Of a stretch of DNA of 64,000 nucleotides, positions 1 to 64,000 are shown one piece after another. The notes beneath the pieces are model-generated. The model saw only the letters and a program-made list of their open reading frames with translations. It was not told the origin of the DNA and did not search any database. This DNA is from Pseudomonas sp. MM223 (GTDB taxonomy: Bacteria; Pseudomonadota; Gammaproteobacteria; Pseudomonadales; Pseudomonadaceae): assembly GCA_947090765.1 (NCBI GenBank), contig OX352322.1:4137501-4201500 (forward strand), written 5' to 3'. A program made the translations under genes and the position numbers. Each line of letters begins with the position of its first letter. The first letter of the stretch is position 1.

Positions 1-899
1 GTGGTGTGGAAGTCACCACGGTAGGCCTCGGCCACGCCCTGGCTGCCCGCGCGGGTTTCTTCTTCGAGGATGCTGTTGAGCGCTTCGCGGTTACCGGCCG
101 CCCATTCGGCGGCACGCAAGGTCTGGGCAAGGAAGCGCACCACCAGGTCGAAATGGTTGTCGAGCAGGCGTTGATGCACGGTGATCGGCCGCGGTGTGCC
201 GTTGTTGATGCGGTGGCGTGGGTCCGGCAGCAGGTCGAGGTCAACGCCGACCACCAGGCCTAGCCGGCGTGCGGCATCGGCGGCGGCCGCGCCCTTCACA
301 TACACGGCATCGACTTCACCACGCGCCAGGTATTCCAGCCCCGACCACAGCCGCTGCAAGCCCAGCGCCGGGGTGGCGGCACTGGCCTGGTCGAGCAGGG
401 CCACTTCCACCAGTTGCACGTCATCCAGGTGCAGGCCTGCCGAGGTCAGGGCACCCTTGTAACCGTGAAGGCTCATGGCCCGGGCAATGCTGCCCGGCCG
501 GCTGTCGCCCCAGGCCGGCAGCGCCAGGCGTTTGCCGCGCAGGTCGGCGGCGCTGCGAATGGCGGAATCCGGGCGAACCAGAATGGTTTGCCATTCTTCG
601 ATCCAGGTCAGGCCAATCAGCCGGCTGGGCGAGCCGGCGGCACGTGCCGCCAGCGCCGGCACGTTGCCGCCTTCGCGAAACAGCCCGGGCAACTGGTGAT
701 CGTAGTGGTGATGGCCAAGCTGGCGGGCCTCCTGCAGGGTCGAGACGGGCAAGCCATCGGCGGCGAACTCTTGCTCCAGCCAGCCGAGCTTGTAGGCCAG
801 GCCTGAGGCGGTGGGCACCGGGCAGCGGGTGAACCAGATGCGCTCCAGGGCAGAGGGGTCGTCTGCCAGGCGTTTTGCTGTAGGGGTTACGAGGGACAT
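1..899 (-). CDS. DszB-like desulfinase / SBP-fold protein, C-terminus cut by window edge
   Basis: Reading leftwards from the ATG at 899, an open frame of 299 codons runs off the window. AAGGAG precedes the ATG by about 7 bases. The N-terminus (MSLVTPTAKRLADD) has no signal peptide, which argues against a periplasmic binding protein. IWFTRCPVPT places a cysteine at residue 26, and HYDH...FREGG gives His65 and Arg75 with the H-x9-R-x-G-G spacing of DszB, the 2-hydroxybiphenyl-2-sulfinate desulfinase (Cys27, His60, Arg70 from memory). It is paralogous to the two genes at 7676 and 8737 but more distant from them than they are from each other. I infer a cytoplasmic C-S cleaving enzyme or sulfinate-binding protein. 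The usual automatic name would be ABC transporter substrate-binding protein. The gene is divergent from the SfnB-like gene, with its own sigma-54 promoter. Confidence 0.75.
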   Translation of the reverse strand, partial: MSLVTPTAKRLADDPSALERIWFTRCPVPTASGLAYKLGWLEQEFAADGLPVSTLQEARQLGHHHYDHQLPGLFREGGNVPALAARAAGSPSRLIGLTWIEEWQTILVRPDSAIRSAADLRGKRLALPAWGDSRPGSIARAMSLHGYKGALTSAGLHLDDVQLVEVALLDQASAATPALGLQRLWSGLEYLARGEVDAVYVKGAAAADAARRLGLVVGVDLDLLPDPRHRINNGTPRPITVHQRLLDNHFDLVVRFLAQTLRAAEWAAGNREALNSILEEETRAGSQGVAEAYRGDFHT

Positions 900-932
900 G
901 GGGTGGCTCCTTGGGCGTCGTGCAAGCACCAT

Positions 933-948
933 TGCAGTGTGCGTGCCA
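933..948 (-). promoter_or_regulatory. Sigma-54 promoter of the leftward DszB-like gene
   Basis: On the minus strand the sequence reads TGGCACGCACACTGCA. It has GG at -24 and GC at -12 in the exact spacing of the RpoN consensus (TGGCAC-N5-TTGCA). It lies about 35 bases upstream of the ATG. Confidence 0.75.
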
Positions 949-1055
949 ACCGCTGGAGGCCTTGATTTACCTGGGATTGGTTGTTGGGCCGGCGGGCCGG
1001 GTGCTTGGCTGGGAGCAGGATTGCGGGCGGGGTGTTGCCAGATCAGCAGAGTGGC

Positions 1056-1071
1056 TGCTGCTGGGGCAGCA
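1056..1071. promoter_or_regulatory. Candidate enhancer (UAS) palindrome shared by divergent promoters
   Basis: TGCTGCTGGGGCAGCA. Its reverse complement is base-for-base identical to the element at 9938-9953, and closely related copies lie at 6378-6393 and 15182-15197. All four sit upstream of sigma-54 promoters, as binding sites for an enhancer-binding protein (SfnR-type) would. Confidence 0.6.
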
Positions 1072-1112
1072 AAGGGCTTTGGAAGCCACGCAGGCTGGGG
1101 CCTGAAGAGGGG

Positions 1113-1128
1113 TGGCAAAGATATTGCT
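1113..1128 (+). promoter_or_regulatory. Sigma-54 promoter of the SfnB-like gene
   Basis: TGGCAAAGATATTGCT has GG/GC dinucleotides in the RpoN spacing and lies about 90 bases before the ATG at 1216. Confidence 0.65.
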
Positions 1129-1215
1129 CTAGGGCATGGGACCGCGGTGTGGCCATCGCGGGTTTACCCGCGAACCAGGCGCACTGGCCCTATCAGACAA
1201 ATCCGAGACCCCTCC

Positions 1216-2448
1216 ATGAGTGCCATAGAACCCTCCCCCGCCCGCCGCCTCACCAGCGAAACCGAAGCCATCGAAACCGCCCGCCAGGTCGCCGCGCAAA
1301 TCGCCGAACTGGCCGCCGACCCGCGCAACAACGGTCAGCTTCCCCACCGCCAGGCGGAGTTGCTGTCCAGCAGCGGCCTGACCGCCATCGCCGTGCCGGC
1401 CGCGTTCGGCGGCCTCGGCGCTTCGGTGCAGACCGTGGTCGAAACCGTGCGCCTGGTCTCCACCGCCGACGGCGGCGTCGGCCAGTTGCTGCAGATTCAC
1501 AACGTGATGCTGCGCGGCATCTTTACCGGCTACCCCGAAGAAGTACGCGACCGGCTGATTGCCGACGTGCTCGCCGGCAAGCGCTTCGGCAACGCCCTGG
1601 CCGAAGTCGGCGGCAAGAACAAGTTTGCCCTCAAGACCCGCGTCGAGCGCCGCGCCGATGGCCAGTGGGTACTCAACGGCAGCAAGTTCTACTCCACAGG
1701 TTCCTACCTGGCCGAGTGGATCTCGTTGACCGCCGCCAGCGAAGACGGCGGCGTCGGCGTGCTGCTGCACCGTGATGCTCCCGGGCTGACCCTGGTGGAC
1801 GACTGGCAAGCGTTCGGCCAGCAGAATTCGGTGAGTGGCACGGTGAACTTCGACAACATCGTGCTCGACGAGCGCTACCTGACCCGCCGCAGCGGGCCGA
1901 TGAAGCGCACGGGCCTGACCTTCCCGCAGATACTCCACGCGGCCATCGATACCGGCATCGCCGCTGGCGCATTGCAGGCGGCTGTCGAGTACCTGCGCGA
2001 GCATGCCCGGGCCTGGGTGGAAAGCGGCGTCGAACGCGCCAGTGACGAGCCGCATGTTATTCGTCAGATCGGTGAGTACGCTGTGGCGCTGCGCGGCGCC
2101 GAGTCGGTGCTGCGCGAGGCGGCGCGGGTGTTCGACGACCACGAGCGCGACCCGGAGAACAAGGCGTTGCAGGATGAGCTGATCCTGTCGGTGGCCACCG
2201 CCCGTGCGCATTCCGATGCGGCCTCGTTGAACATTTCCAGCGACCTGTTCTCGCTGCTGGGGGCCAGCGCTTCGTTGAGCAAGTGGAACCTCGACCGCTT
2301 CTGGCGCAATGCCCGGGTACACACCACCCACGACCCGATCCGCTGGCGGCTGCACAACGTGGGCAACTACTACCTGAACGGGGCTGATCCGGGGGAGTAC
2401 ACCGCAGTGCTCAATGCCAAGGAGAGCCAGGGCGCTACACGCCGTTGA
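1216..2448 (+). CDS. SfnB/DszC-like acyl-CoA dehydrogenase-fold flavoprotein
   Basis: 410 residues, the usual length of the SfnB family of sulfur-acquisition oxidoreductases. The frame is open further upstream, but that part overlaps the sigma-54 promoter, so I take the ATG at 1216 (MSAIEPSPARRL), although its ribosome site is weak. Acyl-CoA dehydrogenase-type N-terminal helices, a middle beta domain (GGKNKF...LNGSKFYSTGSYLAEW) and a C-terminal helical domain ending in RVHTTHDPIRWR are recognisable. DszC, the flavin-dependent dibenzothiophene monooxygenase, has the same fold, so S-oxygenation of an organosulfur compound is plausible. With the SsuD-like and DszB-like genes it forms a DszABC-like set. 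The substrate is unknown. Confidence 0.85.
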   Translation: MSAIEPSPARRLTSETEAIETARQVAAQIAELAADPRNNGQLPHRQAELLSSSGLTAIAVPAAFGGLGASVQTVVETVRLVSTADGGVGQLLQIHNVMLRGIFTGYPEEVRDRLIADVLAGKRFGNALAEVGGKNKFALKTRVERRADGQWVLNGSKFYSTGSYLAEWISLTAASEDGGVGVLLHRDAPGLTLVDDWQAFGQQNSVSGTVNFDNIVLDERYLTRRSGPMKRTGLTFPQILHAAIDTGIAAGALQAAVEYLREHARAWVESGVERASDEPHVIRQIGEYAVALRGAESVLREAARVFDDHERDPENKALQDELILSVATARAHSDAASLNISSDLFSLLGASASLSKWNLDRFWRNARVHTTHDPIRWRLHNVGNYYLNGADPGEYTAVLNAKESQGATRR

Positions 2449-2452
2449 ATCC

Positions 2453-2512
2453 ATTTGGGGCCGGGGGGCGCGTCGCGCCCCATTCGCGGCACAAGGCCGC
2501 TCCTACAAGGGG
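2453..2512. repeat. REP-like palindrome, type B arm
   Basis: GGGCGCGTCGCGCCC hairpin followed by TTCGCGGCACAAGGCCGCT, the arm that recurs in inverted pairs through the window. It lies between the SfnB-like gene and the exporter operon and may terminate or insulate transcripts. Confidence 0.6.
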
Positions 2513-2540
2513 CGGTGTCGCATTCTGATCGAGCATCTAC

Positions 2541-4316
2541 ATGAACCACCCGCTTCTTCGGGCATTGGCCATCTACCGCGAAATGCCTTGGCGCTTTGCT
2601 CTGGTCGCTGCCTTGTACATTGCCGGCAACCTCGGCCTGGCCTGGCAACAGTGGCTGATCGGCCATGCGGTCGATGATGTCAGCGCTGGCCGCGCCGTGC
2701 TGCGCCTGGCCGACGGCAGCCTGGACGCCAGCGTGGCCTGGCACTGGCTGTGGCTGCTGCTGGCCATCGCCCTGGGCCGCGGCCTGCTGCAGTATGCTGC
2801 CGCCGTGCTATCGCTGGTGCTCAGCCAGGCCCTGCTCACGCGCCTGCGTGAACGCATCCTCAGCCAGGTGCAGCGCCTGCACCTGGGCTACCACTGGCAC
2901 CATGGCATGGGCGAACTGGTCACCCGCACCACCCGCGATGCCGACAAAGTGCGTGACGCACTGATCACCTTCTGGCGGCAGATCATCGAAACCCCGCTGG
3001 TGGTGATCGTCGCGGTGGGCCTGTTGAGCTGGTACGACCCGCTTCTGGGCCTGGTGCCACTGCTGCTGACCGGCGCCGGATTATGGCTTTTCGTGGTGCA
3101 GACCGATCGCCTGGTCACCCTCGACCGCGCCGTGGGCGCCGCCTATGATCAGGTCAGCCAGGACCTCGCCGAAGGCATCGGTGGCGTGCGGGTGATCAAG
3201 GCATTTGGCCTGGAACAGCAACGCATTGCCCGCTTCGCCCGGCAGGTCGAGGTGTTCACCGGCCATGCCCGCGCCGCCCTTGCCTACGCCAGTTCGCGTA
3301 TTCCGCTGCCGCAGGCGGTGGTGGCGCTGGGGCATGTGTGGATCCTGGTGTACGGTGCCCATCGCGTGGCCGCCGGCGCGCTGGGCATCGGCGAGCTGGT
3401 CACTTCGCTGCTGGTGGCCACCACGCTGGTGTTCCGCATCGAAGGCATTGGCCGGGTGATGCAGACCTTCGCCGATGCCCGCGCCAGTGCCGAGCGCATC
3501 TGGCAGCTGCTGGACGAACGCCCGGCCATCGTCGGCGGCCATGCCACCCTGCCCGCAGGGCCGTTGGGGTTGAAGCTGAACCGGGTGCAGGTCAGTGCAG
3601 CAGAAGCTGGCAGGCCTGTGCTGCAGGACTGCTCGCTAACCCTGCTGCCCGGTGAGGTGGTGGCGCTGGTCGGCGCCACCGGCACCGGCAAAAGCTTGCT
3701 GGCCAGCCTGCTGCCACGTTTGGCCGATGCACAGCACGGCAGCGTGCAGGTCGGTAGCGATACGGCCGGTTGGCACGACGTGCGCGACCTCGACCTGGCC
3801 GACCTGCGCCGCCGCGTGCAAGTGCTGCCGCAGGAAAGCTTTCTGTTCTCCGACAGCCTGGCCGCCAACCTGCGCATGGCCGCAGCGCAGGCCAGCGACG
3901 CCCAGTTGCGTGAAGCGTTGCGCCTGGCCGCCGCCGAGGATGTACTGGAACGCCTGCCCCATGGCCTCGACACCCCACTGGGCGACCGCGGCGTGACCCT
4001 GTCCGGCGGCCAGCGCCAGCGCCTGTGCCTGGCCCGCGCGCTGCTGGGCGCGCCGGACGTCCTCTGCCTGGACGACGCCACCAGCGCCCTGGATGCCCTT
4101 GGCGAACGCCAGGTGCTCAACAACATCCGCCACCTGCACAGCGCCAGCGGCCAGGGCCCGACCTTGCTGCTGATCACCAGCCGCCTGTCCACCTTGTTGC
4201 TGGCCGACCGCGTGCTGATGCTGGAAAACGGCCGCATCAGCGCCAACGGCAGCCATGCCGAGCTGTGCGCGAACAACGCCCATTACCGCGACTTGCTGGG
4301 GATCGACCATGACTGA
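2541..4316 (+). CDS. ABC exporter half-transporter with degenerate ATP site (subunit 1)
   Basis: 591 residues: a six-helix type IV exporter membrane domain (about 20-310), then a nucleotide-binding domain (about 340-590). Walker A is GATGTGKS and the signature is LSGGQRQ. Walker B reads LCLDDATS with Asp in place of the catalytic Glu, and the switch His is replaced by Ser (ITSRLST). Loss of Glu and His in one subunit is the mark of heterodimeric exporters such as TM287/288. The gene overlaps the next one by 8 bases (ATGACTGA), so the two subunits are translated together. Its place inside the sulfur island suggests efflux of a desulfurised product or of a toxic sulfur compound. That is inference only; multidrug export is the default reading. 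Confidence 0.85.
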   Translation: MNHPLLRALAIYREMPWRFALVAALYIAGNLGLAWQQWLIGHAVDDVSAGRAVLRLADGSLDASVAWHWLWLLLAIALGRGLLQYAAAVLSLVLSQALLTRLRERILSQVQRLHLGYHWHHGMGELVTRTTRDADKVRDALITFWRQIIETPLVVIVAVGLLSWYDPLLGLVPLLLTGAGLWLFVVQTDRLVTLDRAVGAAYDQVSQDLAEGIGGVRVIKAFGLEQQRIARFARQVEVFTGHARAALAYASSRIPLPQAVVALGHVWILVYGAHRVAAGALGIGELVTSLLVATTLVFRIEGIGRVMQTFADARASAERIWQLLDERPAIVGGHATLPAGPLGLKLNRVQVSAAEAGRPVLQDCSLTLLPGEVVALVGATGTGKSLLASLLPRLADAQHGSVQVGSDTAGWHDVRDLDLADLRRRVQVLPQESFLFSDSLAANLRMAAAQASDAQLREALRLAAAEDVLERLPHGLDTPLGDRGVTLSGGQRQRLCLARALLGAPDVLCLDDATSALDALGERQVLNNIRHLHSASGQGPTLLLITSRLSTLLLADRVLMLENGRISANGSHAELCANNAHYRDLLGIDHD

Positions 4317-6150
4317 TGCGCAGCACACCCTCGCCAGCGATATCGACATCGAACAACGCCTGGCCCGCCAGGCGCTGGACCGGGGCATGTTCCACCGTTT
4401 GTTGCCGCTGTTGCAGCCCATTCGCGGGCAGATCCTTGCAGTGATCGGCATCGAGCTGCTGCTGGTATTTACCGTGTTCCTGCGCCCGTGGTTCGTGCGT
4501 GAACTGTTGGACAAGGGCCTGGTGCCCAGCGCCGATCACTGGCTGCTCGACGAGCGCCTGGTGCTGTGGTTGGGCCTGGGCCTGGCCGCGAGCTGGCTGG
4601 GGCGTTTTTTGCTGGCCGGGGTGTCGCAATTCATTGCCGGGCACGCGGCAATCGGCGTGCTCAACGCCCTGCGGGTGAACGTGTTCGCCCATGTGCAGGC
4701 GTTGTCGGTGAGCTACTTCGACCAAACCCGTGCCGGGCGTATCATTTCCCGTGCCGACCGTGACGTGGATGCGCTGGAGCCGTTGCTGGTGCAGGGCCCG
4801 CCCGAGCTACTTGGCGCCTTGCTGCGCTGCGGCCTGGCAGCGGTAATGCTGTGGCGCATCGACCCCAGCTTTTTCTACAGCCTGGCTGCCACGGTACCGT
4901 TGCTGGCCGTGGCCACCTGGCGCTTCAAGCGGGTATCGCAGCGCAACTGGGCCAAGGTGGCCGAGCAGCGCAGCCGCTTCACCGCCCACCTGGTGGAAAG
5001 TGTGAGCGGGGTGCGGCTGATCCAGCAATGCGGGCAAGAGCAGCCCAACCAGGCACGCTACCGGCGCTTGCTGGAAGACTTCAACCAGGCGCTGATCCGC
5101 GGCAGCCTGCGTGCCGGCTGGTTCGCCCCGTTTACCGCCTTGCTCAGCACCGCCGGCATGGCTGTGCTGCTGCTGGTCGGCGCCCATGGCCTGGCCGAGG
5201 GCAAAGTCAGCGTGGGCCAGGTGGCCGAGAGCCTGTTCTATGTGTTCCTGTTCCTTGGCCCGCTGCAAGAGCTGTCGGACCTGTTTGAACGCTATGCCAC
5301 TGGCAGTGCCTCGGCCCAGCGTATCTTCCTGTTGCTCGACACCCGCCCACAGGTGCTCGACCCACCTGCTCCTCAAGCACTGGCCAGGGCAAAAGGCCAG
5401 GTCGACTTTGAATCGGTCGGCTTTGCCTATGCGCCAAACAGCCCCCGGCCAGTGATCGACGGGCTCAACCTGCATATTCGCGCCGGTGAAGTGCTGGCCA
5501 TCGTCGGCCCCTCGGGGCATGGCAAGAGCACGCTGGTGCAGTTACTGACGCGCTTCTACGAAGTGCAGCACGGCGCCGTAAAGCTGGACGGCATCGACCT
5601 GCGTGCGCTGGCCCAGCATGACTTGCGGCGCAACGTGGGTGTAGTGCTGCAAGACAACGTGCTGTTCAGCGGCAGCATCCTCGACAACCTGCGCCTTGCC
5701 GCGCCCGACGCAGACGATGCACAGCTGGTGGCTGCGGCCCGTGAGCTGGGTGCAGACGAGGTGCTGGAGCGCCTGCCGCAGCGCTACCACACCGAAGTCG
5801 GCCCGCTGGGCGCGCACCTGAGCCATGGCCAACGCCAGCTGGTGTGCCTGGTGCGGGCCTACCTGGCCGACCCGGCAGTGCTGGTGCTGGACGAAGCCAC
5901 CTCGGCGGTGGACGTGCACACCGAACGGCGTATCCAGCGTGCGCTGCGCAGGCTGTGCCAGGGGCGCACGGCAATCATCATTGCGCATCGGCTGGCGACT
6001 ATCCGCGATGCGGACCGGATTGCCGTGGTACGGCACGGGCAAGTGGTGGAGCAAGGGCCGCATGCTGAATTGATCGGCCGCGGTGGTGCTTATGCAGCGC
6101 TTTATGACGCTTATCTGCGCAGTGCCGGGGAGGCTATGACCGAGGCATGA
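4309..6150 (+). CDS. ABC exporter half-transporter, catalytic subunit (subunit 2)
   Basis: 613 residues. I place the start at 4309 (MTDAQHTLASDIDIEQ), where the ATG overlaps the stop of subunit 1. The frame is open 54 bases further up, but only inside the previous gene. A membrane domain (about 30-330) precedes an ATPase domain with Walker A GPSGHGKST, Walker B LVLDEATS with an intact Glu, and switch His in IAHRLAT. The signature is altered to LSHGQ. In a heterodimer this signature faces the degenerate Walker B of subunit 1, so both changes fall in the same ATP site and support pairing. The family resembles the MdlAB/SmdAB multidrug exporters; the substrate is unknown. Confidence 0.87.
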   Translation: MTDAQHTLASDIDIEQRLARQALDRGMFHRLLPLLQPIRGQILAVIGIELLLVFTVFLRPWFVRELLDKGLVPSADHWLLDERLVLWLGLGLAASWLGRFLLAGVSQFIAGHAAIGVLNALRVNVFAHVQALSVSYFDQTRAGRIISRADRDVDALEPLLVQGPPELLGALLRCGLAAVMLWRIDPSFFYSLAATVPLLAVATWRFKRVSQRNWAKVAEQRSRFTAHLVESVSGVRLIQQCGQEQPNQARYRRLLEDFNQALIRGSLRAGWFAPFTALLSTAGMAVLLLVGAHGLAEGKVSVGQVAESLFYVFLFLGPLQELSDLFERYATGSASAQRIFLLLDTRPQVLDPPAPQALARAKGQVDFESVGFAYAPNSPRPVIDGLNLHIRAGEVLAIVGPSGHGKSTLVQLLTRFYEVQHGAVKLDGIDLRALAQHDLRRNVGVVLQDNVLFSGSILDNLRLAAPDADDAQLVAAARELGADEVLERLPQRYHTEVGPLGAHLSHGQRQLVCLVRAYLADPAVLVLDEATSAVDVHTERRIQRALRRLCQGRTAIIIAHRLATIRDADRIAVVRHGQVVEQGPHAELIGRGGAYAALYDAYLRSAGEAMTEA

Positions 6151-6156
6151 CCTGAG

Positions 6157-6330
6157 GGCCCTATCGCCGGCAAGCCAGCTCCCACAGATACCCCACAGGC
6201 CTCAGGTTCAGTGGAGATCCTGTGGGAGCCAAAGGCCTCATGCCGAGTGAGCATTGTGGGAGCCACAGGTCCCTACAGGCCTTAGGCCCGGTGGAGATCC
6301 TGTGGGAGCTGGCTTGCCGGCGATAGGGCC
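6157..6330. repeat. Inverted pair of type A REP-like elements
   Basis: The left arm at 6157-6187 (CTATCGCCGGCAAGCCAGCT core) is matched by its reverse complement at 6300-6330. The same arm recurs near 9813, 12353, 41040 and 52367. Confidence 0.8.
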
Positions 6331-6377
6331 AGTGCAGGCTAACCCTGCTGCTGCTTCAACATCAATTGCTGCCCGAT

Positions 6378-6393
6378 TGCTGCCACAGCAGCA
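6378..6393. promoter_or_regulatory. Candidate enhancer (UAS) palindrome
   Basis: TGCTGCCACAGCAGCA, a TGCTG-N6-CAGCA palindrome, about 70 bases upstream of the -24/-12 promoter at 6448. One of four such elements in the island. Confidence 0.6.
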
Positions 6394-6447
6394 CCCCACC
6401 CCATCACCACCCAGTAAACCCCCACTCCACAGGCGCTGAACCACCCA

Positions 6448-6463
6448 TGGCACAGCCGTTGCA
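6448..6463 (+). promoter_or_regulatory. Sigma-54 promoter of the monooxygenase/DszB-like operon
   Basis: TGGCACAGCCGTTGCA matches the RpoN consensus TGGCAC-N5-TTGCA at every fixed position. It lies 43 bases before the ATG at 6506. Confidence 0.85.
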
Positions 6464-6505
6464 CCAGCCTCCCCACTCGCACACCCTCCCCCTTCAGGAG
6501 CCCCC

Positions 6506-7657
6506 ATGACCACCGAATTCTTCTGGCGCCTGCCCTTGGGCACCGACGGCCCGCAGTTGTCCACCGACCGCCACAACCGCGGCAACCCCACGCACCGCCC
6601 CGGCAACATCGCCCCTGGGCGCCTGCCCGATGGCCAGGCCGATGGGTTCACCTACATCGACTACATCGCCCAGGTGGCCAAGGCCGCCGAGCTGGCCGGG
6701 TTCGAAGGCGCGTTGCTGCCCACCGGCCCAGAGCCGTGGATTGCAGCCGCCGCGCTGGCCCGCGAAACCCGGCGTATCCGCTTCCTGATCGCCTTCCAGG
6801 CCACCTGGACCCTGCCCGCCTACGCCGCCCAACAAGCGGCAATCCTGCAAAACCTCAGCGGTGGCCGGCTGGACTGGAACATCATCACCGGCGGCAACCC
6901 GGCCAGCCAACGGGCCAATGGCGACTTCCTGGAGCATGACCTGCGTTACAAGCGCACCGGCGAATTCCTCGACGTGATCCAGGGCCTGTGGACCCAGGAA
7001 AAGTTCTCGTACGAAGGCGATATCTACCGCCTGGAAAACGGCAGCCTGCCGCCAGGCCTGCAACACGAACGCAAACCAGGCGTGTACTTCTCCGGGTTTT
7101 CCGATGCCGCGCTGGACGTGGCCGCGCGCCACGCCGATGTGTACCTGAACTGGGCCGAGCCGATCGACAAGCTCAAGCCGCATATCGAACGGGTGCGCGA
7201 ACTGGCCGACAAGCAAGGTCGCACGGTGCGTTTCGGCCTGCGTGTCGACCTGTTCGCCCGCGAGACCGAAGAACAAGCCTGGCGCGAGCTGCGCCAGCAG
7301 TTCGAGCGCCTGGAGGGCAAGGCCAGTGCCAGCGCCAAGGGCTTCGTGACCGGCTCGGACTCTGTCGGCGGCGCTCGCCAGGCGGCTTATCACCAAGGCT
7401 TGCAGGGCTTCGACGAGCTGGTCCTGGCACGCAACCTGTGGGCCGGTTTCGCCAAGGCCAAGCCCGGCCCCACCGTGGGCCTGGTGGGCAGCCATCAGAA
7501 CATCGCCGAACGCCTGGCCGAATACCGCGATGCCGGTTTCAGCACCTTCATCCTCGCCGCCAACCCACACCTGGAAGAGGCCCTGCGCATCGGCCAGGAA
7601 GTGTTGCCGCTGGTGCAACAGGCTGCCACCACCACACCCTTGCAGGCCAGTGCCTGA
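6506..7657 (+). CDS. LLM-class FMNH2-dependent monooxygenase (SsuD-like)
   Basis: 383 residues, the length of alkanesulfonate monooxygenase SsuD (381), preceded by AGGAG. Family landmarks are LIPTG-like LLPTGPEPW, LSGGRLDWNIITGGNP, YFSGFSDAALDVAARHADVYLNW, NLWAGF, and the C-terminal NPHLEEALRIG. Such enzymes use reduced flavin from a partner reductase to cleave C-S bonds or oxygenate sulfur compounds. By eye, SsuD Cys54 has no counterpart, His228 aligns with Asp (GLRVDLFARE) and Arg297 with Lys, while Arg226 is kept. The substrate may therefore not be a simple alkanesulfonate. It is the first gene of a three-gene operon with two DszB-like proteins, 18 bases apart. No flavin reductase gene is present in the window. 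Confidence 0.87.
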   Translation: MTTEFFWRLPLGTDGPQLSTDRHNRGNPTHRPGNIAPGRLPDGQADGFTYIDYIAQVAKAAELAGFEGALLPTGPEPWIAAAALARETRRIRFLIAFQATWTLPAYAAQQAAILQNLSGGRLDWNIITGGNPASQRANGDFLEHDLRYKRTGEFLDVIQGLWTQEKFSYEGDIYRLENGSLPPGLQHERKPGVYFSGFSDAALDVAARHADVYLNWAEPIDKLKPHIERVRELADKQGRTVRFGLRVDLFARETEEQAWRELRQQFERLEGKASASAKGFVTGSDSVGGARQAAYHQGLQGFDELVLARNLWAGFAKAKPGPTVGLVGSHQNIAERLAEYRDAGFSTFILAANPHLEEALRIGQEVLPLVQQAATTTPLQASA

Positions 7658-7675
7658 ACCCGACCGGAGCTGAAC

Positions 7676-8740
7676 ATGAGCCACCCCCTCGATACTCTGT
7701 GGTACACCCGCTGTCCGGTGCCCACCGGCCTGGGCATTGCCGTGCAGCAAGGCTGGCTGCAGGAAGACCTGGCCGGCCTCGGTACCCAGGTGCAGTCCCT
7801 GCGTGAAGCCGACCAACAGGCAGTGCGCGAATCGCACTTCGACCACAGCCTGCTCAATTCGGTACGCCACGGCGGCAGCATCCCGGCCATCTGGGCCCGC
7901 GCCCAGGGCCGCGATACCCGCGTTATCGGCCTGTCGTGGGCCGATGAGGCGCAATTGATATTGACCCGGCCAGACAGCGGCATCCACACCGTGAAAGACC
8001 TCAAGGGCCGCCGCTTCGGCCTGCCCGACTGGGCCGCGGCACAGATCGACTTCACCCGTGCCCAGGCCCTGCGCGGGCTGGAAAACGCCCTCAAGCTCGC
8101 AGGGTTGCAGGTGGGCGACGTGGACTTGGTCAATTACCGCTACGACGGCACCTTCAGCGACCGCCCCGTGCGCAATGTGGCCGGTACGCCGGTGTCCAGC
8201 ACCCAGAGCGAAGGCCGCAACCTGGAACTGGCCGGCCTGTTGCGCGGCGAGGTGGACGCGATCTTCCTCAAGGGCGCCAGCGCCGTGCAGCTGGCCCACG
8301 CCTTTGCCCTGCACACGGTAATCGACACCGGCAGCCACCCCGACCCACTGATCCGCAGCAACAACGGCACGCCACGCACCCTGGCGGTAGACAGCCACCT
8401 GCTGGCGCAGCACCCGCAGGTGGTACGCACCCTGCTCGGTTCGGTGCTGCGTGCCGAACGCTGGGCCCACCAACACCCCGACGAAACCCGCCGCTACCTG
8501 GCGCGGGAAACCAACAGCAGCGAGTACTGGGTACAAGTGGCTTACGGCGCTGACGCCCACCTGCGCCTGAGCACGCGCCTGGACGAACAGGCCATCGATG
8601 CCTTGCAGGACTTTGTCGAGTTTCTCAAGCGCTGGCGCTTCATCCCGGCGCGCTTCGAGGTACGCGACTGGATCACTCGCCAACCACTGGACCAGTTGCT
8701 GGCCCCCCTCCCCATGGACAGGAAACCCGTTACCCCATGA
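7676..8740 (+). CDS. DszB-like desulfinase / SBP-fold protein, Cys-containing paralogue
   Basis: 354 residues, close to DszB (365). The N-terminus MSHPLDTLWYTRCPVPTG has no signal sequence, so the product should be cytoplasmic. Cys13 lies in RCPVPT like DszB Cys27 (SNCPVP), and SHFDHSLLNSVRHGG supplies His54 and Arg64 with the same 10-residue spacing as DszB His60/Arg70. All three catalytic residues of the desulfinase are therefore present. The bilobal periplasmic-binding-protein fold explains the common label of aliphatic sulfonate ABC transporter binding protein. I favour a sulfinate desulfinase acting on the product of the upstream monooxygenase. It overlaps the next paralogue by 4 bases (ATGA). 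Confidence 0.8.
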   Translation: MSHPLDTLWYTRCPVPTGLGIAVQQGWLQEDLAGLGTQVQSLREADQQAVRESHFDHSLLNSVRHGGSIPAIWARAQGRDTRVIGLSWADEAQLILTRPDSGIHTVKDLKGRRFGLPDWAAAQIDFTRAQALRGLENALKLAGLQVGDVDLVNYRYDGTFSDRPVRNVAGTPVSSTQSEGRNLELAGLLRGEVDAIFLKGASAVQLAHAFALHTVIDTGSHPDPLIRSNNGTPRTLAVDSHLLAQHPQVVRTLLGSVLRAERWAHQHPDETRRYLARETNSSEYWVQVAYGADAHLRLSTRLDEQAIDALQDFVEFLKRWRFIPARFEVRDWITRQPLDQLLAPLPMDRKPVTP

Positions 8741-9795
8741 CCAAGCTCCTGGAAACGCTCTGGTACACCCACAGCCCCGTGCCCACCGGCCTCGGTATTG
8801 CCGTGCAGTCGGGGCGCCTGGCCGAGGCCTTTACGCCGTTCGGCACCAATATTCAATCGCTGCGCGAGTCCAGCGAACGCGAGGTGCGTGAAGCCCACTA
8901 CGACCATCACCTGCAGAACTCGGTGCGCCACGGCGGCAACATCCCGGCAATCTGGGCTTACGCCAGCGGCGTCGAGACCCGCGTACTGGGGCTGTCGTGG
9001 AGCGATGAGGTGCAGTTGATCCTCACCACCGAAGAAAGCGGCGTACGCAGCATTCGCGACCTGAAAAACCGCCGCTTCGGCATACCCAAGTGGGCCAACG
9101 TACAGATCGACTTCACCCGCGCCCAGGCCCTGCGCGGGCTGGAAAACGCCCTGAAACTCGAAGGCCTGGCGGTAGCCGATGTAGAGCTGGTCGACTACCC
9201 CTACGGCGGCACCTACAGCGACGATGCCAAGCAGCACCTGTACGGCGCCGAAGTGAGCCTGGACACCAGCCGCGTCAGCCGCCGCAACAATGAGCTGATC
9301 GGCCTGCTGCGGGGCGACATCGACGCCATCTTCCTGAAAGGTGCACATGCGGTGCACCTGGCCCACGAGTTCGGCCTGCGCGTGGTGGTCGACACCGGCA
9401 GCCACCCCGACCCGCTGATACGCAGCAACAATGGCACCCCGCGCACGCTGACCGTGGACCGGCACCTGCTGGAAAACCACTTCGATGCCAGCCGTACGCT
9501 GGTCGACACAGTGCTGCGCACCGAGCAATGGGCCTGGGCCAACCCAGAAGAGACCCGGCGCTTTCTGGCGCGCGAGCTGAACACCAGCGAGTACTGGGTG
9601 GCGGCGGCCTATGGCGACGATGCCCACCGGCGCTTGCGCACCACCCTGGACAGCCGCTCGATCGAGGCGCTGCAGGACTTTACCGAGTTCCTGTTCAGGT
9701 GGGGGTTCATACCGCGGCGTTTCGATGTGCGGGAGTGGATTGACTTTCGCGTGCTGGAGAGTGTGATCGGTTCGACTTCGCGCTTGGCCGTTTGA
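8737..9795 (+). CDS. DszB-like paralogue with Ser in place of catalytic Cys
   Basis: 352 residues, an obvious tandem duplicate of the preceding gene: shared LWYT-x-x-PVPTGLGIAVQ, VRHGG, DFTRAQALRGLENALKL and DTGSHPDPLIRSNNGTPRTL. Here the residue matching the DszB cysteine is Ser13 (codon AGC, THSPVPT), whereas His54 and Arg64 are kept. There is no signal peptide. It may be a catalytically altered partner subunit, a substrate-binding or chaperone protein, or an enzyme with serine chemistry. The ATGA overlap suggests translation coupled to its Cys-bearing twin and possibly a hetero-oligomer. It is the last gene of the operon; a REP pair follows. Confidence 0.8.
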   Translation: MTKLLETLWYTHSPVPTGLGIAVQSGRLAEAFTPFGTNIQSLRESSEREVREAHYDHHLQNSVRHGGNIPAIWAYASGVETRVLGLSWSDEVQLILTTEESGVRSIRDLKNRRFGIPKWANVQIDFTRAQALRGLENALKLEGLAVADVELVDYPYGGTYSDDAKQHLYGAEVSLDTSRVSRRNNELIGLLRGDIDAIFLKGAHAVHLAHEFGLRVVVDTGSHPDPLIRSNNGTPRTLTVDRHLLENHFDASRTLVDTVLRTEQWAWANPEETRRFLARELNTSEYWVAAAYGDDAHRRLRTTLDSRSIEALQDFTEFLFRWGFIPRRFDVREWIDFRVLESVIGSTSRLAV

Positions 9796-9812
9796 ACTCT
9801 ATTGCCTGAACT

Positions 9813-9904
9813 GGCCCCATCGCCGGCAAGCCAGCTCCCACAGGTCCCCACTGAGCCTGAGCATTGTGGGGTACTTGTGGGGCTGGCTTGCCGGCGATAG
9901 GGCC
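9813..9904. repeat. Inverted pair of type A REP-like elements
   Basis: Arms at 9813-9844 and 9876-9904 share the CATCGCCGGCAAGCCAGCT core in opposite orientation, with about 30 bases between them. They lie just after the operon end and may act as a transcript boundary. Confidence 0.8.
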
Positions 9905-9937
9905 CTCAACCCCAACTCATTACTATCGACCAACCAC

Positions 9938-9953
9938 TGCTGCCCCAGCAGCA
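9938..9953. promoter_or_regulatory. Candidate enhancer (UAS) palindrome
   Basis: TGCTGCCCCAGCAGCA, identical to the minus strand of the element at 1056-1071. It lies about 90 bases upstream of the -24/-12 promoter at 10039. Confidence 0.65.
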
Positions 9954-10019
9954 CTCGCCCAGCACCCCACTGCTGCCCAACCTGCAACACTTTCCGAGAA
10001 TTCAAACAAAACTCTTATA

Positions 10020-10032
10020 AATCAATCGATTA
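10020..10032 (+). promoter_or_regulatory. IHF-like site
   Basis: AATCAATCGATTA fits the IHF consensus WATCAANNNNTTR at all fixed positions. It sits between the UAS and the sigma-54 promoter, where IHF bends DNA in such promoters. Confidence 0.6.
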
Positions 10033-10038
10033 ACAACA

Positions 10039-10054
10039 TGGCACAGTCCCTGCT
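10039..10054 (+). promoter_or_regulatory. Sigma-54 promoter of the first TonB receptor
   Basis: TGGCACAGTCCCTGCT keeps TGGCAC and the -12 TGCT in RpoN spacing, 42 bases before the ATG at 10097. Confidence 0.75.
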
Positions 10055-10096
10055 CTAGCTCTCCCCAACAACGCTTTACATACGGGGAGATCCACC

Positions 10097-12340
10097 ATGC
10101 ACCAGCTCAGTCCACTCGCCCGCCAGATCAGCCTCGCGCTGCTACTGGCCGGCACCGGCAGCCAGGCCATTGCCGCCAACGATGACAACAAGAACGAACC
10201 GGCCCTGGAAACCGTCACGGTCACCGCCCAGCATCGCGAGCAGACCTTGCAGGAAGTCCCGGTAGCCGTATCAGCCATCAAAGGCACCAGCATCACCGCC
10301 GATGGGGTGCGCTCGATGGGCGACATCACCACCTTCGTGCCCAACGCCTCGGCCAAGAACCCCGACGGCGACGGTCGCCCGCGCTGGTACATCCGCGGCC
10401 TGGGCACCGGCGACACCGGCGCGGCAACGGTCTTCCCGGTAGGCATCTACGCCGATGACGTCTACCTCAACGCCCCCATCGCCGGCGGCGGGCCGCTGTT
10501 CGACCTGGAACGCATCGAAATCCTGCGTGGGCCACAAGGCACCCTGTATGGCAAGAACACCACGGCCGGCGCAGTGAATGTGATCTCGAAGAAGCCCACC
10601 TTCGACACCGACGGCTACGGCACCGTCGGCTTCGGCAGCAAGAACGAACGCATCGTCACGGGTGCCATTGGCGGCGCGCTGGTGGATGAAAAACTGGCCG
10701 GGCGAGTTGCGCTGTATTCCGAGGAGCGTGACGGTTTCCAGAACAACGACTTCGACGGCAACACCTATGGCGACGTGAACAAGAAGGCCATCCGCCTGCA
10801 GTTCCTGGCCCAGCTCAACCCAGACCTGGACGCCTTGCTCAAGGTGCACAGCCGCCAGTTCAAGGGCGACGGCAGCAACGGTTCGCTACCGGTAGGCCGC
10901 TATTACAACGTCGGCTACGAACGCCCGCATGGCCGCGACATCTCGCTGAACGTCAACGAGGACTACCGCCTGGACCACGATGGCGCCTCGCTGACGTTCA
11001 ACTACTACCTGGGCGACTACACGCTGACCTCGATCAGCGCCTACGACTACATCCGTAACCGCTCTACCAGCGACGCCGATTACACCCCCTACGAGGTCAA
11101 CGGCGCGTCGATCACCGACAACAGCTACCGCCAATGGTCGCAGGAATTTCGCCTGGCCTCGCCGGAAGACCGACCACTGCACTGGCTGCTGGGTGCGCAC
11201 TACTTCCACGAAGACCTCGACAGTTCGGCACAGCGGGTGGTCACCCCCGGGCCGACGCCCAACGGCACCGGCTCGAACCAGGTGGGCACCACGGCGTTCC
11301 GCGATATGGGCTTCGACCACCGCACCGACAGCTATGCGCTGTTCGGCAACCTGACCTACGACTTCACCGACGACTTCAGCGTCACCGGCGGCCTGCGCTG
11401 GACCCAGGAGAAGAAGGATATCGACCTGGACCTGGTGCAACTGACCCGCGCCACCGCCAATGGCCCGCTGGTCCCGCTGGGCGGCGTGGGCACCAACGGC
11501 AACCGCCACGAAGACAAGACCTGGGAAGCCTGGACCTACGACCTGACGCCCGAGTACCGCATCAACGACAACCTGCGGGTGTTCTTCCGCTACGCCCACG
11601 GCTTCCGCTCGGGCGGCTTCAACACTGGGCTGTCGACCAGCCTGGCGCAGCTGACCACGGTCGACCCGGAAGAGCTGGATGCCTACGAGCTGGGGCTGAA
11701 GTCGGAGTGGTTCGACCGCCGCCTGACCGTCAACGCCAACCTCTTCTACTACGACTACTCCGACATCCAGGTGAACCTGCTGACGGTGAACAACGGCGTG
11801 CTCACCACCGCACTGACCAACGGCGCCAAGGGCAAGGTCAAGGGCGCGGAGCTGGAGATCGAAGGCCAGCCGACCGAGCGCCTGCACGTGCGTGCAGCGG
11901 TGTCGTTCCTGGACACCGAGTACACCGACTTCAAGAACACCAACCCTACCACTGGCGCGGTGACCGGCGACTACAGCGGCAACAGCTTCGTGCGTTCGCC
12001 GCGCAACGTGGTGTCGCTGGGTGCCGACTACACCATCCCGCTGGAAGTGGGCGGCAAGCTGGTGGCAGGGGGTGATGTGAGCTTCCGTGACAAGGAGTAC
12101 TTCCTGGCCGACCGCCAGAGCAGCGCCGACGAAACCCTCAGCCAGCCCCACTACACCTTGGCCAACGCCCGCCTGAGCTGGTTCAGCCACGACGACAAGC
12201 TGAGCGTGACCGGTTTCGTCAACAACCTTACCGACCGCCGCTACCAGGTACATGGCCGGCCCAACGGTCCCGCCGGGCAGTACGTGATCACCTACGGCGA
12301 CCCACGCACCGTCGGGCTCAGCGTTACCAGCCGCTTCTAG
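10097..12340 (+). CDS. TonB-dependent outer membrane receptor (sulfur-regulon)
   Basis: 747 residues. A signal peptide (MHQLSPLARQISLALLLAGTGSQAIA) is followed by a TonB box-like ETVTVTAQ, a plug domain with GVYADDVYLNAP-like and EILRGPQGTLYGKNTTAGAVN motifs, and a 22-strand barrel ending in the aromatic SRF. It imports a ligand across the outer membrane using TonB energy. There is no N-terminal STN signalling domain and no FecI/FecR pair beside it, and it has its own sigma-54 promoter, so control by sulfur supply rather than iron is likely. Uptake of a sulfonate, sulfate ester or sulfone conjugate is inferred from context. Confidence 0.88.
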   Translation: MHQLSPLARQISLALLLAGTGSQAIAANDDNKNEPALETVTVTAQHREQTLQEVPVAVSAIKGTSITADGVRSMGDITTFVPNASAKNPDGDGRPRWYIRGLGTGDTGAATVFPVGIYADDVYLNAPIAGGGPLFDLERIEILRGPQGTLYGKNTTAGAVNVISKKPTFDTDGYGTVGFGSKNERIVTGAIGGALVDEKLAGRVALYSEERDGFQNNDFDGNTYGDVNKKAIRLQFLAQLNPDLDALLKVHSRQFKGDGSNGSLPVGRYYNVGYERPHGRDISLNVNEDYRLDHDGASLTFNYYLGDYTLTSISAYDYIRNRSTSDADYTPYEVNGASITDNSYRQWSQEFRLASPEDRPLHWLLGAHYFHEDLDSSAQRVVTPGPTPNGTGSNQVGTTAFRDMGFDHRTDSYALFGNLTYDFTDDFSVTGGLRWTQEKKDIDLDLVQLTRATANGPLVPLGGVGTNGNRHEDKTWEAWTYDLTPEYRINDNLRVFFRYAHGFRSGGFNTGLSTSLAQLTTVDPEELDAYELGLKSEWFDRRLTVNANLFYYDYSDIQVNLLTVNNGVLTTALTNGAKGKVKGAELEIEGQPTERLHVRAAVSFLDTEYTDFKNTNPTTGAVTGDYSGNSFVRSPRNVVSLGADYTIPLEVGGKLVAGGDVSFRDKEYFLADRQSSADETLSQPHYTLANARLSWFSHDDKLSVTGFVNNLTDRRYQVHGRPNGPAGQYVITYGDPRTVGLSVTSRF

Positions 12341-12352
12341 GTTGCCCTTCCG

Positions 12353-12496
12353 GGCCTTATCGCCGGCAAGCCAGCTCCCACATGTACCCCACATGCCCAG
12401 GTTCAGTGAAATTCCTCTGGGAGCTGGCTCCCACAGGTACAGCACAAGGCCTGAAACTTGTGGGACCTGTGGGAGCTGGCTTGCCGGCGATGAGGC
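12353..12496. repeat. Inverted pair of type A REP-like elements
   Basis: Arms at 12353-12382 and 12467-12496 carry the TTATCGCCGGCAAGCCAGCT core in opposite orientation, between the two receptor genes. I see no sigma-54 promoter or UAS here, so the second receptor may be co-transcribed with the first. Confidence 0.75.
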
Positions 12497-12532
12497 CAGT
12501 ACTGCCAATACATCATTCAACAGGAACACCCC

Positions 12533-14980
12533 ATGCCCCACCACACCCCCTTGGCCAGCGCCATCGCCCTGGCCATCGCCGGCCTCGCCGTGCCCGCCTT
12601 TGCCGCCGAACCCAACGACCGCCTCGACACCGTGGTTGTGGTCGGCACCCACCGCAGCGACGTCACCGCCTTGCAAAGCGCCGCCCCGGTCGACGTATTG
12701 AGCGGTGAAAAGCTCCAGGAAACCGGTGCCAGCGACCTGTCCGCGGCACTCACCGCGCTTTCGCCCTCGTTCAGCTTCCCGCAGTCGCCTCAGGGCGCCT
12801 TTGCCGGCTCCATCGCCCAGGGTGCCTCGCTGCGCGGCCTGGCGTCCGACCAGGTGCTGGTGCTGGTCAACGGCAAGCGACGCCACACCAGCGCCAACGT
12901 TACCCGCCAGGGCCTGGTCAACGCCCGTGGCGCAGCAGCCGTGGACCTCAGCCTGATCCCGCTGTCGGCCATCGAACGCGTGGAAATCCTGCGCGACGGC
13001 GCTGCCGCCCAGTACGGCTCGGACGCCATCGCCGGGGTGATCAACATCGTGCTCAAGGAGCGCGACGAAGGCGGTAACGCCGGTTACCGCTTCGGCGGCT
13101 ACAAGAAAGGCGACGGCCTGCAACGCAAGCTCAGCGGCTGGAAAGGCTTTGCCTTGCCCAATGACGGCTTCCTCACCCTGGCCTTCGACGCAGGCTCCCA
13201 GGACCCGGCCAGCGACACCCGCGACGACAACCGCCTGTTCTACCCCGGCTCCACCAGCATCGACACCGCGCGCGAGCAAAACAACCGCTACCGCAACTGG
13301 CGCTGGGGTTCGGGCAATGTCTCGGACCAGTACAACTTCACCGCCAACGCCGAAATGGGTTTAGGCGAGGGGTTGAGCGCCTACGGCTTCGCCACCTATG
13401 CGCACAAGAACACCGACGCCGAGAACTTCTTCGACCCGCCCACCACGTTGCGCAACAACTACGGCAGCGTAGCCCTGGCGCGCTACCCGGACGGCCGCCT
13501 GCCAGTCACCCGCTACGGCCTGGAAGACTTCGCCGTCACCGGTGGCCTGCGTTTCGAAGACGAGACCTTGGGCAACTTCGACCTGGCGCTGAACTACGGT
13601 GACAACCGAGTCGACTCCACCGACCGCAACGCCATCAACCCCAGCTGGGGCACGGCCAGCCCCTCGACCATCTACACCGGCCGCCGCGAAGCCGACCAGA
13701 CCAACCTGACCCTGGACTGGACCCGCGACTTTGCCAACGACTGGCTGTTCAAGCCGTTGACCGTTTCCGCCGGGCTGGCCTGGCGCCAGGAAAACTACGA
13801 CCTCAGCGAGGGCGACGCAGCCGGCTGGTCCAACGGGCCGCTGTTCAACACCATCGACCCCATCAGCGGCCGACGCATCCCTGGCTACTACTCGGGCATC
13901 ACCCAGGTCGATGCCGTGTCGCTGGACCGCCGCGTGATCGGTGCCTACTTCGATGTCGAAGCCCAGCTGACCGAAAAATTCCAGGCCGGCGTTGCGGTGC
14001 GCAGCGAGCATTACTCTGACTTTGGCGACACCACCAACGGCAAGCTGTCGCTGCGCTACGACTTCACCCCGCAGATCGCCGCGCGCGCCAGCGCCAGCAC
14101 CGGCTACCGTGCGCCCTCGCTGGTGCAGAGCGGGTTGTCGTCGTTCAGTGTGCAGGTGGTGGAACAGCCGCCGGGCAGTGGCAACTGGGTCGAAGTGCAG
14201 CAGCGCACCCTGCGGGCCGACAGCCCGGAAGCGGCCCTGCTTGGCGGCAAGTCGCTGAAGCCTGAGGAGTCGACCAACTTCTCCGTGGGCCTGGTCTGGC
14301 GGCCATTGCCTAACGCGTCGGTCACACTCGACGCCTACCGTATCGACATCGACAACCGCATCACCCTGTCCGACCAGCTGCCTGCAGCGGTGGTGGGCCC
14401 GATCTTCGCCGGTACCCCCTATGCCAACATCCAGAGCGCAGCGTTCTACACCAACATTGCCGACACCCGCACCGATGGCTTCGAGCTGGCCGGGCATTAC
14501 CAGCTGGATGTAGGCCGCTGGGGGCGCGTGGACTTCAACGGTGGCTACGCGCGTAACAACACCCGCATTACCGGGCTGGACAATGTGGGCGGTATCCCTG
14601 GCAACCAGATCATCGGCCGCAACACTCAGGGGTTGATCGAAGACGGCACCCCCGAGGACAAGCTGACCCTCAGTGCCAACTGGCTGTATGACGGCTGGAG
14701 TGTCACCGTGGCCCAGCGCCGTTACGGTGAATGGAAGAACCGCAACGCTGCCAACCCGACGCTGGACCAGACCTTCAGCCCGCAATGGGTGACCGACCTG
14801 GACGTGTCGTTCCGCTTCGACCTGGGCCTGACGTTGTCGGCGGGCGCCATCAACCTGTTCGACAGCCACCCGGACAAAGCGGAGGGTGCGCAGTTGTATG
14901 GCGTGCCGAAATACTCCATCACCAGCCCGGAAGGCGCGCAGGGGGCGTTCTACTATACCAGCGTGAGTTACGACTTCTGA
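12533..14980 (+). CDS. TonB-dependent outer membrane receptor
   Basis: 815 residues. A signal peptide ends at AFA-AEPNDR, with a TonB box-like DTVVVVGTH after it. The plug has LRGLASDQVLVLVNGKRRH and VEILRDGAAAQYGSDAIAGVINIVLK, typical of the BtuB/Cir-like branch. The barrel closes with YTSVSYDF. It resembles the first receptor only at family level, so this is not a recent duplication. It lies between a sigma-54-driven receptor and a sigma-54-driven importer operon, which suggests a role in the same sulfur uptake route. Confidence 0.87.
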   Translation: MPHHTPLASAIALAIAGLAVPAFAAEPNDRLDTVVVVGTHRSDVTALQSAAPVDVLSGEKLQETGASDLSAALTALSPSFSFPQSPQGAFAGSIAQGASLRGLASDQVLVLVNGKRRHTSANVTRQGLVNARGAAAVDLSLIPLSAIERVEILRDGAAAQYGSDAIAGVINIVLKERDEGGNAGYRFGGYKKGDGLQRKLSGWKGFALPNDGFLTLAFDAGSQDPASDTRDDNRLFYPGSTSIDTAREQNNRYRNWRWGSGNVSDQYNFTANAEMGLGEGLSAYGFATYAHKNTDAENFFDPPTTLRNNYGSVALARYPDGRLPVTRYGLEDFAVTGGLRFEDETLGNFDLALNYGDNRVDSTDRNAINPSWGTASPSTIYTGRREADQTNLTLDWTRDFANDWLFKPLTVSAGLAWRQENYDLSEGDAAGWSNGPLFNTIDPISGRRIPGYYSGITQVDAVSLDRRVIGAYFDVEAQLTEKFQAGVAVRSEHYSDFGDTTNGKLSLRYDFTPQIAARASASTGYRAPSLVQSGLSSFSVQVVEQPPGSGNWVEVQQRTLRADSPEAALLGGKSLKPEESTNFSVGLVWRPLPNASVTLDAYRIDIDNRITLSDQLPAAVVGPIFAGTPYANIQSAAFYTNIADTRTDGFELAGHYQLDVGRWGRVDFNGGYARNNTRITGLDNVGGIPGNQIIGRNTQGLIEDGTPEDKLTLSANWLYDGWSVTVAQRRYGEWKNRNAANPTLDQTFSPQWVTDLDVSFRFDLGLTLSAGAINLFDSHPDKAEGAQLYGVPKYSITSPEGAQGAFYYTSVSYDF

Positions 14981-15014
14981 CCTGAAACCGCACTATGTCA
15001 GGTTTGCACGGCCC

Positions 15015-15131
15015 GTGTAGGAGCGGCCTTGCGTCGCGATGGGCCGCAAAGCGGCCCCGGCAATTCCAGCGGCGAAGCTGAAACTGTGGGGCCGCTTCGC
15101 AGCCCATCGCGACGCAAGGCCGCTCCTACAC
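15015..15131. repeat. Inverted pair of type B REP-like elements
   Basis: Arms at 15015-15056 and 15089-15131 (GTAGGAGCGGCCTTGCGTCG and its reverse complement) form a long stem after the second receptor gene. They could end its transcript. Confidence 0.8.
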
Positions 15132-15181
15132 TGACCGCGCCAGCCAGCGAGAATGGGCAAGCACCAGCGCTGCTGACTGAC

Positions 15182-15197
15182 TGCTGCTCTAGCAACA
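15182..15197. promoter_or_regulatory. Candidate enhancer (UAS) palindrome
   Basis: TGCTGCTCTAGCAACA, one mismatch from the TGCTG-N6-CAGCA pattern, about 75 bases upstream of the sigma-54 promoter at 15260. Confidence 0.5.
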
Positions 15198-15259
15198 CCT
15201 CGCTGCTGCCCAAGCACCACCCTCACCCTTCAGCCCCGCAAACCGGGGCTTTCGCCGCC

Positions 15260-15275
15260 TGGCACAGCTCTTGCG
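15260..15275 (+). promoter_or_regulatory. Sigma-54 promoter of the importer operon
   Basis: TGGCACAGCTCTTGCG matches RpoN -24/-12 spacing and sequence. It lies 35 bases before the ATG at 15310. It also shows that the longer frame starting at TTG 15271 is not the true start. Confidence 0.78.
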
Positions 15276-15309
15276 ATACACCTCTACACTCTGCTTCCCA
15301 AGGCCAGCC

Positions 15310-16062
15310 ATGCGCGTGCTCTCTCGTCTTTCCTGGTTCATCTCCCCCCTGGCCCTGCTTACTTTTTGGGCTGTGGTGGCCAATGCCGGGCTGTTTCCGG
15401 CCAACCTGCTGATCCCGCCGCTGGAGGTGTGGCACAGCCTTACCGACCTGCTGGCAACCGGCGAGCTGCAGGAGCACCTGGCCGGCAGCCTGTCACGGCT
15501 GGCCCTGGGCTTTACCGGTGGCGCGCTGGCCGGCCTCGGCTTTGGCGCGGCGCTGGCCTTGTCGAAAACCGTGGAGGCCTACTGCGCCCCGCTGTTCCAC
15601 ACCCTGCGCCAAGTGCCCAGCATCGCCCTCATCCCGATGTTCGTGCTGCTGTTTGGCGTGGACGAAACCTTCAAGGTGGTCATCGTCGCCAAGACCGCGT
15701 TCTTCCCGGTGGCACTGGCCACCTGCGAAGGTATCCGCGCAATCCCGCGCAGCCATTTCGAAGTGGCTGCGGTGTACCGCCTGCGCTGGCCCACGCTGGT
15801 AGGCCGAATCGCCCTGCCCGCTGCGGTGCCAGCGATCGTCACCGGCATACGCGTGGCCCTGACCCGCGCCTGGGTGGTGCTGGTGGCGTGCGAGCTACTG
15901 GCGGCCGACAGCGGCCTGGGGCAGATGATCGAGATGGGCCGGCAGATGCTGCGCATCGATGTAGTGATGGTCGGCGTGGTGCTGACCGGGCTGATCGGCT
16001 TCAGCCTGGACTTCACCCTGCGACGCGTGGAACGCCACTTGTCCGCCTGGCAAAGCCGTTGA
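15310..16062 (+). CDS. ABC importer permease, SsuC-like (first of two)
   Basis: 250 residues from the ATG at 15310, with AAGG ahead of it. It is a hydrophobic protein with about six membrane segments and the EAA loop region (ATCEGIRAIPRSHFEVAAVYRL) of sulfonate/nitrate/taurine-type BPD permeases. It should form the translocation path with the next gene, a second non-identical permease. SsuC systems normally use a homodimer, so two permease genes are a departure. It is the first gene of a three-gene operon driven by a sigma-54 promoter. Confidence 0.88.
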   Translation: MRVLSRLSWFISPLALLTFWAVVANAGLFPANLLIPPLEVWHSLTDLLATGELQEHLAGSLSRLALGFTGGALAGLGFGAALALSKTVEAYCAPLFHTLRQVPSIALIPMFVLLFGVDETFKVVIVAKTAFFPVALATCEGIRAIPRSHFEVAAVYRLRWPTLVGRIALPAAVPAIVTGIRVALTRAWVVLVACELLAADSGLGQMIEMGRQMLRIDVVMVGVVLTGLIGFSLDFTLRRVERHLSAWQSR

Positions 16063-16072
16063 GGAAGCTGCG

Positions 16073-16828
16073 ATGAAACGACCTGATTTGCGTGGCCTGG
16101 TGCTGCCGCTGTTGCTGCTCGGCGCCTGGGAGTATGCCTCGCGCCAAGGGGCAGCCGGGGCCTATGCCTTCGTGCCACTGGCGCAGGTGGGTACAGCACT
16201 GGCCGAACTGCTGGGCAGCGGCGAATTGCTGGTCAACCTGTGGGCCAGCCTGTTGCGCACCTGCAGTGGCCTGGCTATCGGCATTGTCGGCGGTGTCGGG
16301 CTGGGTGCGTTGATGGCCCTGTCCTCCCCCGCCAACCGCCTGATCGCGCCGCTGTTCCATGCCTTGCGCCAGGTGCCGATGCTGGGCTGGATCCCGCTGA
16401 TCGCCTTGTGGCTGGGTAACGGCGAAGGCGCCAAGCTGCTGATCGTCAGCCTGGCAGCGTTGTACCCGATGGTGCTCAACACCTTCGAAAGCCTGCGCCA
16501 GGTCGCCGGCCAACACCGCGAAGCGGCGCGGGTGCTGATGCTCAGCCGCTGGCAGCAGCTTTGGCTGATCCTGTTGCCCGCCGCACTGCCAGGCATTGCC
16601 GCCGGGGTGCTGCAAGCCTTGGCCTTCGCCTGGGTAACCTCGGTGGGCAGCGAGCTGTTCCTGTCCGCCGGGGCCGGCCTTGGCAGCCTGATGATGAACG
16701 CCGAAGCCGCCGCGCGCATGGAGATCATCGTGGTCTGCGTGCTGTGCATCGGCCTGAGTGGCTACCTGATGTCCTGGCTGTGCACCCTGCTCACCCGCCG
16801 CCTGCTGCGCTGGCGCACCCACCATTGA
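16073..16828 (+). CDS. ABC importer permease, SsuC-like (second of two)
   Basis: 251 residues, 10 bases after the first permease, with GAGGAAG as ribosome site. It has the same family architecture: FHALRQVPMLGWIPLIALWLG before the EAA loop (NTFESLRQVAGQHREAARVLMLSRW). It is probably the heterodimer partner of the preceding permease. Sulfonate or sulfate-ester import is the family-based expectation, and the sigma-54/UAS setting supports a sulfur compound. Confidence 0.88.
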   Translation: MKRPDLRGLVLPLLLLGAWEYASRQGAAGAYAFVPLAQVGTALAELLGSGELLVNLWASLLRTCSGLAIGIVGGVGLGALMALSSPANRLIAPLFHALRQVPMLGWIPLIALWLGNGEGAKLLIVSLAALYPMVLNTFESLRQVAGQHREAARVLMLSRWQQLWLILLPAALPGIAAGVLQALAFAWVTSVGSELFLSAGAGLGSLMMNAEAAARMEIIVVCVLCIGLSGYLMSWLCTLLTRRLLRWRTHH

Positions 16829-16839
16829 AAGGCCCGACC

Positions 16840-17625
16840 ATGAACGCCATCGCCCACGCATTACCCACCACCGCCAGCACTGGCGCGCTGACCATTCGCG
16901 GCCTGAACAAGGCGTACCCGCTCAAGGGCAAGCATGTGCCGGTGCTCGAAGGCATCGACCTGGACATCCGTCCTGGCGAATTCGTCAGCATTCTCGGCGC
17001 CAGTGGCTGCGGCAAGTCCACCCTGCTGCGGCTGATTGTCGGCCTCGATCAGGATTACCAGGGGCAGATCCTGCTGGACCGGCAACCCGTGCGCGGGCCG
17101 GGCCTGGAGCGCGGCATCGTGTTCCAGGACCACCGCCTGTTCCCGTGGATGACTTTGCAGCAGAACATTGCCCTGGCCTTGAAAAACCACGCGCTGCCTA
17201 CGGTCGAAAAAAACCGCCTGGTGGCCGAGCACATCGAGCTGGTGGGCCTGAGTGGTTACGAGCAGGCCTACCCGCACCAGTTGTCTGGCGGCATGGCCCA
17301 GCGCGCGGCCATTGCCCGGGCGCTGGTGAACAAGCCCAAGGTGCTGTTACTGGACGAACCGCTCGGCGCGCTGGACGCGCTGACCCGGGTGCGGCTGCAA
17401 CAGGAGTTGCAGCGCATCTGGGTGCAGGAGCGCTGCACGGTGATCATGGTGACCCATGACATCGAGGAAGCGCTGTTCCTGGGTGACCGGGTGATCGTGA
17501 TGGATGCGCACCCAGGCCGTATTCGCGAGGACCTGCGCATCGACCTGCCACACCCGCGCCAGCGGGATAGCCAGGTGTTGCAGGGGTACAAGCAACGCTT
17601 GCTGGAGCAGTTGGTGGGGCATTGA
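16840..17625 (+). CDS. ABC importer ATPase, SsuB-like
   Basis: 261 residues from the ATG at 16840 (MNAIAHALPTTA); the frame is open further upstream only inside the permease gene. Walker A GASGCGKST, Q-loop FQDHRLFPWM, signature LSGGMAQ, Walker B LLLDEPLGALDA, and switch His in VTHDIEEALFLG. This is the SsuB/TauB branch, which powers the two permeases. The operon ends without a gene for a secreted substrate-binding protein. The DszB-like proteins of the island have the right fold but no export signal. Confidence 0.9.
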   Translation: MNAIAHALPTTASTGALTIRGLNKAYPLKGKHVPVLEGIDLDIRPGEFVSILGASGCGKSTLLRLIVGLDQDYQGQILLDRQPVRGPGLERGIVFQDHRLFPWMTLQQNIALALKNHALPTVEKNRLVAEHIELVGLSGYEQAYPHQLSGGMAQRAAIARALVNKPKVLLLDEPLGALDALTRVRLQQELQRIWVQERCTVIMVTHDIEEALFLGDRVIVMDAHPGRIREDLRIDLPHPRQRDSQVLQGYKQRLLEQLVGH

Positions 17626-17715
17626 GCCTGGAGGCTCGCCGTGTACCCTGTGGGCCTGGCCACTGCATAATCGTCCTGGGTAGCCCTGGCCTTCAGGCCG
17701 CAGTAGTACAACGAA

Positions 17716-17916
17716 GTGCCGGAATTCCAGGCAACACCGCCACCTACTGTCAGCTTGCTCCAGTCCTATGTGCAGGCCGAGGTCGGCCCATGGGACTACT
17801 ACCGTGCCGAGGCAGACGTTTCGGGGCCACTGGGCATGCCGGGTGAATGGGGGCGCCTGACCTCGGGGGGCGGGGTGAACTGGAACGCTACGTTGAACCT
17901 GCGCTACGACTTCTGA
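17716..17916 (+). pseudogene. Remnant of a TonB-dependent siderophore receptor
   Basis: A 66-codon open frame that joins two receptor pieces. LLQSYVQAEVGPWDYYRAEADVSGPL resembles the start of the barrel region in siderophore receptors (compare RTEVDLSGPL in the receptor at 48418). NWNATLNLRYDF is a typical receptor C-terminus with terminal Phe. Most of the barrel is missing. It looks like an internal deletion relic and has no clear start or ribosome site. Confidence 0.5.
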
Positions 17917-17960
17917 CCAAGGACGTTGAGACGCACAGGAAGGTGCCATGAGATGGACTG

Positions 17961-18080
17961 GGGGCGCTTTGCGGCCCTTTCGCGGCACAAGGCCGCTCCT
18001 ACAGGGACCGTGCGAGTTTCAATAACACGCTATCCCTGTAGGAGCGGCCTTGTGCCGCGAAAGGGCTGCAAAGCAGCCCC
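17961..18080. repeat. Inverted pair of type B REP-like elements
   Basis: Arms at 17961-18004 and 18035-18080 (TTCGCGGCACAAGGCCGCT and reverse complement) lie at the 3' end of pepA and after the receptor remnant, so they are a plausible boundary for convergent transcripts. Confidence 0.8.
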
Positions 18081-18106
18081 TGCATTTCAAGCCAACAACC
18101 TCCCCC

Positions 18107-21100
18107 TCAACCCGCCAGAATGAAGTCCGCAGCAGTCACCGTGGTCGCATCCGCCACCCCCACCAGGCGGATGGAGTCGGCAGCCCCGATATTGACCAGC
18201 GTATCCGCGCCCACGTCGGCGATGATCACACTGGCAGCAAAGGTGGCCGCGGTGATGTTGAGGGCGGTAATATCCAGCCGGTCCTGGCCACCCGCCGCAA
18301 TGGCATCGAAGTTGATGATCAGGTCGTTGCCGAAACCGGCCGCGAACTGGAACACATCGTTGCCGTCAGTGGCCATCATCGTGTCGTTGCCGGCACCACC
18401 CACCACGGTATCGTTACCCGCCGCACCGTTCAGGAAGTCGTTACCGGCGCCCCCGATCAAGGTGTCGGTGCCGACGTCACCAAACAGCGTGTCGTTGCCA
18501 TCACCACCTTGCAGTGTGTCGTTGCCATTGCCGCCGTCCAGGCTGTCATCACCAATGCCGCCCAGCAGGGTGTCGTTGCCGGCATCTCCCAGCAGCGTGT
18601 CATTGCCGTCACCGCCATCAAGGCTGTCATCGCCACCACCACCGTTCAGGCGGTCGACACCCAGGCCGCCGAACAGTTGGTCGTTACCGGCGTCGCCATT
18701 GAGGGTGTCGTTGCCGGCGTTGCCGTTGAGGATATCGTTGCCACCGTCCCCCGAAAGCGTGTCATTACCTGCCGCGCCGTTGATGATGTTGGCCAGGCCA
18801 TTACCGGTGCCGGTGAAGTTGCCCACCCCGGTATACGTCAGGTTCTCGATGTTGGCGGCCATGGTGTAGCTGGCCAGCGTGGTACGCACCAGGTCAGTCC
18901 CCGCTCCGTTGGCCTCGACCACTACATCCCCGGCATCATCCACCACGTAGGTGTCGTTGCCCACGCCACCCACCAGGCGATCGGCCCCCGTACCGCCGTT
19001 GAGCAGGTCGTTGCCAGCACCGCCGGTAATGGTGTTGGCCAGCGCGTTACCGGTACCGGTAAAGGCACTGCTGCCGGTGTAGGTAAGGCTTTCGACGTTG
19101 GCCCCCAAGGTGTAGCTGGCCAGGCTGGTCTGCACCAGATCGGTCCCACCATTGAGCGCCTCAGTCACCGTGTCGCCGGTGTTGTCGACCACGAAGGTGT
19201 CGTTGCCGGCACCGCCGTTCATGGCATCCGCACCAAGCCCACCGTTGAGGGTATCGTTGCCGTCATCGCCATTGAGCAAGTCCGGGTCGTCTCCGCCGTT
19301 GAGGATATCGTTGCCAAGCCCGCCGAACAGCTGGTCGGCGCCACCCAGGCCATTGAGCGTGTCGTTGCCGCCCAGGCCCGAGATCACGTCGTCGCCCACC
19401 CCGCCGGTCAAGGTGTTGGCCGCGTTGGTACCCACCAGTGTCACACCTGGTGGCACTGCCACTGCGGCCGTCGCGGCCGAGGTCAACGACTCCAGGGTGC
19501 CGAAGCCATCGGTGTAGCGCACGATCACCCGCAACTGCTGGTTGCCCTGGGCAAAGCCCGGGGTAAAGGTGGCGGCGGTAGCGCCGACAATGTTGCTGAA
19601 GGTACCGCCAGTGCCTTGCTGCCACTGGAAGCTGAAGGCACCGACCCCGTCCAGATCGGCGATGCCGCCCGTGAGCGCGGTCAGCGTCTGGCCCCGGTCT
19701 GGGGTGGTATCGCTGATCAGCACCGCACCGGTAGGGGCATCGTTGACGTTGGCCACCGGGTCGAGGATGTCGGAGGCGACGCTTTCGTGTACGCCGAAGT
19801 CATCCACGTAGCTGACCACCACGCGCATGTTCTGCCCCACTTGTGCCTGGGTCAGGACAAATGTACTGCCGATGGCACCGGCAATGTTGACCCAGCCCAC
19901 ACCTCGGTTGGACTGCCACTGGAAGGTGAACTGCGGGTTGCTCAGGCCGTCGGCATCGACGATGGCCGCCGGGTTGGCGGTCAGCGTCTGGTTCTGCACC
20001 AGCAGCCCGGTTACGGTCGGCCCGGCGCTTGGCGCGCTGTTGGGCGACGAATCGACGATTTCCAGCGTGCCCTTGGCGTCCTGGTACACCGCACGTACGC
20101 GGATGCTCAGGCCGGCCACATCGTCGGTGACCCGGTAGGTGCTGCCTATGGCTCGCTGGACCTCGCCTGCGGCAACGAAGGTAATGTCTTCGTACACCCC
20201 TGAACCTGGCAGGGCCTCGACTTGCCAGTAGTACGCCACAGGGCCGTTGACTGCGCCGGTCAGGTTGGCTGCACTTACGTTGTCGGCGTCATGCACCGCC
20301 AGCGGGGTTACACGCAGCAACTGGCCAGTAACCGGTGTGTCGTCGCGCACCCCGGTAGCATCGTCGAGAATCACCAGATGCCCCGCGGGGCCGGCGTTCA
20401 CGGCAGTGCCCACACCAGAAGCCTGCGAACGGTCGGAGAACTGCAAGCGTTCGATACCGGTCAGGTGGTCGACACCATCACGCCCGGCCACCAGGTCGGT
20501 GACAATCACCGAGTTGCCATCGACCACCACGCTGTAGTCAGTGGCTACCCCCGAGAACACCGCCGTGTCGTAGTTGTCGGTGCCGTTGAGGATCTCCCGC
20601 ACGATCACCAGCTGGCCGGGGTTGTAGGTGCCGTTGAGCATCAGCGGCACCATCGGCTCCATGCTGTTGAAGCTGGCGATTTCCGGGCCGGTGCCATCGT
20701 GGTTGGCGCGCACACTGATGCGCACGTTCAGCCACTTGTCGCCGTCGAGGATGTCGTCGCCGCCACGGCCTTCGATCAGGTCGCTGCCGCTGCCACCCAG
20801 GATGATGTTACCGCCATCATAGAACGTTGCCCCGGCGGCCAGCAGGCTCGACAGGCCGTTGATCAGGCTGATGTTGGTCAACACGCTGCCCGTGGCACCG
20901 GCGGTAGGCAGCGAAGTGGCGTCTTCGTTGTCTCCCCGCAGGAAGTCGCCATGGGCCGAACCCGACAGGCCTTCCATGATGTCGAAGCGCACCAGCGCCG
21001 AAGCGCCCGAGCCGGGTACTGGCGGCACATCGAAGAAGCGGTCGCTGTAATCGATGGTCACGCCCTGGGCCAGGTCCTTGAAGGTTGCCCAGTCGTAGCC

Positions 21101-24100
21101 CGAACCACCGATGTAGCGGTCGCCAAAGCCCAGGCTGCCGACCATGATGTCGTCGCCGCCTTCACCGTTGAACTTGTCATTCTCGTTGCCGCCGATGAAT
21201 ACGTCGTTGCCGATGATGGGGTCGTTGCCGAGGGGGTCGAAGTTGTCGCCAGGCGCACCGTCCGAGGTGCCCTTCTCGATCCAGTCATCACCTTCGTTAC
21301 CCATGTCCTGCTCGTTGGCCTTGCTGCCCAGGATAAAGTCGTTGCCCTGGCCGCCAATGGCTTCGGAGGCGTCCTCACCGGTGACGATGAAATCGTTGCC
21401 GAAACCGCCGATGATCAGGTTGACGCCATTGCCGCCGTGCAGCACATCGTTGCCGTCGCCGCCCTGGATGTTGTCGTCACCGCCCATGTCGCTGATGATG
21501 TCGTCGCCGGCACCACCGCGCAGCTGGTCGTTGCCGTCACCACCCTCGATACGGTCGTTGCCAGCATCCCCCCAGACCGTGTCGTCACCTTCGCTGGACA
21601 CCAGGATGTCGTCACCGTTGGTGCCGCCCAGCACGATGTGCTCGGCACCGGCATAGCGGATGTAATTGGTGTCCGGGCCAACTGTCAGCGGGCTGTCGCG
21701 GAACACCACCTGCTCGCCGTTTTCACCCAGCGGGTCGGCATGGCCGAGGCCGTCGTTGTATTGCTTGCTCTGGTCCAGTTCCAGGTAGAAGCCCGGGTCG
21801 GAGAACACCAACCCCGGCAGGTGGGTGGCCGAACTGTTGGCCATGATCAGCTTGGCGAACGAGTTGCTTTCCAGCTCGGCGTTCATCGACAGGCCGGAGG
21901 TGCGCTCCAGGTAGTAGAAGCGGTCGCCGTCCTGCAGTTTCTCCATCTGATTTTCGAACACGAAGTTGAAGGTGCTGCCAAGCATGCCGCCGAACGGGGT
22001 TTTCTCTTCGGCCAGGCCGCCGATCCACAGGTCGATGGCATCGACACCGGTAATGGTTACCGCCTTCAGGTCATCGGCGGTGCCCAGCACACCATCCTTG
22101 CCGGGCAGGGTTACATTCGCCCAGGTACCGCTGCTGTTGAGGAAGTCCAGGCGGTCGGCCGGCGCGCCATCGCCGCCGAACACCAGGGCCATGGCCGCGG
22201 TGCGTTTTTCCAGCAGTGTGGTGGCCCCGGTGATGCTGCTGTGGGTGCCATAAGCCGCAATGAAGTTGATCAGCGACTCGGGGTGTTTCAGGTGCTGCAC
22301 CAGGTCGACCCAGCTGGTGTACGGCTTGAGCTGGGTATCACCGGTTTGCCCGTAGATGTCGCGGCGCACGGCGTTCAGCGATGGGATGCCGACGTCGCGG
22401 CCACGGGCAATGTTGATCGCCGGCAGGTCCAGTGGCAGCCCAAGCAGGTTGTTGCGCAGCGCCTCGGTGACGAACTCGTCGATTTCGTTGCCGCCCTGGC
22501 GGGTGACCCCGCGCACGATGGCGCTGGTGGCATCCTCGGGGGTGACGCCACTGGCGGCGTAGGCCAACGGGTTGAGGAACGCTGCGATCAGGCCCAGTTG
22601 CTGGTCCGGGTTGGCGCTGGCCGGGTCCTTGATGACATTGAAGTCGACGTCGAAGCGGTCGACAGTCTCGGTCAGCATGGAGTGGCCGAAGCGGTACACG
22701 GTGTGGGCAAACTCCGCCACGATCGACGCATCGAGGTCGACGTCGTACACCTGGGTCGGGGCAAAGAACAGGTCGACCCGTGGTTGCACGGTACGGGCGA
22801 ACTCCTCGAACACCAGGTGCTGGTACTGCATCTCGGTGCCGAACTTGGCAGCCTGGAACAACCGCTCGCCATTCCATACCAATGCGTCGATCTCGGTCGG
22901 GGTGACCGGTAATGCGGTTACCGGGTTGAGCAGCCACTCGTTGAGGAAGGCCAGGTCGTGCGAGTCAAGCACGGTGTCCATGGTCTGCGCCACCAGCCGG
23001 TTGTGCTCGGAGTGGAAGATCGCATGCACGGCAGTCAGGCCGATGTTCTCGTTGACCCGGCCGTCGCCGGCGATGTAATGCGCGTCCAGCAGTTCGTTGT
23101 CGTAAGCCAGGTTCGCGCCGGTCTGCGGGTTGACCGGTACAGCGTTGCCGGCAACGCTGTCGGCATCCGGAGCCAGCACCCCACCACTGAACACCGGCAC
23201 GGCATTGTGGGCGATATCGGCAAGGAACTGGTGGCCTGTGCGCACGGCGTTGGTGAGGCTGATCGGGGCCAGCGGGTTGCCTTCGACCTGCTGATCATCG
23301 GCCGTGCCGGCAATACCGTCGAGGCCCTTCATTACCACCATCGGGTAGCCGTTCGGCCCCTTGATGAAGTTGCCGTAGGCGTCGGTTGCCAGCAGCGGCA
23401 CGTTGTCGACGTCGGCATCGGTCAGGTTGATGCCGAGCACGTCGCGGGCCTGGGCCTTGACCACTTTCCAGGTTGCCATGCCGCCGATTTCGGTGTCGTC
23501 GGCAGTGCCAAACTTGCCATCAGCGCCCAGGTCACGGTTGGTGATCAGCCGGCCAGTGGCAACGGGGCCGTCGTCGGTCATCATGTAGGCACGCAGGAAC
23601 ACCTGGTGCGACGGGTGCGAGCTGTAGGTCTGGTTCTGGTCCACGAACGGCGTGGTGGTATTGGTGTGCTCGTGGATGTCGTCGGCGTTGCCGAGGATGC
23701 CATCCGGCCCTGGCAGGTTGGTGGCACGGGTCACCACCATGAAGTTGGTGAAACCACCCTCCACGTAGAGCGGGTCATCGGGTTGCAGCGGGATGTAGAT
23801 GGTACCCGAGCCCCCCTTGGTGACCAGGTCCAGGCCATGGTCGAAGAACTGCCCGAAGAAGGTCATCCAGGCGTTGAACGGTGCCGACAACCCGGCATCG
23901 GCGGCGGTGTTTTCGAACAGGTATACATCGTGGTCGTCGGTGGTGCCAAACTTGCCATCCATGCCTGGGCTGGCGACGATGCGCACGCCGTCCTTGAGCA
24001 CGTCGTCGTTGCCGGGTGTGCCGAAGTTGAGTACGCCGTCGGCACCTGGGTCATACGCGGTGGCATAAGCCGCCGGGTTGTTGGAGGTCTGGTCGACGAT

Positions 24101-27100
24101 CAGGTTACTGATGGTGCGCGGTTGCGAGTCGAACACCGGGCCACTGGTTTGCTGGTACGACGAGCCGGGGATGGCCGGTGAGCCAGGGCCGAAGAAGCCG
24201 GCCGGGGCACCTTCTGCGGGGTTGAACACCGGGTCGGTCAGGCGCGGGAAGACGTTGTCGGCAGCACCGAACTGGGTGTGGTTGTTGCCGTTGAGGTTCA
24301 TCAGGTTGTTGTTCGAACCGTCCACCGCCCGCAAGCCCAAAGGTGCGCGAATGTTGGGGATGAGCGAGAGGATGTCCTGCCCGGCGGCATCGGCCTCGGC
24401 GATCTTGATCTGGTCGAGAATGAAATTGAGGTCGGAGCGCACCATGTGCAGCCCTTCGCCCCCTGCAGTGGCATCCACGACCGGGGTGGCTGGCGTCGGG
24501 ACCACGGGGGCGCCCGCCGCCACCACCGCGGTTGGCGCGGAGTACAGTATTTCGGTGGTGCCATGGGCGTCCTGGTAGATGGCCTTCACCCGCAGGCTCA
24601 GCCCGGCCAGGTCTGGCGACACCTTGAACGCGGTGCCATCGGCGCTCTGGAACGCCAGGTCACCGGCCGGCAGCAGAATGATGTCCTCGAATACGCCACT
24701 GCCCGGGTCAGCCTCGAACTGCCAGTAATACGACACCGACCGGTCGCCAAGGGTACCCAGGGGGTTGCCCGCACTGATGTTGTCGGCATCACGTACACCG
24801 GCCACGCTGACCGTGAGCAGGTCACCCACAGTGAGTGCAGCACCGTTGCCATCGGTGATGGTCGGGCTGCCCGTGGGCTGCGCGTTCACGCCTGTTACCA
24901 ATACGCGCTGGCTATCGGCGAACTGCAGGCGCTCGATGTGCAACAGTGTGTCGACGCCGTCGCGGCCAGCCACGGTATCGGTCACCGTCCAGACATCATC
25001 GGCAACGTCGGCGGTACCCTTGGTGTTCTGGGTGACGACATACTCGCTCTGCACGCCCGAGAATATCGCCGTGTCAAAGGCTGCGCCGCCCGTGGAGGTA
25101 CCGGGCAGGATTTCCCGCACGGCTTTGAGCTGGCCTGGGTTGTAGGTACGGTCGAGCATGAACGGGATCATGTCGACCATGCTGTCGAAGCTGGCGATCT
25201 CGGGGCCAGTGTGGTTGACGTCGCCAGGTGCGTACACGGCGATGCGCACGTTCAGCCATTTGTCGCCGTCGATCAGGTCATCGCCGCCACGGCCTTCGAT
25301 CAGGTCGCTGCCATTGCCGCCAAGCATGATGTTGCCGGTGGCAAAGCCTGTGGTCGGCAAGCCGGCATCGGCCAGGAACTGCTGCAGCCCACGGATAAGC
25401 GCCACGTTGGTCAACGCACTGCCGGTGGCACCGCCATGGTTGAGGATGGTCACGGCATCGACGTTATCGCCCTTGAGCACATCGGCGTAGTTCGAACCGG
25501 ACACCCCCTCCACTTCGGCGAAGCGGTCGAGGATGCTGGCCGGCGAGGCGCCGACCGGGTTGAATACCCCGGCGTTCTGGTTTGGCGCATTGCCGTGGGG
25601 CTGGGCTAGCGCGGCCAGGCTCAGGTCAACGGTGACGCCGACCTTGTCGTTTTTGTTGGTGATCCAGTCGAAGCCGGACATGCCGTCCATCTTGTCCTGG
25701 GCATCGCTGCCGACGAAGATGTCATCGCCACCCTCGCCGATCATTTCGTCAAAGCCACCGCCCCCGACGAAGATGTCGTTGCCGACCACCTCGTCACCCA
25801 GCAGCGGCGCAAAGTTGTCGCCAGGTGCACCGTCCTGGGTGCCCTTCTCGATCCAGTCATCGCCCTCGTTGCCGGTGGGCGGCAGGTTGGTCTTGGCGCC
25901 GAGGATGAAGTCATCGCCCTGGCCACCGAAGGTGGTGGAAATGTCTTCGGTGGTGATGATGAAGTCCTGGCCGTCGCCCCCCAGGATCAGGTTGCCAGCT
26001 GCCAGCATGCTGCCGGCGACGATCACGTCGTTACCGGCGTTACCCTCCAGGCGGTTGTCACCGAACGCGTCGGTGATGATGTCGTCGCCTGCACCACCCA
26101 GCACCGCGTCGTTGCCTGCGCCACCTTCCAGGACATCGTCGCCGGCATCGCCGTAAACGGTATCGTCGCCATCGCCAGAGATGATGATGTCGTTGCCGGC
26201 AGTACCGCCCAGCACCACATGGTCTTCACCGGTGTAGTGCAGGTAGTTGGCGTCGGGGCCCACGGTGTCGGGGTTGTCGCGAATCACCAGCGGTACGATT
26301 TCAACCCCGTTTATCTCGATGCCGCCCGTCGGGTCGGCCTTGCCGTCGGCACCCAGCCCGGTGAACTGGTTGGCCTGGTTCACTTCCAGGGTGAAGGTAG
26401 GCGTGAGGAACACGGTGTTGGACAGGTGGGTGACGTCGGAGTTGAGCATGATCAGCTTGGCAAAGGAATTGTTCTCCAGTTCCGTACCGAAGTTCATGCC
26501 CGCCGTACGCGACAGGTAGTAGAAGCGGTCGCCGTTTTGTAGCGCCTCCAGCTGGGTCTCGAAGACGAAGTTGAAGCTGGATCCGAGCATGCCGCCGAAG
26601 GGCATTTTTTTCTCGGCCAGGCCGCCGACCCAGAAGTCGATGGCATCGACCCCGGTCACGGTTACGCCGGTAATGTCGTCGGCCGTACCGGCGATGCCGT
26701 CTTTGCCGGCCAGCGTCACGTTGGCATAGGCGCCAGTGCCGTTGAGGAAGTCCAGGCGGTCAAGCGGTGAGCCGCTACCACCCAGCACCAGCGCCACGGC
26801 GGCGGCGCGTTTGTCTGCCTCGGTAGTGGCCCCGGTAATGGTGGAGTGAGTACCGTAGGCAGCAATGAAGTTGATCAGCGACGCCGGGTGCTTGAGGTGG
26901 TCGGCGAAGTCGGCCCAGCTGATGTAGGGCTTGAGCTGGCTGTCGCCTGTTGCGGCATAGAACTCGCGGCGTGCCTCGTTCAGGCTGGGGATACCGGTAT
27001 CACGGCCCCGGGCGATGTTCAGGGCGGGCAGGTCCAGCGGCAGGCCGAGCAGGTTGTTGCGCAGGGCTTCGGTGACGAACTCGTCAATTTCGTTGCCCAG

Positions 27101-28933
27101 TTGGCGGGTAACGCCGCGGATGATCGCGCCAGCTGCCTCGTCGGCGGTGGCACCGCTGCCGGCAAATGCCAGCGGGTTGAGGAAGGCGGCAATCAGGCCC
27201 AGTTGCTGGTCAGGGTTGTCGGGGTCGGCAGACACCGGGTTGAACGCCGGGTCGAAGCGGTCGACGGTTTCGGTCAGCATCGAGTGGCCGAAGCGGTACA
27301 CCACATGGGCGAACTCGGCGAGGATGGCCGGGTTGATCGACGTGTCGTAGCCGTTGGGGGCCAGGAACTCGTCAATCTGTGGCTGGATGGTACGGGCAAA
27401 TTCTTCGAACACCAGGTGCTGGTACTGCATTTCGGTGCCGAACTTGGCCGCCTGGAACAGCCGCTCACCGTCCCACACCAGCGCGCCGATGCCGGCAGGC
27501 GTGGTGGGGATGGCGGCAACGTCGTCGATCAGCCACTCGTTGAGAAACGCCAGGTCGCCTGCGGCCAGCAGGGTGTCCTTGGTCTGCTGCACCAGGCGGT
27601 TGTGCTCGGAGTGGAACACGTGGTGCACGGCGGTCAAGCCGATGTTTTCGTTCACCCGGCCGTCACCCGCGATGTAGTGGGCGTCGAGCAGTTCGTTGTC
27701 GTAGGTCAGGTTGTTGCCACCAGGGCCCACCGGCTGCGCGTTGCCAACGGCGGTGTCGGTGTCGGCCTGCAGCACGCCCCCCACTACCACAGGGGCAGCA
27801 TTATGGGCGATGTCGTCAAGGAAGCCGTGCCCGGTACTCACGGCATTGGCCAGGCTGATCGGTGCGGCGCGGTTGCCTTCGACCAGTTGGGTGACGTCGT
27901 CGGCGGTGCCGGCAATGCCGTCGGCGCCGTTGTTCACGCGCATTACCACCTGCGGCATGCCGTTAGGCCCGCGCAGGAAGTTGCCGTAGGCATCGGTGGC
28001 CAGCAACGGCACGCTGTGCACGTCGGCGTCGGTCAGGTTGATGCCCAGCAGGTCACGGGCCTGGGCCTTGACCACCGCCCAGGTGGCCATGCCGCCGTTT
28101 TCGCTGTTGCCATCGTCAGCGGTGCCGAACTTGCCGTCCGCGCCAAGGTCGCGGTTGGTGATCAGCCGGCCCGTGGCCACCGGGTCACCTGCGCTATCGA
28201 GCGTGTACTCGCGCAGGAAAACCTGGTGCGAGGGGTGCGAGCTGTAGGTCTGGCTCTGGTCCACGAACGGCGAAGTGGTGTTGGGCTGGCTATCGTCGGC
28301 CGTGCCCACCACGCCGTCGGCACCGGCGGTGCGTACGGCGCGTGACAGCACCATGAAGTTGGTCGGGCTGCCGGCCACGTACAGCGGGTCGTCCGGGCGC
28401 AGCGGTATGAACACGATGTCGGTGCTGCTCTTGGTGACCAGGTCCAGGCCGTGGTCGAAGAACTGCCCAAAGAAGGTCATCCAGGCATTGAAGCCGGCCG
28501 TCAGGCCCACGTCTGGCGAGACGTTGGGGATGAAGAACACCGGCTTGTCGTCGGCAGTGCCGAACACACCATCGATACCGGGGCTTATCACTGGGGCGGC
28601 GCCGCCATTGGCCTCGACCGCAGCCGGGTTGTTGGCGGTCTGGTCGACGATCAGGTTGCTGATGGTGCGCGGTTGCGAATCGACGACGTTGCCGGTGCCC
28701 ACGTAGTTGGCACGGTAGGACGCATCGAGCAGGCGCAGGAACGAATTGTCGGCAGCGCCGAATTCACTCTGCCCGGCCACCAGGTTGTTGAAGCTGCCAT
28801 CGACAGTGCGCAGGCCGAACGGCACCTGGCTGTTGGGCAGCAGGTCGATCAGGCTGGCGCCATCAGCATGGGCTTCGGCGATGAAGATTTGTTTGAGGAT
28901 GAATTCCAGGTCCGACTTGCTGAAATTGGCCAT
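18107..28933 (-). CDS. pepA: Secreted two-domain animal-type heme peroxidase with RTX repeats (PepA-like)
   Basis: 3608 residues from the ATG at 28933 (MANFSKSDLEF, GAGG upstream); a 42-codon extension is open but not needed. Two homologous peroxidase modules start near residues 1 and 1496. Each keeps the distal Asp-His of FFGQFFDHGLD (His161, His1699), the R-x-x-E of GDGRVNE (Arg426/Glu429, Arg1959/Glu1962) and the proximal His of YRFGHSML (His550, His2084). Ten exact GxDGxx[GN][TN]xDD motifs match the PERCAL calcium motif described for P. putida PepA. RTX-type GGxGxD repeats follow each module and fill about 3166-3530, after a stretch of beta-sandwich repeats. There is no signal peptide; the C-terminus fits type I secretion, and the exporter genes are divergent next door. 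Extracellular oxidation, perhaps in root colonisation or competition, is inferred. Confidence 0.92.
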   Translation of the reverse strand: MANFSKSDLEFILKQIFIAEAHADGASLIDLLPNSQVPFGLRTVDGSFNNLVAGQSEFGAADNSFLRLLDASYRANYVGTGNVVDSQPRTISNLIVDQTANNPAAVEANGGAAPVISPGIDGVFGTADDKPVFFIPNVSPDVGLTAGFNAWMTFFGQFFDHGLDLVTKSSTDIVFIPLRPDDPLYVAGSPTNFMVLSRAVRTAGADGVVGTADDSQPNTTSPFVDQSQTYSSHPSHQVFLREYTLDSAGDPVATGRLITNRDLGADGKFGTADDGNSENGGMATWAVVKAQARDLLGINLTDADVHSVPLLATDAYGNFLRGPNGMPQVVMRVNNGADGIAGTADDVTQLVEGNRAAPISLANAVSTGHGFLDDIAHNAAPVVVGGVLQADTDTAVGNAQPVGPGGNNLTYDNELLDAHYIAGDGRVNENIGLTAVHHVFHSEHNRLVQQTKDTLLAAGDLAFLNEWLIDDVAAIPTTPAGIGALVWDGERLFQAAKFGTEMQYQHLVFEEFARTIQPQIDEFLAPNGYDTSINPAILAEFAHVVYRFGHSMLTETVDRFDPAFNPVSADPDNPDQQLGLIAAFLNPLAFAGSGATADEAAGAIIRGVTRQLGNEIDEFVTEALRNNLLGLPLDLPALNIARGRDTGIPSLNEARREFYAATGDSQLKPYISWADFADHLKHPASLINFIAAYGTHSTITGATTEADKRAAAVALVLGGSGSPLDRLDFLNGTGAYANVTLAGKDGIAGTADDITGVTVTGVDAIDFWVGGLAEKKMPFGGMLGSSFNFVFETQLEALQNGDRFYYLSRTAGMNFGTELENNSFAKLIMLNSDVTHLSNTVFLTPTFTLEVNQANQFTGLGADGKADPTGGIEINGVEIVPLVIRDNPDTVGPDANYLHYTGEDHVVLGGTAGNDIIISGDGDDTVYGDAGDDVLEGGAGNDAVLGGAGDDIITDAFGDNRLEGNAGNDVIVAGSMLAAGNLILGGDGQDFIITTEDISTTFGGQGDDFILGAKTNLPPTGNEGDDWIEKGTQDGAPGDNFAPLLGDEVVGNDIFVGGGGFDEMIGEGGDDIFVGSDAQDKMDGMSGFDWITNKNDKVGVTVDLSLAALAQPHGNAPNQNAGVFNPVGASPASILDRFAEVEGVSGSNYADVLKGDNVDAVTILNHGGATGSALTNVALIRGLQQFLADAGLPTTGFATGNIMLGGNGSDLIEGRGGDDLIDGDKWLNVRIAVYAPGDVNHTGPEIASFDSMVDMIPFMLDRTYNPGQLKAVREILPGTSTGGAAFDTAIFSGVQSEYVVTQNTKGTADVADDVWTVTDTVAGRDGVDTLLHIERLQFADSQRVLVTGVNAQPTGSPTITDGNGAALTVGDLLTVSVAGVRDADNISAGNPLGTLGDRSVSYYWQFEADPGSGVFEDIILLPAGDLAFQSADGTAFKVSPDLAGLSLRVKAIYQDAHGTTEILYSAPTAVVAAGAPVVPTPATPVVDATAGGEGLHMVRSDLNFILDQIKIAEADAAGQDILSLIPNIRAPLGLRAVDGSNNNLMNLNGNNHTQFGAADNVFPRLTDPVFNPAEGAPAGFFGPGSPAIPGSSYQQTSGPVFDSQPRTISNLIVDQTSNNPAAYATAYDPGADGVLNFGTPGNDDVLKDGVRIVASPGMDGKFGTTDDHDVYLFENTAADAGLSAPFNAWMTFFGQFFDHGLDLVTKGGSGTIYIPLQPDDPLYVEGGFTNFMVVTRATNLPGPDGILGNADDIHEHTNTTTPFVDQNQTYSSHPSHQVFLRAYMMTDDGPVATGRLITNRDLGADGKFGTADDTEIGGMATWKVVKAQARDVLGINLTDADVDNVPLLATDAYGNFIKGPNGYPMVVMKGLDGIAGTADDQQVEGNPLAPISLTNAVRTGHQFLADIAHNAVPVFSGGVLAPDADSVAGNAVPVNPQTGANLAYDNELLDAHYIAGDGRVNENIGLTAVHAIFHSEHNRLVAQTMDTVLDSHDLAFLNEWLLNPVTALPVTPTEIDALVWNGERLFQAAKFGTEMQYQHLVFEEFARTVQPRVDLFFAPTQVYDVDLDASIVAEFAHTVYRFGHSMLTETVDRFDVDFNVIKDPASANPDQQLGLIAAFLNPLAYAASGVTPEDATSAIVRGVTRQGGNEIDEFVTEALRNNLLGLPLDLPAINIARGRDVGIPSLNAVRRDIYGQTGDTQLKPYTSWVDLVQHLKHPESLINFIAAYGTHSSITGATTLLEKRTAAMALVFGGDGAPADRLDFLNSSGTWANVTLPGKDGVLGTADDLKAVTITGVDAIDLWIGGLAEEKTPFGGMLGSTFNFVFENQMEKLQDGDRFYYLERTSGLSMNAELESNSFAKLIMANSSATHLPGLVFSDPGFYLELDQSKQYNDGLGHADPLGENGEQVVFRDSPLTVGPDTNYIRYAGAEHIVLGGTNGDDILVSSEGDDTVWGDAGNDRIEGGDGNDQLRGGAGDDIISDMGGDDNIQGGDGNDVLHGGNGVNLIIGGFGNDFIVTGEDASEAIGGQGNDFILGSKANEQDMGNEGDDWIEKGTSDGAPGDNFDPLGNDPIIGNDVFIGGNENDKFNGEGGDDIMVGSLGFGDRYIGGSGYDWATFKDLAQGVTIDYSDRFFDVPPVPGSGASALVRFDIMEGLSGSAHGDFLRGDNEDATSLPTAGATGSVLTNISLINGLSSLLAAGATFYDGGNIILGGSGSDLIEGRGGDDILDGDKWLNVRISVRANHDGTGPEIASFNSMEPMVPLMLNGTYNPGQLVIVREILNGTDNYDTAVFSGVATDYSVVVDGNSVIVTDLVAGRDGVDHLTGIERLQFSDRSQASGVGTAVNAGPAGHLVILDDATGVRDDTPVTGQLLRVTPLAVHDADNVSAANLTGAVNGPVAYYWQVEALPGSGVYEDITFVAAGEVQRAIGSTYRVTDDVAGLSIRVRAVYQDAKGTLEIVDSSPNSAPSAGPTVTGLLVQNQTLTANPAAIVDADGLSNPQFTFQWQSNRGVGWVNIAGAIGSTFVLTQAQVGQNMRVVVSYVDDFGVHESVASDILDPVANVNDAPTGAVLISDTTPDRGQTLTALTGGIADLDGVGAFSFQWQQGTGGTFSNIVGATAATFTPGFAQGNQQLRVIVRYTDGFGTLESLTSAATAAVAVPPGVTLVGTNAANTLTGGVGDDVISGLGGNDTLNGLGGADQLFGGLGNDILNGGDDPDLLNGDDGNDTLNGGLGADAMNGGAGNDTFVVDNTGDTVTEALNGGTDLVQTSLASYTLGANVESLTYTGSSAFTGTGNALANTITGGAGNDLLNGGTGADRLVGGVGNDTYVVDDAGDVVVEANGAGTDLVRTTLASYTMAANIENLTYTGVGNFTGTGNGLANIINGAAGNDTLSGDGGNDILNGNAGNDTLNGDAGNDQLFGGLGVDRLNGGGGDDSLDGGDGNDTLLGDAGNDTLLGGIGDDSLDGGNGNDTLQGGDGNDTLFGDVGTDTLIGGAGNDFLNGAAGNDTVVGGAGNDTMMATDGNDVFQFAAGFGNDLIINFDAIAAGGQDRLDITALNITAATFAASVIIADVGADTLVNIGAADSIRLVGVADATTVTAADFILAG

Positions 28934-29417
28934 TGCAATTGCCCTCGATCTTTCGGGAGAAATCACAGGGCAACAGGGTCCATCCCGCGCCCAGTCAGTG
29001 TTGACGTGCGCAGTTGTTGTTTCGGTTTTTTGTAGATTCGAGAGTGAACGCGCTTCCACAGTGATCGCGCAAACCTTCGGAAACAGAGCAAGTCAGTTGC
29101 CCCACACGGACCGTGTTCAGATTCGTTACAGGTCCGAATACATCAGACTAAAGTCGTAGGCGAAACCCTTGTCAATATCTCGTCAAAAAAATAGCCACCC
29201 ATGAGAATGCGTTGCAACTCGCTGTTTTAAAGAGACTTATGAAAAGTTCAAAGAATTTATAGAGCAAAAAGATATTACCGAATGTTTCGTTGCAACCTAC
29301 GCTGCTGCTTATAACAAGACCGCAGCGGCCAACCGCCTGCGGGCCGACCAGAAGCCACGACTACCGCTGTACGGGGCGCCGCAAGGGCTCCCCGTTTTGT
29401 GAAAAGGGAGGCCTTCG
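28934..29417. other. Divergent intergenic region, AT-rich centre
   Basis: 484 bp between pepA and its secretion operon. About 29150-29300 is much richer in A and T than the surroundings, with runs such as CAAAAAAATAG and GAGCAAAAAGATATT. That suggests promoters or a silencer-type (H-NS/MvaT) target. A partial hairpin GGGGCGCCGCAAGGGCTCCCC followed by GTTTTG lies at about 29375-29400, then GGGAGG as ribosome site of the ABC gene. I could not assign -35/-10 boxes with confidence. Confidence 0.5.
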
Positions 29418-31154
29418 ATGCACAAGCCGCCGCGTACCCGTTCCGAGCTGGCCGACGTGTTGTTTCGCCTGCGCCGCAGCTTCTACGCCCTGGCCGCCTT
29501 CAGCGGCGTGATAAACGTCATGATGTTGACGCCAGCGGTGTACATGCTGCAGGTGTATGACCGCGCCCTGGTCAGCCGCAACGTCACCACCCTGGGCATG
29601 CTCACCCTGCTGGTGGTCGGGTTGTTCCTGCTGATGTCGGCACTGGAGATGACCCGTACCCGCGTACTGATCCGGGTCGGCAACTGCGTGGACATGGAAC
29701 TCAACCGACGCATCTTCAGCGCCGCCTTCGAGCGCAACCTGAGCCGCGCCGGCGGCAACCCGGCCCAGGCCCTGCAAGACCTGGCGCAGGTGCGGCAGTT
29801 TCTGACCGGCAACGGCCTGTTTGCCTTCTTCGACGCCCCCTGGACGCCGATCTACCTGGTGGTCTGCTACTTGATCCACCCTTGGCTCGGGCTGGTCACC
29901 ACGATCGGCTCGTTGACCTTGATGGGCCTGGCCTACCTCACTGAAAAGGCCACGCAAAAACCGCTGGCCGAAGCCAACCAGGCGTCAATGTCGTCGGCCA
30001 GCTACGCCAACAACAACCTGCGCAACGCCGAAGTGATCGAGGCCATGGGCATGCTGCCGTCAATCGGCAAGCGCTGGTACCAGGGCCACTTGCGCATTCT
30101 GCAAATGCAGACCCTGGCCTCCGACCGTGCGGCGCTGATCAGCAGCACCGGGCGCTTTGTGCGCATCACCCTGCAGTCGGTGATCCTGGGTACCGGCGCA
30201 CTGCTGGCGATTGAAGGCAAGATCACCCCCGGCATGATGATCGCCTGCTCGATCCTGACCGGCCGCGCCCTGGGCCCGGTAGAACAGGTGATTGCCTCAT
30301 GGAAGCAACTGCTGGGCTGCCGTTTGGCCTGGGGCCGGCTCAACGACCTGCTGCAAGACTACCCGCAACGGCCACCGAGCATGTCGCTGCAACGGCCGAT
30401 GGGCATGCTGGCGGTGGAAAACGTGATTGCCGGCGCCCCTGGCACCCCCACCAGCATCGTGCGCGGGGTGAGCTTCAGCCTGGTCCCGGGTGAGAGCCTG
30501 GGCATCATCGGCCCTTCGGCCTCAGGCAAGTCCACCCTCGCCCGCCTGTTGGTGGGTGTATGGCCAGCCCAGGCCGGCAAGGTGCGCCTGGACGGGGCCG
30601 ACATCTTTACCTGGAACAAGGCCGAACTGGGCCCGTGGCTGGGCTACCTGCCGCAGGACGTGGAACTGTTCGAGGGCACCATCGCCGAAAACATCGCACG
30701 CTTTGCCGAAGTGGACAGCGATGCGGTGATCCGCGCCGCCCGCAGCAGCGGCGTGCACGACATGATCCTGCACTTCCCGCAGGGTTACGACACCCGCCTG
30801 GCAGCCGACGGCACTCCGCTTTCCGGCGGCCAGAAGCAACGCATCGCCCTGGCCCGCGCGCTGTACGGCGAGCCCAACCTGGTGGTACTGGACGAGCCCA
30901 ACGCCAACCTCGATGACGTCGGTGAGAAGGCCCTGGTCGATGCACTGGCCGAATTGAAGGCGCGCGGTGCCACGGTGATCCTGATTTCCCACCGGCCCAA
31001 TGTGCTGTGCGCCGTAGACAAGATTCTGATGCTGCGTGACGGCACGGTGCACATGCTCGGCAGCCGTGACGAAGTGTTTGCGGCGCTGCGCAAGGCCAGC
31101 GTGATTCCAGCGGCCAATTCGGCCCCGCTGGCTTCGGTAAAAGTACGGGAGTAA
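29418..31154 (+). CDS. Type I secretion ABC transporter (PrtD/AprD type)
   Basis: 578 residues. An exporter membrane domain (about 20-310) is followed by an ATPase domain: Walker A GPSASGKST, signature LSGGQKQ, Walker B LVVLDEPNANLD, switch His in LISHRPN. No C39 peptidase or C39-like domain precedes the membrane part, as in AprD/PrtD rather than HlyB. It energises export of the RTX protein PepA from the cytoplasm. Divergent from pepA and first of a three-gene operon (ABC, adaptor, outer membrane channel). Confidence 0.92.
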   Translation: MHKPPRTRSELADVLFRLRRSFYALAAFSGVINVMMLTPAVYMLQVYDRALVSRNVTTLGMLTLLVVGLFLLMSALEMTRTRVLIRVGNCVDMELNRRIFSAAFERNLSRAGGNPAQALQDLAQVRQFLTGNGLFAFFDAPWTPIYLVVCYLIHPWLGLVTTIGSLTLMGLAYLTEKATQKPLAEANQASMSSASYANNNLRNAEVIEAMGMLPSIGKRWYQGHLRILQMQTLASDRAALISSTGRFVRITLQSVILGTGALLAIEGKITPGMMIACSILTGRALGPVEQVIASWKQLLGCRLAWGRLNDLLQDYPQRPPSMSLQRPMGMLAVENVIAGAPGTPTSIVRGVSFSLVPGESLGIIGPSASGKSTLARLLVGVWPAQAGKVRLDGADIFTWNKAELGPWLGYLPQDVELFEGTIAENIARFAEVDSDAVIRAARSSGVHDMILHFPQGYDTRLAADGTPLSGGQKQRIALARALYGEPNLVVLDEPNANLDDVGEKALVDALAELKARGATVILISHRPNVLCAVDKILMLRDGTVHMLGSRDEVFAALRKASVIPAANSAPLASVKVRE

Positions 31155-31160
31155 CCGATC

Positions 31161-32501
31161 ATGCAGATCACTCAACACTCCGAATTGATTCCCGCCGAAG
31201 CCAAAAACCTGATCGACCTGGACGTGGGCCGGCCGGCACGCTGGGGCGTGTGGATGGTGATCGCCGGTTTTGGCGGTTTCTTGCTGTGGTCTTGCCTGGC
31301 GCCCCTGGACGCAGGCGTGGTTGCCACCGGCACGGTCAAGGTCACCAGCAACCGCAAGGCAGTGCAGCACCTGAGCGGTGGCACGGTCGAGGCGATCCTG
31401 GTGCGCGAAGGCGACCTGGTCAGGAAAGGCCAGGAGGTGGTACGCCTGGACGCGTTGCGCGCCGTGGCCGAGCAAGGCGCGCTCAGTGCCCAGTACATCG
31501 TCAGCAAGACCGTGGAAAACCGCCTGGAAGCCGAACGCGATGGCCGCGATACCGTCACCTTCGACCCGGCCCTGCTCAAGCACTACGCCAATGACCCACG
31601 CCTGCTGGCGGCCATGGACCTGCAACAGCGCCTGCTCGATACCCGCCGTGCCGGCCTTGCCGGTGAGCTAAGCATCCTCGAAGAAAACCTTGCCGCCTCG
31701 GCCGTGCAACTCAAGGGCCTGCAGCAGGTGTACGGCGCCCGCGCCTCGCAAATCGGCTTCCTGAACCAGGAGCTGCAAGGCACCCGGGTGCTGGCCGCCG
31801 AAGGCTATGTACCACGCAACCGCCTGCTGGAACTGGAGCGCAGCAATGCCGACCTGTCCGCCGGCCAGGCCGAAAACCTCAACAACATTGCCCGCGCACG
31901 CAGCCAGGCCACCGAAATCAAACTGCGCATGCTGCAGCGCCAGCACGACTACCTGAAGGAAGTGGAATCGCAACTGACCGACACCGCGAAGGAAAACACC
32001 ACCCTGGCCGACCGCTTGCGCGCACTGGACTACGAAGTGACCCACACGGTGATCCGCTCGCCAATCGACGGCATGGTCCAGGGCCTGAGCATCGCCACAG
32101 TCGGCGGCATCATCCAGCCTGGCGCCAAGATCATGGAAGTGGTACCGCTCGACCAGCCGCTGCAGGTAGACGCGATGATCCCGGTGCAGGCCATCGACAA
32201 GATGGTGCCTGGCCTGGATGTGGACATCGCCTTCCCGGCTTTCAACCACGCGCAGACGCCAAACATACCTGGGCGGGTGAAGACCATTTCCGCCGACCGC
32301 CTGCTCGACGAAGAAAGCAAGCAGCCGTTCTACCTGGCCCAAGTAGAGGTGACGCCGGCCGGTATGGGCCTGCTGGGCAGCAACCACATCCGCCCCGGCA
32401 TGCCCGCCACCGTCACCATCAAGACCGGCGAGCGCAACCTGCTCAGCTACCTGCTCAAACCCATGCTCGAACGCGTAGACGCCGCGTTCAAGGAGCAATG
32501 A
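31161..32501 (+). CDS. HlyD/AprE-type membrane fusion protein
   Basis: 446 residues, 6 bases after the ABC gene, with GGAG in the upstream stop region. A single membrane segment lies at about residues 30-55. Then come a split lipoyl/barrel-sandwich domain (GTVKVTSNRKAVQHLSGGTVEAILVREGD...HTVIRSPIDGMVQGLSIATVGG), a long alpha-helical hairpin (about 100-285) and the C-terminal beta-barrel with the HlyD family stretch LLGSNHIRPGMPATVTIKTGERNLLSYLLKP. It bridges the ABC exporter and the outer membrane channel in the periplasm. Confidence 0.92.
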   Translation: MQITQHSELIPAEAKNLIDLDVGRPARWGVWMVIAGFGGFLLWSCLAPLDAGVVATGTVKVTSNRKAVQHLSGGTVEAILVREGDLVRKGQEVVRLDALRAVAEQGALSAQYIVSKTVENRLEAERDGRDTVTFDPALLKHYANDPRLLAAMDLQQRLLDTRRAGLAGELSILEENLAASAVQLKGLQQVYGARASQIGFLNQELQGTRVLAAEGYVPRNRLLELERSNADLSAGQAENLNNIARARSQATEIKLRMLQRQHDYLKEVESQLTDTAKENTTLADRLRALDYEVTHTVIRSPIDGMVQGLSIATVGGIIQPGAKIMEVVPLDQPLQVDAMIPVQAIDKMVPGLDVDIAFPAFNHAQTPNIPGRVKTISADRLLDEESKQPFYLAQVEVTPAGMGLLGSNHIRPGMPATVTIKTGERNLLSYLLKPMLERVDAAFKEQ

Positions 32502-32502
32502 C

Positions 32503-33830
32503 ATGAAACGCCCGTGCCTGATGTTGTGCCTGCTGGGGGTGGCCGTACAGGCCAGTGCCATGGACCTGAAACAAGCCTGGGACCTGCTGCAGTACCAAGG
32601 CCCGATCTACCGCGCTGCGGTGCACGAAAAAGAAGCCGGCAGCGAAAACCGCGCCATCGGCGAGGCCGGTCTGCTGCCGCAGATCAACGCATCGGCTTAC
32701 TTCAACAGGGTCAACGGCAGCCAGCGCCAGAACGGCCAGGACAACGACCTGGACTATGACTCCAAGGGCGCCAATGTGCGCCTGCGCCAACCGCTGTTCA
32801 ACAAGCAGAAGATGGCCGAGTATCGCCAGGGCCAGCAACGGGCCGACTACAGCGTGGCGGTGTTCGACGCCAAGAGCCAGGACGCTGCGGTACGCCTGGC
32901 CGACGCCTACTTCGACGTGCTGCTGGCCAGCGAAACCATTACCCTGGCCAAGGCCAAGCTGAATGCCTTCGAAGAGCAGCTGGCTTCGGCGAAACGGCGC
33001 AAGGAGCTGGGCGCCGGCACCATCACCGACGTCGATGAGTCGGTGGCCCGCCGCGACCTGGCCGAGGCCGACCTGATCGACGCCCAGGACAACCTGGTCA
33101 ACGCCCGCCGCAAGCTGGAGGAATACATCGGTGAAACCCCTGAATCGCTGACCACCTTGCAGCCAGGCTTCAGCACGCCACCGCTGATGCCGGGCAACCT
33201 GCAGGACTGGTTGGTCAAGGCCCAGGCCGACAGCCCGCTGATTCACGCGCGCCGGCACAGCTACGAGCTGGCCGAAGAAGAAGTGAAACGTGCCCGCGCC
33301 GGGCACTACCCAACCCTGGATTTCGTCGCGGGCTACAACGCCGGCAGCAGCCAGTCGATTTCCGAACTTGACCAGCGCAACCACTACAGCTCGATCGGCC
33401 TGGAGCTGAATATTCCGCTGTACAGCGGTGGCAGCACCAGCGCCCTGACGCGCCAGGCCAGCGCCAACAGCCCAAGGCCCTGGATGAACTGGACGCTACC
33501 CGCCAGGAGGTGATTTCCGGCACTACCCGCGAGTACCGCGGCGTGCAGAGCGGCGCCTTGCGCATTCATGCGCTGGAAAAGGCCGTGGCTTCCAACGAGC
33601 GCTCGCTGACCTCGACCCGCAAGGGCTTCAAGGAAGGCGGCACCAGCACCAACTCGGATGTGCTCAATGCCGAAGAACTGCTGTTCGACGCCCGCCATGA
33701 TCTGTTCGAGGCCAAGCTGAACTACCTGATGTCGCGGCTGCGGCTGGCGTCCTCGGTAGGTAGCCTGGGGGATGATGATATCCAGCAGGTCAACGACTAC
33801 CTGGGGCCGGAACTGATGGTGAGCAACTGA
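32503..33830 (+). pseudogene. TolC-like outer membrane channel of the type I system, frameshifted
   Basis: The signal peptide MKRPCLMLCLLGVAVQASA and the TolC-family helical repeats read normally up to LYSGGSTSALTRQASA. The frame then changes near 33464 and the first frame stops at 33513. The C-terminal half (QQPKALDELDATRQEVISGT...DYLGPELMVSN) continues in another frame to 33830. Adding one C to GCGCCAACAG restores a 442-residue protein of usual AprF length. Without this channel PepA export would need another TolC. It is either a real lesion or a sequencing error; the clean conservation on both sides favours a very recent or artefactual change. Confidence 0.85.
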
Positions 33831-33854
33831 TGAATACCTGAACGCATGCTCTAT

Positions 33855-33953
33855 CCCTGTAGGAGCAGCCTTGTGCTGCGAAGTGGCCCTTAAAACCGAC
33901 AGATCTCCATCGACCATAAGGGCCTCTTCGCAGCACAAGGCTGCTCCTACAGA
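33855..33953. repeat. Inverted pair of type B REP-like elements
   Basis: Arms at 33855-33889 and 33919-33953 (GTAGGAGCAGCCTTGTGCTG and reverse complement), a variant with AGCAGC in place of AGCGGC, after the secretion operon. Confidence 0.8.
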
Positions 33954-34059
33954 GTGCCGAGGTGGGCACGGTCATCAGTGTCAGGGCTACAAGTCTACGA
34001 TAGCTGCGACGCATTTCTTCGCGTTATGATCGGTCACCCTGCCGCGGACGCCCTGCCCC

Positions 34060-34923
34060 ATGCCCGTAGACCTTCAAGCCTTGTACCCCAGGTTGATCCA
34101 CCTGATGCTGGACACCGTGTTCGTGGTCGACAGGGACAACCAGATCGTCTTCGTCAGCGATGCCTGCGAGGCGCTGCTGGGTTACAAGCCCTGTGAAATG
34201 ATCGGTACACCGATCACCGACTACATGCACCCTGACGACCTCGCGGCCACGCGTGCGTCAATTGTGCGGGTGATGAACGGCCAGCCCCACTACGACTTCC
34301 GTAACCGCTATGTGCGCAAGGATGGCGGTATCGTGCACATCCTGTGGGCAGCCAGCTGGTCCGAAGAGGCTCAGGCGCGTATCGGCGTGGCGCGGGATGT
34401 GACCGCCTTGCGCCAAGCCGAAGATGAACTGCGCTTCCTCGCCCATCACGACCCGCTGACCCGGCTGGCCAACCGGGCCATGTTCAATGAACGGCTGGAC
34501 AGTGCCCTTGCCACCGCACGCCAGCAAAATGGCACGCTGGCGTTGCTGTTTCTGGACATCAACGACTTCAAGGAAATCAACGATGTGCACGGGCATGCTG
34601 TCGGTGACCGGGTGCTGTGCACGCTTGCGCAGCGGCTGGAAGCCTGCGTACGTGCAACCGACACGGTGGCGCGCATGGGCGGTGACGAGTTCACCGTGCT
34701 GTTGACCGATTGCCCGTCGCCAGAGGCCATTGCCGAGCAGGTAGCGCGCATCCTGGCGGTCATGGCCGAGCCACTCGGCCTGGAGTTGCCTGGCATCGAT
34801 GCGCCGTCCTGCAGCATCGGTGTGGCGTGTTTCCCTTACGATGGCCACGATGCCGACATGCTGCTACGCCATGCCGATGGGGATATGTACCGGATCAAGC
34901 GAAAACACACGGCCACCCGGTAA
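34060..34923 (+). CDS. PAS-GGDEF diguanylate cyclase
   Basis: 287 residues. The PAS sensor domain (about 8-125, FVVDRDNQIVFVSDACEALLGY) feeds a GGDEF domain (about 125-285). The active-site GGDEF is intact at 207-211, and the inhibitory RxxD (Arg198-Asp201) sits five residues upstream, so synthesis of cyclic di-GMP with product inhibition is expected. There is no EAL domain, no membrane segment and no visible heme or flavin motif, so the ligand of the PAS is unknown. It follows the peroxidase secretion operon in the same direction after a REP pair. A link to surface attachment is inference. Confidence 0.9.
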   Translation: MPVDLQALYPRLIHLMLDTVFVVDRDNQIVFVSDACEALLGYKPCEMIGTPITDYMHPDDLAATRASIVRVMNGQPHYDFRNRYVRKDGGIVHILWAASWSEEAQARIGVARDVTALRQAEDELRFLAHHDPLTRLANRAMFNERLDSALATARQQNGTLALLFLDINDFKEINDVHGHAVGDRVLCTLAQRLEACVRATDTVARMGGDEFTVLLTDCPSPEAIAEQVARILAVMAEPLGLELPGIDAPSCSIGVACFPYDGHDADMLLRHADGDMYRIKRKHTATR

Positions 34924-34939
34924 CGATACCCCGCTGCGC

Positions 34940-35020
34940 TTCGGCGCCGGGCCTCCATCAGAAGTCAACCGTGGCCGACAGTTGCAGCGCAGTCTGGTAT
35001 GCAGCCAGCGCCTCTACATT
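34940..35020 (-). pseudogene. Possible C-terminal relic of an outer membrane protein
   Basis: On the minus strand a short open end reads EALAAYQTALQLSATVDF-stop, with the terminal Phe typical of outer membrane beta-barrels. No upstream coding part is visible. Weak evidence from composition and the C-terminal motif only. Confidence 0.2.
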
Positions 35021-35080
35021 GTTTTTCAATATCAAGGTAGCGTTTCAACACAACGCAAGTTCAACCACAGGGACACCACC

Positions 35081-35749
35081 ATGCCAGACCCTGAAAGCCC
35101 CCTGCTCGACAGTTGGCAGCACAACGCCCAAGCCTGGATCGACGCCGTGCGCAGCGGCGCCATCGAAAGCCGTCGCCAGGTCACCGACCAGGCCATCCTG
35201 CTAACCCTCCTTGGCCGCCAGCCCGGACGGGTGCTGGACCTGGGCTGTGGTGAGGGCTGGTTGCTGCGTGCGCTGGACGACCGCGGTATCGAAGCCGTGG
35301 GCGTGGATGGTGACCGCACACTGGTAGATGCCGCGCGCGCTGCGGGCTCGGCCGAGGTGCACCTGGCCAGCTATGCGCAGTTGGCCGATGCGCAGGTTTA
35401 TGTGGGCAAAGGTTATGACCTGGTCTGTGCCAACTTTGCACTGTTGCACCAGGACGTCATCCCGTTGCTGACGGCCATGAATGATTTGCTGGTGCCGGGT
35501 GGTGCATGGGTGATCCAGACGCTGCACCCCTGGAGCGTTGCCGGTGGGGCGTATCAGGATGGCTGGCGCGAGGAGTCGTTTGCCGGATTTACCGGGGACT
35601 GGCAGCCAATGCCGTGGTATTTCCGCACCTTGGCCAGCTGGCTGAATGCGCTGGACATGGCGGGGTTGCGGCTGGTCAGTTTGCAGGAGCCACAGCACCC
35701 ACAAAGTGCGGTGCCGCAGTCGTTGTTGATAGTGGCTGAGCGCCGCTGA
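35081..35749 (+). CDS. Class I SAM-dependent methyltransferase
   Basis: 222 residues from the ATG at 35081 (MPDPESPLLDSWQHNAQAW); longer frames upstream would overlap the cyclase gene. Motif I is VLDLGCGEGWLLRAL, the acidic loop end is GVDGD, and motif post-I/II is YDLVCANFALLH. It is a UbiE/SmtA-like single-domain methyltransferase. The substrate cannot be told from sequence. It stands alone between REP pairs. Confidence 0.82.
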   Translation: MPDPESPLLDSWQHNAQAWIDAVRSGAIESRRQVTDQAILLTLLGRQPGRVLDLGCGEGWLLRALDDRGIEAVGVDGDRTLVDAARAAGSAEVHLASYAQLADAQVYVGKGYDLVCANFALLHQDVIPLLTAMNDLLVPGGAWVIQTLHPWSVAGGAYQDGWREESFAGFTGDWQPMPWYFRTLASWLNALDMAGLRLVSLQEPQHPQSAVPQSLLIVAERR

Positions 35750-35764
35750 AGCATACACGGTCGG

Positions 35765-35880
35765 TGTAGGAGCGGCCTTGCGTCGCGATGGGCCGCGAAG
35801 CGGCCCCAAAAATTGATGCAGCGACACAGAACCTGGGGCCGCTTCGCGGCCCATCGCGACGCAAGGCCGCTCCTACAGGG
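35765..35880. repeat. Inverted pair of type B REP-like elements
   Basis: Arms at 35765-35808 and 35834-35880 (GTAGGAGCGGCCTTGCGTCG and reverse complement) separate the convergent methyltransferase and quiC genes. Confidence 0.8.
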
Positions 35881-35891
35881 ACCGCGTCAGG

Positions 35892-37799
35892 TCAGAGTAC
35901 GGGCTTGCGCGCCGCGCCGCTGCGGGCCTTGGCCATGGCCGCCAGGCGCACCGCGACGTTGGCCGCGCCGTAACCGGCATAGCCACCCTTGCGCTGGATG
36001 ATTTCGAAGAAGAAGCGCTCTTCGAACGGTTCGGTGTACACGTGGAACAACTCGCCACCCTGGGCATCGCGGTCGTACAGCACGTTGTAGTACGCCAGTT
36101 CGCTCAGGAACTCATCATCGAAATCAAAACGCGCCGCCAGGTCGTCGTAATAGTTAAGCGGGATTTCCAGCAGCGGTACCCCTGCCAGCTTGGCACGCGC
36201 CACTTCACGGAAGATGTCGTCACAATCGAAGGCGATGTGATGAACCCCCGAACCGCGGTAACTGGACAGTGCGTGAGCAATGGCGGTGTTGCGGTTTTCC
36301 GAGATGTTCAGCGGCAGGCGCAAGGTGCCGCACTGGCTGCGCAAGGCGCGGCTTTTGACCAGGCCATACGGGTCGGGCAACACCACTTCGTCGTCGGCGG
36401 CAAAGTCGAACAGGCTTTTGTAGAACAGTACCCAGCTGTCCAGCGACTCGGCAGGCAGGGCAAGGGCCATGTGGTCGATACGGCGCAGGCCGCCAGTGGC
36501 GGTGGCGCTCTGGTCCAGGCTGAAGTCGGTGTCGTACAAAGTCTGGCCAGCGGTGCCCTGCTCCACCAGGTACAGCAGGCTGCCGTCCGGCGCACGTACC
36601 GCCGGTACTTCGCACTCGTTGGGGCCGACCAGGCCACGGAACGGCTGGCCACGGAAGGCGGTGGCGCGCTTCAGGGCGGCTTGCGGGTCCTTGACCCGCA
36701 GCGCGGTGGCGCACAGCGACGGGCCGTGGGCCTCGAAGAAGTTGTGGCCAAAGGAGTACGGTTCGGCGTTCAGGACAATGTTGATATCGCCCTGGCGCAG
36801 CAGTTGCACGTCCTTGCTGCGGTGCTTGCCGGCTTCGGCAAAGCCCAGGCGCTTCAGCCAGCTGCCCAGGCGCGCGCCGACGGCTTCGTCGACTGCAAAT
36901 TCAAGGAACTCTACGCCGTCATAAGCGCTGGCCGCTGGCGGGGTGAACAACACGCCAGGTTCGATCGGGGTGTTTTCCTGCTCCAGGCGCAAGCGGGTCT
37001 GTTCTTCAAGGTACAGCAGCGAACGCAGCCCGTCGGCGGCATTCTGCCGGGTGGGCGCGGCGCGGAAACCGTCGTTGAAGATTTCCAGCGACAGCGGGCC
37101 GCGGTAGCCGGTGGCAAGAATCGGCGCCAGGAAGCCGGCCATGTCCATTTCGCCCTGCCCCGGGAAGCAGCGGAAGTGGCGGCTCCACTCCAGCACGTCC
37201 ATGGCCAGGATCGGCGCGTCGGCCATCTGCACGAAGAAGATCTTGTCGCCCGGGATGTCGCGAATCGCGCTTGGGTCGCCTTTGAGCGACAAGGTGTGGA
37301 AGCTGTCGAGGATTACACCGAGGGCCGGGTGATCAGCCTGGCGCACCAGGTTCCAGACTTGCTGGTAGGTGTTGACGTGGCGGCCCCAGGCCAGGGCTTC
37401 GTAACCAATGCGCAGGCCGCGCTTGCCAGCATGCTCGCCCAACAGGCGCAGGTCGTCGACCAGCAGTTGTTCGTCACCCAGGGCATCGGCCTGCACGTTG
37501 CTGCACACCAGCACCAGGTCGGTGCCCAGCTCTTGCATGAGGTCGAACTTGCGCTCGGCGCGGTCGAGGTTTTTCTGCAAGCGGTCGCGGCGGCAGCCTT
37601 CAAAGTCGCGAAACGGCTGGAACAGGGTGATGGCTATGCCTAAGTCGGCGCACATCTGCCGTACCTGGCGCGGGCTGCCAGCGTAGTAGAGCAAGTCGTT
37701 TTCGAAGATCTCGACGCCGTCAAAACCGGCGGCGGCGATGGCTTCGAGCTTTTCCGGCAGGGTGCCGCTCAAGGACACGGTAGCGATCGAACGCTGCAT
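35892..37799 (-). CDS. quiC: 3-dehydroshikimate dehydratase, fused to HPPD-like domain
   Basis: 635 residues. The N-terminal half (1-280) is a sugar-phosphate-isomerase/AP endonuclease 2-type TIM barrel (SIATVSLSGTLPEKLEAIAAAGFDGVEIFENDLL, LEIFNDGFR). The C-terminal half (about 290-620) is a vicinal-oxygen-chelate module like 4-hydroxyphenylpyruvate dioxygenase (HIAFDCDDIF, ERFFFEIIQRKGGYAGYGAAN). This fusion is the QuiC type of Pseudomonas, which converts 3-dehydroshikimate to protocatechuate and so feeds quinate/shikimate into the beta-ketoadipate pathway. It is divergent from an MHS transporter, with a PcaR-like operator between them. Confidence 0.9.
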   Translation of the reverse strand: MQRSIATVSLSGTLPEKLEAIAAAGFDGVEIFENDLLYYAGSPRQVRQMCADLGIAITLFQPFRDFEGCRRDRLQKNLDRAERKFDLMQELGTDLVLVCSNVQADALGDEQLLVDDLRLLGEHAGKRGLRIGYEALAWGRHVNTYQQVWNLVRQADHPALGVILDSFHTLSLKGDPSAIRDIPGDKIFFVQMADAPILAMDVLEWSRHFRCFPGQGEMDMAGFLAPILATGYRGPLSLEIFNDGFRAAPTRQNAADGLRSLLYLEEQTRLRLEQENTPIEPGVLFTPPAASAYDGVEFLEFAVDEAVGARLGSWLKRLGFAEAGKHRSKDVQLLRQGDINIVLNAEPYSFGHNFFEAHGPSLCATALRVKDPQAALKRATAFRGQPFRGLVGPNECEVPAVRAPDGSLLYLVEQGTAGQTLYDTDFSLDQSATATGGLRRIDHMALALPAESLDSWVLFYKSLFDFAADDEVVLPDPYGLVKSRALRSQCGTLRLPLNISENRNTAIAHALSSYRGSGVHHIAFDCDDIFREVARAKLAGVPLLEIPLNYYDDLAARFDFDDEFLSELAYYNVLYDRDAQGGELFHVYTEPFEERFFFEIIQRKGGYAGYGAANVAVRLAAMAKARSGAARKPVL

Positions 37800-37871
37800 G
37801 GCGGGAGTTCCTTGTTGTTAGAAAATTACGGTGCCAGTCAGGTAAAAAACCACTGTCACAGTTTATGGCAA

Positions 37872-37886
37872 GATCGATTATTCGCA
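37872..37886. promoter_or_regulatory. Second operator-like half palindrome
   Basis: GATCGATTATTCGCA partly repeats the PcaR-like element at 37934 and lies nearer to quiC. It is a weak candidate for a second regulator site. Confidence 0.3.
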
Positions 37887-37933
37887 GGTAGAGTCGTCGC
37901 TTCAATCTCTTTGTACGGAATGGTTAGTTTTGC

Positions 37934-37948
37934 GTTCGATTATCGCAC
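37934..37948. promoter_or_regulatory. PcaR-like operator between quiC and transporter
   Basis: GTTCGATTATCGCAC differs at one base from the 15-bp PcaR site of P. putida pca promoters as I recall it (GTTCGATAATCGCAC). It is an imperfect palindrome in the divergent region. If bound by PcaR, dehydroshikimate use would be tied to beta-ketoadipate. Confidence 0.55.
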
Positions 37949-38087
37949 AAAACCCGTTTTAACGAATTGCTAGACCGCTGGCCCGTGGTCAACATGAACC
38001 ACAGACGCAGGCACACCGACCACTGCCTCCTGCCTTGGCAATCCAACGGCGGAACCTGCGCAAACAACAATAACAACGGAGACAACG

Positions 38088-39462
38088 ATGGCTCACTCCA
38101 GGCTCGCAAGCCAAAAAAGCGACCGCCAGTGGATGGATAGGCTCGGCACTCGAGTACTACGACTTTTTCATCTACGCCCAGGCCGCTGCACTTATTTTCC
38201 CGCAGATCTTCTTCCCCAATACCGACCCGAAAATGGCCATCATCGCCTCGTTGGCCACCTACGGCGTGGGCTACCTGGCGCGTCCGGTCGGTGCTTTCGT
38301 GCTGGGCCACTGGGGTGACACCCGCGGGCGCAAGAACGTACTGCTGCTGTGCATGTTCCTGATGGGCCTGTCGACCATGGCGGTAGGCCTGCTGCCTACC
38401 TACCACGACATTGGCTACCTCGCACCGGCCTTGCTGGTGGTACTGCGCCTGATCCAGGGCTTTGCCGTGGCCGGGGAAATCTCCGGGGCCAGTTCCATGA
38501 TCATGGAGCACGCGCCGTTTGGCCGAAGAGGCTACTACGCCAGTTTCACCCTGCAAGGCGTGCAAGCGGGCCAGGTGCTGGCAGCGGCGGTGTTCCTGCC
38601 ACTGGCCTACTTCATGCCGAGCGAAGCCTTCACCGAATGGGGCTGGCGCATTCCGTTCCTGATGAGCGCCATCGTGTTGATTGCAGGCTTCATCATCCGT
38701 AAGGAAGTGCACGAAACCCCGGCGTTCGTGAAGGAAGAGAAACAGGACAAAGTCGCGAAGTCGCCGATCAGCGAAGCCTTCCGTCACAGCTGGAAGCACA
38801 TGGTGCTGGTGATGTTCATGGCCCTGATGAACGTGATCCCGGTGGTGGCCACCATCTTCGGTGCGGCCTACGCGGTGCAGCCGGCCTATGGCATCGGCTT
38901 CGACAAGAGCGTGTACCTGTGGATACCTGTGGTCGGCAACATCGTTGCGGTGTTGGTGATTCCCTTTATCGGCAACCTGTCCGACAAGATTGGCCGCCGC
39001 CCGACCATGATCGCCGGCTGCCTGGGCTCTGGCCTGCTGGCCTTCGTCTACCTGTATGCGATCAGCATCCAGAACGTGCCCATGGCGTTCGCCGCCTCGA
39101 TCGTGATGTGGGGCATGGTCTACCAGGGTTACAACGCGGTGTTCCCAAGCTTCTACCCAGAGCTGTTCCACACCCGCTACCGCGTTTCGGCCATGGCCAT
39201 CGCGCAGAATATCGGCACCATGCTGACCGCCATGCTGCCGGCGCTGTTCGCCCTGGTTGCTCCGCCTGGCTCGGACAACATCCCGCTGGTGGTAGGTAGC
39301 CTGGCGTTCTTCATCACCTGCGTGTGCGCCCTGGCGGCCTACATCGCCCCGGAAACCCATCGCCTGGCGATGGAAGACCTGGGTAACCCGGACGCCAAGC
39401 CGATGGAGAAAGAAGCCTATGAAGCTAGCCGTAAAGGTAGCTTGCAGGCAGTGAGCCACTGA
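38088..39462 (+). pseudogene. MHS-family MFS transporter (shikimate/aromatic acid type), frameshifted near start
   Basis: From the ATG at 38088 the frame runs MAHSRLASQK and then stops early. The downstream frame gives ATASGWIGSALEYYDFFIYAQAAALIFPQIFFP and the whole rest of a 12-helix MHS symporter (GHWGDTRGRKN, RLIQGFAVAGEISG). No start codon exists in the downstream frame before a stop. Reading CCAAAAAAGC with five A instead of six restores a 457-residue protein. The position beside quiC suggests uptake of 3-dehydroshikimate, shikimate or quinate. An A-run indel is a common sequencing error. If it is real, internal initiation at 38233 would lack the first membrane helix. Confidence 0.82.
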
Positions 39463-39471
39463 TAGACCGCC

Positions 39472-39597
39472 GGGGCTGCTTTGCAGCCCTTTCGCGGCAC
39501 AAGGCCGCTCCTACAGGGAACCGCGCAAGCCTGGGCTAATGCGATCCACCTGTAGGAGCGGCCTTGTGCCGCGAATGGGCCGCAACGCGGCCCCGGC
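39472..39597. repeat. Inverted pair of type B REP-like elements
   Basis: Arms at 39472-39517 and 39551-39597 (TTCGCGGCACAAGGCCGCT and reverse complement) lie between convergent genes. Confidence 0.8.
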
Positions 39598-39601
39598 AAT
39601 A

Positions 39602-41015
39602 TCAGCCTTGAACCACTGCTTGCAGCCTGTCCCAAAGTTTCTCGACATGCTCCCGCTCAGTCGGCAGCGCGCCCACCGATACCCGCACCATCCACCGCCC
39701 ATCCAGCGTCGCCGGCGTCACATACGCATCCCCGGACGCATTCAACCGCTCGGCCCACCCCTTGGTATGCGCATCCAGCGCCTCCCCTTCCAGCCCTGCC
39801 GGCCGATGGCGAATGCACAAGGTCTGCAACTGCACAGGCGCCAATACTTCCCACTGCGTCGCCGCCCCAACCTGCTCCGCCAACCAACGGGCATTGTCCA
39901 AGTCACGCCGCAACCGTGCCTGCAACGCTTCAACACCCTCGCTGCGCAACATGAACCACAGCTTCAACGCGCGGAACCGACGGCCCAGCGGGATACCCCA
40001 GTCACGCAGGTTTTTCACCTCGCCGTCCACCGCCGATTGCAGGTAGCTGGGGTTGGTGCTCATCACCCGGATCAAGTGCTGCGGATCACGCACGTAGTAG
40101 ATCGAGCAGTCGAAGGCCACACCCAGCCACTTGTGCGCATTGACCACCACCGAATCGGCCAGCTCGATGCCGTCCCACATCCAGCGGCATTCGGGCAGGA
40201 TCATCGCCGAACCGGCCATGGCCGAGTCCACATGCAGCCACAGGCCATGGGCCTGGGCGATCTCGCCAATCGGGCGCAGCGGGTCCAGCGCAGTGGTGGT
40301 GGTGGTGCCGGTGGTGGCCACCACGGCGCATGGCAGGTTGCCCGCTGCCAGGTCCTGCTCGATGGCGGCCTGCAGCGCCTCCGGGCGCAGGGCATAGCGT
40401 TCGTCGGTCGGGATCAGGCGGATATTGTCGCGACCAAAACCGGCCAGCAGCGCGGCCTTGTCCACCGAGCTCGTGGGCGTGGGCGCTGACGTAGACGATC
40501 AGGGGCTTGGCCTGGGCTTGCATGCCACCACGCACCAGTGCGTAGTCGCTGGCGCGCTCGCGGGCACTGATCAGCGCCACCAGGGTGCTGGTAGACGCGG
40601 TGTCCTGGATCACCCCGCTCCATTGGCCCGACAGGCCGAGCAACTGACGCAACCAGTCGAGGGTGGTTTCTTCCAGCTCGCTCAGGGCCGGGCTGGACTG
40701 CCATGACAGGCCCAGCACACCCAGGCCGGTGCTGAGGAAGTCGCCAAGCACCGAAGACAGGGTACCGTTGGAGGGGAAGTAGCCGTAGAAGTCCGGGTGT
40801 TGCCAATGGGACAGCCCGGGCATGACCAGTTGGTTGACGTCGTCGAGGATGGCTTCGAAGGGCTCACCTTGCCGGGGAGCGGTTTCGGGCAAGGCGGCCT
40901 TGAGGTAGCCAGGCTCGACCTGGGCCATGACCGGGCGTTCGCCGACGGTCTGGCGGTAGTCGGCGATCAGGTCGATCAGTTGGTGGCCGTACTGGCGGAA
41001 TTGTTCGGGGGTCAC
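39602..41015 (-). pseudogene. ddc: Group II PLP-dependent aromatic amino acid decarboxylase, frameshifted
   Basis: The GTG start at 41015 is preceded by AGGAGAG. The N-terminal frame reads MTPEQFRQYGHQLIDLIADYR to VYVSAHAH, then leaves the family sequence at about 40472. The expected SSVDKAALLAGFG and all of the C-terminal part (TTGTTTTTALDP, VDSAMAG, and the PLP lysine in NAHKWLGVAFD) continue in the neighbouring frame to 39602. Removing one G from CACGAGCTCGG gives 470 residues, the size of DOPA/tyrosine-type decarboxylases. P. putida KT2440 has an L-DOPA decarboxylase of this kind. A LysR gene follows upstream in the same orientation. It is active only if the indel is an artefact. Confidence 0.82.
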
Positions 41016-41039
41016 GTGGGCTCTCCTGTGGGTAATCCA

Positions 41040-41153
41040 CTGCCTGTTCCGGCCCTATCGCCGGCAAGCCAGCTCCCACAGGTACTCCGTAGGCTTCAGA
41101 CCCTGTGGCTTACTTGTGGGAGCTGGCTTCCCGGCGATAGGGCCGGAACAGGC
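41040..41153. repeat. Inverted pair of type A REP-like elements, nearly perfect 40-bp arms
   Basis: Arms at 41040-41082 and 41114-41153 pair from TGCCTGTTCCGGCCCTATCG onward, with about one mismatch in each 10-20 bases and a 30-base spacer, between the decarboxylase and LysR genes. Confidence 0.85.
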
Positions 41154-41216
41154 AACACAATGCCCCCAGTCTAGGCACCTATGCCAATCCGAATAACCCC
41201 GCCTTGCGCATACCTG

Positions 41217-42161
41217 CTATGGCAAACCCGCATGCCCACCCTGCACACCGAATTGCGACTGACGCCACAGCTCGAACACCCGGTTGCGCAGCCAGCGGTG
41301 CTCGGCCGAAGCCTGCAACCGCTGGTGCCACACCACCCAGTAGCGCTGGCTGTGGTCGATGAAGCCCAGCGGCCGCCAGGCCAGGTCATGCAAGCGGCAC
41401 AGTTGCCGGGCGATGTGCTCGGGTACGGTGGCCACGGCCTGGCTGTTGGCAATGACCTTTACGGTGGCGGAAAAAAACGGCACCTCCAGGCTGACCCGCC
41501 GCTGCAAGCCCTGGGCGCGCAGGTGGCGGTCGATGAAACTGTCCTTGTCGCCACCGCCGGAAATGCGCACATGCTTGTGCGCCAGGTAATCCGCCTGGCT
41601 GAGCGCGGCAAGGGCGGCCAGCGGGTGGTCGTTGCGCATCAGGCACACCGCACGGTCCTCACCCAGCAAGCGCCCGTGCAGGTTGGGTGGCGACTCGTCG
41701 AACAAGGTGGTGGCGAGGTCGATTTCGCCGCTGGCCAGCAACGCATACTGGCCGGCCTGCCAGGTGCGGTACTCCAGCGATACGCCTGGCGCCTCGTGTT
41801 CCAGCGCGGCCACCAGCAGCGGCAGCATGTGCTCGGCCACGTAGTCCGACGCGGCCAGGCAGAAGCGCCGCTCGCAGCGGGCCGGGTCGAACACTGCGGG
41901 TTGACGCAGGGCGTGCAGTTCTTCGAGGACCTGGCGTAGGGGTTCGACCAAGGCTTCGGCGTGTTCGCTGAGTACGTAGCCGCGGCCTTGGCGCACCAGC
42001 AACGGGTCATCGAAGGCATCGCGCAGGTGGGCGAGTTGGCGGCTGAGGGCCGACTGGCTGACACCCAGGCGCTCGGCGGCGTGGCTGAGGTTTTTCAGCT
42101 GCAGCAGGTGGTCGAGGGTGCGCAGGTGGGCAAGGCTGAGGGAGGCGAATGTGGGGTTCAT
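41217..42161 (-). CDS. LysR-family transcriptional regulator
   Basis: 314 residues. The N-terminal winged HTH (LRTLDHLLQLKNLSHAAERLGVSQSALSRQLAHLRDAFDDPLLVRQGRGYVLS) is followed by a LysR co-inducer domain to the end (CLAASDYVAEHMLPLLVAALE...). The DxLLVRxGRGY form of the HTH is typical of the NodD/SyrM-like branch. It lies upstream of the decarboxylase gene in the same direction, separated by a REP pair, and may regulate it. No inducer can be named. Confidence 0.85.
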   Translation of the reverse strand: MNPTFASLSLAHLRTLDHLLQLKNLSHAAERLGVSQSALSRQLAHLRDAFDDPLLVRQGRGYVLSEHAEALVEPLRQVLEELHALRQPAVFDPARCERRFCLAASDYVAEHMLPLLVAALEHEAPGVSLEYRTWQAGQYALLASGEIDLATTLFDESPPNLHGRLLGEDRAVCLMRNDHPLAALAALSQADYLAHKHVRISGGGDKDSFIDRHLRAQGLQRRVSLEVPFFSATVKVIANSQAVATVPEHIARQLCRLHDLAWRPLGFIDHSQRYWVVWHQRLQASAEHRWLRNRVFELWRQSQFGVQGGHAGLP

Positions 42162-42202
42162 CGAGGGTTCGGCTCCAGACCGCAGGCGAGGGCTTTGCCC
42201 TC

Positions 42203-42293
42203 GTTTCGCGGCACAAGGCCGCTCCTACAGGGGAATGCATAACCCCTGTGGGAGCGGCCTTGCGTCGCGAACGGGCCGCAACGCGGCCCCGGC
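42203..42293. repeat. Inverted pair of type B REP-like elements
   Basis: Arms at 42203-42233 and 42244-42293 with only about 10 bases between them. The right arm runs into the 3' end of the yebC-type gene. Confidence 0.75.
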
Positions 42294-42296
42294 TTT

Positions 42297-43010
42297 TTAG
42301 GCAGTCAGACCAACGTAGACGTTCTGCACGTCATCGTTTTCGTCGATTGCCTCAAGGAACGCTTCAACCTCGGCCAGTGCCTCGGCACTCAGGCTGGCCG
42401 CGCTCACAGGGTTTTTCGGGGTATAGCCGATTTTTGCCGCGGTCACGGTGAAGCCGTGCTCTGGCAGCGCCTTTTGCACGGCATCCAGGTCGGTGGTGTC
42501 GGTAATGAACAGGGTGGAACCAACTTCTTCACCTTCCTCGAAGTCCTGGGCACCGGCTTCGATGGCGGCCATTTCCGGGTCAGCGTCAGCGCTTGCCGGG
42601 GTGGCTTCGATCAGGCCTACGTGGTTGAAGTCCCACGCGACCGAACCGCTGGCGCCCAACTGGCCCTTGCGAAACAGCACGCGAATCTGCGCGACGGTGC
42701 GGTTGATGTTATCGGTCAGGCACTCGACGATCAGCGGTACCTGGTGCGGTGCGAAACCTTCATAGCTCACCGCATGGTACTGCACGGCATCACCGTCCAG
42801 GCCAGCACCCTTGCGAATTGCCCTGTCCAGGGTCTCGCGGGTCATCGAAGCCTTCTTGGCTTGCACGATGGCCAGGCGCAGGCGCGGGTTCATGTCGGGA
42901 TCGGCGCCCGACTTGGCAGCGATCTGGATTTCCTTGGACAGCTTGCCCATGATCTTGCCTTTGGCATTGGCCGCTGTTTCTCTATGTTTGGCTTTCCACT
43001 GTGCGCCCAT
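42297..43010 (-). CDS. YebC/PmpR-family transcriptional or translational regulator
   Basis: 237 residues, typical for the family. It starts [45 protein letters not shown] and keeps the conserved YEGFAP and [19 protein letters not shown] stretches. YebC proteins were described as DNA-binding regulators (PmpR represses quorum sensing in P. aeruginosa), and relatives are reported to relieve ribosome stalling at proline-rich sequences. This is the shorter paralogue type not linked to ruvC; no ruv genes are nearby. Confidence 0.9.
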
Positions 43011-43107
43011 GTCGACTCTCTTGTTTCAGCGGCCGGTTCAGGAAGCGACCGGCCAAAAGTGGGTGCAGTTTATACGCCCTCAAGCGCCGGATCGACAAGA
43101 AATCTCA

Positions 43108-44499
43108 TCAGCTTTTATCGGCTTTGCCCGCCGCTGCGGCAAACCGTGCCAGGCCCACATCCAGCCGGCGTGGCCGCAAGCCGTGGTCCTCGGCGCGCTC
43201 CTTGCGACGGATGGCGTTGCGCACCACCAACGAGCCCAGGTAGCGGATCGGCTCGGGCGGAAACAGCCCCAAAGGCCCCTTGACCAGCGGCGAACGCGTC
43301 CACGGGTTGTCCAGGCCCAGCGCCAGCGACGAAAGAATCTGCCCACCCATGTGACACGGGCCTACGCCGCTGCCGGAGTATCCAAAGCCGTAGAACACAT
43401 TACCCTGCCCGTCCAACCGGCCAAAGAACGGCAAGCCGGTCACCGAGCGGTCCGAAGGCCCGTTCCAGCTGGCCGCCAGTGGCACCTCGGCCAGGGCCGG
43501 GAAAAACGCGCCAAGGCTTTCGCGCAGCAATGGCCGGTACGGCGACGGCTGGTCGAACACCGGCAGCATGCGCCCGCCGTAGGCAAATGTGTTGCCGCCC
43601 TTGCCGAGCATCAGCCGGCCATCGGAGGTGTTGTGGTAGTAGTGCACGAAAATCCGCGAGTCGAGCACGCTGATGCCGCTGTCCAGGCCGATCTGGTTGA
43701 GCAATTCGGGGCACGGTTCGGTAATGACCATGTCGCTGGAAACGATCGCCACGCTGCGCTCGAACTGCGGGAAAGCGCGCGCCATCCAGGCATTGAGGCC
43801 CAGCACCACGCGGTCGGCGCGCACGGTGCCATGAGCAGTGCGTACCTGCACCGGGGTGCCGTGCTCCAGGCCAGTCATCGCAGTGCCTTCATGAATGCGC
43901 ACACCGCGCTGCAAGGCCACCCGGCGCAAGCCGCGCACCAGCTTGCCCGGCTGCACCGTGGCCGCAGCCGGCGAAAACCAGCCCTCCAGGTGCCGCGTCG
44001 AACCCGCCAGGCGCTGCACCTGTTCCAAGGGCAGGCGACGGAACGAATTGACGCCCTTCTGCTCCAGCGCGGCGATCACCCCGTCCGTGGCGCCGACCTG
44101 GGCTGCATTGGTGGCGGTGTACAGCGTGCCATCCAGGCGGTAGTCACAGTCAATGCCATTGGCAGCGCAGAATGCGCCGATATCACCAATGCTGCGCTCC
44201 GACTCGCGCACCAGGCGCACTGCCTCGGCCACGCCGAACAAGCGCTCCAGGGTGAAGTACTTGGCCGACCAGGACAACGCGCAGCCACCATTGCGGCCAC
44301 TGGCACCGGCGCCGCAGATGTCGGCTTCGATCAGCACCACATCCAGGGCCGGCACCGCCTCCTTGAGCATCAGCGCCGTCCACAGCCCGGTGTAGCCACC
44401 GCCGACGATGCATACATCGCAGCGGGCATCGCCTTGCAGCGGCGGGCACACCGCTTCCTGCGTGGAATCCAGGGCCTGTTGCAGCCAGAAGGGTCTCAT
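43108..44499 (-). CDS. FAD-dependent oxidoreductase, DAO family (aminophosphonate-type candidate)
   Basis: 463 residues. The Rossmann FAD motif is CDVCIVGGGYTGLWTALML, followed by VLIEADICGAGASGRNGG. The C-terminal FAD contact is VFYGFGYSGSGVGPCHMGG, as in PuuB- and glycine/sarcosine-oxidase-like enzymes. It removes hydride from a C-N bond of an amine. Length and neighbours (a GlpT-like transporter 15 bases upstream and a divergent LysR) recall the family annotated as putative aminophosphonate oxidoreductase, found with 2-aminoethylphosphonate genes. That assignment is a hypothesis; a polyamine or amino acid substrate is the alternative. Confidence 0.8.
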   Translation of the reverse strand: MRPFWLQQALDSTQEAVCPPLQGDARCDVCIVGGGYTGLWTALMLKEAVPALDVVLIEADICGAGASGRNGGCALSWSAKYFTLERLFGVAEAVRLVRESERSIGDIGAFCAANGIDCDYRLDGTLYTATNAAQVGATDGVIAALEQKGVNSFRRLPLEQVQRLAGSTRHLEGWFSPAAATVQPGKLVRGLRRVALQRGVRIHEGTAMTGLEHGTPVQVRTAHGTVRADRVVLGLNAWMARAFPQFERSVAIVSSDMVITEPCPELLNQIGLDSGISVLDSRIFVHYYHNTSDGRLMLGKGGNTFAYGGRMLPVFDQPSPYRPLLRESLGAFFPALAEVPLAASWNGPSDRSVTGLPFFGRLDGQGNVFYGFGYSGSGVGPCHMGGQILSSLALGLDNPWTRSPLVKGPLGLFPPEPIRYLGSLVVRNAIRRKERAEDHGLRPRRLDVGLARFAAAAGKADKS

Positions 44500-44514
44500 T
44501 CGCTCGCTTTCCTT

Positions 44515-45831
44515 TCAGGTACGCAGTGGCTTGATTGCCATGCTGGTATTGGGTGCCACATCGTTGCTTTGCGCGCTGCTGGCCGGGCGGCTGTTCCAGT
44601 GGGGCAGCAGCACCAGCGCCGAGAACAGCGCGCAGCCAGCGAACACGATGAACACCGTGACGCCGTCGAAGTAACCCGGCAGCAACCCGCCCAGCACCGC
44701 CCCCACCGAGCCGCAGCCATTGACGAAGCCGGCGGCGGTGGCACCGGCCTTGGCGGTGCCGAAGTCGATGGCCGCGGCGCCACTGATCATGGAGTCGGGC
44801 CCGTACAGGGTCAGGCCCATGACGAACAGCAAGGCCACCACCAGCATTACGCTGCCGGTGTGCATGGCCGCCATGAACGCCGCCAGGGTCACGGTCAGCA
44901 GCACCAGGCTGATCACGCAGGCCGGCATGCGCCGGGCGCCAAACAGCTTGTCGGAAGCCAGGCCGATCATGATCGGGCCAAGCAGCCCGGCCAGTTCGAA
45001 GGCGGTCGGGATGATTGCCGCGCCCACCTTGCCTACCGAGGGCATCTGTTCGAACACGATCACCGGCCCCCACAGCAGAATCGCGTAGCGCGCAGGCTTG
45101 AGCAGGAAGTACGCCAGGCCCAGGGTCAGCACCGTACGGTTGCGCAGGATCTCCCTCAGTGGCGCCCACACGCTGCACAGGTTATCGGCCGGGGCCATGC
45201 TCTGCGGCTCGGGCTCCACCGCCGGCAGGCCGACATCCTCAGGCTTGTTGCGCTGCAGGAAGAAGAACAGCACGGCCACCAGCGCCACCACGGCGGCACT
45301 GGAGAAGAACGCTGCGTGCCAGGTGCCCACCAGGGTATAGGCCCACCAGCCGGCAAACGGTGAGGCCACCAGGCCGCCGAAGGCATAGCAGGAACTCCAC
45401 AGGCCCAGTACCCGCCCACGCTGCGAGGCCGGGAAGAAGCTGCCGATGTTCTTGCACAACCCGGCCCAGCCGGTGGACTGCGCCAGGCCCTGCACCAGCA
45501 TGCAGGTGGCAAAGATCGGGAAGGTGGCGTAGCTGCCCATCACCACGGCTGCCACTGCCGAAATCAGCAACCCGCCAAGCACCACCACGCGCGGGCCGAA
45601 GCGGTCGGCGAGCATGCCCCAGGTGAACTGGCCCACGGCATAGGCGGCCAGGTAGATGGCGTCGAGGTTGGCCATGGCGGCCTTGTCGAGCATGAAGCTT
45701 GGGTCTTCGGCGATGCCCAGCTTGGCTACCGAAAAGGCTTTGCGGGTGAAGTAGAAGGCGGCGTAGGCCAGCCAGGTGATGGCGAAAATCTGGATGCGCC
45801 AGCGTTTGAACGCGGCTAGGGATTGATTCAT
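44515..45831 (-). CDS. MFS transporter, organophosphate:phosphate antiporter (GlpT/UhpC) type
   Basis: 438 residues, 12 predicted membrane helices. The start MNQSLAAFKRWRIQIFAITWLAYAAFYFTRKAFSVAK with the YAAFYFTRK motif is diagnostic of the GlpT/UhpT/PgtP branch, as are the later GLCKNIGSFFPASQRGRVLGLWSSCYAFGG stretch and GPDSMISGAAAIDFGTAKAGATAAGFVNGCGSVGAVLGGLLPGY. It probably imports a phosphate ester or phosphonate. It is the first gene of a two-gene operon with the FAD oxidoreductase. Confidence 0.85.
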   Translation of the reverse strand: MNQSLAAFKRWRIQIFAITWLAYAAFYFTRKAFSVAKLGIAEDPSFMLDKAAMANLDAIYLAAYAVGQFTWGMLADRFGPRVVVLGGLLISAVAAVVMGSYATFPIFATCMLVQGLAQSTGWAGLCKNIGSFFPASQRGRVLGLWSSCYAFGGLVASPFAGWWAYTLVGTWHAAFFSSAAVVALVAVLFFFLQRNKPEDVGLPAVEPEPQSMAPADNLCSVWAPLREILRNRTVLTLGLAYFLLKPARYAILLWGPVIVFEQMPSVGKVGAAIIPTAFELAGLLGPIMIGLASDKLFGARRMPACVISLVLLTVTLAAFMAAMHTGSVMLVVALLFVMGLTLYGPDSMISGAAAIDFGTAKAGATAAGFVNGCGSVGAVLGGLLPGYFDGVTVFIVFAGCALFSALVLLPHWNSRPASSAQSNDVAPNTSMAIKPLRT

Positions 45832-46015
45832 GTGAGTCTGACCTCTTGCTCAAGTGTGCCGGCAGAATGTGAAGAAACGCCTGTCTTGTTCTTGTGTTAC
45901 GCACAGCGATGACGAGGCTGTCATCGGGTCAGGTGGCGCCGTGTGGGCACCATGGCCCTGGCGGCATTCGTGGTGCCAGCGTCGGGCTGACATGCATGGA
46001 AACAGTTGCGCTAAG

Positions 46016-46034
46016 ATAAATAAAATCGATTTAT
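46016..46034. promoter_or_regulatory. LysR-type operator palindrome
   Basis: ATAAATAAAATCGATTTAT, with perfect 6-base inverted ends (ATAAAT/ATTTAT) and 7 bases between them, in the divergent region between the transporter and LysR genes, about 40 bases before the LysR start. It fits a LysR box. Confidence 0.5.
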
Positions 46035-46075
46035 CGTATTACACACATAAGCCCAGCTTGTTACTGAGGTCAGCC

Positions 46076-46945
46076 ATGTCGGTTTCCCACGCCCAACTCA
46101 AGGCCTTCCATGCGGTGGCCGTGCACGGCAGCTTTACCCGTGCTGCGCAAAAGCTGTTTCTGACCCAGCCTGCGGTGTCGGACCAGGTGCGCAAACTGGA
46201 GGAGCGCTTCGGCGTGTTGCTGTTCCACCGCAACAAGCGTTCGGTGCAGCTCACTGACCTTGGCGAGCGCCTGCTGGGCATCAGCCAGCGCCTGTTCGCC
46301 TGCGAGGCCGAGGCGCTGGACCTGCTGCTGGATTCGCGCGCGCTGCACACCGGCAGCCTGGTGCTGGCGGTGGATGCACCGGTGCACGTGCTGCCGCAGA
46401 TTGCCCGTTTCTGCCAGCGCTACCCGGGCATCCAGGTGAAGATCGAGACCGGCAACACCGATGAGTCACTGGCCCGGCTGTTCAGCTATCAGGCCGACCT
46501 GGCCCTGCTCGGCCGGGATGTCGACGATGAGCGCCTGCATTGCCTGCCGCTGCGCCGTGACCCGATGGTGGCGTTTGTTTCGCACAACCACCCGTGGGCC
46601 AGCCGTGGTTCGATCAGCCTGGCCGACCTTGACGACACACCATTGGTGCTGCGCGAGCCCGGTTCGGTGACGCGGCAGACGCTGGAAGAAGAGATGCAAC
46701 GGGCCGGGCTGCGGATTCGCCCGGCGATCCAGGTGGAGGGCCGCGAGGCAGCGCGGGAAGCGGTGGTGGTGGGGATTGGCGTGGGCGTGGTGTCGGCAGC
46801 GGAGTTTGGCGCCGATGCGCGGGTGTGTGCGTTGCCGATCGTGGATTGCCAGCGGCATTTGACCGAGACACTGGTCTGCCTGAGCGAGCAGCGTACGCGG
46901 CGGGTGGTGGCGACCTTTTTGCAAGTGGTCGAGGAAGGGTTGTAA
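46076..46945 (+). CDS. LysR-family regulator, divergent from the transporter/oxidoreductase operon
   Basis: 289 residues from the ATG at 46076 (MSVSHAQLKAFHAVAVHGSFTRAAQKLFLTQPAVSDQVRKLEERFGVLLFHR). The frame is open upstream, but that part crosses the operator. The HTH is at about 20-45 and the co-inducer domain follows (APVHVLPQIARFCQRYPGIQVKIETGN). The sequence type resembles regulators found with aminoethylphosphonate catabolism genes. It probably activates the divergent pair in response to that substrate. Confidence 0.85.
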   Translation: MSVSHAQLKAFHAVAVHGSFTRAAQKLFLTQPAVSDQVRKLEERFGVLLFHRNKRSVQLTDLGERLLGISQRLFACEAEALDLLLDSRALHTGSLVLAVDAPVHVLPQIARFCQRYPGIQVKIETGNTDESLARLFSYQADLALLGRDVDDERLHCLPLRRDPMVAFVSHNHPWASRGSISLADLDDTPLVLREPGSVTRQTLEEEMQRAGLRIRPAIQVEGREAAREAVVVGIGVGVVSAAEFGADARVCALPIVDCQRHLTETLVCLSEQRTRRVVATFLQVVEEGL

Positions 46946-46948
46946 ACC

Positions 46949-47040
46949 TGCACTGGCCCTTTCGCAGCACAAGGCTGCTCCTACAGGGGAGTGCGATCAC
47001 CTGTAGGAGCAGCCTTGTGCTGCGAAGAGGCCAGTGCAGG
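46949..47040. repeat. Inverted pair of type B REP-like elements, nearly perfect 40-bp arms
   Basis: Arms at 46949-46988 and 47000-47040 pair from CCTGCACTGGCC through TCCTACAGG with very few mismatches and an 11-base loop. A strong terminator-like structure after the LysR gene. Confidence 0.85.
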
Positions 47041-47086
47041 CAACCCGACTATGCTGGGATAACCTCAACCCACAAACCGACCACCC

Positions 47087-47458
47087 ATGCTCTACCGCCT
47101 GGCCGCCGACACCCTGGTCCTGTTGCACCTGGCCTTCATCCTGCTGGTGCTGTTCGGCGGCCTGCTGGTGCTCAAGTGGCGCCCCGCCCTCCTCATCCAC
47201 CTGCCGGCCCTGGCCTGGGGCCTGGCGGTGGAGTGCCTGCACCTGGGCTGCCCGCTCACCACGTGGGAAAACCGCATGCGCAGCGCTGCCGGTGACGCGG
47301 GGTACCAGGGCGGTTTTGTCGAGCACTACATCTGGCCGCTGATCTACCCCACCGGGCTGACCCCGCACATCCAGCTGCTGTTGGGCAGCATCGTGCTGCT
47401 GCTCAACCTCGGCATCTACAGCTACGTTGCCTGGCGCTGGCGCCGGCCTAGCGGGTAG
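47087..47458 (+). CDS. DUF2784 family membrane protein
   Basis: 123 residues. Three to four hydrophobic helices (7-27, 33-50, about 94-115), a conserved HLGCPLTTWEN motif and HYIWPLIYP near the second half are typical of DUF2784. The function is unknown. Its 3' end overlaps the convergent tam gene by 11 bases. Confidence 0.85.
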   Translation: MLYRLAADTLVLLHLAFILLVLFGGLLVLKWRPALLIHLPALAWGLAVECLHLGCPLTTWENRMRSAAGDAGYQGGFVEHYIWPLIYPTGLTPHIQLLLGSIVLLLNLGIYSYVAWRWRRPSG

Positions 47459-48224
47459 CGATCACGAACAACCGCGGGAACGGCAGCAGCACCTTGCCAT
47501 CGGTGGCCGGCGGGTAGTCGCGCTGCATGGCCTGCAGGTACATCTGCAGGAAGTCTGCCTGTTCCTGCTCATCAAGCCTGGCCAGGTAGGGCCGCAACGC
47601 CGAACCCTTGAACCACTCCACCACTGCTTCGGCGCCACCGGGCAAAGGGTGGTGATAGGTGGTTCGCCACACATCCACCCGCGAGCACAGCGGGCTGAGC
47701 AAGTCGTAGTAGAACGCCGCACCGTGCCGTGGCGGCAACTGGAATTCAGCGAATTTTGCCGCCCAGGGGCCTTGGCTGGCAATTTCGCGCAATTGCCGGT
47801 GGGCCGGTTCGTCGAGGTTGTCGGGGGTTTGCACGGCCAGGCTGGCGCCTTCGCTCAGCTGGCGAACCAGATGTGGGTACAGCGAGGCATGGTCAGGTAC
47901 CCATTGCAGCGATGCATTGGCCAGGATCAAGTCCTGCGGCTCGGGGGCAGACCAGCCGGCAATGTCGGCGATCACCGTACGTACCCGTGGAATGCACAGC
48001 CGCTTGCGCTCGCGGGCCTTGTCGATCATGTCCGGATCGCTGTCCAGCGCCGTCACCTGAGCATCGGGATAACGTTGCAGCAACACCTCGGTGGAATTGC
48101 CCGGGCCACAACCCAGGTCGGTGGCGTGGCGCACCGGGCGCGGCGGGATGGCGGCGAGCAGGTCGCGTACAGCGCGGGTACGTTCGTCTTCGAACAGGGA
48201 ATACTGGGTGGCGGACCAGGCCAT
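47448..48224 (-). CDS. tam: Trans-aconitate 2-methyltransferase
   Basis: 258 residues (E. coli Tam is 252), from the ATG at 48224 preceded by AAGGAG. The start MAWSATQYSLFEDERTRAVRDLLAAIP aligns with Tam WNPSLYLHFEAERTRP. Motif I is ATDLGCGPGNSTEVL, then LDSDPDMI, LILANASLQWVPDH, RVDVWRTTYHHPLPG and the terminal FPRLFVIATR. It methylates trans-aconitate, an inhibitor of aconitase formed from cis-aconitate, using S-adenosylmethionine in the cytoplasm. Confidence 0.92.
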   Translation of the reverse strand: MAWSATQYSLFEDERTRAVRDLLAAIPPRPVRHATDLGCGPGNSTEVLLQRYPDAQVTALDSDPDMIDKARERKRLCIPRVRTVIADIAGWSAPEPQDLILANASLQWVPDHASLYPHLVRQLSEGASLAVQTPDNLDEPAHRQLREIASQGPWAAKFAEFQLPPRHGAAFYYDLLSPLCSRVDVWRTTYHHPLPGGAEAVVEWFKGSALRPYLARLDEQEQADFLQMYLQAMQRDYPPATDGKVLLPFPRLFVIATR

Positions 48225-48285
48225 GTGCGGCTCCTTTGGGCGGGCAATGTGTCTAGCATATGCCATCTGACAGCCTGCGCGGTCG

Positions 48286-48403
48286 TTGTAGGAGCGGCCT
48301 TGCGCCGCGAAAGGGCCGCAAAGCGGCCCCGGCAATGTGTGCTGAAGCTGCGATTTTGGGGCTGCTGTGCAGCCCGTTCACGGCGCAAGGCCGCTCCTAC
48401 AGG
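48286..48403. repeat. Inverted pair of type B REP-like elements
   Basis: Arms at 48286-48330 and 48358-48403 (GTAGGAGCGGCCTTGCGCCG and reverse complement), between tam and the receptor 3' end. Confidence 0.8.
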
Positions 48404-48417
48404 GGCCGTGCGTGCCT

Positions 48418-50823
48418 TCAGAAATCCCAGCGGGTGGTCACCATGAAGTTTCGCGGCTCGCCGTAATAGCCACTGTAGAATGTGGTATCCAGCGCACTGA
48501 GGTACTTCTTGTCGAACAGGTTGTTGACGTTCAGCGTGGTCGAAAGCTGGTCGGTGATCTGGTAGCGGCCCATCAGGTTGAACACGGCGAACTGCCCTTG
48601 CTTGGCCTTGACCGTGCCCAACTCGGCAGGCGCGGCAGTGAAGTGTGTGCCGCTCTGCCAGTTCATGCCACCACCCACAGTCAGGCGTTCCAGCTCGCCC
48701 GGCAGGCGGTAGGTGCTCCACAGCTTGACCATGTTGGCCGGGAACACGGTGTTGATGCGCTCGCCATCAGCGTCCTTGATGATGCTGTGGTTGTAGCTGG
48801 CGCTGAGGTTCCACCCCGGCTGCAACTCGCCGCTGGCTTCCACTTCAAAGCCGCGCGTGGTGGCACCGGAAATCGCTTGATAGGCCGCCGTGGTGGTTCC
48901 CGGCACAACTCGGCCTGGGTCGACCACGGCCAGGTTGTCCTGCTTGATCTCGAACGCAGCGATGCTGGTTTGCAAGCGCCCGTCAAAGTACTCGCTTTTC
49001 AGGCCGACTTCGTAGTTGTCACCTTCGCGCGGCGCCAGCGTCGCGCCGCTGGCATCACGTACTGTCTGCGGCTTGAAGATACTGGTGTAGCTGGCATAGA
49101 CCGAGTGAATGTCATTCAGCGCGTAGACCACACCGGCATAGGGCGTTACCACGCCGCTTTCACGGTTACCCGGGATCTTGTTCGGCTGCGTGCTGAGGTC
49201 GTAGCGGTAGCGGTAGTTGCTGACCCGGGCGCCCAGGATCACCGACAGGTCGTCGGTCGGCCGCAGGCGCGTAGCCAGGTAGGTACCACTTTGGTAGATG
49301 CTGGTATCGCCGTCGTACAGTTTGCCGTTGGCGGTGTTGGGCTTGGTGGTGTAGTTGTCCCAAGTGTAGAAGTTGACCCGAGTGCCCTCGATCGCCGTGC
49401 CGCGCAGCGGGTCGTGGTGGTTCTGGTAGCGGGAGAAATTGTAGCCCAGCACCAGGTCGTGCTCGCGGCCGAATGCCTGGAATGGCCCCTTGAGTTGCGC
49501 GTCCACGCCCACCTGCTTCTGCCAGGTACTGCCGGCGCCGCCGTACAGGCGCACGCCTTCGCCAGTCTGCTTGTCGGGGAAGCCCCAGCTGGCGGTGGCC
49601 AAGCGGTAGTCGTCGCGGTTGATGTACATCTGGTTCACCGCCAGCCGCAGGCTCCAGTCGTGGCCCAGTTTCTGTTCGAGGCTGGCGAAGGTGTTCAGCG
49701 CGTCCTGGGGGTTGCTGCTCCAGCGCGCCGCGCTGTTGGTGGAACGGGAAAAGTCGGTTTGCTCACCATTGCTGTAGAACAGCGGGAACGCTACCGATGA
49801 GGAGCCCTCTGGCCGGTTGCGCTGGTAGTCGGCGCCCACGGTAAGCAAGGTGGTATCGCTCAGGTCGGCTTCGAGGATGCCGTAAAACACCTGCTTTTCC
49901 TGGTGGTAGTGGTCGACAAAGCTGTCGTTCTGCTGGTAAGCGGCAACCATGCGCCCGCGCACATTGCCGGTGGGGGTCAACGGCCCGGACAGGTCGACCT
50001 CGGTGCGGTACTTGTTCCACGAACCCAGCCCAGCACTGACATGCCCCTTGAACTCGGCGGTGGGCCGCTTGCGCACCAGGTTGATGGTGGCCGACGGGTC
50101 GCCGGCGCCAGTCAGCAGGCCGGTGGCCCCGCGCAGCACCTCCACATGGTCATAGATGGCCATGTCGGCCAGGCTCTGCGCCGACACCTGGCTGACGATA
50201 TCGAGGGTAGTGGGGATGCCGTCGAACTGGTAGTTGTCTACCGAATAGCCACGCGAGTAGATGTTGAACCGCTCACTGCCCAGGCTTTGGACCGACAGGC
50301 CTGGGGTTTGCTGCAGCACTTCGGTAAGGTCGTTCAGGCCTTGGTCGTCCATGCGCTGGCGGGTGACCACGCTGATCGACTGCGGTGTTTCGCGCGGCGA
50401 CAGGTCCAGGCCTGTACCGGCGCGAGTAGTGCCCAAGGTGTAGGCACCGGTGCCGTCGGTGCTGTTGCCGTAACGCTGGCTGTCGATGTTGGTAGCGCCC
50501 AGCTCCAGCGTCGAGCCGCTGGCTGGCGCGCCGATCAAGTAACCCTCCCCGGCCCGCTGCAGCTGCAGGCCCGAACCGGCAAGCAGCTGTTGCAAGGCCT
50601 GGGCGACGCTCATGTGCCCATGCACGGCCGCCGCCTGACGGCCCTCGGCAGCATCGGTGGAAAACAGGATGCGGGTGCCGGTCTGCTGGGCCAGGGCGTT
50701 TAGCGAACGGTCCAGGCGCTGGGCCGGGATGTCCAGGCTGAAGGTGGCATCCTGCGCCTGGACGGTGGCGCAGGACAGCAGGCTGGCGGCCAGCAGCATC
50801 AGCGGTGAAAGGTGGTTACCCAT
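48418..50823 (-). CDS. TonB-dependent siderophore receptor with STN signalling domain
   Basis: 801 residues from the ATG at 50823 (GGGGA upstream); a start 30 bases earlier is also possible. A signal peptide (MGNHLSPLMLLAASLLSCATVQAQ) is followed by an STN domain at about 25-95 (FSLDIPAQRLDRSLNALAQQTGTRILFS), which contacts FecR. Then come a plug (TPQSISVVTRQRMDDQ, VEVLRGATGLLTGAGDPSATINLVRKRP) and a barrel ending in FMVTTRWDF. It follows fecR and fecI genes, so ligand binding outside the cell should switch on its own transcription. It belongs to the FpvA/FoxA-like branch for hydroxamate or mixed siderophores; the exact ligand is unknown. Confidence 0.92.
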   Translation of the reverse strand: MGNHLSPLMLLAASLLSCATVQAQDATFSLDIPAQRLDRSLNALAQQTGTRILFSTDAAEGRQAAAVHGHMSVAQALQQLLAGSGLQLQRAGEGYLIGAPASGSTLELGATNIDSQRYGNSTDGTGAYTLGTTRAGTGLDLSPRETPQSISVVTRQRMDDQGLNDLTEVLQQTPGLSVQSLGSERFNIYSRGYSVDNYQFDGIPTTLDIVSQVSAQSLADMAIYDHVEVLRGATGLLTGAGDPSATINLVRKRPTAEFKGHVSAGLGSWNKYRTEVDLSGPLTPTGNVRGRMVAAYQQNDSFVDHYHQEKQVFYGILEADLSDTTLLTVGADYQRNRPEGSSSVAFPLFYSNGEQTDFSRSTNSAARWSSNPQDALNTFASLEQKLGHDWSLRLAVNQMYINRDDYRLATASWGFPDKQTGEGVRLYGGAGSTWQKQVGVDAQLKGPFQAFGREHDLVLGYNFSRYQNHHDPLRGTAIEGTRVNFYTWDNYTTKPNTANGKLYDGDTSIYQSGTYLATRLRPTDDLSVILGARVSNYRYRYDLSTQPNKIPGNRESGVVTPYAGVVYALNDIHSVYASYTSIFKPQTVRDASGATLAPREGDNYEVGLKSEYFDGRLQTSIAAFEIKQDNLAVVDPGRVVPGTTTAAYQAISGATTRGFEVEASGELQPGWNLSASYNHSIIKDADGERINTVFPANMVKLWSTYRLPGELERLTVGGGMNWQSGTHFTAAPAELGTVKAKQGQFAVFNLMGRYQITDQLSTTLNVNNLFDKKYLSALDTTFYSGYYGEPRNFMVTTRWDF

Positions 50824-50888
50824 GTATTCCCCATACGATTCAAGTGACTTCATAGGGATGGCGGTTGGCCATGGGCGAATGTTGATGT

Positions 50889-50907
50889 GCCAATGAAAAT
50901 AATTATG
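50889..50907. promoter_or_regulatory. Fur-box-like site upstream of the receptor
   Basis: GCCAATGAAAATAATTATG matches 14 of 19 positions of the Fur consensus GATAATGATAATCATTATC. It lies between fecR and the receptor gene. Confidence 0.5.
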
Positions 50908-50925
50908 GGTTGCCTGTACCGGCGA

Positions 50926-51768
50926 TCAATCAACTCGGCCAATCACCAGCCCACCATCAACCGCGCGCACCACCGTCACAGGCAACACCGCAGGCAACTG
51001 CTCCAGCAGTGCCCGAACCTGCCGGCTGTCGAACTCACCCGACAAGCGCAAACCACCGGTGCGGTCATCCGCCAGCCGCAGTGGCACCTCGCTGTAGCGC
51101 TGCAAATCCACAATCGCATCGCGCAACGGTGTACCGTCAAAACGCAACACCGAACTGCCCCAGGCAGCCATCGCGCTCGGCTGCACGGCCTGCACCACAC
51201 CCAGCTCATTGGCGGTCGCAAGCAATTGCTGCCCGGCCCGCAAGGGCTGCACGGCGCCGTGCCCACTGCCGACCTCTACCGCACCTTCCAGCACCCCTAC
51301 CCGCACGCCACGCACATCGCTGCGCACGTCGAACACCGTACCAATATCACGCACCCGCACGCCCTGGCTGCGGACAATGAATGGCGCATTGGCATGCACT
51401 ACGGTAAAGCGTGCCTGCCCTTCGACCAGCTCCAGCTGCCGGCTGTGCAGACGCCGTTCAATCTGCAGGCGGCTAGCGGAGTCCAGCAGCACCTGGCTGC
51501 CATCCGCCAGCACCAGCTCGCGCTGCTCACCCACGGCCACCAACACCTGTTCGGTATGCCAGGCAGGGTCCAGCCACCACAGGCTGCCCGCCAGCACCAA
51601 TGACAACAGGCTGGCCTTGGCCGCCTTGCCGGCCTTGCGCCGGCGCGCGGTCATGGCTTTGCCTTCGGCGAGCAACGCTTCACGGGACGCCACCCGCTCG
51701 CGCAGGGCCTCGCTGAACGCTTCCAACGGGTCGGCCTGGGGCTTGCCGTCACGCTTGCCCTGGCTCAT
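50926..51768 (-). CDS. FecR-type anti-sigma factor / sigma regulator
   Basis: 280 residues. A cytoplasmic N-terminal part (ESFSEALRERVASREALLAEGKA...) is followed by one membrane segment at about 48-66 (ASLLSLVLAGSLWW) and the periplasmic FecR domain (VGEQRELVLADGSQVLLDSASRLQI, GVRVRDIGTVFDVR). The C-terminal STN-like stretch EVPLRLADDRTGGLRLSGEFDSRQVRALLEQLPAVLPVTV contacts the receptor. It holds FecI inactive until the receptor signals. It overlaps fecI by 4 bases (ATGA). Confidence 0.9.
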   Translation of the reverse strand: MSQGKRDGKPQADPLEAFSEALRERVASREALLAEGKAMTARRRKAGKAAKASLLSLVLAGSLWWLDPAWHTEQVLVAVGEQRELVLADGSQVLLDSASRLQIERRLHSRQLELVEGQARFTVVHANAPFIVRSQGVRVRDIGTVFDVRSDVRGVRVGVLEGAVEVGSGHGAVQPLRAGQQLLATANELGVVQAVQPSAMAAWGSSVLRFDGTPLRDAIVDLQRYSEVPLRLADDRTGGLRLSGEFDSRQVRALLEQLPAVLPVTVVRAVDGGLVIGRVD

Positions 51769-52301
51769 GCCCGCGCCTCGCCATGCAGGCGCCGGGCAGG
51801 TTCCCAGCGGCTGGCGATGGTACGCAGCGCCCGGTTGAAGTGCTGAGTCACCATGTTGACCGAAATTTCCAGCTCGGCGGCGATGTCACGCTGGGCCATG
51901 CCATGAATGCGGTGCAGCAGGAACACCTGGCGCTGACGTGCCGGCAGAGCTTCGATAATCGCCAGCAGGGCATGCAGCTGTTGTTCGAAATCCAGCTCAC
52001 GCGCTCCATCCCAGCTGTCCAGGGCCGGTTCGCCATGGCTGGCGGCGGCCAGATAATCCGCACGCAGCGACTCGGCACGCACCCGGTCAATGGCTCGGTT
52101 GAAGGTGACCTTGCGCAGAAATGCCAGCGGCAGCGAAATGCGCTGGCGGGGGGGCTTGTCAAGAATCTGCAGATAGACGTCGTGAACCAGGTCACGGGCA
52201 AAATGGCGGTCGCGAAAGCGCTGGCGGATGTAGCGGACCAGGTCGTCATAGTGCAACGCCAGCGCGTCAAGCAGTTCCTGGTTGGGCGGTGTGTTGGACA
52301 T
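51765..52301 (-). CDS. FecI-type ECF sigma factor
   Basis: 178 residues from the ATG at 52301 (MSNTPPNQELLDALALHYDDLVRYIRQRF). Region 2 includes RDLVHDVYLQILDKPP, and region 4 carries the helix-turn-helix MAQRDIAAELEISVNMVTQHFNRAL. It directs RNA polymerase to the promoter of the adjacent receptor gene when FecR is released. First gene of the iron-uptake unit, with a Fur-like site just upstream. Confidence 0.92.
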   Translation of the reverse strand: MSNTPPNQELLDALALHYDDLVRYIRQRFRDRHFARDLVHDVYLQILDKPPRQRISLPLAFLRKVTFNRAIDRVRAESLRADYLAAASHGEPALDSWDGARELDFEQQLHALLAIIEALPARQRQVFLLHRIHGMAQRDIAAELEISVNMVTQHFNRALRTIASRWEPARRLHGEARA

Positions 52302-52319
52302 GGTGAGCCAGCGCCAAGT

Positions 52320-52338
52320 GATAATGCTTCGCATTGTA
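52320..52338. promoter_or_regulatory. Fur-box-like site upstream of fecI
   Basis: GATAATGCTTCGCATTGTA shares 13 of 19 positions with the Fur consensus and is about 20 bases before the fecI ATG (minus strand). Iron-repressed control of fecI is typical. Confidence 0.5.
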
Positions 52339-52366
52339 GGGGCTGAGACAGGCACTTGTCTGCTGT

Positions 52367-52459
52367 GGCTTCATCGCCGGCAAGCAAGCGCCCACAGGTT
52401 CACCACAATGTCTGGGTACCGTGATTTCTTGTGGGAGCTGGCTTGCCGGCGATGAGGCC
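52367..52459. repeat. Inverted pair of type A REP-like elements
   Basis: Arms at 52367-52398 and 52429-52459 share the CTTCATCGCCGGCAAG core in opposite orientation, upstream of fecI and of the small reading frame. Confidence 0.75.
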
Positions 52460-52494
52460 GGAACTGACCACCTATGCTTGAAGTCAGTCCATTT

Positions 52495-52674
52495 ATGCGC
52501 ATGCCCATGAAGACCTACATCGCCCTCGCCATCCTGGCCCTGATTGCCGCCGCGGCCCTGCTCGGCTCGCCCTGGATGAACCAGCGCTTCCACATGCCCG
52601 CAGAAAAAGCCCAGGCCCAACAACGCGAAACGGCCGGGTCCCCAAGGGAGCCGGCCGTTTCCAGGCACAAGTGA
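52495..52674 (+). CDS. Small membrane-anchored or exported protein, unknown function
   Basis: About 59 residues if started at 52495 (MRMPMKTYIALAILALIAAAALLGSPWMNQRF); the ATG at 52507 is another choice. A basic end and a 16-residue hydrophobic segment are followed by a short polar tail (HMPAEKAQAQQRETAGSP). The last 15 codons overlap a perfect 9-bp hairpin that looks like the terminator of the convergent permease gene, so the coding 3' end is uncertain. I do not recognise a family. Confidence 0.4.
   Translation: MRMPMKTYIALAILALIAAAALLGSPWMNQRFHMPAEKAQAQQRETAGSPREPAVSRHK
52628..52658. terminator. Hairpin between convergent genes
   Basis: AACGGCCGG and CCGGCCGTT form a perfect 9-bp stem, extended by an inner TCCC/GGGA pairing around a CAA loop. 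It lies about 20 bases from the end of the permease gene on the other strand. T tracts are short, so efficiency is uncertain. Confidence 0.6.
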
Positions 52675-52677
52675 CGC

Positions 52678-54093
52678 TTAGTGCTGCTTGCTGCTACCAG
52701 AACGGATCTGGTGCACCACACCCATTGCCACCACGACTGCCGCCGCGATACCGGTGGAGATCACCAGGATCTGGTAGTCAGGCATGAAGGCCATGGTGAC
52801 CAGGGCGGCCACGATGAACGCGATCACCAGGTAGGTCAGCCACGGGAACAGCCACATCTTCAGGCGCACTTCCTTGCCTTCGGCAATCAGCTTACGGCGC
52901 ATGCGCAGTTGCGAGAAGGCAATCACCAGGTACACCAGCAAGGCGATCATGCCCGTGGTGTTCATCAGGGTATCCAGCACGTCTTTCGGGCGCAGGGTCT
53001 CGCTGAAGTTGATCAGCGCACACACCACGGCCACGGCGCACGAGCCCATGATCGCGTACACCGGTACACCGGTGCCGGCACGGGTGATCTTGAAGAACGA
53101 CGGCGCATCGCCACGCTGGGCCAGGGAGAACAGCATGCGCGAAGCGGTGTAGTGGCCCGAGATCAGGCAGCTGCTCACCGAGGTCAGCACCACGAAGTTC
53201 ATCAGCAGCTCGGCATACGGCACGCCCAGCAGTTCCAGGGTACGGCGGTAGGCGCCATAGCCGGAAACGCCCAGGTGCGGGTCGTTCCACGGTACCAGGC
53301 AGACGATCAGGAAGATCGAACCGACGTAGAACAGGCACACACGCCATACCACCGAGTTGGTAGCCTTGACGATCTGCGCGGCCGGGTCTTTGGCTTCGGA
53401 AGCAGCGATGGTGACGATTTCGGCGCCCAGGAAGGCGAACATCACCCCGAGCAAGGCACCGATCACAGTGGTGATGCCATTGGGCATGAAGCCTTCGGCA
53501 GTGAGGTGGCTGATGCCACGCACTTCACCGAACTGCCAGACGTTCATCACAGCAGCGGTACACACGATCAGGAAGCAGACGATCGCGATCACCTTGATCA
53601 AGGCGAACCAGAACTCGAACTCACCGTAGTGCTTGACGTTGAAGAAGTTGACGGTAATCAGCAACAGGGTCGTGGCCAGCACGAACACGTTGACGCTGAC
53701 GTCGGGGAAGAAGCCATGCAGGATCTTGCCCGCCACATAGGCTTCCCAGGCCATGAGGATGACCCAGTACCACCAGTACAGCCAGCCGATGGTGAAACCG
53801 GCCCAGCGGCCAATGGCGCGGTCGGCGTAGGTGGAGAACGAGCCGGTGTCTGGCGAGGAAGTCGCCATTTCACCCAGCATGCGCATGATCAGCACCACCA
53901 GGATGCCGCCCGCCAGGTAGGCCAGGACAGCGGCTGGGCCGGCGCTGTGGATCACGCTGCCGGAACCGACGAACAAGGCGCCGCCAATTACCCCGGCGAT
54001 CGACATCATCGTCAGGTGGCGCGACTTCAGCGAGGCACTGAGCTTGCTCTCGTGCCCGCCTTTCGCGGTGGTGGTTGTGGATGTTGCGTCCAT
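52678..54093 (-). CDS. Amino acid permease, APC superfamily (GABA permease-like)
   Basis: 471 residues and about 12 membrane helices. The N-terminal LKSRHLTMMSIAGVIGGALFVGSGSVIHSAGPAAVLAYLAGGILV carries the glycine-rich TM1 signature of amino acid permeases (GVIGGALFVGSG). GEMATSSPDTGSFSTYADRAIGRWAGFTIGWLYWWYW and GAEIVTIAASEAKDP follow the GabP/AnsP pattern. It imports an amino acid or gamma-aminobutyrate with protons. Divergent from a MocR-type regulator, the likely controller. Confidence 0.88.
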   Translation of the reverse strand: MDATSTTTTAKGGHESKLSASLKSRHLTMMSIAGVIGGALFVGSGSVIHSAGPAAVLAYLAGGILVVLIMRMLGEMATSSPDTGSFSTYADRAIGRWAGFTIGWLYWWYWVILMAWEAYVAGKILHGFFPDVSVNVFVLATTLLLITVNFFNVKHYGEFEFWFALIKVIAIVCFLIVCTAAVMNVWQFGEVRGISHLTAEGFMPNGITTVIGALLGVMFAFLGAEIVTIAASEAKDPAAQIVKATNSVVWRVCLFYVGSIFLIVCLVPWNDPHLGVSGYGAYRRTLELLGVPYAELLMNFVVLTSVSSCLISGHYTASRMLFSLAQRGDAPSFFKITRAGTGVPVYAIMGSCAVAVVCALINFSETLRPKDVLDTLMNTTGMIALLVYLVIAFSQLRMRRKLIAEGKEVRLKMWLFPWLTYLVIAFIVAALVTMAFMPDYQILVISTGIAAAVVVAMGVVHQIRSGSSKQH

Positions 54094-54418
54094 CAGTTGT
54101 GTACCCCGTGCTTCTTTTTATCCAAGGAAAACCGTGAAACCCCGATGGCTGGCGGTTTCACCTGTACATCAGTGCTAATGCGGGCAGGATGGTGTGAACG
54201 AACACACGCAGGCCCTCCATGGCGGCCTGCTGACGCGCCCCAGGACGGCTGCCTGGAGCGAACTGAACATGCTTTATGTGGCGATATCCGACACCTAATG
54301 TAAAAATGTCCGACGCAGAGAGCCATGCACAGTGGCATGAATCTCGCACTGCACTGTACAGGTCGCCCATGCAGTACACCGTGCAAACGCCAGGCGATAC
54401 GCACCCTGAAGGCCCCGA
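54094..54418. other. Divergent control region of permease and MocR regulator
   Basis: 325 bp without a gene. It contains an inverted repeat at 54350-54385 and, near 54286-54313, two copies of TCCGAC in the same direction (TATCCGACACC and TGTCCGACGC) around a short A-rich stretch. No further signal is clear. Confidence 0.5.
54350..54385. promoter_or_regulatory. Candidate MocR operator
   Basis: TGCACTGTACA and, 14 bases on, GTACACCGTGCA form an imperfect inverted repeat about 35 bases before the regulator start. Proposed from symmetry and position only. Confidence 0.3.
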
Positions 54419-55843
54419 ATGTTCGAATTACATCCAGACTCTTCCACCCCGCTGGTCAACCAGATCATCGACGGGTTGCGTGAGTTGATCGACAACCAGA
54501 CCCTCAAGCCGGGCGCCAAGGTGCCGTCTATCCGCGCCTTTGCCGCCAGCTATTCGGTGAGTACCTTCACCGTGGTCGAGGCCTACGACCGCCTTGTCGC
54601 CCAGGGGCTGCTGGTGAGCCGTGGCAATGCAGGGTTCTTTGTCAACCGCGCGGCGGGCGAACTGCTGGACCGGCACAATACCGAGGCCGACGCCAGTCGA
54701 CCAACGTTCAACTCCGAGTGGTACCTGCAGCAGATCTTCGAGATCCGCCAGTTACCCTACAAACCGGGGTGCGGCTGGCTGCCCAACGACTGGATGTACG
54801 AAGAAGGCCTGCGTCGGGGGTTGCGTCAGGTGGCGGGTAGCCCGCTGGAACTGTCGGGCTACGGCGACCCCATGGGCCTGATGGAGTTGCGTGCACTGAC
54901 CGCCCAGAACCTGCAGCAAGAGCTGTCGATCGTGGCCAACCCGGCGCAACTGATGCTCACCCACGGCGCCAGCCAGGCCCTGGACCTGGCCGCACGCACG
55001 CTGGTGCGCCCAGGCGATGTGGTGCTGGTGGACGACCCCGGCTACCCCAACCTGATGAGCATCCTGCGTACCCAGGGCGCGACCTTGGTGGGCGTGCCAC
55101 GTACACCGGCCGGCTACGACCTGAACCAGCTGGAACAGTTGCTTACCCATCACCGCCCGACGGCGTTCTTCACCCAGCCGCACCTGCACAGCCCGACCTG
55201 CTCACGCACCCCGCTGCCGCAGTTGCACCGCTTGCTGCAACTGGCCAGCCAGCACGGCTTCCGCCTGGTAGAAAACAACCTGTACGCCGACATGGTTGCC
55301 GAACCGCAGCCATGCCTGGCCAGCCTGGACCACCTGCAGCAGGTGGTGTACGTGGGCAGCTACTCGAAGAGCATTTCGCCCAACGTGCGGGTGGGCTACA
55401 TGCTGGCCAACCCCGAGCTGCTGCAAAAACTGCTGCACCTGAAAATGCGCTCAGGCCTGACCACTTCGCAGGTGATGGAGCGTGTGGTGTACGCCGCGAT
55501 CATCGACGGCCGCTGGCGCAAGCACCTCAAGCGCCTGCGCCAGCGGCTGGCCGAAGCACATCAGGAAGTTGGCCGGCATCTGCATCGATTAGGCTTCGAA
55601 CTGTTCACCGAATCGGATGAAGGCATGTACATCTGGACCCGCCACCCGGCGATTCCGGACAGTGCCGCGTTGCTGGATGATGCGCTGGAGAAAGGCATCA
55701 TGCTCGGGCCCGGGCAGCTGTTCATGGTGGATGCCAAGGCCACCGGGTGGATGCGGTTCAATGTGGCGTTCAGTACCGACCCGGCGATGTGGGAGTTGCT
55801 GGAGAAGGTGTTCGTCAAGCATGTGCGCCGGGGTGGGATGTAG
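54419..55843 (+). CDS. MocR/GabR-type regulator (GntR HTH plus aminotransferase domain)
   Basis: 474 residues. The GntR winged helix is at 10-80 (LVNQIIDGLRELIDNQTLKPGAKVPSIRAFAASYSVSTFTVVEAYDRL). It is joined to a fold-type I aminotransferase-like domain (GYGDPMGLMELRALTAQNLQQ, LVDDPGYPNL, VENNLYADM) with the PLP lysine in YSKSISPNVRVGYM. Such proteins use PLP and an amine as signal and do not normally transaminate. The permease gene lies divergent and is the probable target. An amidohydrolase gene converges from the right. Confidence 0.9.
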   Translation: MFELHPDSSTPLVNQIIDGLRELIDNQTLKPGAKVPSIRAFAASYSVSTFTVVEAYDRLVAQGLLVSRGNAGFFVNRAAGELLDRHNTEADASRPTFNSEWYLQQIFEIRQLPYKPGCGWLPNDWMYEEGLRRGLRQVAGSPLELSGYGDPMGLMELRALTAQNLQQELSIVANPAQLMLTHGASQALDLAARTLVRPGDVVLVDDPGYPNLMSILRTQGATLVGVPRTPAGYDLNQLEQLLTHHRPTAFFTQPHLHSPTCSRTPLPQLHRLLQLASQHGFRLVENNLYADMVAEPQPCLASLDHLQQVVYVGSYSKSISPNVRVGYMLANPELLQKLLHLKMRSGLTTSQVMERVVYAAIIDGRWRKHLKRLRQRLAEAHQEVGRHLHRLGFELFTESDEGMYIWTRHPAIPDSAALLDDALEKGIMLGPGQLFMVDAKATGWMRFNVAFSTDPAMWELLEKVFVKHVRRGGM

Positions 55844-55920
55844 TTCGGCGCAACACTTTCAGCGCCTGTGAGATCGAGCGCCGCCCGCGCGGCGCTCTAT
55901 CAAAATTTCTATCTAACGTA

Positions 55921-57162
55921 TCAGACTTTTTCTTGGTCAACACGGCCTGCGCGGGCCAGCACGGCATTCAACAGTACATCAGCACCTTGGCGAGCATCGT
56001 CAGGCAGCACATCTTCAGCCTCATTGTGGCTCAATCCTCCAACGCAGGGGATGAACACCATCGCCGTCGGGCAGTAACGCGCCAGCAGGATGGCATCGTG
56101 GCCGGCACCACTGACGATACGTTGCTGGGCATAGCCAAGGCCGTCCACCGCTTGCTGCACCGCCGCCACACAGTCGGCGTCAAACGGGGTAGCCGGGCTA
56201 ACCCAGTGGCGCTCAATGCGCACCTGCAAACCACGCTGGCTGGCAATAGCGTGCAGCTTAAGGGTCAGGTCACGCTCCATGGCTTCGATGGCTTCGTCCC
56301 GGTGGTGGCGCAAGTCCACCGTGAATTGCAACAAACCGGGAATGGTGTTGCGCGAGGACTTGGCAATGGACAACTCACCCACGGTGGTCAACCCTTCTGG
56401 GGCAAAGTCGGCAGCCAGTTGCTCCACCGCCTGAATCATCCGCGCGGTGCCATACAACGCATCCTTGCGCAAAGGCATCGGCGTGGTGCCGGCATGCGCC
56501 GCCATGCCTTCGACCGTCACGTCCAGCCAGCGGATGGCCTGGCCGCCGCTGACCACGCCAATGGCCTTGGCGTTGTCTTCAAGGATCGGGCCTTGCTCGA
56601 TATGCGCCTCGAAATAGGCATCCACCTCGCCGCCCAGCGGGCGCTGGCCGGCGTAACCGGTGCGTTGCAGTTCGTCGGCCACGCTGATGCCATCGGCATC
56701 ACGAATGGCCAGCGCCTCGGCCAGCGCGAGGCTGCCGGTGAACACCGCCGAGCCGAACATGGCCGGGGTGAAGCGCGCGCCCTCCTCGTTGGTCCATACG
56801 GCGATTTCCAGCGGCTTGCGGGTCTGGATATTCAGGTCATTGAGGCGGCGCACCACCTCCAGGCCGGCCAGCACGCCGTAGACACCATCGAAACGCCCCC
56901 CTTCGGGCTGGGTATCGAGGTGGCTGCCCATCATGACCGGGGCGGCATCCGGGTCACTGCCGGCACGGCGGGCGAACAGGTTGCCGATGGCATCCACTGA
57001 CAGGCTCAGGCCAGCTTCACGGCACCAGTGGCTGAACAGTTCACGGCCGGCCTTGTCCTCGTCGCTGAGGGCCAGGCGGCAACTGCCGCCACGGGCGGTG
57101 GCGCCGACTTCGGCCATGGCCATCAGGCTCGCCCACAGGCGTTCGCCATTGCTTTTCAACAT
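55921..57162 (-). CDS. M20-family Zn-dependent amidohydrolase (N-carbamoyl amino acid hydrolase / allantoate amidohydrolase type)
   Basis: 413 residues, the usual size. Metal ligands are visible: His81 in GSHLDTQ, Asp92 in GRFDG, Glu126/127 in TNEEG, His187 in EAHIEQG and His379 in LSHNEAED. The lid domain HAGTTPM is typical of the AmaB/AllC branch. It hydrolyses a ureido or amide group to release an amino acid, ammonia and carbon dioxide. With the MHS transporter next to it, uptake and cleavage of an N-carbamoyl or ureido compound is likely. The specificity within the branch cannot be set from sequence alone. Confidence 0.87.
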   Translation of the reverse strand: MLKSNGERLWASLMAMAEVGATARGGSCRLALSDEDKAGRELFSHWCREAGLSLSVDAIGNLFARRAGSDPDAAPVMMGSHLDTQPEGGRFDGVYGVLAGLEVVRRLNDLNIQTRKPLEIAVWTNEEGARFTPAMFGSAVFTGSLALAEALAIRDADGISVADELQRTGYAGQRPLGGEVDAYFEAHIEQGPILEDNAKAIGVVSGGQAIRWLDVTVEGMAAHAGTTPMPLRKDALYGTARMIQAVEQLAADFAPEGLTTVGELSIAKSSRNTIPGLLQFTVDLRHHRDEAIEAMERDLTLKLHAIASQRGLQVRIERHWVSPATPFDADCVAAVQQAVDGLGYAQQRIVSGAGHDAILLARYCPTAMVFIPCVGGLSHNEAEDVLPDDARQGADVLLNAVLARAGRVDQEKV

Positions 57163-57192
57163 ATGCGGGTACTCCAGAATAAAGAGGTTCGA

Positions 57193-58499
57193 TCAGGCCA
57201 GTGCCAGGCGCTGGCTACGGGCGTATTGGCGTGCCAAGGCGAGCACGCAGACCAGCGAAATGGTGGCGATCAGGGTGTAGAAGGCTGCCATCGGCCACCA
57301 TTGGCCGCTGAAGGTATGGGCCAGCCAGGTGCCAATCAGCGGGGTCAGGCCGCCGGCGATCGCGCCGCAGACCTGATAGGCCAGGGAAATGGCGGTGTAG
57401 CGCACGCGGGTTTCGAACATGCTGCTGACGTAGCCGGCAATCACCGCGTAGAAGGAGGCCATGCAGGCGGCGGCCAGGGCGATGCCAAGCACGATCAACG
57501 GGCCCTGACCCGAGCTCGACCAGCACGAACATCGGGTAGGGTGAAGCCATCGCCAGCACTGCGACCAACGCCAGGAAGCGCGTAGCGCCGACCTTTTCCG
57601 ACAGCCAGGCCGCCAGCGGCTGCACGCAGAACTGGATGATTGCCACGAAGAACAAACACTCAAGGATCAACGAGCGCTCCAGGTGCAATTGCTGGGTGGT
57701 GTAGCTGATCATGAAGGTGTTGGTGAAATAGACCCCGGCAATGCCCAGAGTGTTGGCGCCGATGCACAGCAACAGCGGGCGCCAGGCGGTGCGCAGCACT
57801 TCGAATACGGGGGCCTGTTCCTTGCGATGGGCCTTTGCCGCCTGCTCGCGGCTGGCGATGAACTCGGGCGACTCATTCACCCCCAGGCGAATCGCCAGGC
57901 CCACCAGCAACAACAGTGCGCTGGCCAGGAACGGCACACGCCAGCCCCAGGCTCATCAGTTCCTCTTCAGGCAGGCGAGTGACCGCGCCAAAGGCCAGCA
58001 GCGACAAGATCAAGCCAGCCGGGCTACCCAGCTGGGCGAACGAGGCAAAGAAGTTGCGCCGGCCCTTGGGCGCATGCTCGCCGGCCATCAATACCGCCCC
58101 GCCCCACTCGCCGCCCACGGCAATGCCCTGGACGATGCGCAGCAGAATCAACAGCACCGGCGCGAGGGCGCCGATCTGGGCGTAAGTTGGCAGCAGGCCG
58201 ATGCAGACAGTGACAATGCCCATCATCAGCAGGGTGATGACCAGCGACTTCTTGCGGCCGATACGGTCGCCCACATGGCCGAAGACGATGCCACCCAGCG
58301 GCCGGGCGAAAAAGCCCACGGCAAAGGTGCCGAACGCCGCCATGGTGCTGAACAGACTGTCGTCGGAGGGGAAGAACAAGGCCCCGAACACCAGGGCAGC
58401 GGCGGTGGCGTAAATGTAGAAGTCGTACCATTCGATCATGGTGCCGATGAACGCGGCGGCGGCGGCACGGCGCGGCTGGGCGGATGCGGTGGGCTTCAT
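57193..58499 (-). pseudogene. MHS-family MFS transporter with two frameshifts
   Basis: The N-terminal part (MKPTASAQPRRAAAAAFIGTMIEWYDFYIYATAAALVFG, GHVGDRIGRKK) is a normal MHS symporter until EEELMS. At about 57950 one extra C changes the frame, with SWGWRVPFLASALL expected. At about 57515 an extra G (GTCGAGCTCGG) shifts it again, and the last part (SGQGPLIVLGIALAAACMASFYAVIAGYVSSMFETRVRY...) follows in the third reading frame. Removing both bases gives 434 residues, the normal family length. It is probably the uptake partner of the adjacent amidohydrolase. Real inactivation or sequence error cannot be told apart here. Confidence 0.83.
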
Positions 58500-58680
58500 G
58501 GGGGCTCCTTTGCTTGTTGTTTTGGCAGGAGTTGCTAGGTCACGGTGGCGCTCTTTTGGCGCTTGGCCTGTTGATTCGGTGTCGGCTTCAATGCCTGCGA
58601 TTTTTCGGCTCAGGGCTATGATTAGTCAATTTTCTATTTATTATTCGAACTATTAACCACGCTTATCATCGAGCCCCACC

Positions 58681-59589
58681 ATGTCTGATCGCCTGCTCAA
58701 CGACCGCCTCGACTGGAACCTGCTGCGCACCTTCCGGGTTATCGGCCAGGAGTTGTCCATCAGCCGCGCCGCCGCCCGCCTGCACCTTACCCAGCCGGCA
58801 GTAAGCCAGGCGCTCAAGCGCCTTGAAGAGCAGCTCGGCCGCCAGCTCATCGCCCGCCGCGGGCCGCGCTTCGTGCTGACGGAAATGGGCGAGCAGCTGT
58901 TCCTGCTGGCCGGTGAGGTGTATGGGCAAATGTCGCAGATCGGCGGCTTGCTGGAGCAACCGGCAGACGAAGTGGTGGGCAAGGTGCGCCTGCTGATGAT
59001 CAGCCGCATCGTCAGCGAACGCTTCGACGACTTCCTTGCCGTGTTCCACCGCCAGCATCCACGGGTGGAGCTGGAGATCGATGTGATGCGCAGCTCGGAC
59101 ATTGTCGCTGCCCTGCAGGAGAAAACCGCCACGGCGGGGCTTAGCCTGAACCGACGTACACAGCCACGCCTGGAACAGCGGCTGTTCCTGCGTCAGCGCT
59201 ATGCGTTTTTTTGTGGCAAGCACCATGCCCTGTTCGGCCAGGCCGAAGGCGACTTGCAACGGGAGAACTTCGTCAGTTTTACCAGCGACCAGATTGGCGG
59301 CATGTTGTCGCCGCTGACCATTTTCCGTGACCAGCAAGGGTTTGCCGGGCGGATCGTGGCGTCATCGCCAAGCCTTGAAGAAGTGCGCCGGCTGGTAATC
59401 GCCGGGTTTGGCATCGGCTGCCTGCCCGAGCATGTGGTGGCACCGGATGTCGAAGCGGGGTTGCTGTGGAAGCTGCCGCCGCAGGAAGGGATTGCCGATG
59501 TGGATATTCACCTGTTGTGGAACCGGGACCAGCGGTTCAGCCGGGCGGAAGAGATGTTTATCGAGGCGTTGCAGCGTGTCATAACCTAG
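58681..59589 (+). CDS. LysR-family transcriptional regulator
   Basis: 302 residues. The HTH region is DWNLLRTFRVIGQELSISRAAARLHLTQPAVSQALKRLEEQLGRQLIARRGPRFVLTEMGEQL, followed by a LysR ligand domain (KVRLLMISRIVSERFDDFLAVFHRQHPRVELEIDVMRSSDIV). It is divergent from the frameshifted transporter and amidohydrolase genes and probably regulates them. The 181-bp gap between them has an AT-rich promoter-like part (about 58620-58660). Its stop overlaps the toxin gene stop by 4 bases. Confidence 0.88.
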   Translation: MSDRLLNDRLDWNLLRTFRVIGQELSISRAAARLHLTQPAVSQALKRLEEQLGRQLIARRGPRFVLTEMGEQLFLLAGEVYGQMSQIGGLLEQPADEVVGKVRLLMISRIVSERFDDFLAVFHRQHPRVELEIDVMRSSDIVAALQEKTATAGLSLNRRTQPRLEQRLFLRQRYAFFCGKHHALFGQAEGDLQRENFVSFTSDQIGGMLSPLTIFRDQQGFAGRIVASSPSLEEVRRLVIAGFGIGCLPEHVVAPDVEAGLLWKLPPQEGIADVDIHLLWNRDQRFSRAEEMFIEALQRVIT

Positions 59590-59867
59590 CGCTTCTGAGC
59601 GGCTCGATAGACCTCGCTGCGCTCGCGCTTTCCAACCGATACCACCACCACAACGATACGCTCGTCCTCGACCCGATAGACCAGGCGATATCCGGAGGCC
59701 TTGAGCTTGATTTTATAGTGGTTCGCCAGGTCGCGGAGTGCATCGGCCTGTACCTTGGGCGATTGCAAACGTTCGCCAAGTTTTTTCTTGATCTGTTCGC
59801 GCACGGTGTGGCCCAGTTTGCCCCACTCCTTCAGCGCCGAAGGCAGGAATTCAAGCTTATAGGTCAT
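59586..59867 (-). CDS. RelE/ParE-superfamily toxin
   Basis: 93 residues from the ATG at 59867 (MTYKLEFLPSALKEWGKLGHTVREQIKKKLGERLQ). The RelE fold signature is clear: basic helices, then LRDLANHYKIKLKASGYRLVYRVEDERIVVVVVSVGKRERSEVYRAA with conserved Arg (YRLVYRV) and the terminal basic-Tyr region. RelE toxins cut mRNA in the ribosome A site. It overlaps the antitoxin gene by 11 bases. Confidence 0.9.
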   Translation of the reverse strand: MTYKLEFLPSALKEWGKLGHTVREQIKKKLGERLQSPKVQADALRDLANHYKIKLKASGYRLVYRVEDERIVVVVVSVGKRERSEVYRAAQKR

Positions 59868-60102
59868 CCAGAGACACCGGGACGCCTTTTTCACCCAGCC
59901 TGGCCTTGGCCAATTCGCTCAGTTCGAGATCTTCCAGGCGCTCCATCATGGCCTCATACAGCTCGGCAGGTACCATGTACCCCATCACGCGATTGTGGTT
60001 AAGCACGGCGACGGGCATGCCCGCAGCGCCGGTCATAACAGCAGATGGGTTCTTTTTCAGTTCCGACACGCTTACGGCCACGTCAGCAAAGATGTTCTGC
60101 AT
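59857..60102 (-). CDS. Phd/YefM-type antitoxin
   Basis: 81 residues. The Phd/YefM DNA-binding fold is at the N-terminus (VAVSVSELKKNPSAVMTGAAGMPVAVLNHNRVMGYMVPAELYEAMMERLEDLEL) and a disordered toxin-binding tail follows. GAGGG lies before the ATG. It neutralises the toxin and, with it, represses its own promoter at the palindrome just upstream. Confidence 0.92.
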   Translation of the reverse strand: MQNIFADVAVSVSELKKNPSAVMTGAAGMPVAVLNHNRVMGYMVPAELYEAMMERLEDLELSELAKARLGEKGVPVSLDDL

Positions 60103-60120
60103 TTTTTCGCCCTCGAATCA

Positions 60121-60137
60121 GGACCATATTTTGGTCC
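60121..60137. promoter_or_regulatory. Operator of the toxin-antitoxin genes
   Basis: GGACCATATTTTGGTCC is an inverted repeat with 6-base arms (GGACCA/TGGTCC). TATATA, a likely -10 box for the leftward promoter, borders it, about 20-30 bases upstream of the antitoxin ATG. It matches the Phd/YefM mode of autorepression. Confidence 0.65.
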
Positions 60138-60321
60138 ATATATAGGGCATATACAAGCCCGCACTCCTCAGACACTGCCGTGCCGCAGCCTTGTTATCCA
60201 CACCAACGCACGAAAGGCGCCCGTAACAGGTCTTGACTCAGTCCAACTCAGTCTTTCACTGACCGAGCATGCTTCACTAGGATGGCTTGCATCACTGCAG
60301 CTCACCCACAGGAGCTATCCC

Positions 60322-61119
60322 ATGAACATCGACCTGGGCGGACGCACCGCCATCATCAGCGGCTCGACCGGCGGTATTGGTCTGGCCATCGCTCGCGGCC
60401 TGGCCCGCGCCAATGCCGACGTGGTCATTGCCGGCCGCAGCCAGAAGTCGCTGGACACCGCCCTGGCCGACGTGCGTAAGCAGGGTGGCCAGGGGCAGGT
60501 ACAAGGCGTGGTCGCCGACCTGGGTACCGCCGCCGGTGCCGAAACCCTGTTTGCCGCCCACCCACGGGCCGACATCCTGGTCAATAACCTGGGCATCTAC
60601 GACGACGTCGACTTCTTCGATGTAGACGACAGCGAATGGGCGCGCTTCTATGACACCAATGTGCTCAGCGGTGTGCGCCTTGCCCGCCACTATGCCCCGG
60701 GCATGGTTGAAAAAGGCTGGGGGCGTATTGTGTTCATTTCTTCGGAATCGGGCATCGCCATCCCTGCGGACATGATCAACTACGGCGTTACCAAGGCCGC
60801 CAACCTGGCCGTTTCCCATGGCCTGGCCAAGCGCCTGGCGGGCACCGGGGTTACCGTGAACGCGGTGCTGCCGGGCCCGACCCTGACCGATGGCGTGACC
60901 GCGATGGTGGCCGATGCAGCCCAGGCCTCCGGGCGCAGCATTCGTGAAGAAGCTGACCACTTCGTACGCACCGCGCGGCCAAGCTCGATCATCCAGCGCG
61001 TCGCCGATGTCGATGAGGTTGCCCACCTGGTGGTATACCTCGCCTCCCCATACTCCTCCGCCACCACCGGCGCGGCCCTGCGGGTCGACGGCGGTGTGGT
61101 CGACAGCCTCGCTATCTGA
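60322..61119 (+). CDS. Short-chain dehydrogenase/reductase
   Basis: 265 residues from the ATG at 60322, with AGGAG six bases before. The cofactor motif SGSTGGIG is at 13-20, NNLG-type at 88-91, and catalytic Ser141, Tyr154 and Lys158 (YGVTK). Arg39 after the second beta strand (IAGRSQ) suggests NADP. It reduces or oxidises an unidentified alcohol/ketone. It starts a small unit with the SRPBCC protein 21 bases downstream. Confidence 0.88.
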   Translation: MNIDLGGRTAIISGSTGGIGLAIARGLARANADVVIAGRSQKSLDTALADVRKQGGQGQVQGVVADLGTAAGAETLFAAHPRADILVNNLGIYDDVDFFDVDDSEWARFYDTNVLSGVRLARHYAPGMVEKGWGRIVFISSESGIAIPADMINYGVTKAANLAVSHGLAKRLAGTGVTVNAVLPGPTLTDGVTAMVADAAQASGRSIREEADHFVRTARPSSIIQRVADVDEVAHLVVYLASPYSSATTGAALRVDGGVVDSLAI

Positions 61120-61140
61120 ATACAACTGGAGAATTACCTC

Positions 61141-61548
61141 ATGGCAACTGCCCATGCTTCCCTGCAAACCCGACACAGCCCTGAACACGTCTGGGCACTG
61201 ATCGGCGGTTTCAACAGCCTGCCCGACTGGCTGCCGTTCATTCCCCAGAGCATTTCCAGCGAAGGCGGCCGCGTGCGCTCGCTGAAAGACCCGGACGGCA
61301 ATAGCATCGTCGAGCGCCTGATTGCCTTTGACGACAAGCAGCGCAGCTACAGCTACGCGATCCTGAGCAGCCCATTCCCGGTGAACGGTTACCTGGCCAC
61401 CCTGCGGGTCAAGGCCGACGGCCAGGGCAGCCTGGTGGAATGGTTCGGCGAGTTCACCCCGGTTGGCGTTAGCGATACCGAGGCCGAGGCATTGTTCAAA
61501 GGCATCTATGAAGGTGGCCTGCAAGCCTTGGCGAAAACCCTGGGGTAA
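61141..61548 (+). CDS. SRPBCC-fold protein (polyketide cyclase/START-like)
   Basis: 135 residues. It starts MATAHASLQTRHSPEHVWALIGGFNSLPDWLPFIPQS, the N-terminal helix-grip signature of the SRPBCC superfamily, and closes with the long C-terminal helix FKGIYEGGLQALAKTLG. A hydrophobic-ligand binding or cyclase-like role is inferred. It is probably co-transcribed with the dehydrogenase. Confidence 0.82.
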   Translation: MATAHASLQTRHSPEHVWALIGGFNSLPDWLPFIPQSISSEGGRVRSLKDPDGNSIVERLIAFDDKQRSYSYAILSSPFPVNGYLATLRVKADGQGSLVEWFGEFTPVGVSDTEAEALFKGIYEGGLQALAKTLG

Positions 61549-61667
61549 GTGAATGGGGGGCTGCTTTCTTGTCCCCCAGTCAAAACACCTTGTCCCGCCC
61601 TTACCTGTTTTCCCCACCGCATCTCCGCTAGCCTGCCGTACAGCCCCGTTTCACAAGGACCCGCATC

Positions 61668-62654
61668 ATGCCAACCGACCATCAAGCCTGGGCCTGGACC
61701 CCAGGCGCCGGCCTCGACGGCCTGCAACTGCTGCGCAAACCCTTGCCGCAACCCGGCCCCGGCGAAGTGCTGGTGGCCAACCGCGCCATTGCCCTCAACC
61801 CGGTGGACTGGAAAATCTGCGAGTGGGGCCACCCGGCCTGGCAGCAAGGTACAGTCCCAGGTGTGGATGGCGCCGGCGTGGTAGTTGCCGCTGGCGTTGG
61901 CGTCGACCTGCCTCTGGGCAGCCGCGTCGCCTACCACCAATCGCTGGCCCGCGACGGCAGTTTCGCCGAGCACTGCCTGCTCGATGCCAGCCTGGTGATG
62001 CACATCCCCAGCGCCCTCAGCGACAGCGCTGCCGCCGCCGTGCCCTGCCCCGCCCTGACTGCTTGGCAGGCCCTGGCCAAAATACCCGCAGGCGCCAGCC
62101 GCGATGTACTGGTAATCGGTGCCGGCGGCGCGGTGGGCTTCTACCTGGCGCAGTTGGCCGCACAACGTGGCCTGCGTGTCTGGGCCACGGCCGGGCAACG
62201 CCACCACGCCACGCTCAAGGCGCTTGGCGCAAGCGGCCTGTTCGACTACCACGATGCCGACTGGCAACAACAACTACAGGCCGCCCTGGGCGAGCGCCCG
62301 CTGCATGCCGTGTTTGATACCGTCAGCGGCGCCCACGCAGGCAAACTTGCCCACCTGCTTGGCTACAACGGGCACCTGGTGTGCATCCAGGACCGCCAGG
62401 AAAGCGCACCAACAGCCGCCTTCAGCACGGCGATTTCGCTGCATGAAGTGGCGCTGAACAGCATTCATGCCCACGGCAGATTGGCAGACCGCCAAGCCCT
62501 GCGTGTAGCCGGTGAACAACTGTTGCAAGCCGTAGCCGACGGTAGCCTGATCGCCCCACAACGCCGGGAGTTTGCCTTCGGCGCATTACCAGAGGCACTG
62601 CGGCAGTTGAAAGAGGGCCACGGCGCTGGCAAATGGGTAACACGCCTCGGCTGA
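61668..62654 (+). CDS. Medium-chain dehydrogenase/reductase, quinone reductase-type
   Basis: 328 residues. The GroES-like N-terminal domain (PGPGEVLVANRAIALNPVDWKICEWGHPAW, PGVDGAGVVVAAGVGVDLPLGSRVAY) is followed by a Rossmann domain with the VIGAGGAVGFYLAQLAAQRG nucleotide motif. The catalytic and structural zinc cysteines of alcohol dehydrogenases are absent, so NADPH-dependent reduction of a quinone or enone is the likely reaction. The 119-bp gap before it shows no clear signal. Confidence 0.87.
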   Translation: MPTDHQAWAWTPGAGLDGLQLLRKPLPQPGPGEVLVANRAIALNPVDWKICEWGHPAWQQGTVPGVDGAGVVVAAGVGVDLPLGSRVAYHQSLARDGSFAEHCLLDASLVMHIPSALSDSAAAAVPCPALTAWQALAKIPAGASRDVLVIGAGGAVGFYLAQLAAQRGLRVWATAGQRHHATLKALGASGLFDYHDADWQQQLQAALGERPLHAVFDTVSGAHAGKLAHLLGYNGHLVCIQDRQESAPTAAFSTAISLHEVALNSIHAHGRLADRQALRVAGEQLLQAVADGSLIAPQRREFAFGALPEALRQLKEGHGAGKWVTRLG

Positions 62655-62725
62655 TCAGCATCTGTGACAACTTGGATCCTATTCTATGAAAAGGTATGCT
62701 GGGCAATAGCTAAAAGCCATTACCC

Positions 62726-62746
62726 AGGCAGGTTTGACACCTGCCT
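62726..62746. terminator. Hairpin upstream of the HTH-WCX gene
   Basis: AGGCAGGT and ACCTGCCT form a perfect 8-bp stem with a 5-base loop. It may end the reductase transcript or act as an operator of the regulator that starts 16 bases further on. Confidence 0.45.
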
Positions 62747-62761
62747 TCAAGGACGAGCCCT

Positions 62762-63304
62762 TTGCCCAGCCACCCTACCCGCCACACCATCGCCCGCCAG
62801 TGGCAGCTGCTCAAGTTGCTGCCCGGCCGCCACCCGGGGATGAGCTCCACCCAGTTGCAGGCCGCCCTGACCACCGTGGGCCATACCACCAGCAAACGCA
62901 CCGTCGAGCGCGACCTGGTCGAGCTCGCCGCGCTGTTCCCGCTGCAGTGCAACAGCAAAGGCATGCCGTACGGTTGGTACTGGCAACCGGGCCTGAGCCT
63001 GGGCGAGGCGCAGCAGCTGCAACCCGACGTGCTTACGCCCCCGGACCACGTTGAACTGCATGCCTGGGTTGATGACGCGCTGGCCCTGCGCCTGGAGCAA
63101 GCCCCCCTGTCAGCAGACATGCAACTGACGCCGCAAGCGAGCGGCGGCGCCACGCTGGTGGCTACCGTCGACGACAACCGGGCGCTGATGGGCTGGCTGT
63201 TGTCCCAGGCAGGTGCTATCCGTATCCACGCCCCGCAAGCGCTGCGCATGGCCATGCTCGAACAGCTGCGCCAGAGCCTGGCGCTGCACGATGGCAGTTA
63301 TTGA
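62762..63304 (+). CDS. HTH regulator with WCX-like C-terminus, lacking the WYL core
   Basis: 180 residues from a TTG start with AGGA about 8 bases before. No ATG is available near. The N-terminal winged HTH is of the HTH_11/DeoR type found in WYL proteins (ARQWQLLKLLPGRHPGMSSTQLQAALTTVGHTTSKRTVERDLVELAALFPLQC). The chain then goes to VELHAWVDDALALRLEQAPLSADMQLTPQASGGATLVATVDDNRALMGWLLSQAGAIRIHAPQALRMAMLEQL, which resembles the WCX C-terminal extension of such regulators. The WYL domain itself, normally about 70 residues between these parts, is missing. A ligand-independent or differently sensing variant is inferred. Confidence 0.75.
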   Translation: MPSHPTRHTIARQWQLLKLLPGRHPGMSSTQLQAALTTVGHTTSKRTVERDLVELAALFPLQCNSKGMPYGWYWQPGLSLGEAQQLQPDVLTPPDHVELHAWVDDALALRLEQAPLSADMQLTPQASGGATLVATVDDNRALMGWLLSQAGAIRIHAPQALRMAMLEQLRQSLALHDGSY

Positions 63305-63401
63305 CCGGCAGGCAAAAGTCATTGTCCCGCGGGCCGCTTTTTCCCCAGGCCTGCCCTGCGCAGAATTCGCTCCTGACAACGCATCACTTCAGGAGTACCC
63401 G

Positions 63402-64000
63402 ATGACACGCTTCAAGCCCTTTCTGTTGGCCGTCGCCCTTGCGACCACTGCCCAGGCCACCCTGGCCGCAGACTGGCAGACCTCGCCCTTTGGCAAACAG
63501 GATGAAATCGGCGCCGCCAACCTGCTCACCCCAGACGTGGTCAAGCAGGCTGTCGGCCTGGTCAAGGTGGGCAAGGCCTACCCACTGGCGGTGCCCGTGA
63601 GCAAGGACTTGCCGGCATTCCGCCACCGCAGCTTCCACCTGTACAACATCCAGCCCGGCGAGCAGTCCGGCCAAACCCTGGGGCCCAACAAGTTCAGCTT
63701 CAACGATGAACTGGTCAACGGCTGGACCGGCGTCGGCACCCAGCTCAACGGCATCGGCCATATCGGCATCGACAACGTCTATTACAACGGCAACAAGGCT
63801 GCCGACTTCGTCACCGTCGAAGGCGTGACCAAACTGGGCGTGGAGAACGTACCGCCAATGGTCACCCGTGGTGTGGTGCTGGACATGACGGCCTACTACG
63901 GCAAGGCCATCGTACCGGGGGGTACGGCCTTTACCGTCGCTGACATCAAGGCAGTACTGAAGAAACAAGGCATTACCCTGCGCAAGGGCGATTTGGTGCT
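63402..64000 (+). CDS. Exported cyclase-family protein (kynurenine formamidase-like), 3' end beyond window
   Basis: The ATG at 63402 with AGGAG upstream opens a frame of 199 codons to the window edge. A signal peptide (MTRFKPFLLAVALATTAQATLA-ADWQ) precedes a cyclase/PF04199-type domain (FGKQDEIGAANLLTPDVV, GWTGVGTQLNGIGHIG, DFVTVEGVTKLGVENVPPMVTRGVVLDM). In canonical members the metal motif reads HxGTHxDxxxH; here GTH is GTQ and Asp is Asn. Probably a periplasmic hydrolase or lactonase-like protein, substrate unknown. Confidence 0.8.
   Translation, partial: MTRFKPFLLAVALATTAQATLAADWQTSPFGKQDEIGAANLLTPDVVKQAVGLVKVGKAYPLAVPVSKDLPAFRHRSFHLYNIQPGEQSGQTLGPNKFSFNDELVNGWTGVGTQLNGIGHIGIDNVYYNGNKAADFVTVEGVTKLGVENVPPMVTRGVVLDMTAYYGKAIVPGGTAFTVADIKAVLKKQGITLRKGDLV

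Follow-up and report, generated by a model that had tools for sequence, protein, structure and literature searches.

DszB-like proteins of cysteine and serine type in a putative sulfur-starvation island of Pseudomonas sp. MM223

Results

Genes of the island

The window, a stretch of 64,000 nucleotides from Pseudomonas sp. MM223 (contig OX352322.1, positions 4,137,501 to 4,201,500), carries three DszB-like genes, here called A, B and C, in an island with flavin monooxygenase, transporter and receptor genes (Table 1). The ATG of gene A stands at 899 and its 3' end lies beyond the window; in full (L009:17838-18899) it encodes 353 residues. Gene B encodes 354 residues with Cys13 as the sole cysteine and gene C 352 residues with no cysteine, and the two reading frames overlap by ATGA. 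All three proteins carry the His-x9-Arg-x-Gly-Gly signature that the first-pass annotation had assigned to them, as borne out by alignment to DszB. The cysteine of a CPVP motif is indeed kept by two of them (Cys26 of A, Cys13 of B). In C this motif reads SPVP, and Ser13 is preceded by His12.

Table 1. Features of the island in the window
Feature	Position	Strand	Basis or remark
Gene A, DszB-like, Cys type (C26, H65, R75)	1..899	-	best PDB match DszB, E 1.6e-15
Sigma54-type site TGGCACGCACACTGCA	933..948	-	33 nt before gene A
SfnB/DszC-like flavoprotein	1216..2448	+	best PDB match DszC, E 1.3e-52
ABC exporter-type protein 1 of pair	2541..4316	+	ORF; type read from sequence, without family scan
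ABC exporter-type protein 2 of pair	4255..6150	+	ORF; true start may be downstream
Sigma54-type site TGGCACAGCCGTTGCA	6448..6463	+	42 nt before SsuD-like gene of the SsuD-like/B/C operon
SsuD-like flavin monooxygenase	6506..7657	+	scores under the cut-offs of all NCBIfam models listed
Gene B, DszB-like, Cys type (C13, H54, R64, G66, G67)	7676..8740	+	sequence and fold
Gene C, DszB-like, Ser type (S13, H54, R64, G66, G67)	8737..9795	+	sequence and fold
Sigma54-type site TGGCACAGTCCCTGCT	10039..10054	+	42 nt before TonB receptor gene 10097..12340
TonB-dependent receptor	10097..12340	+	read from sequence; 747 aa, no Cys, 2 internal Met
TonB-dependent receptor	12533..14980	+	read from sequence; 815 aa, no Cys, 1 internal Met
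Two SsuC-like permeases (15271-16062, 16073-16828) and ABC ATPase (about 16840-17625)	15271..17625	+	no binding-protein gene adjoining

The SfnB/DszC-like and SsuD-like genes expected in the same island are both present. The former, which does not adjoin B, scores 396.4 bits against the SfnB model TIGR04022 (cut-off 430.9). The SsuD-like enzyme scores 294.7 bits against the SsuD model TIGR03565 (cut-off 518.2), and its top scores are with alkanesulfonate monooxygenases, not DszA. At the positions that we take to be His228 and Arg297 of SsuD its alignment reads Asp and Lys, and Arg226 is retained. Of 89 loci, 36 hold exporter-type genes. The true SfnG of this genome is located away from the island.

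Kinship with DszB and catalytic residues

DszB (PDB 2de2, 2de3) is the best solved relative of A, B and C by sequence and of B and C by predicted fold, ahead of sulfonate-binding proteins in both comparisons, and the homology covers the full length. The proposed closer kinship to DszB than to SsuA was thus corroborated at both levels, structure prediction included, the predicted folds of B and C matching DszB best. In the alignment, His60, Arg70 and the RxGG motif of DszB are present in all three proteins, and Cys27 is retained in A and B and replaced by Ser in C; predicted fold and alignment agree.

Across the family, RxGG (R70/G72/G73) occurs in 246/246 alignable members and His60 in 231/246. 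Among 56 binding-protein-like controls the H-x9-RxGG motif was found once, and combined with CPxP in none. The motif is therefore beyond chance, being near-universal in the family as opposed to 1/56 and 0/56 in the controls. Counting against the desulfinase reading, His60 is absent from 15 and Cys27 from 76 of the 246 members.

The likeness to DszB further includes the lack of an export signal, the neighbouring monooxygenases and a low content of Cys and Met; according to passages of PMC8557817, DszB itself has one Cys and no Met. On the other hand, S25 is replaced by Thr, Y63 and Q65 are not retained, and C has Ser for Cys27. Identity is about 27% and the separating branch very long, so the substrate may differ from that of DszB.

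Location in the cell

A missed signal peptide on B is ruled out, since no start codon lies upstream (open frame of 360 codons for 354 residues). Gene C has no in-frame upstream start in the list of open reading frames. For gene A a TTG upstream offers an alternative start, but the ATG at 899 has AAGGAG 7 nt ahead of it. A simple hydrophobicity test for export signals (not SignalP), with the ATG nearest the motif taken as protein start, flagged 0/237 family members compared with 37/45 binding-protein controls; 101 of the 237 have a farther upstream start codon that could put at least 20 residues before the motif. The lack of signal peptides, as first annotated, was upheld by both the start codons and this test. 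Judged from the sequences, a cytoplasmic location of A, B and C, with no recognisable export signal, is supported.

Alternatively, the three proteins might be substrate-binding proteins of the island's SsuC-type importer that are exported to the periplasm in some unrecognised way, which we consider quite improbable. They do share the fold of SsuA/NMT1-type sulfonate-binding proteins, and Pfam NMT1 (gathering score 20.5) is exceeded by A (32.4) and B (37.5), with no match in C at E 0.001. Most named relatives listed are called ABC transporter substrate-binding protein by NCBI. SsuC-type permeases occur in 60/89 loci, 22 of these 60 having no SsuA-like gene in the stretch examined, and the permeases of the window (15271-16828) have no binding-protein neighbour either, which favours the transporter reading. 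These permeases belong to the wider island and do not adjoin B-C within the window. However, an SsuA-like gene is also present in 38 of the 60 permease loci, the P. guariconensis cassette holds a binding protein whose N-terminus is hydrophobic besides its B-C pair, and the island studied here has a binding-protein gene of its own (L009:1336-2424). Scores against the NCBIfam SsuA model TIGR01728 stay below the cut-off of 163.5 bits (A 67.3, B 86.6, C 84.3). The missing export signal, and the Cys, RxGG and remaining DszB catalytic set retained in the family, likewise speak against binding proteins.

Signs of a sulfur regulon and monooxygenase context

Nearly sulfur-free sequences were found for 11 of the 16 island proteins tested. 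C and the SsuD-like enzyme contain no Cys and no Met past the start, and the sole Cys of A and of B is the catalytic one. Binding-protein controls are likewise sulfur-poor, which counts against the desulfinase reading. The window holds three sigma54-type sites compared with 0.39 expected. Such a site lies within 250 nt of 23/42 A-type genes, and a strict match within 250 nt of 11/44 operons like SsuD-like/B/C. A stricter pattern allowing one mismatch gave 6 sites versus 2.65 expected, which was equalled in 6 of 100 shuffles and is not significant. Sulfur poverty and sigma54-type sites together support a putative sulfur regulon.

The first-pass annotation had seen a DszABC-like logic in this island, which in the window is only partial. 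A monooxygenase context is present, but the SsuD-like enzyme scores higher with alkanesulfonate monooxygenases than with DszA, and a gene matching DszC/SfnB references lies near a family gene in 30/89 loci only. In 25 of these 30 loci the match is to the window's SfnB/DszC-like gene alone; the references also included a gene from one of the loci themselves, an operon of Sinorhizobium B11. This operon combines a DszB-family gene with an SfnG-like monooxygenase and, as its third gene, that reference, whose assignment as DszC-like is weakened by 22% identity to DszC and by an acyl-CoA-type model scoring slightly above SfnB. Directly upstream of 60/131 Cys-type genes there is no categorised gene, which counts against the desulfinase reading. 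A further argument against it is that the SsuD-like partner could itself release sulfite, so that no desulfinase would be needed.

The conserved cysteine/serine pair

Among 80 loci listed by one scan, the Ser gene is present in all 51 Pseudomonas loci, directly behind the Cys gene in 45 and without a Cys gene in 6, and B alone without C was found in none of the 51. Decay of C is ruled out by its constraint (median omega 0.19, lower than 0.27 for B). One tree joins the Ser clade to the Pseudomonas Cys clade as its sister group (SH-aLRT 89), and a second joins it to the non-Pseudomonas Cys clade (98/97). Since the trees place it differently, no timing is claimed for the duplication. The THC proteins P0191 and P0194 were rejected as the stage preceding Ser, because both branch within the Ser clade and seem to have regained Cys.

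The C27S variant of DszB is described in passages of PMC6100217 as inactive, with a higher computed barrier. Hence, the Ser of C looks like a natural copy of the substitution by which DszB is inactivated in laboratory work. Because C and its clade have Ser for Cys27, C is not classed here among the DszB desulfinases, and the earlier count of three desulfinases was too strong: A and B keep the catalytic residues, but C is without the essential cysteine. Its pocket residues are otherwise kept, apart from the preceding His, and C probably binds the same class of ligand.

C might lack catalytic activity and act as a partner to B or A, binding sulfinate and serving in a heteromer, in substrate holding or in regulation of the Cys enzyme. 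This is plausible, at somewhat less than even odds. Besides the inactivity of DszB with Ser at this position, the ATGA overlap fits such a role, all 45 tandem pairs in the scan run Cys then Ser, and in a family-wide sample each of the 34 genomes with a Ser gene also has a Cys member. Where the Ser gene stands without a tandem partner, all five genomes that could be searched contain an A-type member. The six Pseudomonas loci without B nevertheless have the Ser gene behind a monooxygenase, and B was never seen without C, whereas a mere accessory of B would be expected to show the opposite pattern. Moreover, pocket His, Arg and GG are kept in 69/70 Ser proteins, and of the 11 sites at which B and C are fixed for different residues, five fall within residues 12-53; four of these five are next to the catalytic residue or on the His-bearing helix.

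Another alternative is that C is an active lyase without cysteine, in which Ser13 with His12 and His54 would act on another substrate or on a more reactive one. We regard this as unlikely. R12 to H12 and C13 to S13 co-vary in 44/44 pairs, constraint on C is no weaker than on B, Ser genes without B do exist directly behind a monooxygenase, and the sulfur poverty of the island is extreme. Against activity stand the dead C27S variant, the reappearance of Cys in two relatives within the Ser clade, a His12 that is not universal (TQS, TSS and TNS variants), the lack of Ser-only genomes among those searched, and the remaining 6/11 divergent sites, which lie outside residues 12-53. A rather doubtful scenario makes the Ser protein a functional desulfinase-family member free of sulfur: following duplication, sulfur-saving selection would have removed the catalytic Cys, Ser and the new His together with the kept His and Arg would do the same or a related job, and B would be kept for harder substrates.

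Discussion

We propose, with a probability of roughly 0.7, that A and B belong to the DszB type of C-S lyases, work in the cytoplasm without a cofactor and act after flavin monooxygenases in a sulfur-starvation regulon, and that C is their conserved sulfur-free sister. As far as sequence can indicate, A and B are most likely sulfinate desulfinases. Under sulfur starvation, the flavin monooxygenases would convert an imported organosulfur compound to a sulfinate, which A or B would grip through the RxGG arginine. The histidine on a mobile helix would close over the sulfinate, and the single cysteine would give a proton (or act as nucleophile), whereupon sulfite would be released.

Comparable arrangements are described elsewhere. 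Passages of PMC8557817 report, from Rhodococcus proteomics of a sulfate-short culture, a chromosomal 'SsuA/DszB' protein (IGTS8_peg4802) beside SsuD and Ssu transporter proteins, which resembles our proteins by description. Also by description, the bdsABC operon of Gordonia terrae C-6 joins a desulfinase with FMNH2-dependent and alkanesulfonate-type monooxygenases; a Ser sister is not mentioned in the passages concerned (PMC3868597). The SfnG/MsuC/MsuD sulfone pathway of Pseudomonas shares sulfur-starvation genes, two-component flavin monooxygenases and the sigma54-dependent activator SfnR, but as outlined in passages of PMC8234197 it oxidises methanesulfinate to methanesulfonate and has no desulfinase.

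The observation behind the first-pass annotation is confirmed, and its interpretation holds for the DszB kinship, the cytoplasmic location by sequence, the residues of A and B, the monooxygenase context and the regulon signs; for C, which has no catalytic Cys, it is too strong. To call it a new reading went too far, as JGI and some NCBI/UniRef entries already use the name 2'-hydroxybiphenyl-2-sulfinate desulfinase for relatives, and the Rhodococcus protein has been listed as 'SsuA/DszB'. What is new is the conserved Cys/Ser pair; among the titles listed in a literature search, none dealt with DszB-like families or naturally occurring Ser variants in Pseudomonas.

In Proteobacteria, many 'sulfonate transporter binding proteins' may be enzymes, and genome-based accounts of sulfur scavenging would then change. 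A natural C27S under strong selection makes the disputed chemistry of DszB, with cysteine as proton donor or nucleophile, directly testable, and C may be a case of sulfur economy reaching an active site.

Organization of the island

Genes A and B probably encode cytoplasmic sulfinate desulfinases of the DszB type, a reading to which we assign a probability of about 0.7, while C is a partner without catalytic activity or an enzyme based on serine. The window (bases 4137501–4201500 of one chromosome) holds, A only in part, all three strong family members of the genome; three further matches are weak, with E values of 1.6e-6 or worse. The stop codon of B overlaps the start codon of C (ATGA). A and the SsuD-like/B/C operon are separated by an SfnB/DszC-like gene and two paired ABC exporter-type genes, a class II aldolase gene and an SsuD-like gene follow downstream of A in its direction, and past C there are two TonB receptors, two SsuC-like permeases and an ATPase. 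The large ORF at 18107-29059 comprises 3650 aa and, by eye, appears to consist of two similar large halves and to carry many glycine-aspartate-rich repeats.

Features of the island (window positions unless a locus handle is given; L009 is the locus extending beyond the window's left edge)
Feature	Position	Strand	Remark
Gene A	start at 899, to 163 bases beyond the window's left edge; L009:17838-18899	minus	DszB-like, Cys type
SsuD-like monooxygenase gene	6506-7657		ahead of B and C
Gene B	7676-8740		DszB-like, Cys type
Gene C	8737-9795		DszB-like, Ser type
SsuC-like permeases and ATPase	15271-17625		no adjoining binding-protein gene
Large ORF	18107-29059	minus
Sigma54-type site	33 nt before A
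Sigma54-type site	42 nt before SsuD-like gene
Sigma54-type site	42 nt before first TonB receptor
Fourth sigma54-type site	L009:12340-12355		upstream of window

Active-site residues

Excerpts of PMC6100217 describe C27 of DszB as essential, with Ser in its place giving an inactive enzyme, H60 as entering on a helix formed upon substrate binding, with activity about 17-fold lower in H60Q, and R70 as part of a conserved RXGG motif. From the compared loci we pooled 248 distinct family members, each scoring more than 190 bits against the family profile. On this profile DszB of plasmid pMyong1 (dszABC operon) scored 135 and binding-protein-like ORFs at most 63; a single ORF at 125 bits (locus L139) adjoins a fragment and appears to be part of a family member that has been split. 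With two unscorable fragments left out, RxGG was present in all 246 remaining members and His60 in 231, its replacements being Asp (7), Tyr (5) and one each of Ser, Phe and Leu. Position 27 held Cys in 170, Ser in 70, Arg in three, Gly in two and Pro in one, the Cys share being biased upward in the contig-scan part, since one of the two scan patterns contained the Cys motif. Among the top matches of two length-limited listings, plus protein P0001, the motif accompanying HRGG was TRC in 120 of 194, THS in 65 and another in nine.

The Asp replacements of His60 (7/246) belong to L016:2177-3268 and six more DszB-like copies in sphingomonad loci, with Cys27 and RxGG intact. In Massilia and Pseudoduganella, DszB-like genes with Cys27 replaced by Arg (L123:6236-7477, L132:4101-5237, L147:5571-6653) form a separate small clade.

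The Cys/Ser pair

C and the Ser proteins related to it group in a single clade, with an SH-aLRT of 100 in a tree of 92 representatives and a support of 100/100 in another tree with 48 rows. In the latter tree the clade also includes two Cys members (P0191, P0194), and P0105, which combines a B-like body with the Ser-type motif WYTHSPVP (THS), lies outside it and is possibly a chimera or a product of gene conversion. One more, independent Ser case occurs in Burkholderia (L019).

In the best 80 of 572 confirmed loci the Cys gene preceded the Ser gene in all 45 tandem pairs. Among the 51 of these 80 loci titled Pseudomonas, 45 contained a B-type Cys gene and a Ser gene, six the Ser gene without B, and none B alone. 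That B is not seen without C, and C sometimes without B, argues against C as a mere accessory of B. Five of the six Ser-without-B loci belong to searchable genomes, each with a further, A-type member; that some Cys member is always present argues against full independence of C. The remaining 29 of the 80 loci held a B-type Cys gene, and none a Ser gene.

At E 1e-30 or better the family was detected in 37 of 298 sampled genomes of the window's taxonomic family (taken to be Pseudomonadaceae), and it was rare in broader samples, occurring in 7 of 398 genomes from the phylum and in 4 of 385 from another class. Read from the locus sequence, 34 of the 37 carriers had the Ser motif, always together with a Cys member, which was B-type in 33; the other three had two Cys members, Gly at the site, and a motif-less fragment, respectively. 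In this reading two stray off-frame matches (G062, G582) were disregarded, and for a few weaker matches (in G504, G437 and G590) the pattern detected no motif.

Constraint on C is at least that on B: median omega was 0.19 for C versus 0.27 for B (943 non-independent pairs from 44 of the 45 pair loci, one being excluded for masked bases). At eleven sites the B and C clades have different residues, each fixed in at least 90% of its clade, namely R12/H12, C13/S13, W27/R27, A49/E49, S53/A53 and positions 122, 192, 214, 274, 279 and 281 (B numbering); of these, 49 and 53 are on the helix carrying the catalytic His.

Neighborhood in other loci

Of 89 loci, 81 contained a luciferase-like monooxygenase, 64 an aldolase, 57 TonB receptors, 36 ABC exporters and 30 a DszC/SfnB-category gene. 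SsuC-type permeases were found in 60, with an SsuA-like gene in 38 of them. Directly upstream of 131 Cys-type genes stood a monooxygenase in 55 cases, another category gene in 16 and no category gene in 60. Sphingobium has the order A-aldolase-monooxygenase-B-exporter on a single strand. In Sinorhizobium sp. B11 an SfnG-like monooxygenase, a DszB-like gene and an acyl-CoA-dehydrogenase-type gene adjoin a peptide-type transporter with its own binding protein. Since a P. guariconensis cassette combines the B-C pair and permeases with a separate binding protein bearing a hydrophobic N-terminus, the transporter does not necessarily rely on B or C. In excerpts of PMC3868597 a desulfinase gene of Gordonia terrae belongs to the same operon as a monooxygenase gene of the alkanesulfonate type, and thus an SsuD-like partner alone does not exclude a desulfinase.

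Sulfur content and regulation

Cys plus Met averaged 3.24% over 184 background ORFs taken from 20 regions of this chromosome. The values were 0.57% for A and B, 0 for C and the SsuD-like enzyme, 0.25% for a second SsuD-like enzyme, 0.49% for the SfnB/DszC-like protein, 0.27 and 0.12% for the TonB receptors and 0.28% for the island's binding protein (L009:1336-2424), and no background ORF was equally sulfur-poor. The aldolase and a third SsuD-like protein fell at the 1.6th percentile of the background ORFs, the exporters and a fourth SsuD-like protein were moderately low (1.5–1.75%), and the permeases were ordinary (3.8 and 4.8%). Binding-protein controls were sulfur-poor too (mean 0.91%, 31 of 45 without Cys); therefore, sulfur poverty marks the regulon rather than the enzyme. 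Of the 166 Cys-type members, 137 have no cysteine besides the catalytic one, and of the 70 Ser-type members 58 are cysteine-free. Judged from sequence, one cysteine kept exactly at the catalytic place is the argument for catalysis. Rhodococcus proteomics describes a like sulfur sparing, with one cysteine and zero methionine in DszB (PMC8557817, in part).

Three copies of the sigma54-type consensus TGGCAC-N5-YTGCW lie in the 64 kb, against 0.39 expected, and none of 100 shuffles reached three. A site at the first permease's listed start (15260-15275) is one mismatch off a stricter sigma54 form, and the looser search was within chance. In the compared loci strict matches lay within 250 nt of 23 of 42 A-type genes and 11 of 44 SsuD-like/B operons (overall rate 0.008 per 250 nt), and were absent within this distance from the other 19 and 33. 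SfnR is described as a sigma54-dependent activator of P. putida sulfone genes (PMC8234197, in part). No expression data for the island were found in the literature looked at. In Sphingobium a gene annotated as Fis family transcriptional regulator (L016:3367-4473), located between DszB-like genes, is a candidate regulator.

Part of the family already carries the desulfinase name (JGI, some NCBI and UniRef entries). Hence, what is new is the conservation of the Cys/Ser pair, the absence of sulfur from one of its members and the evidence pointing to a sulfur regulon.
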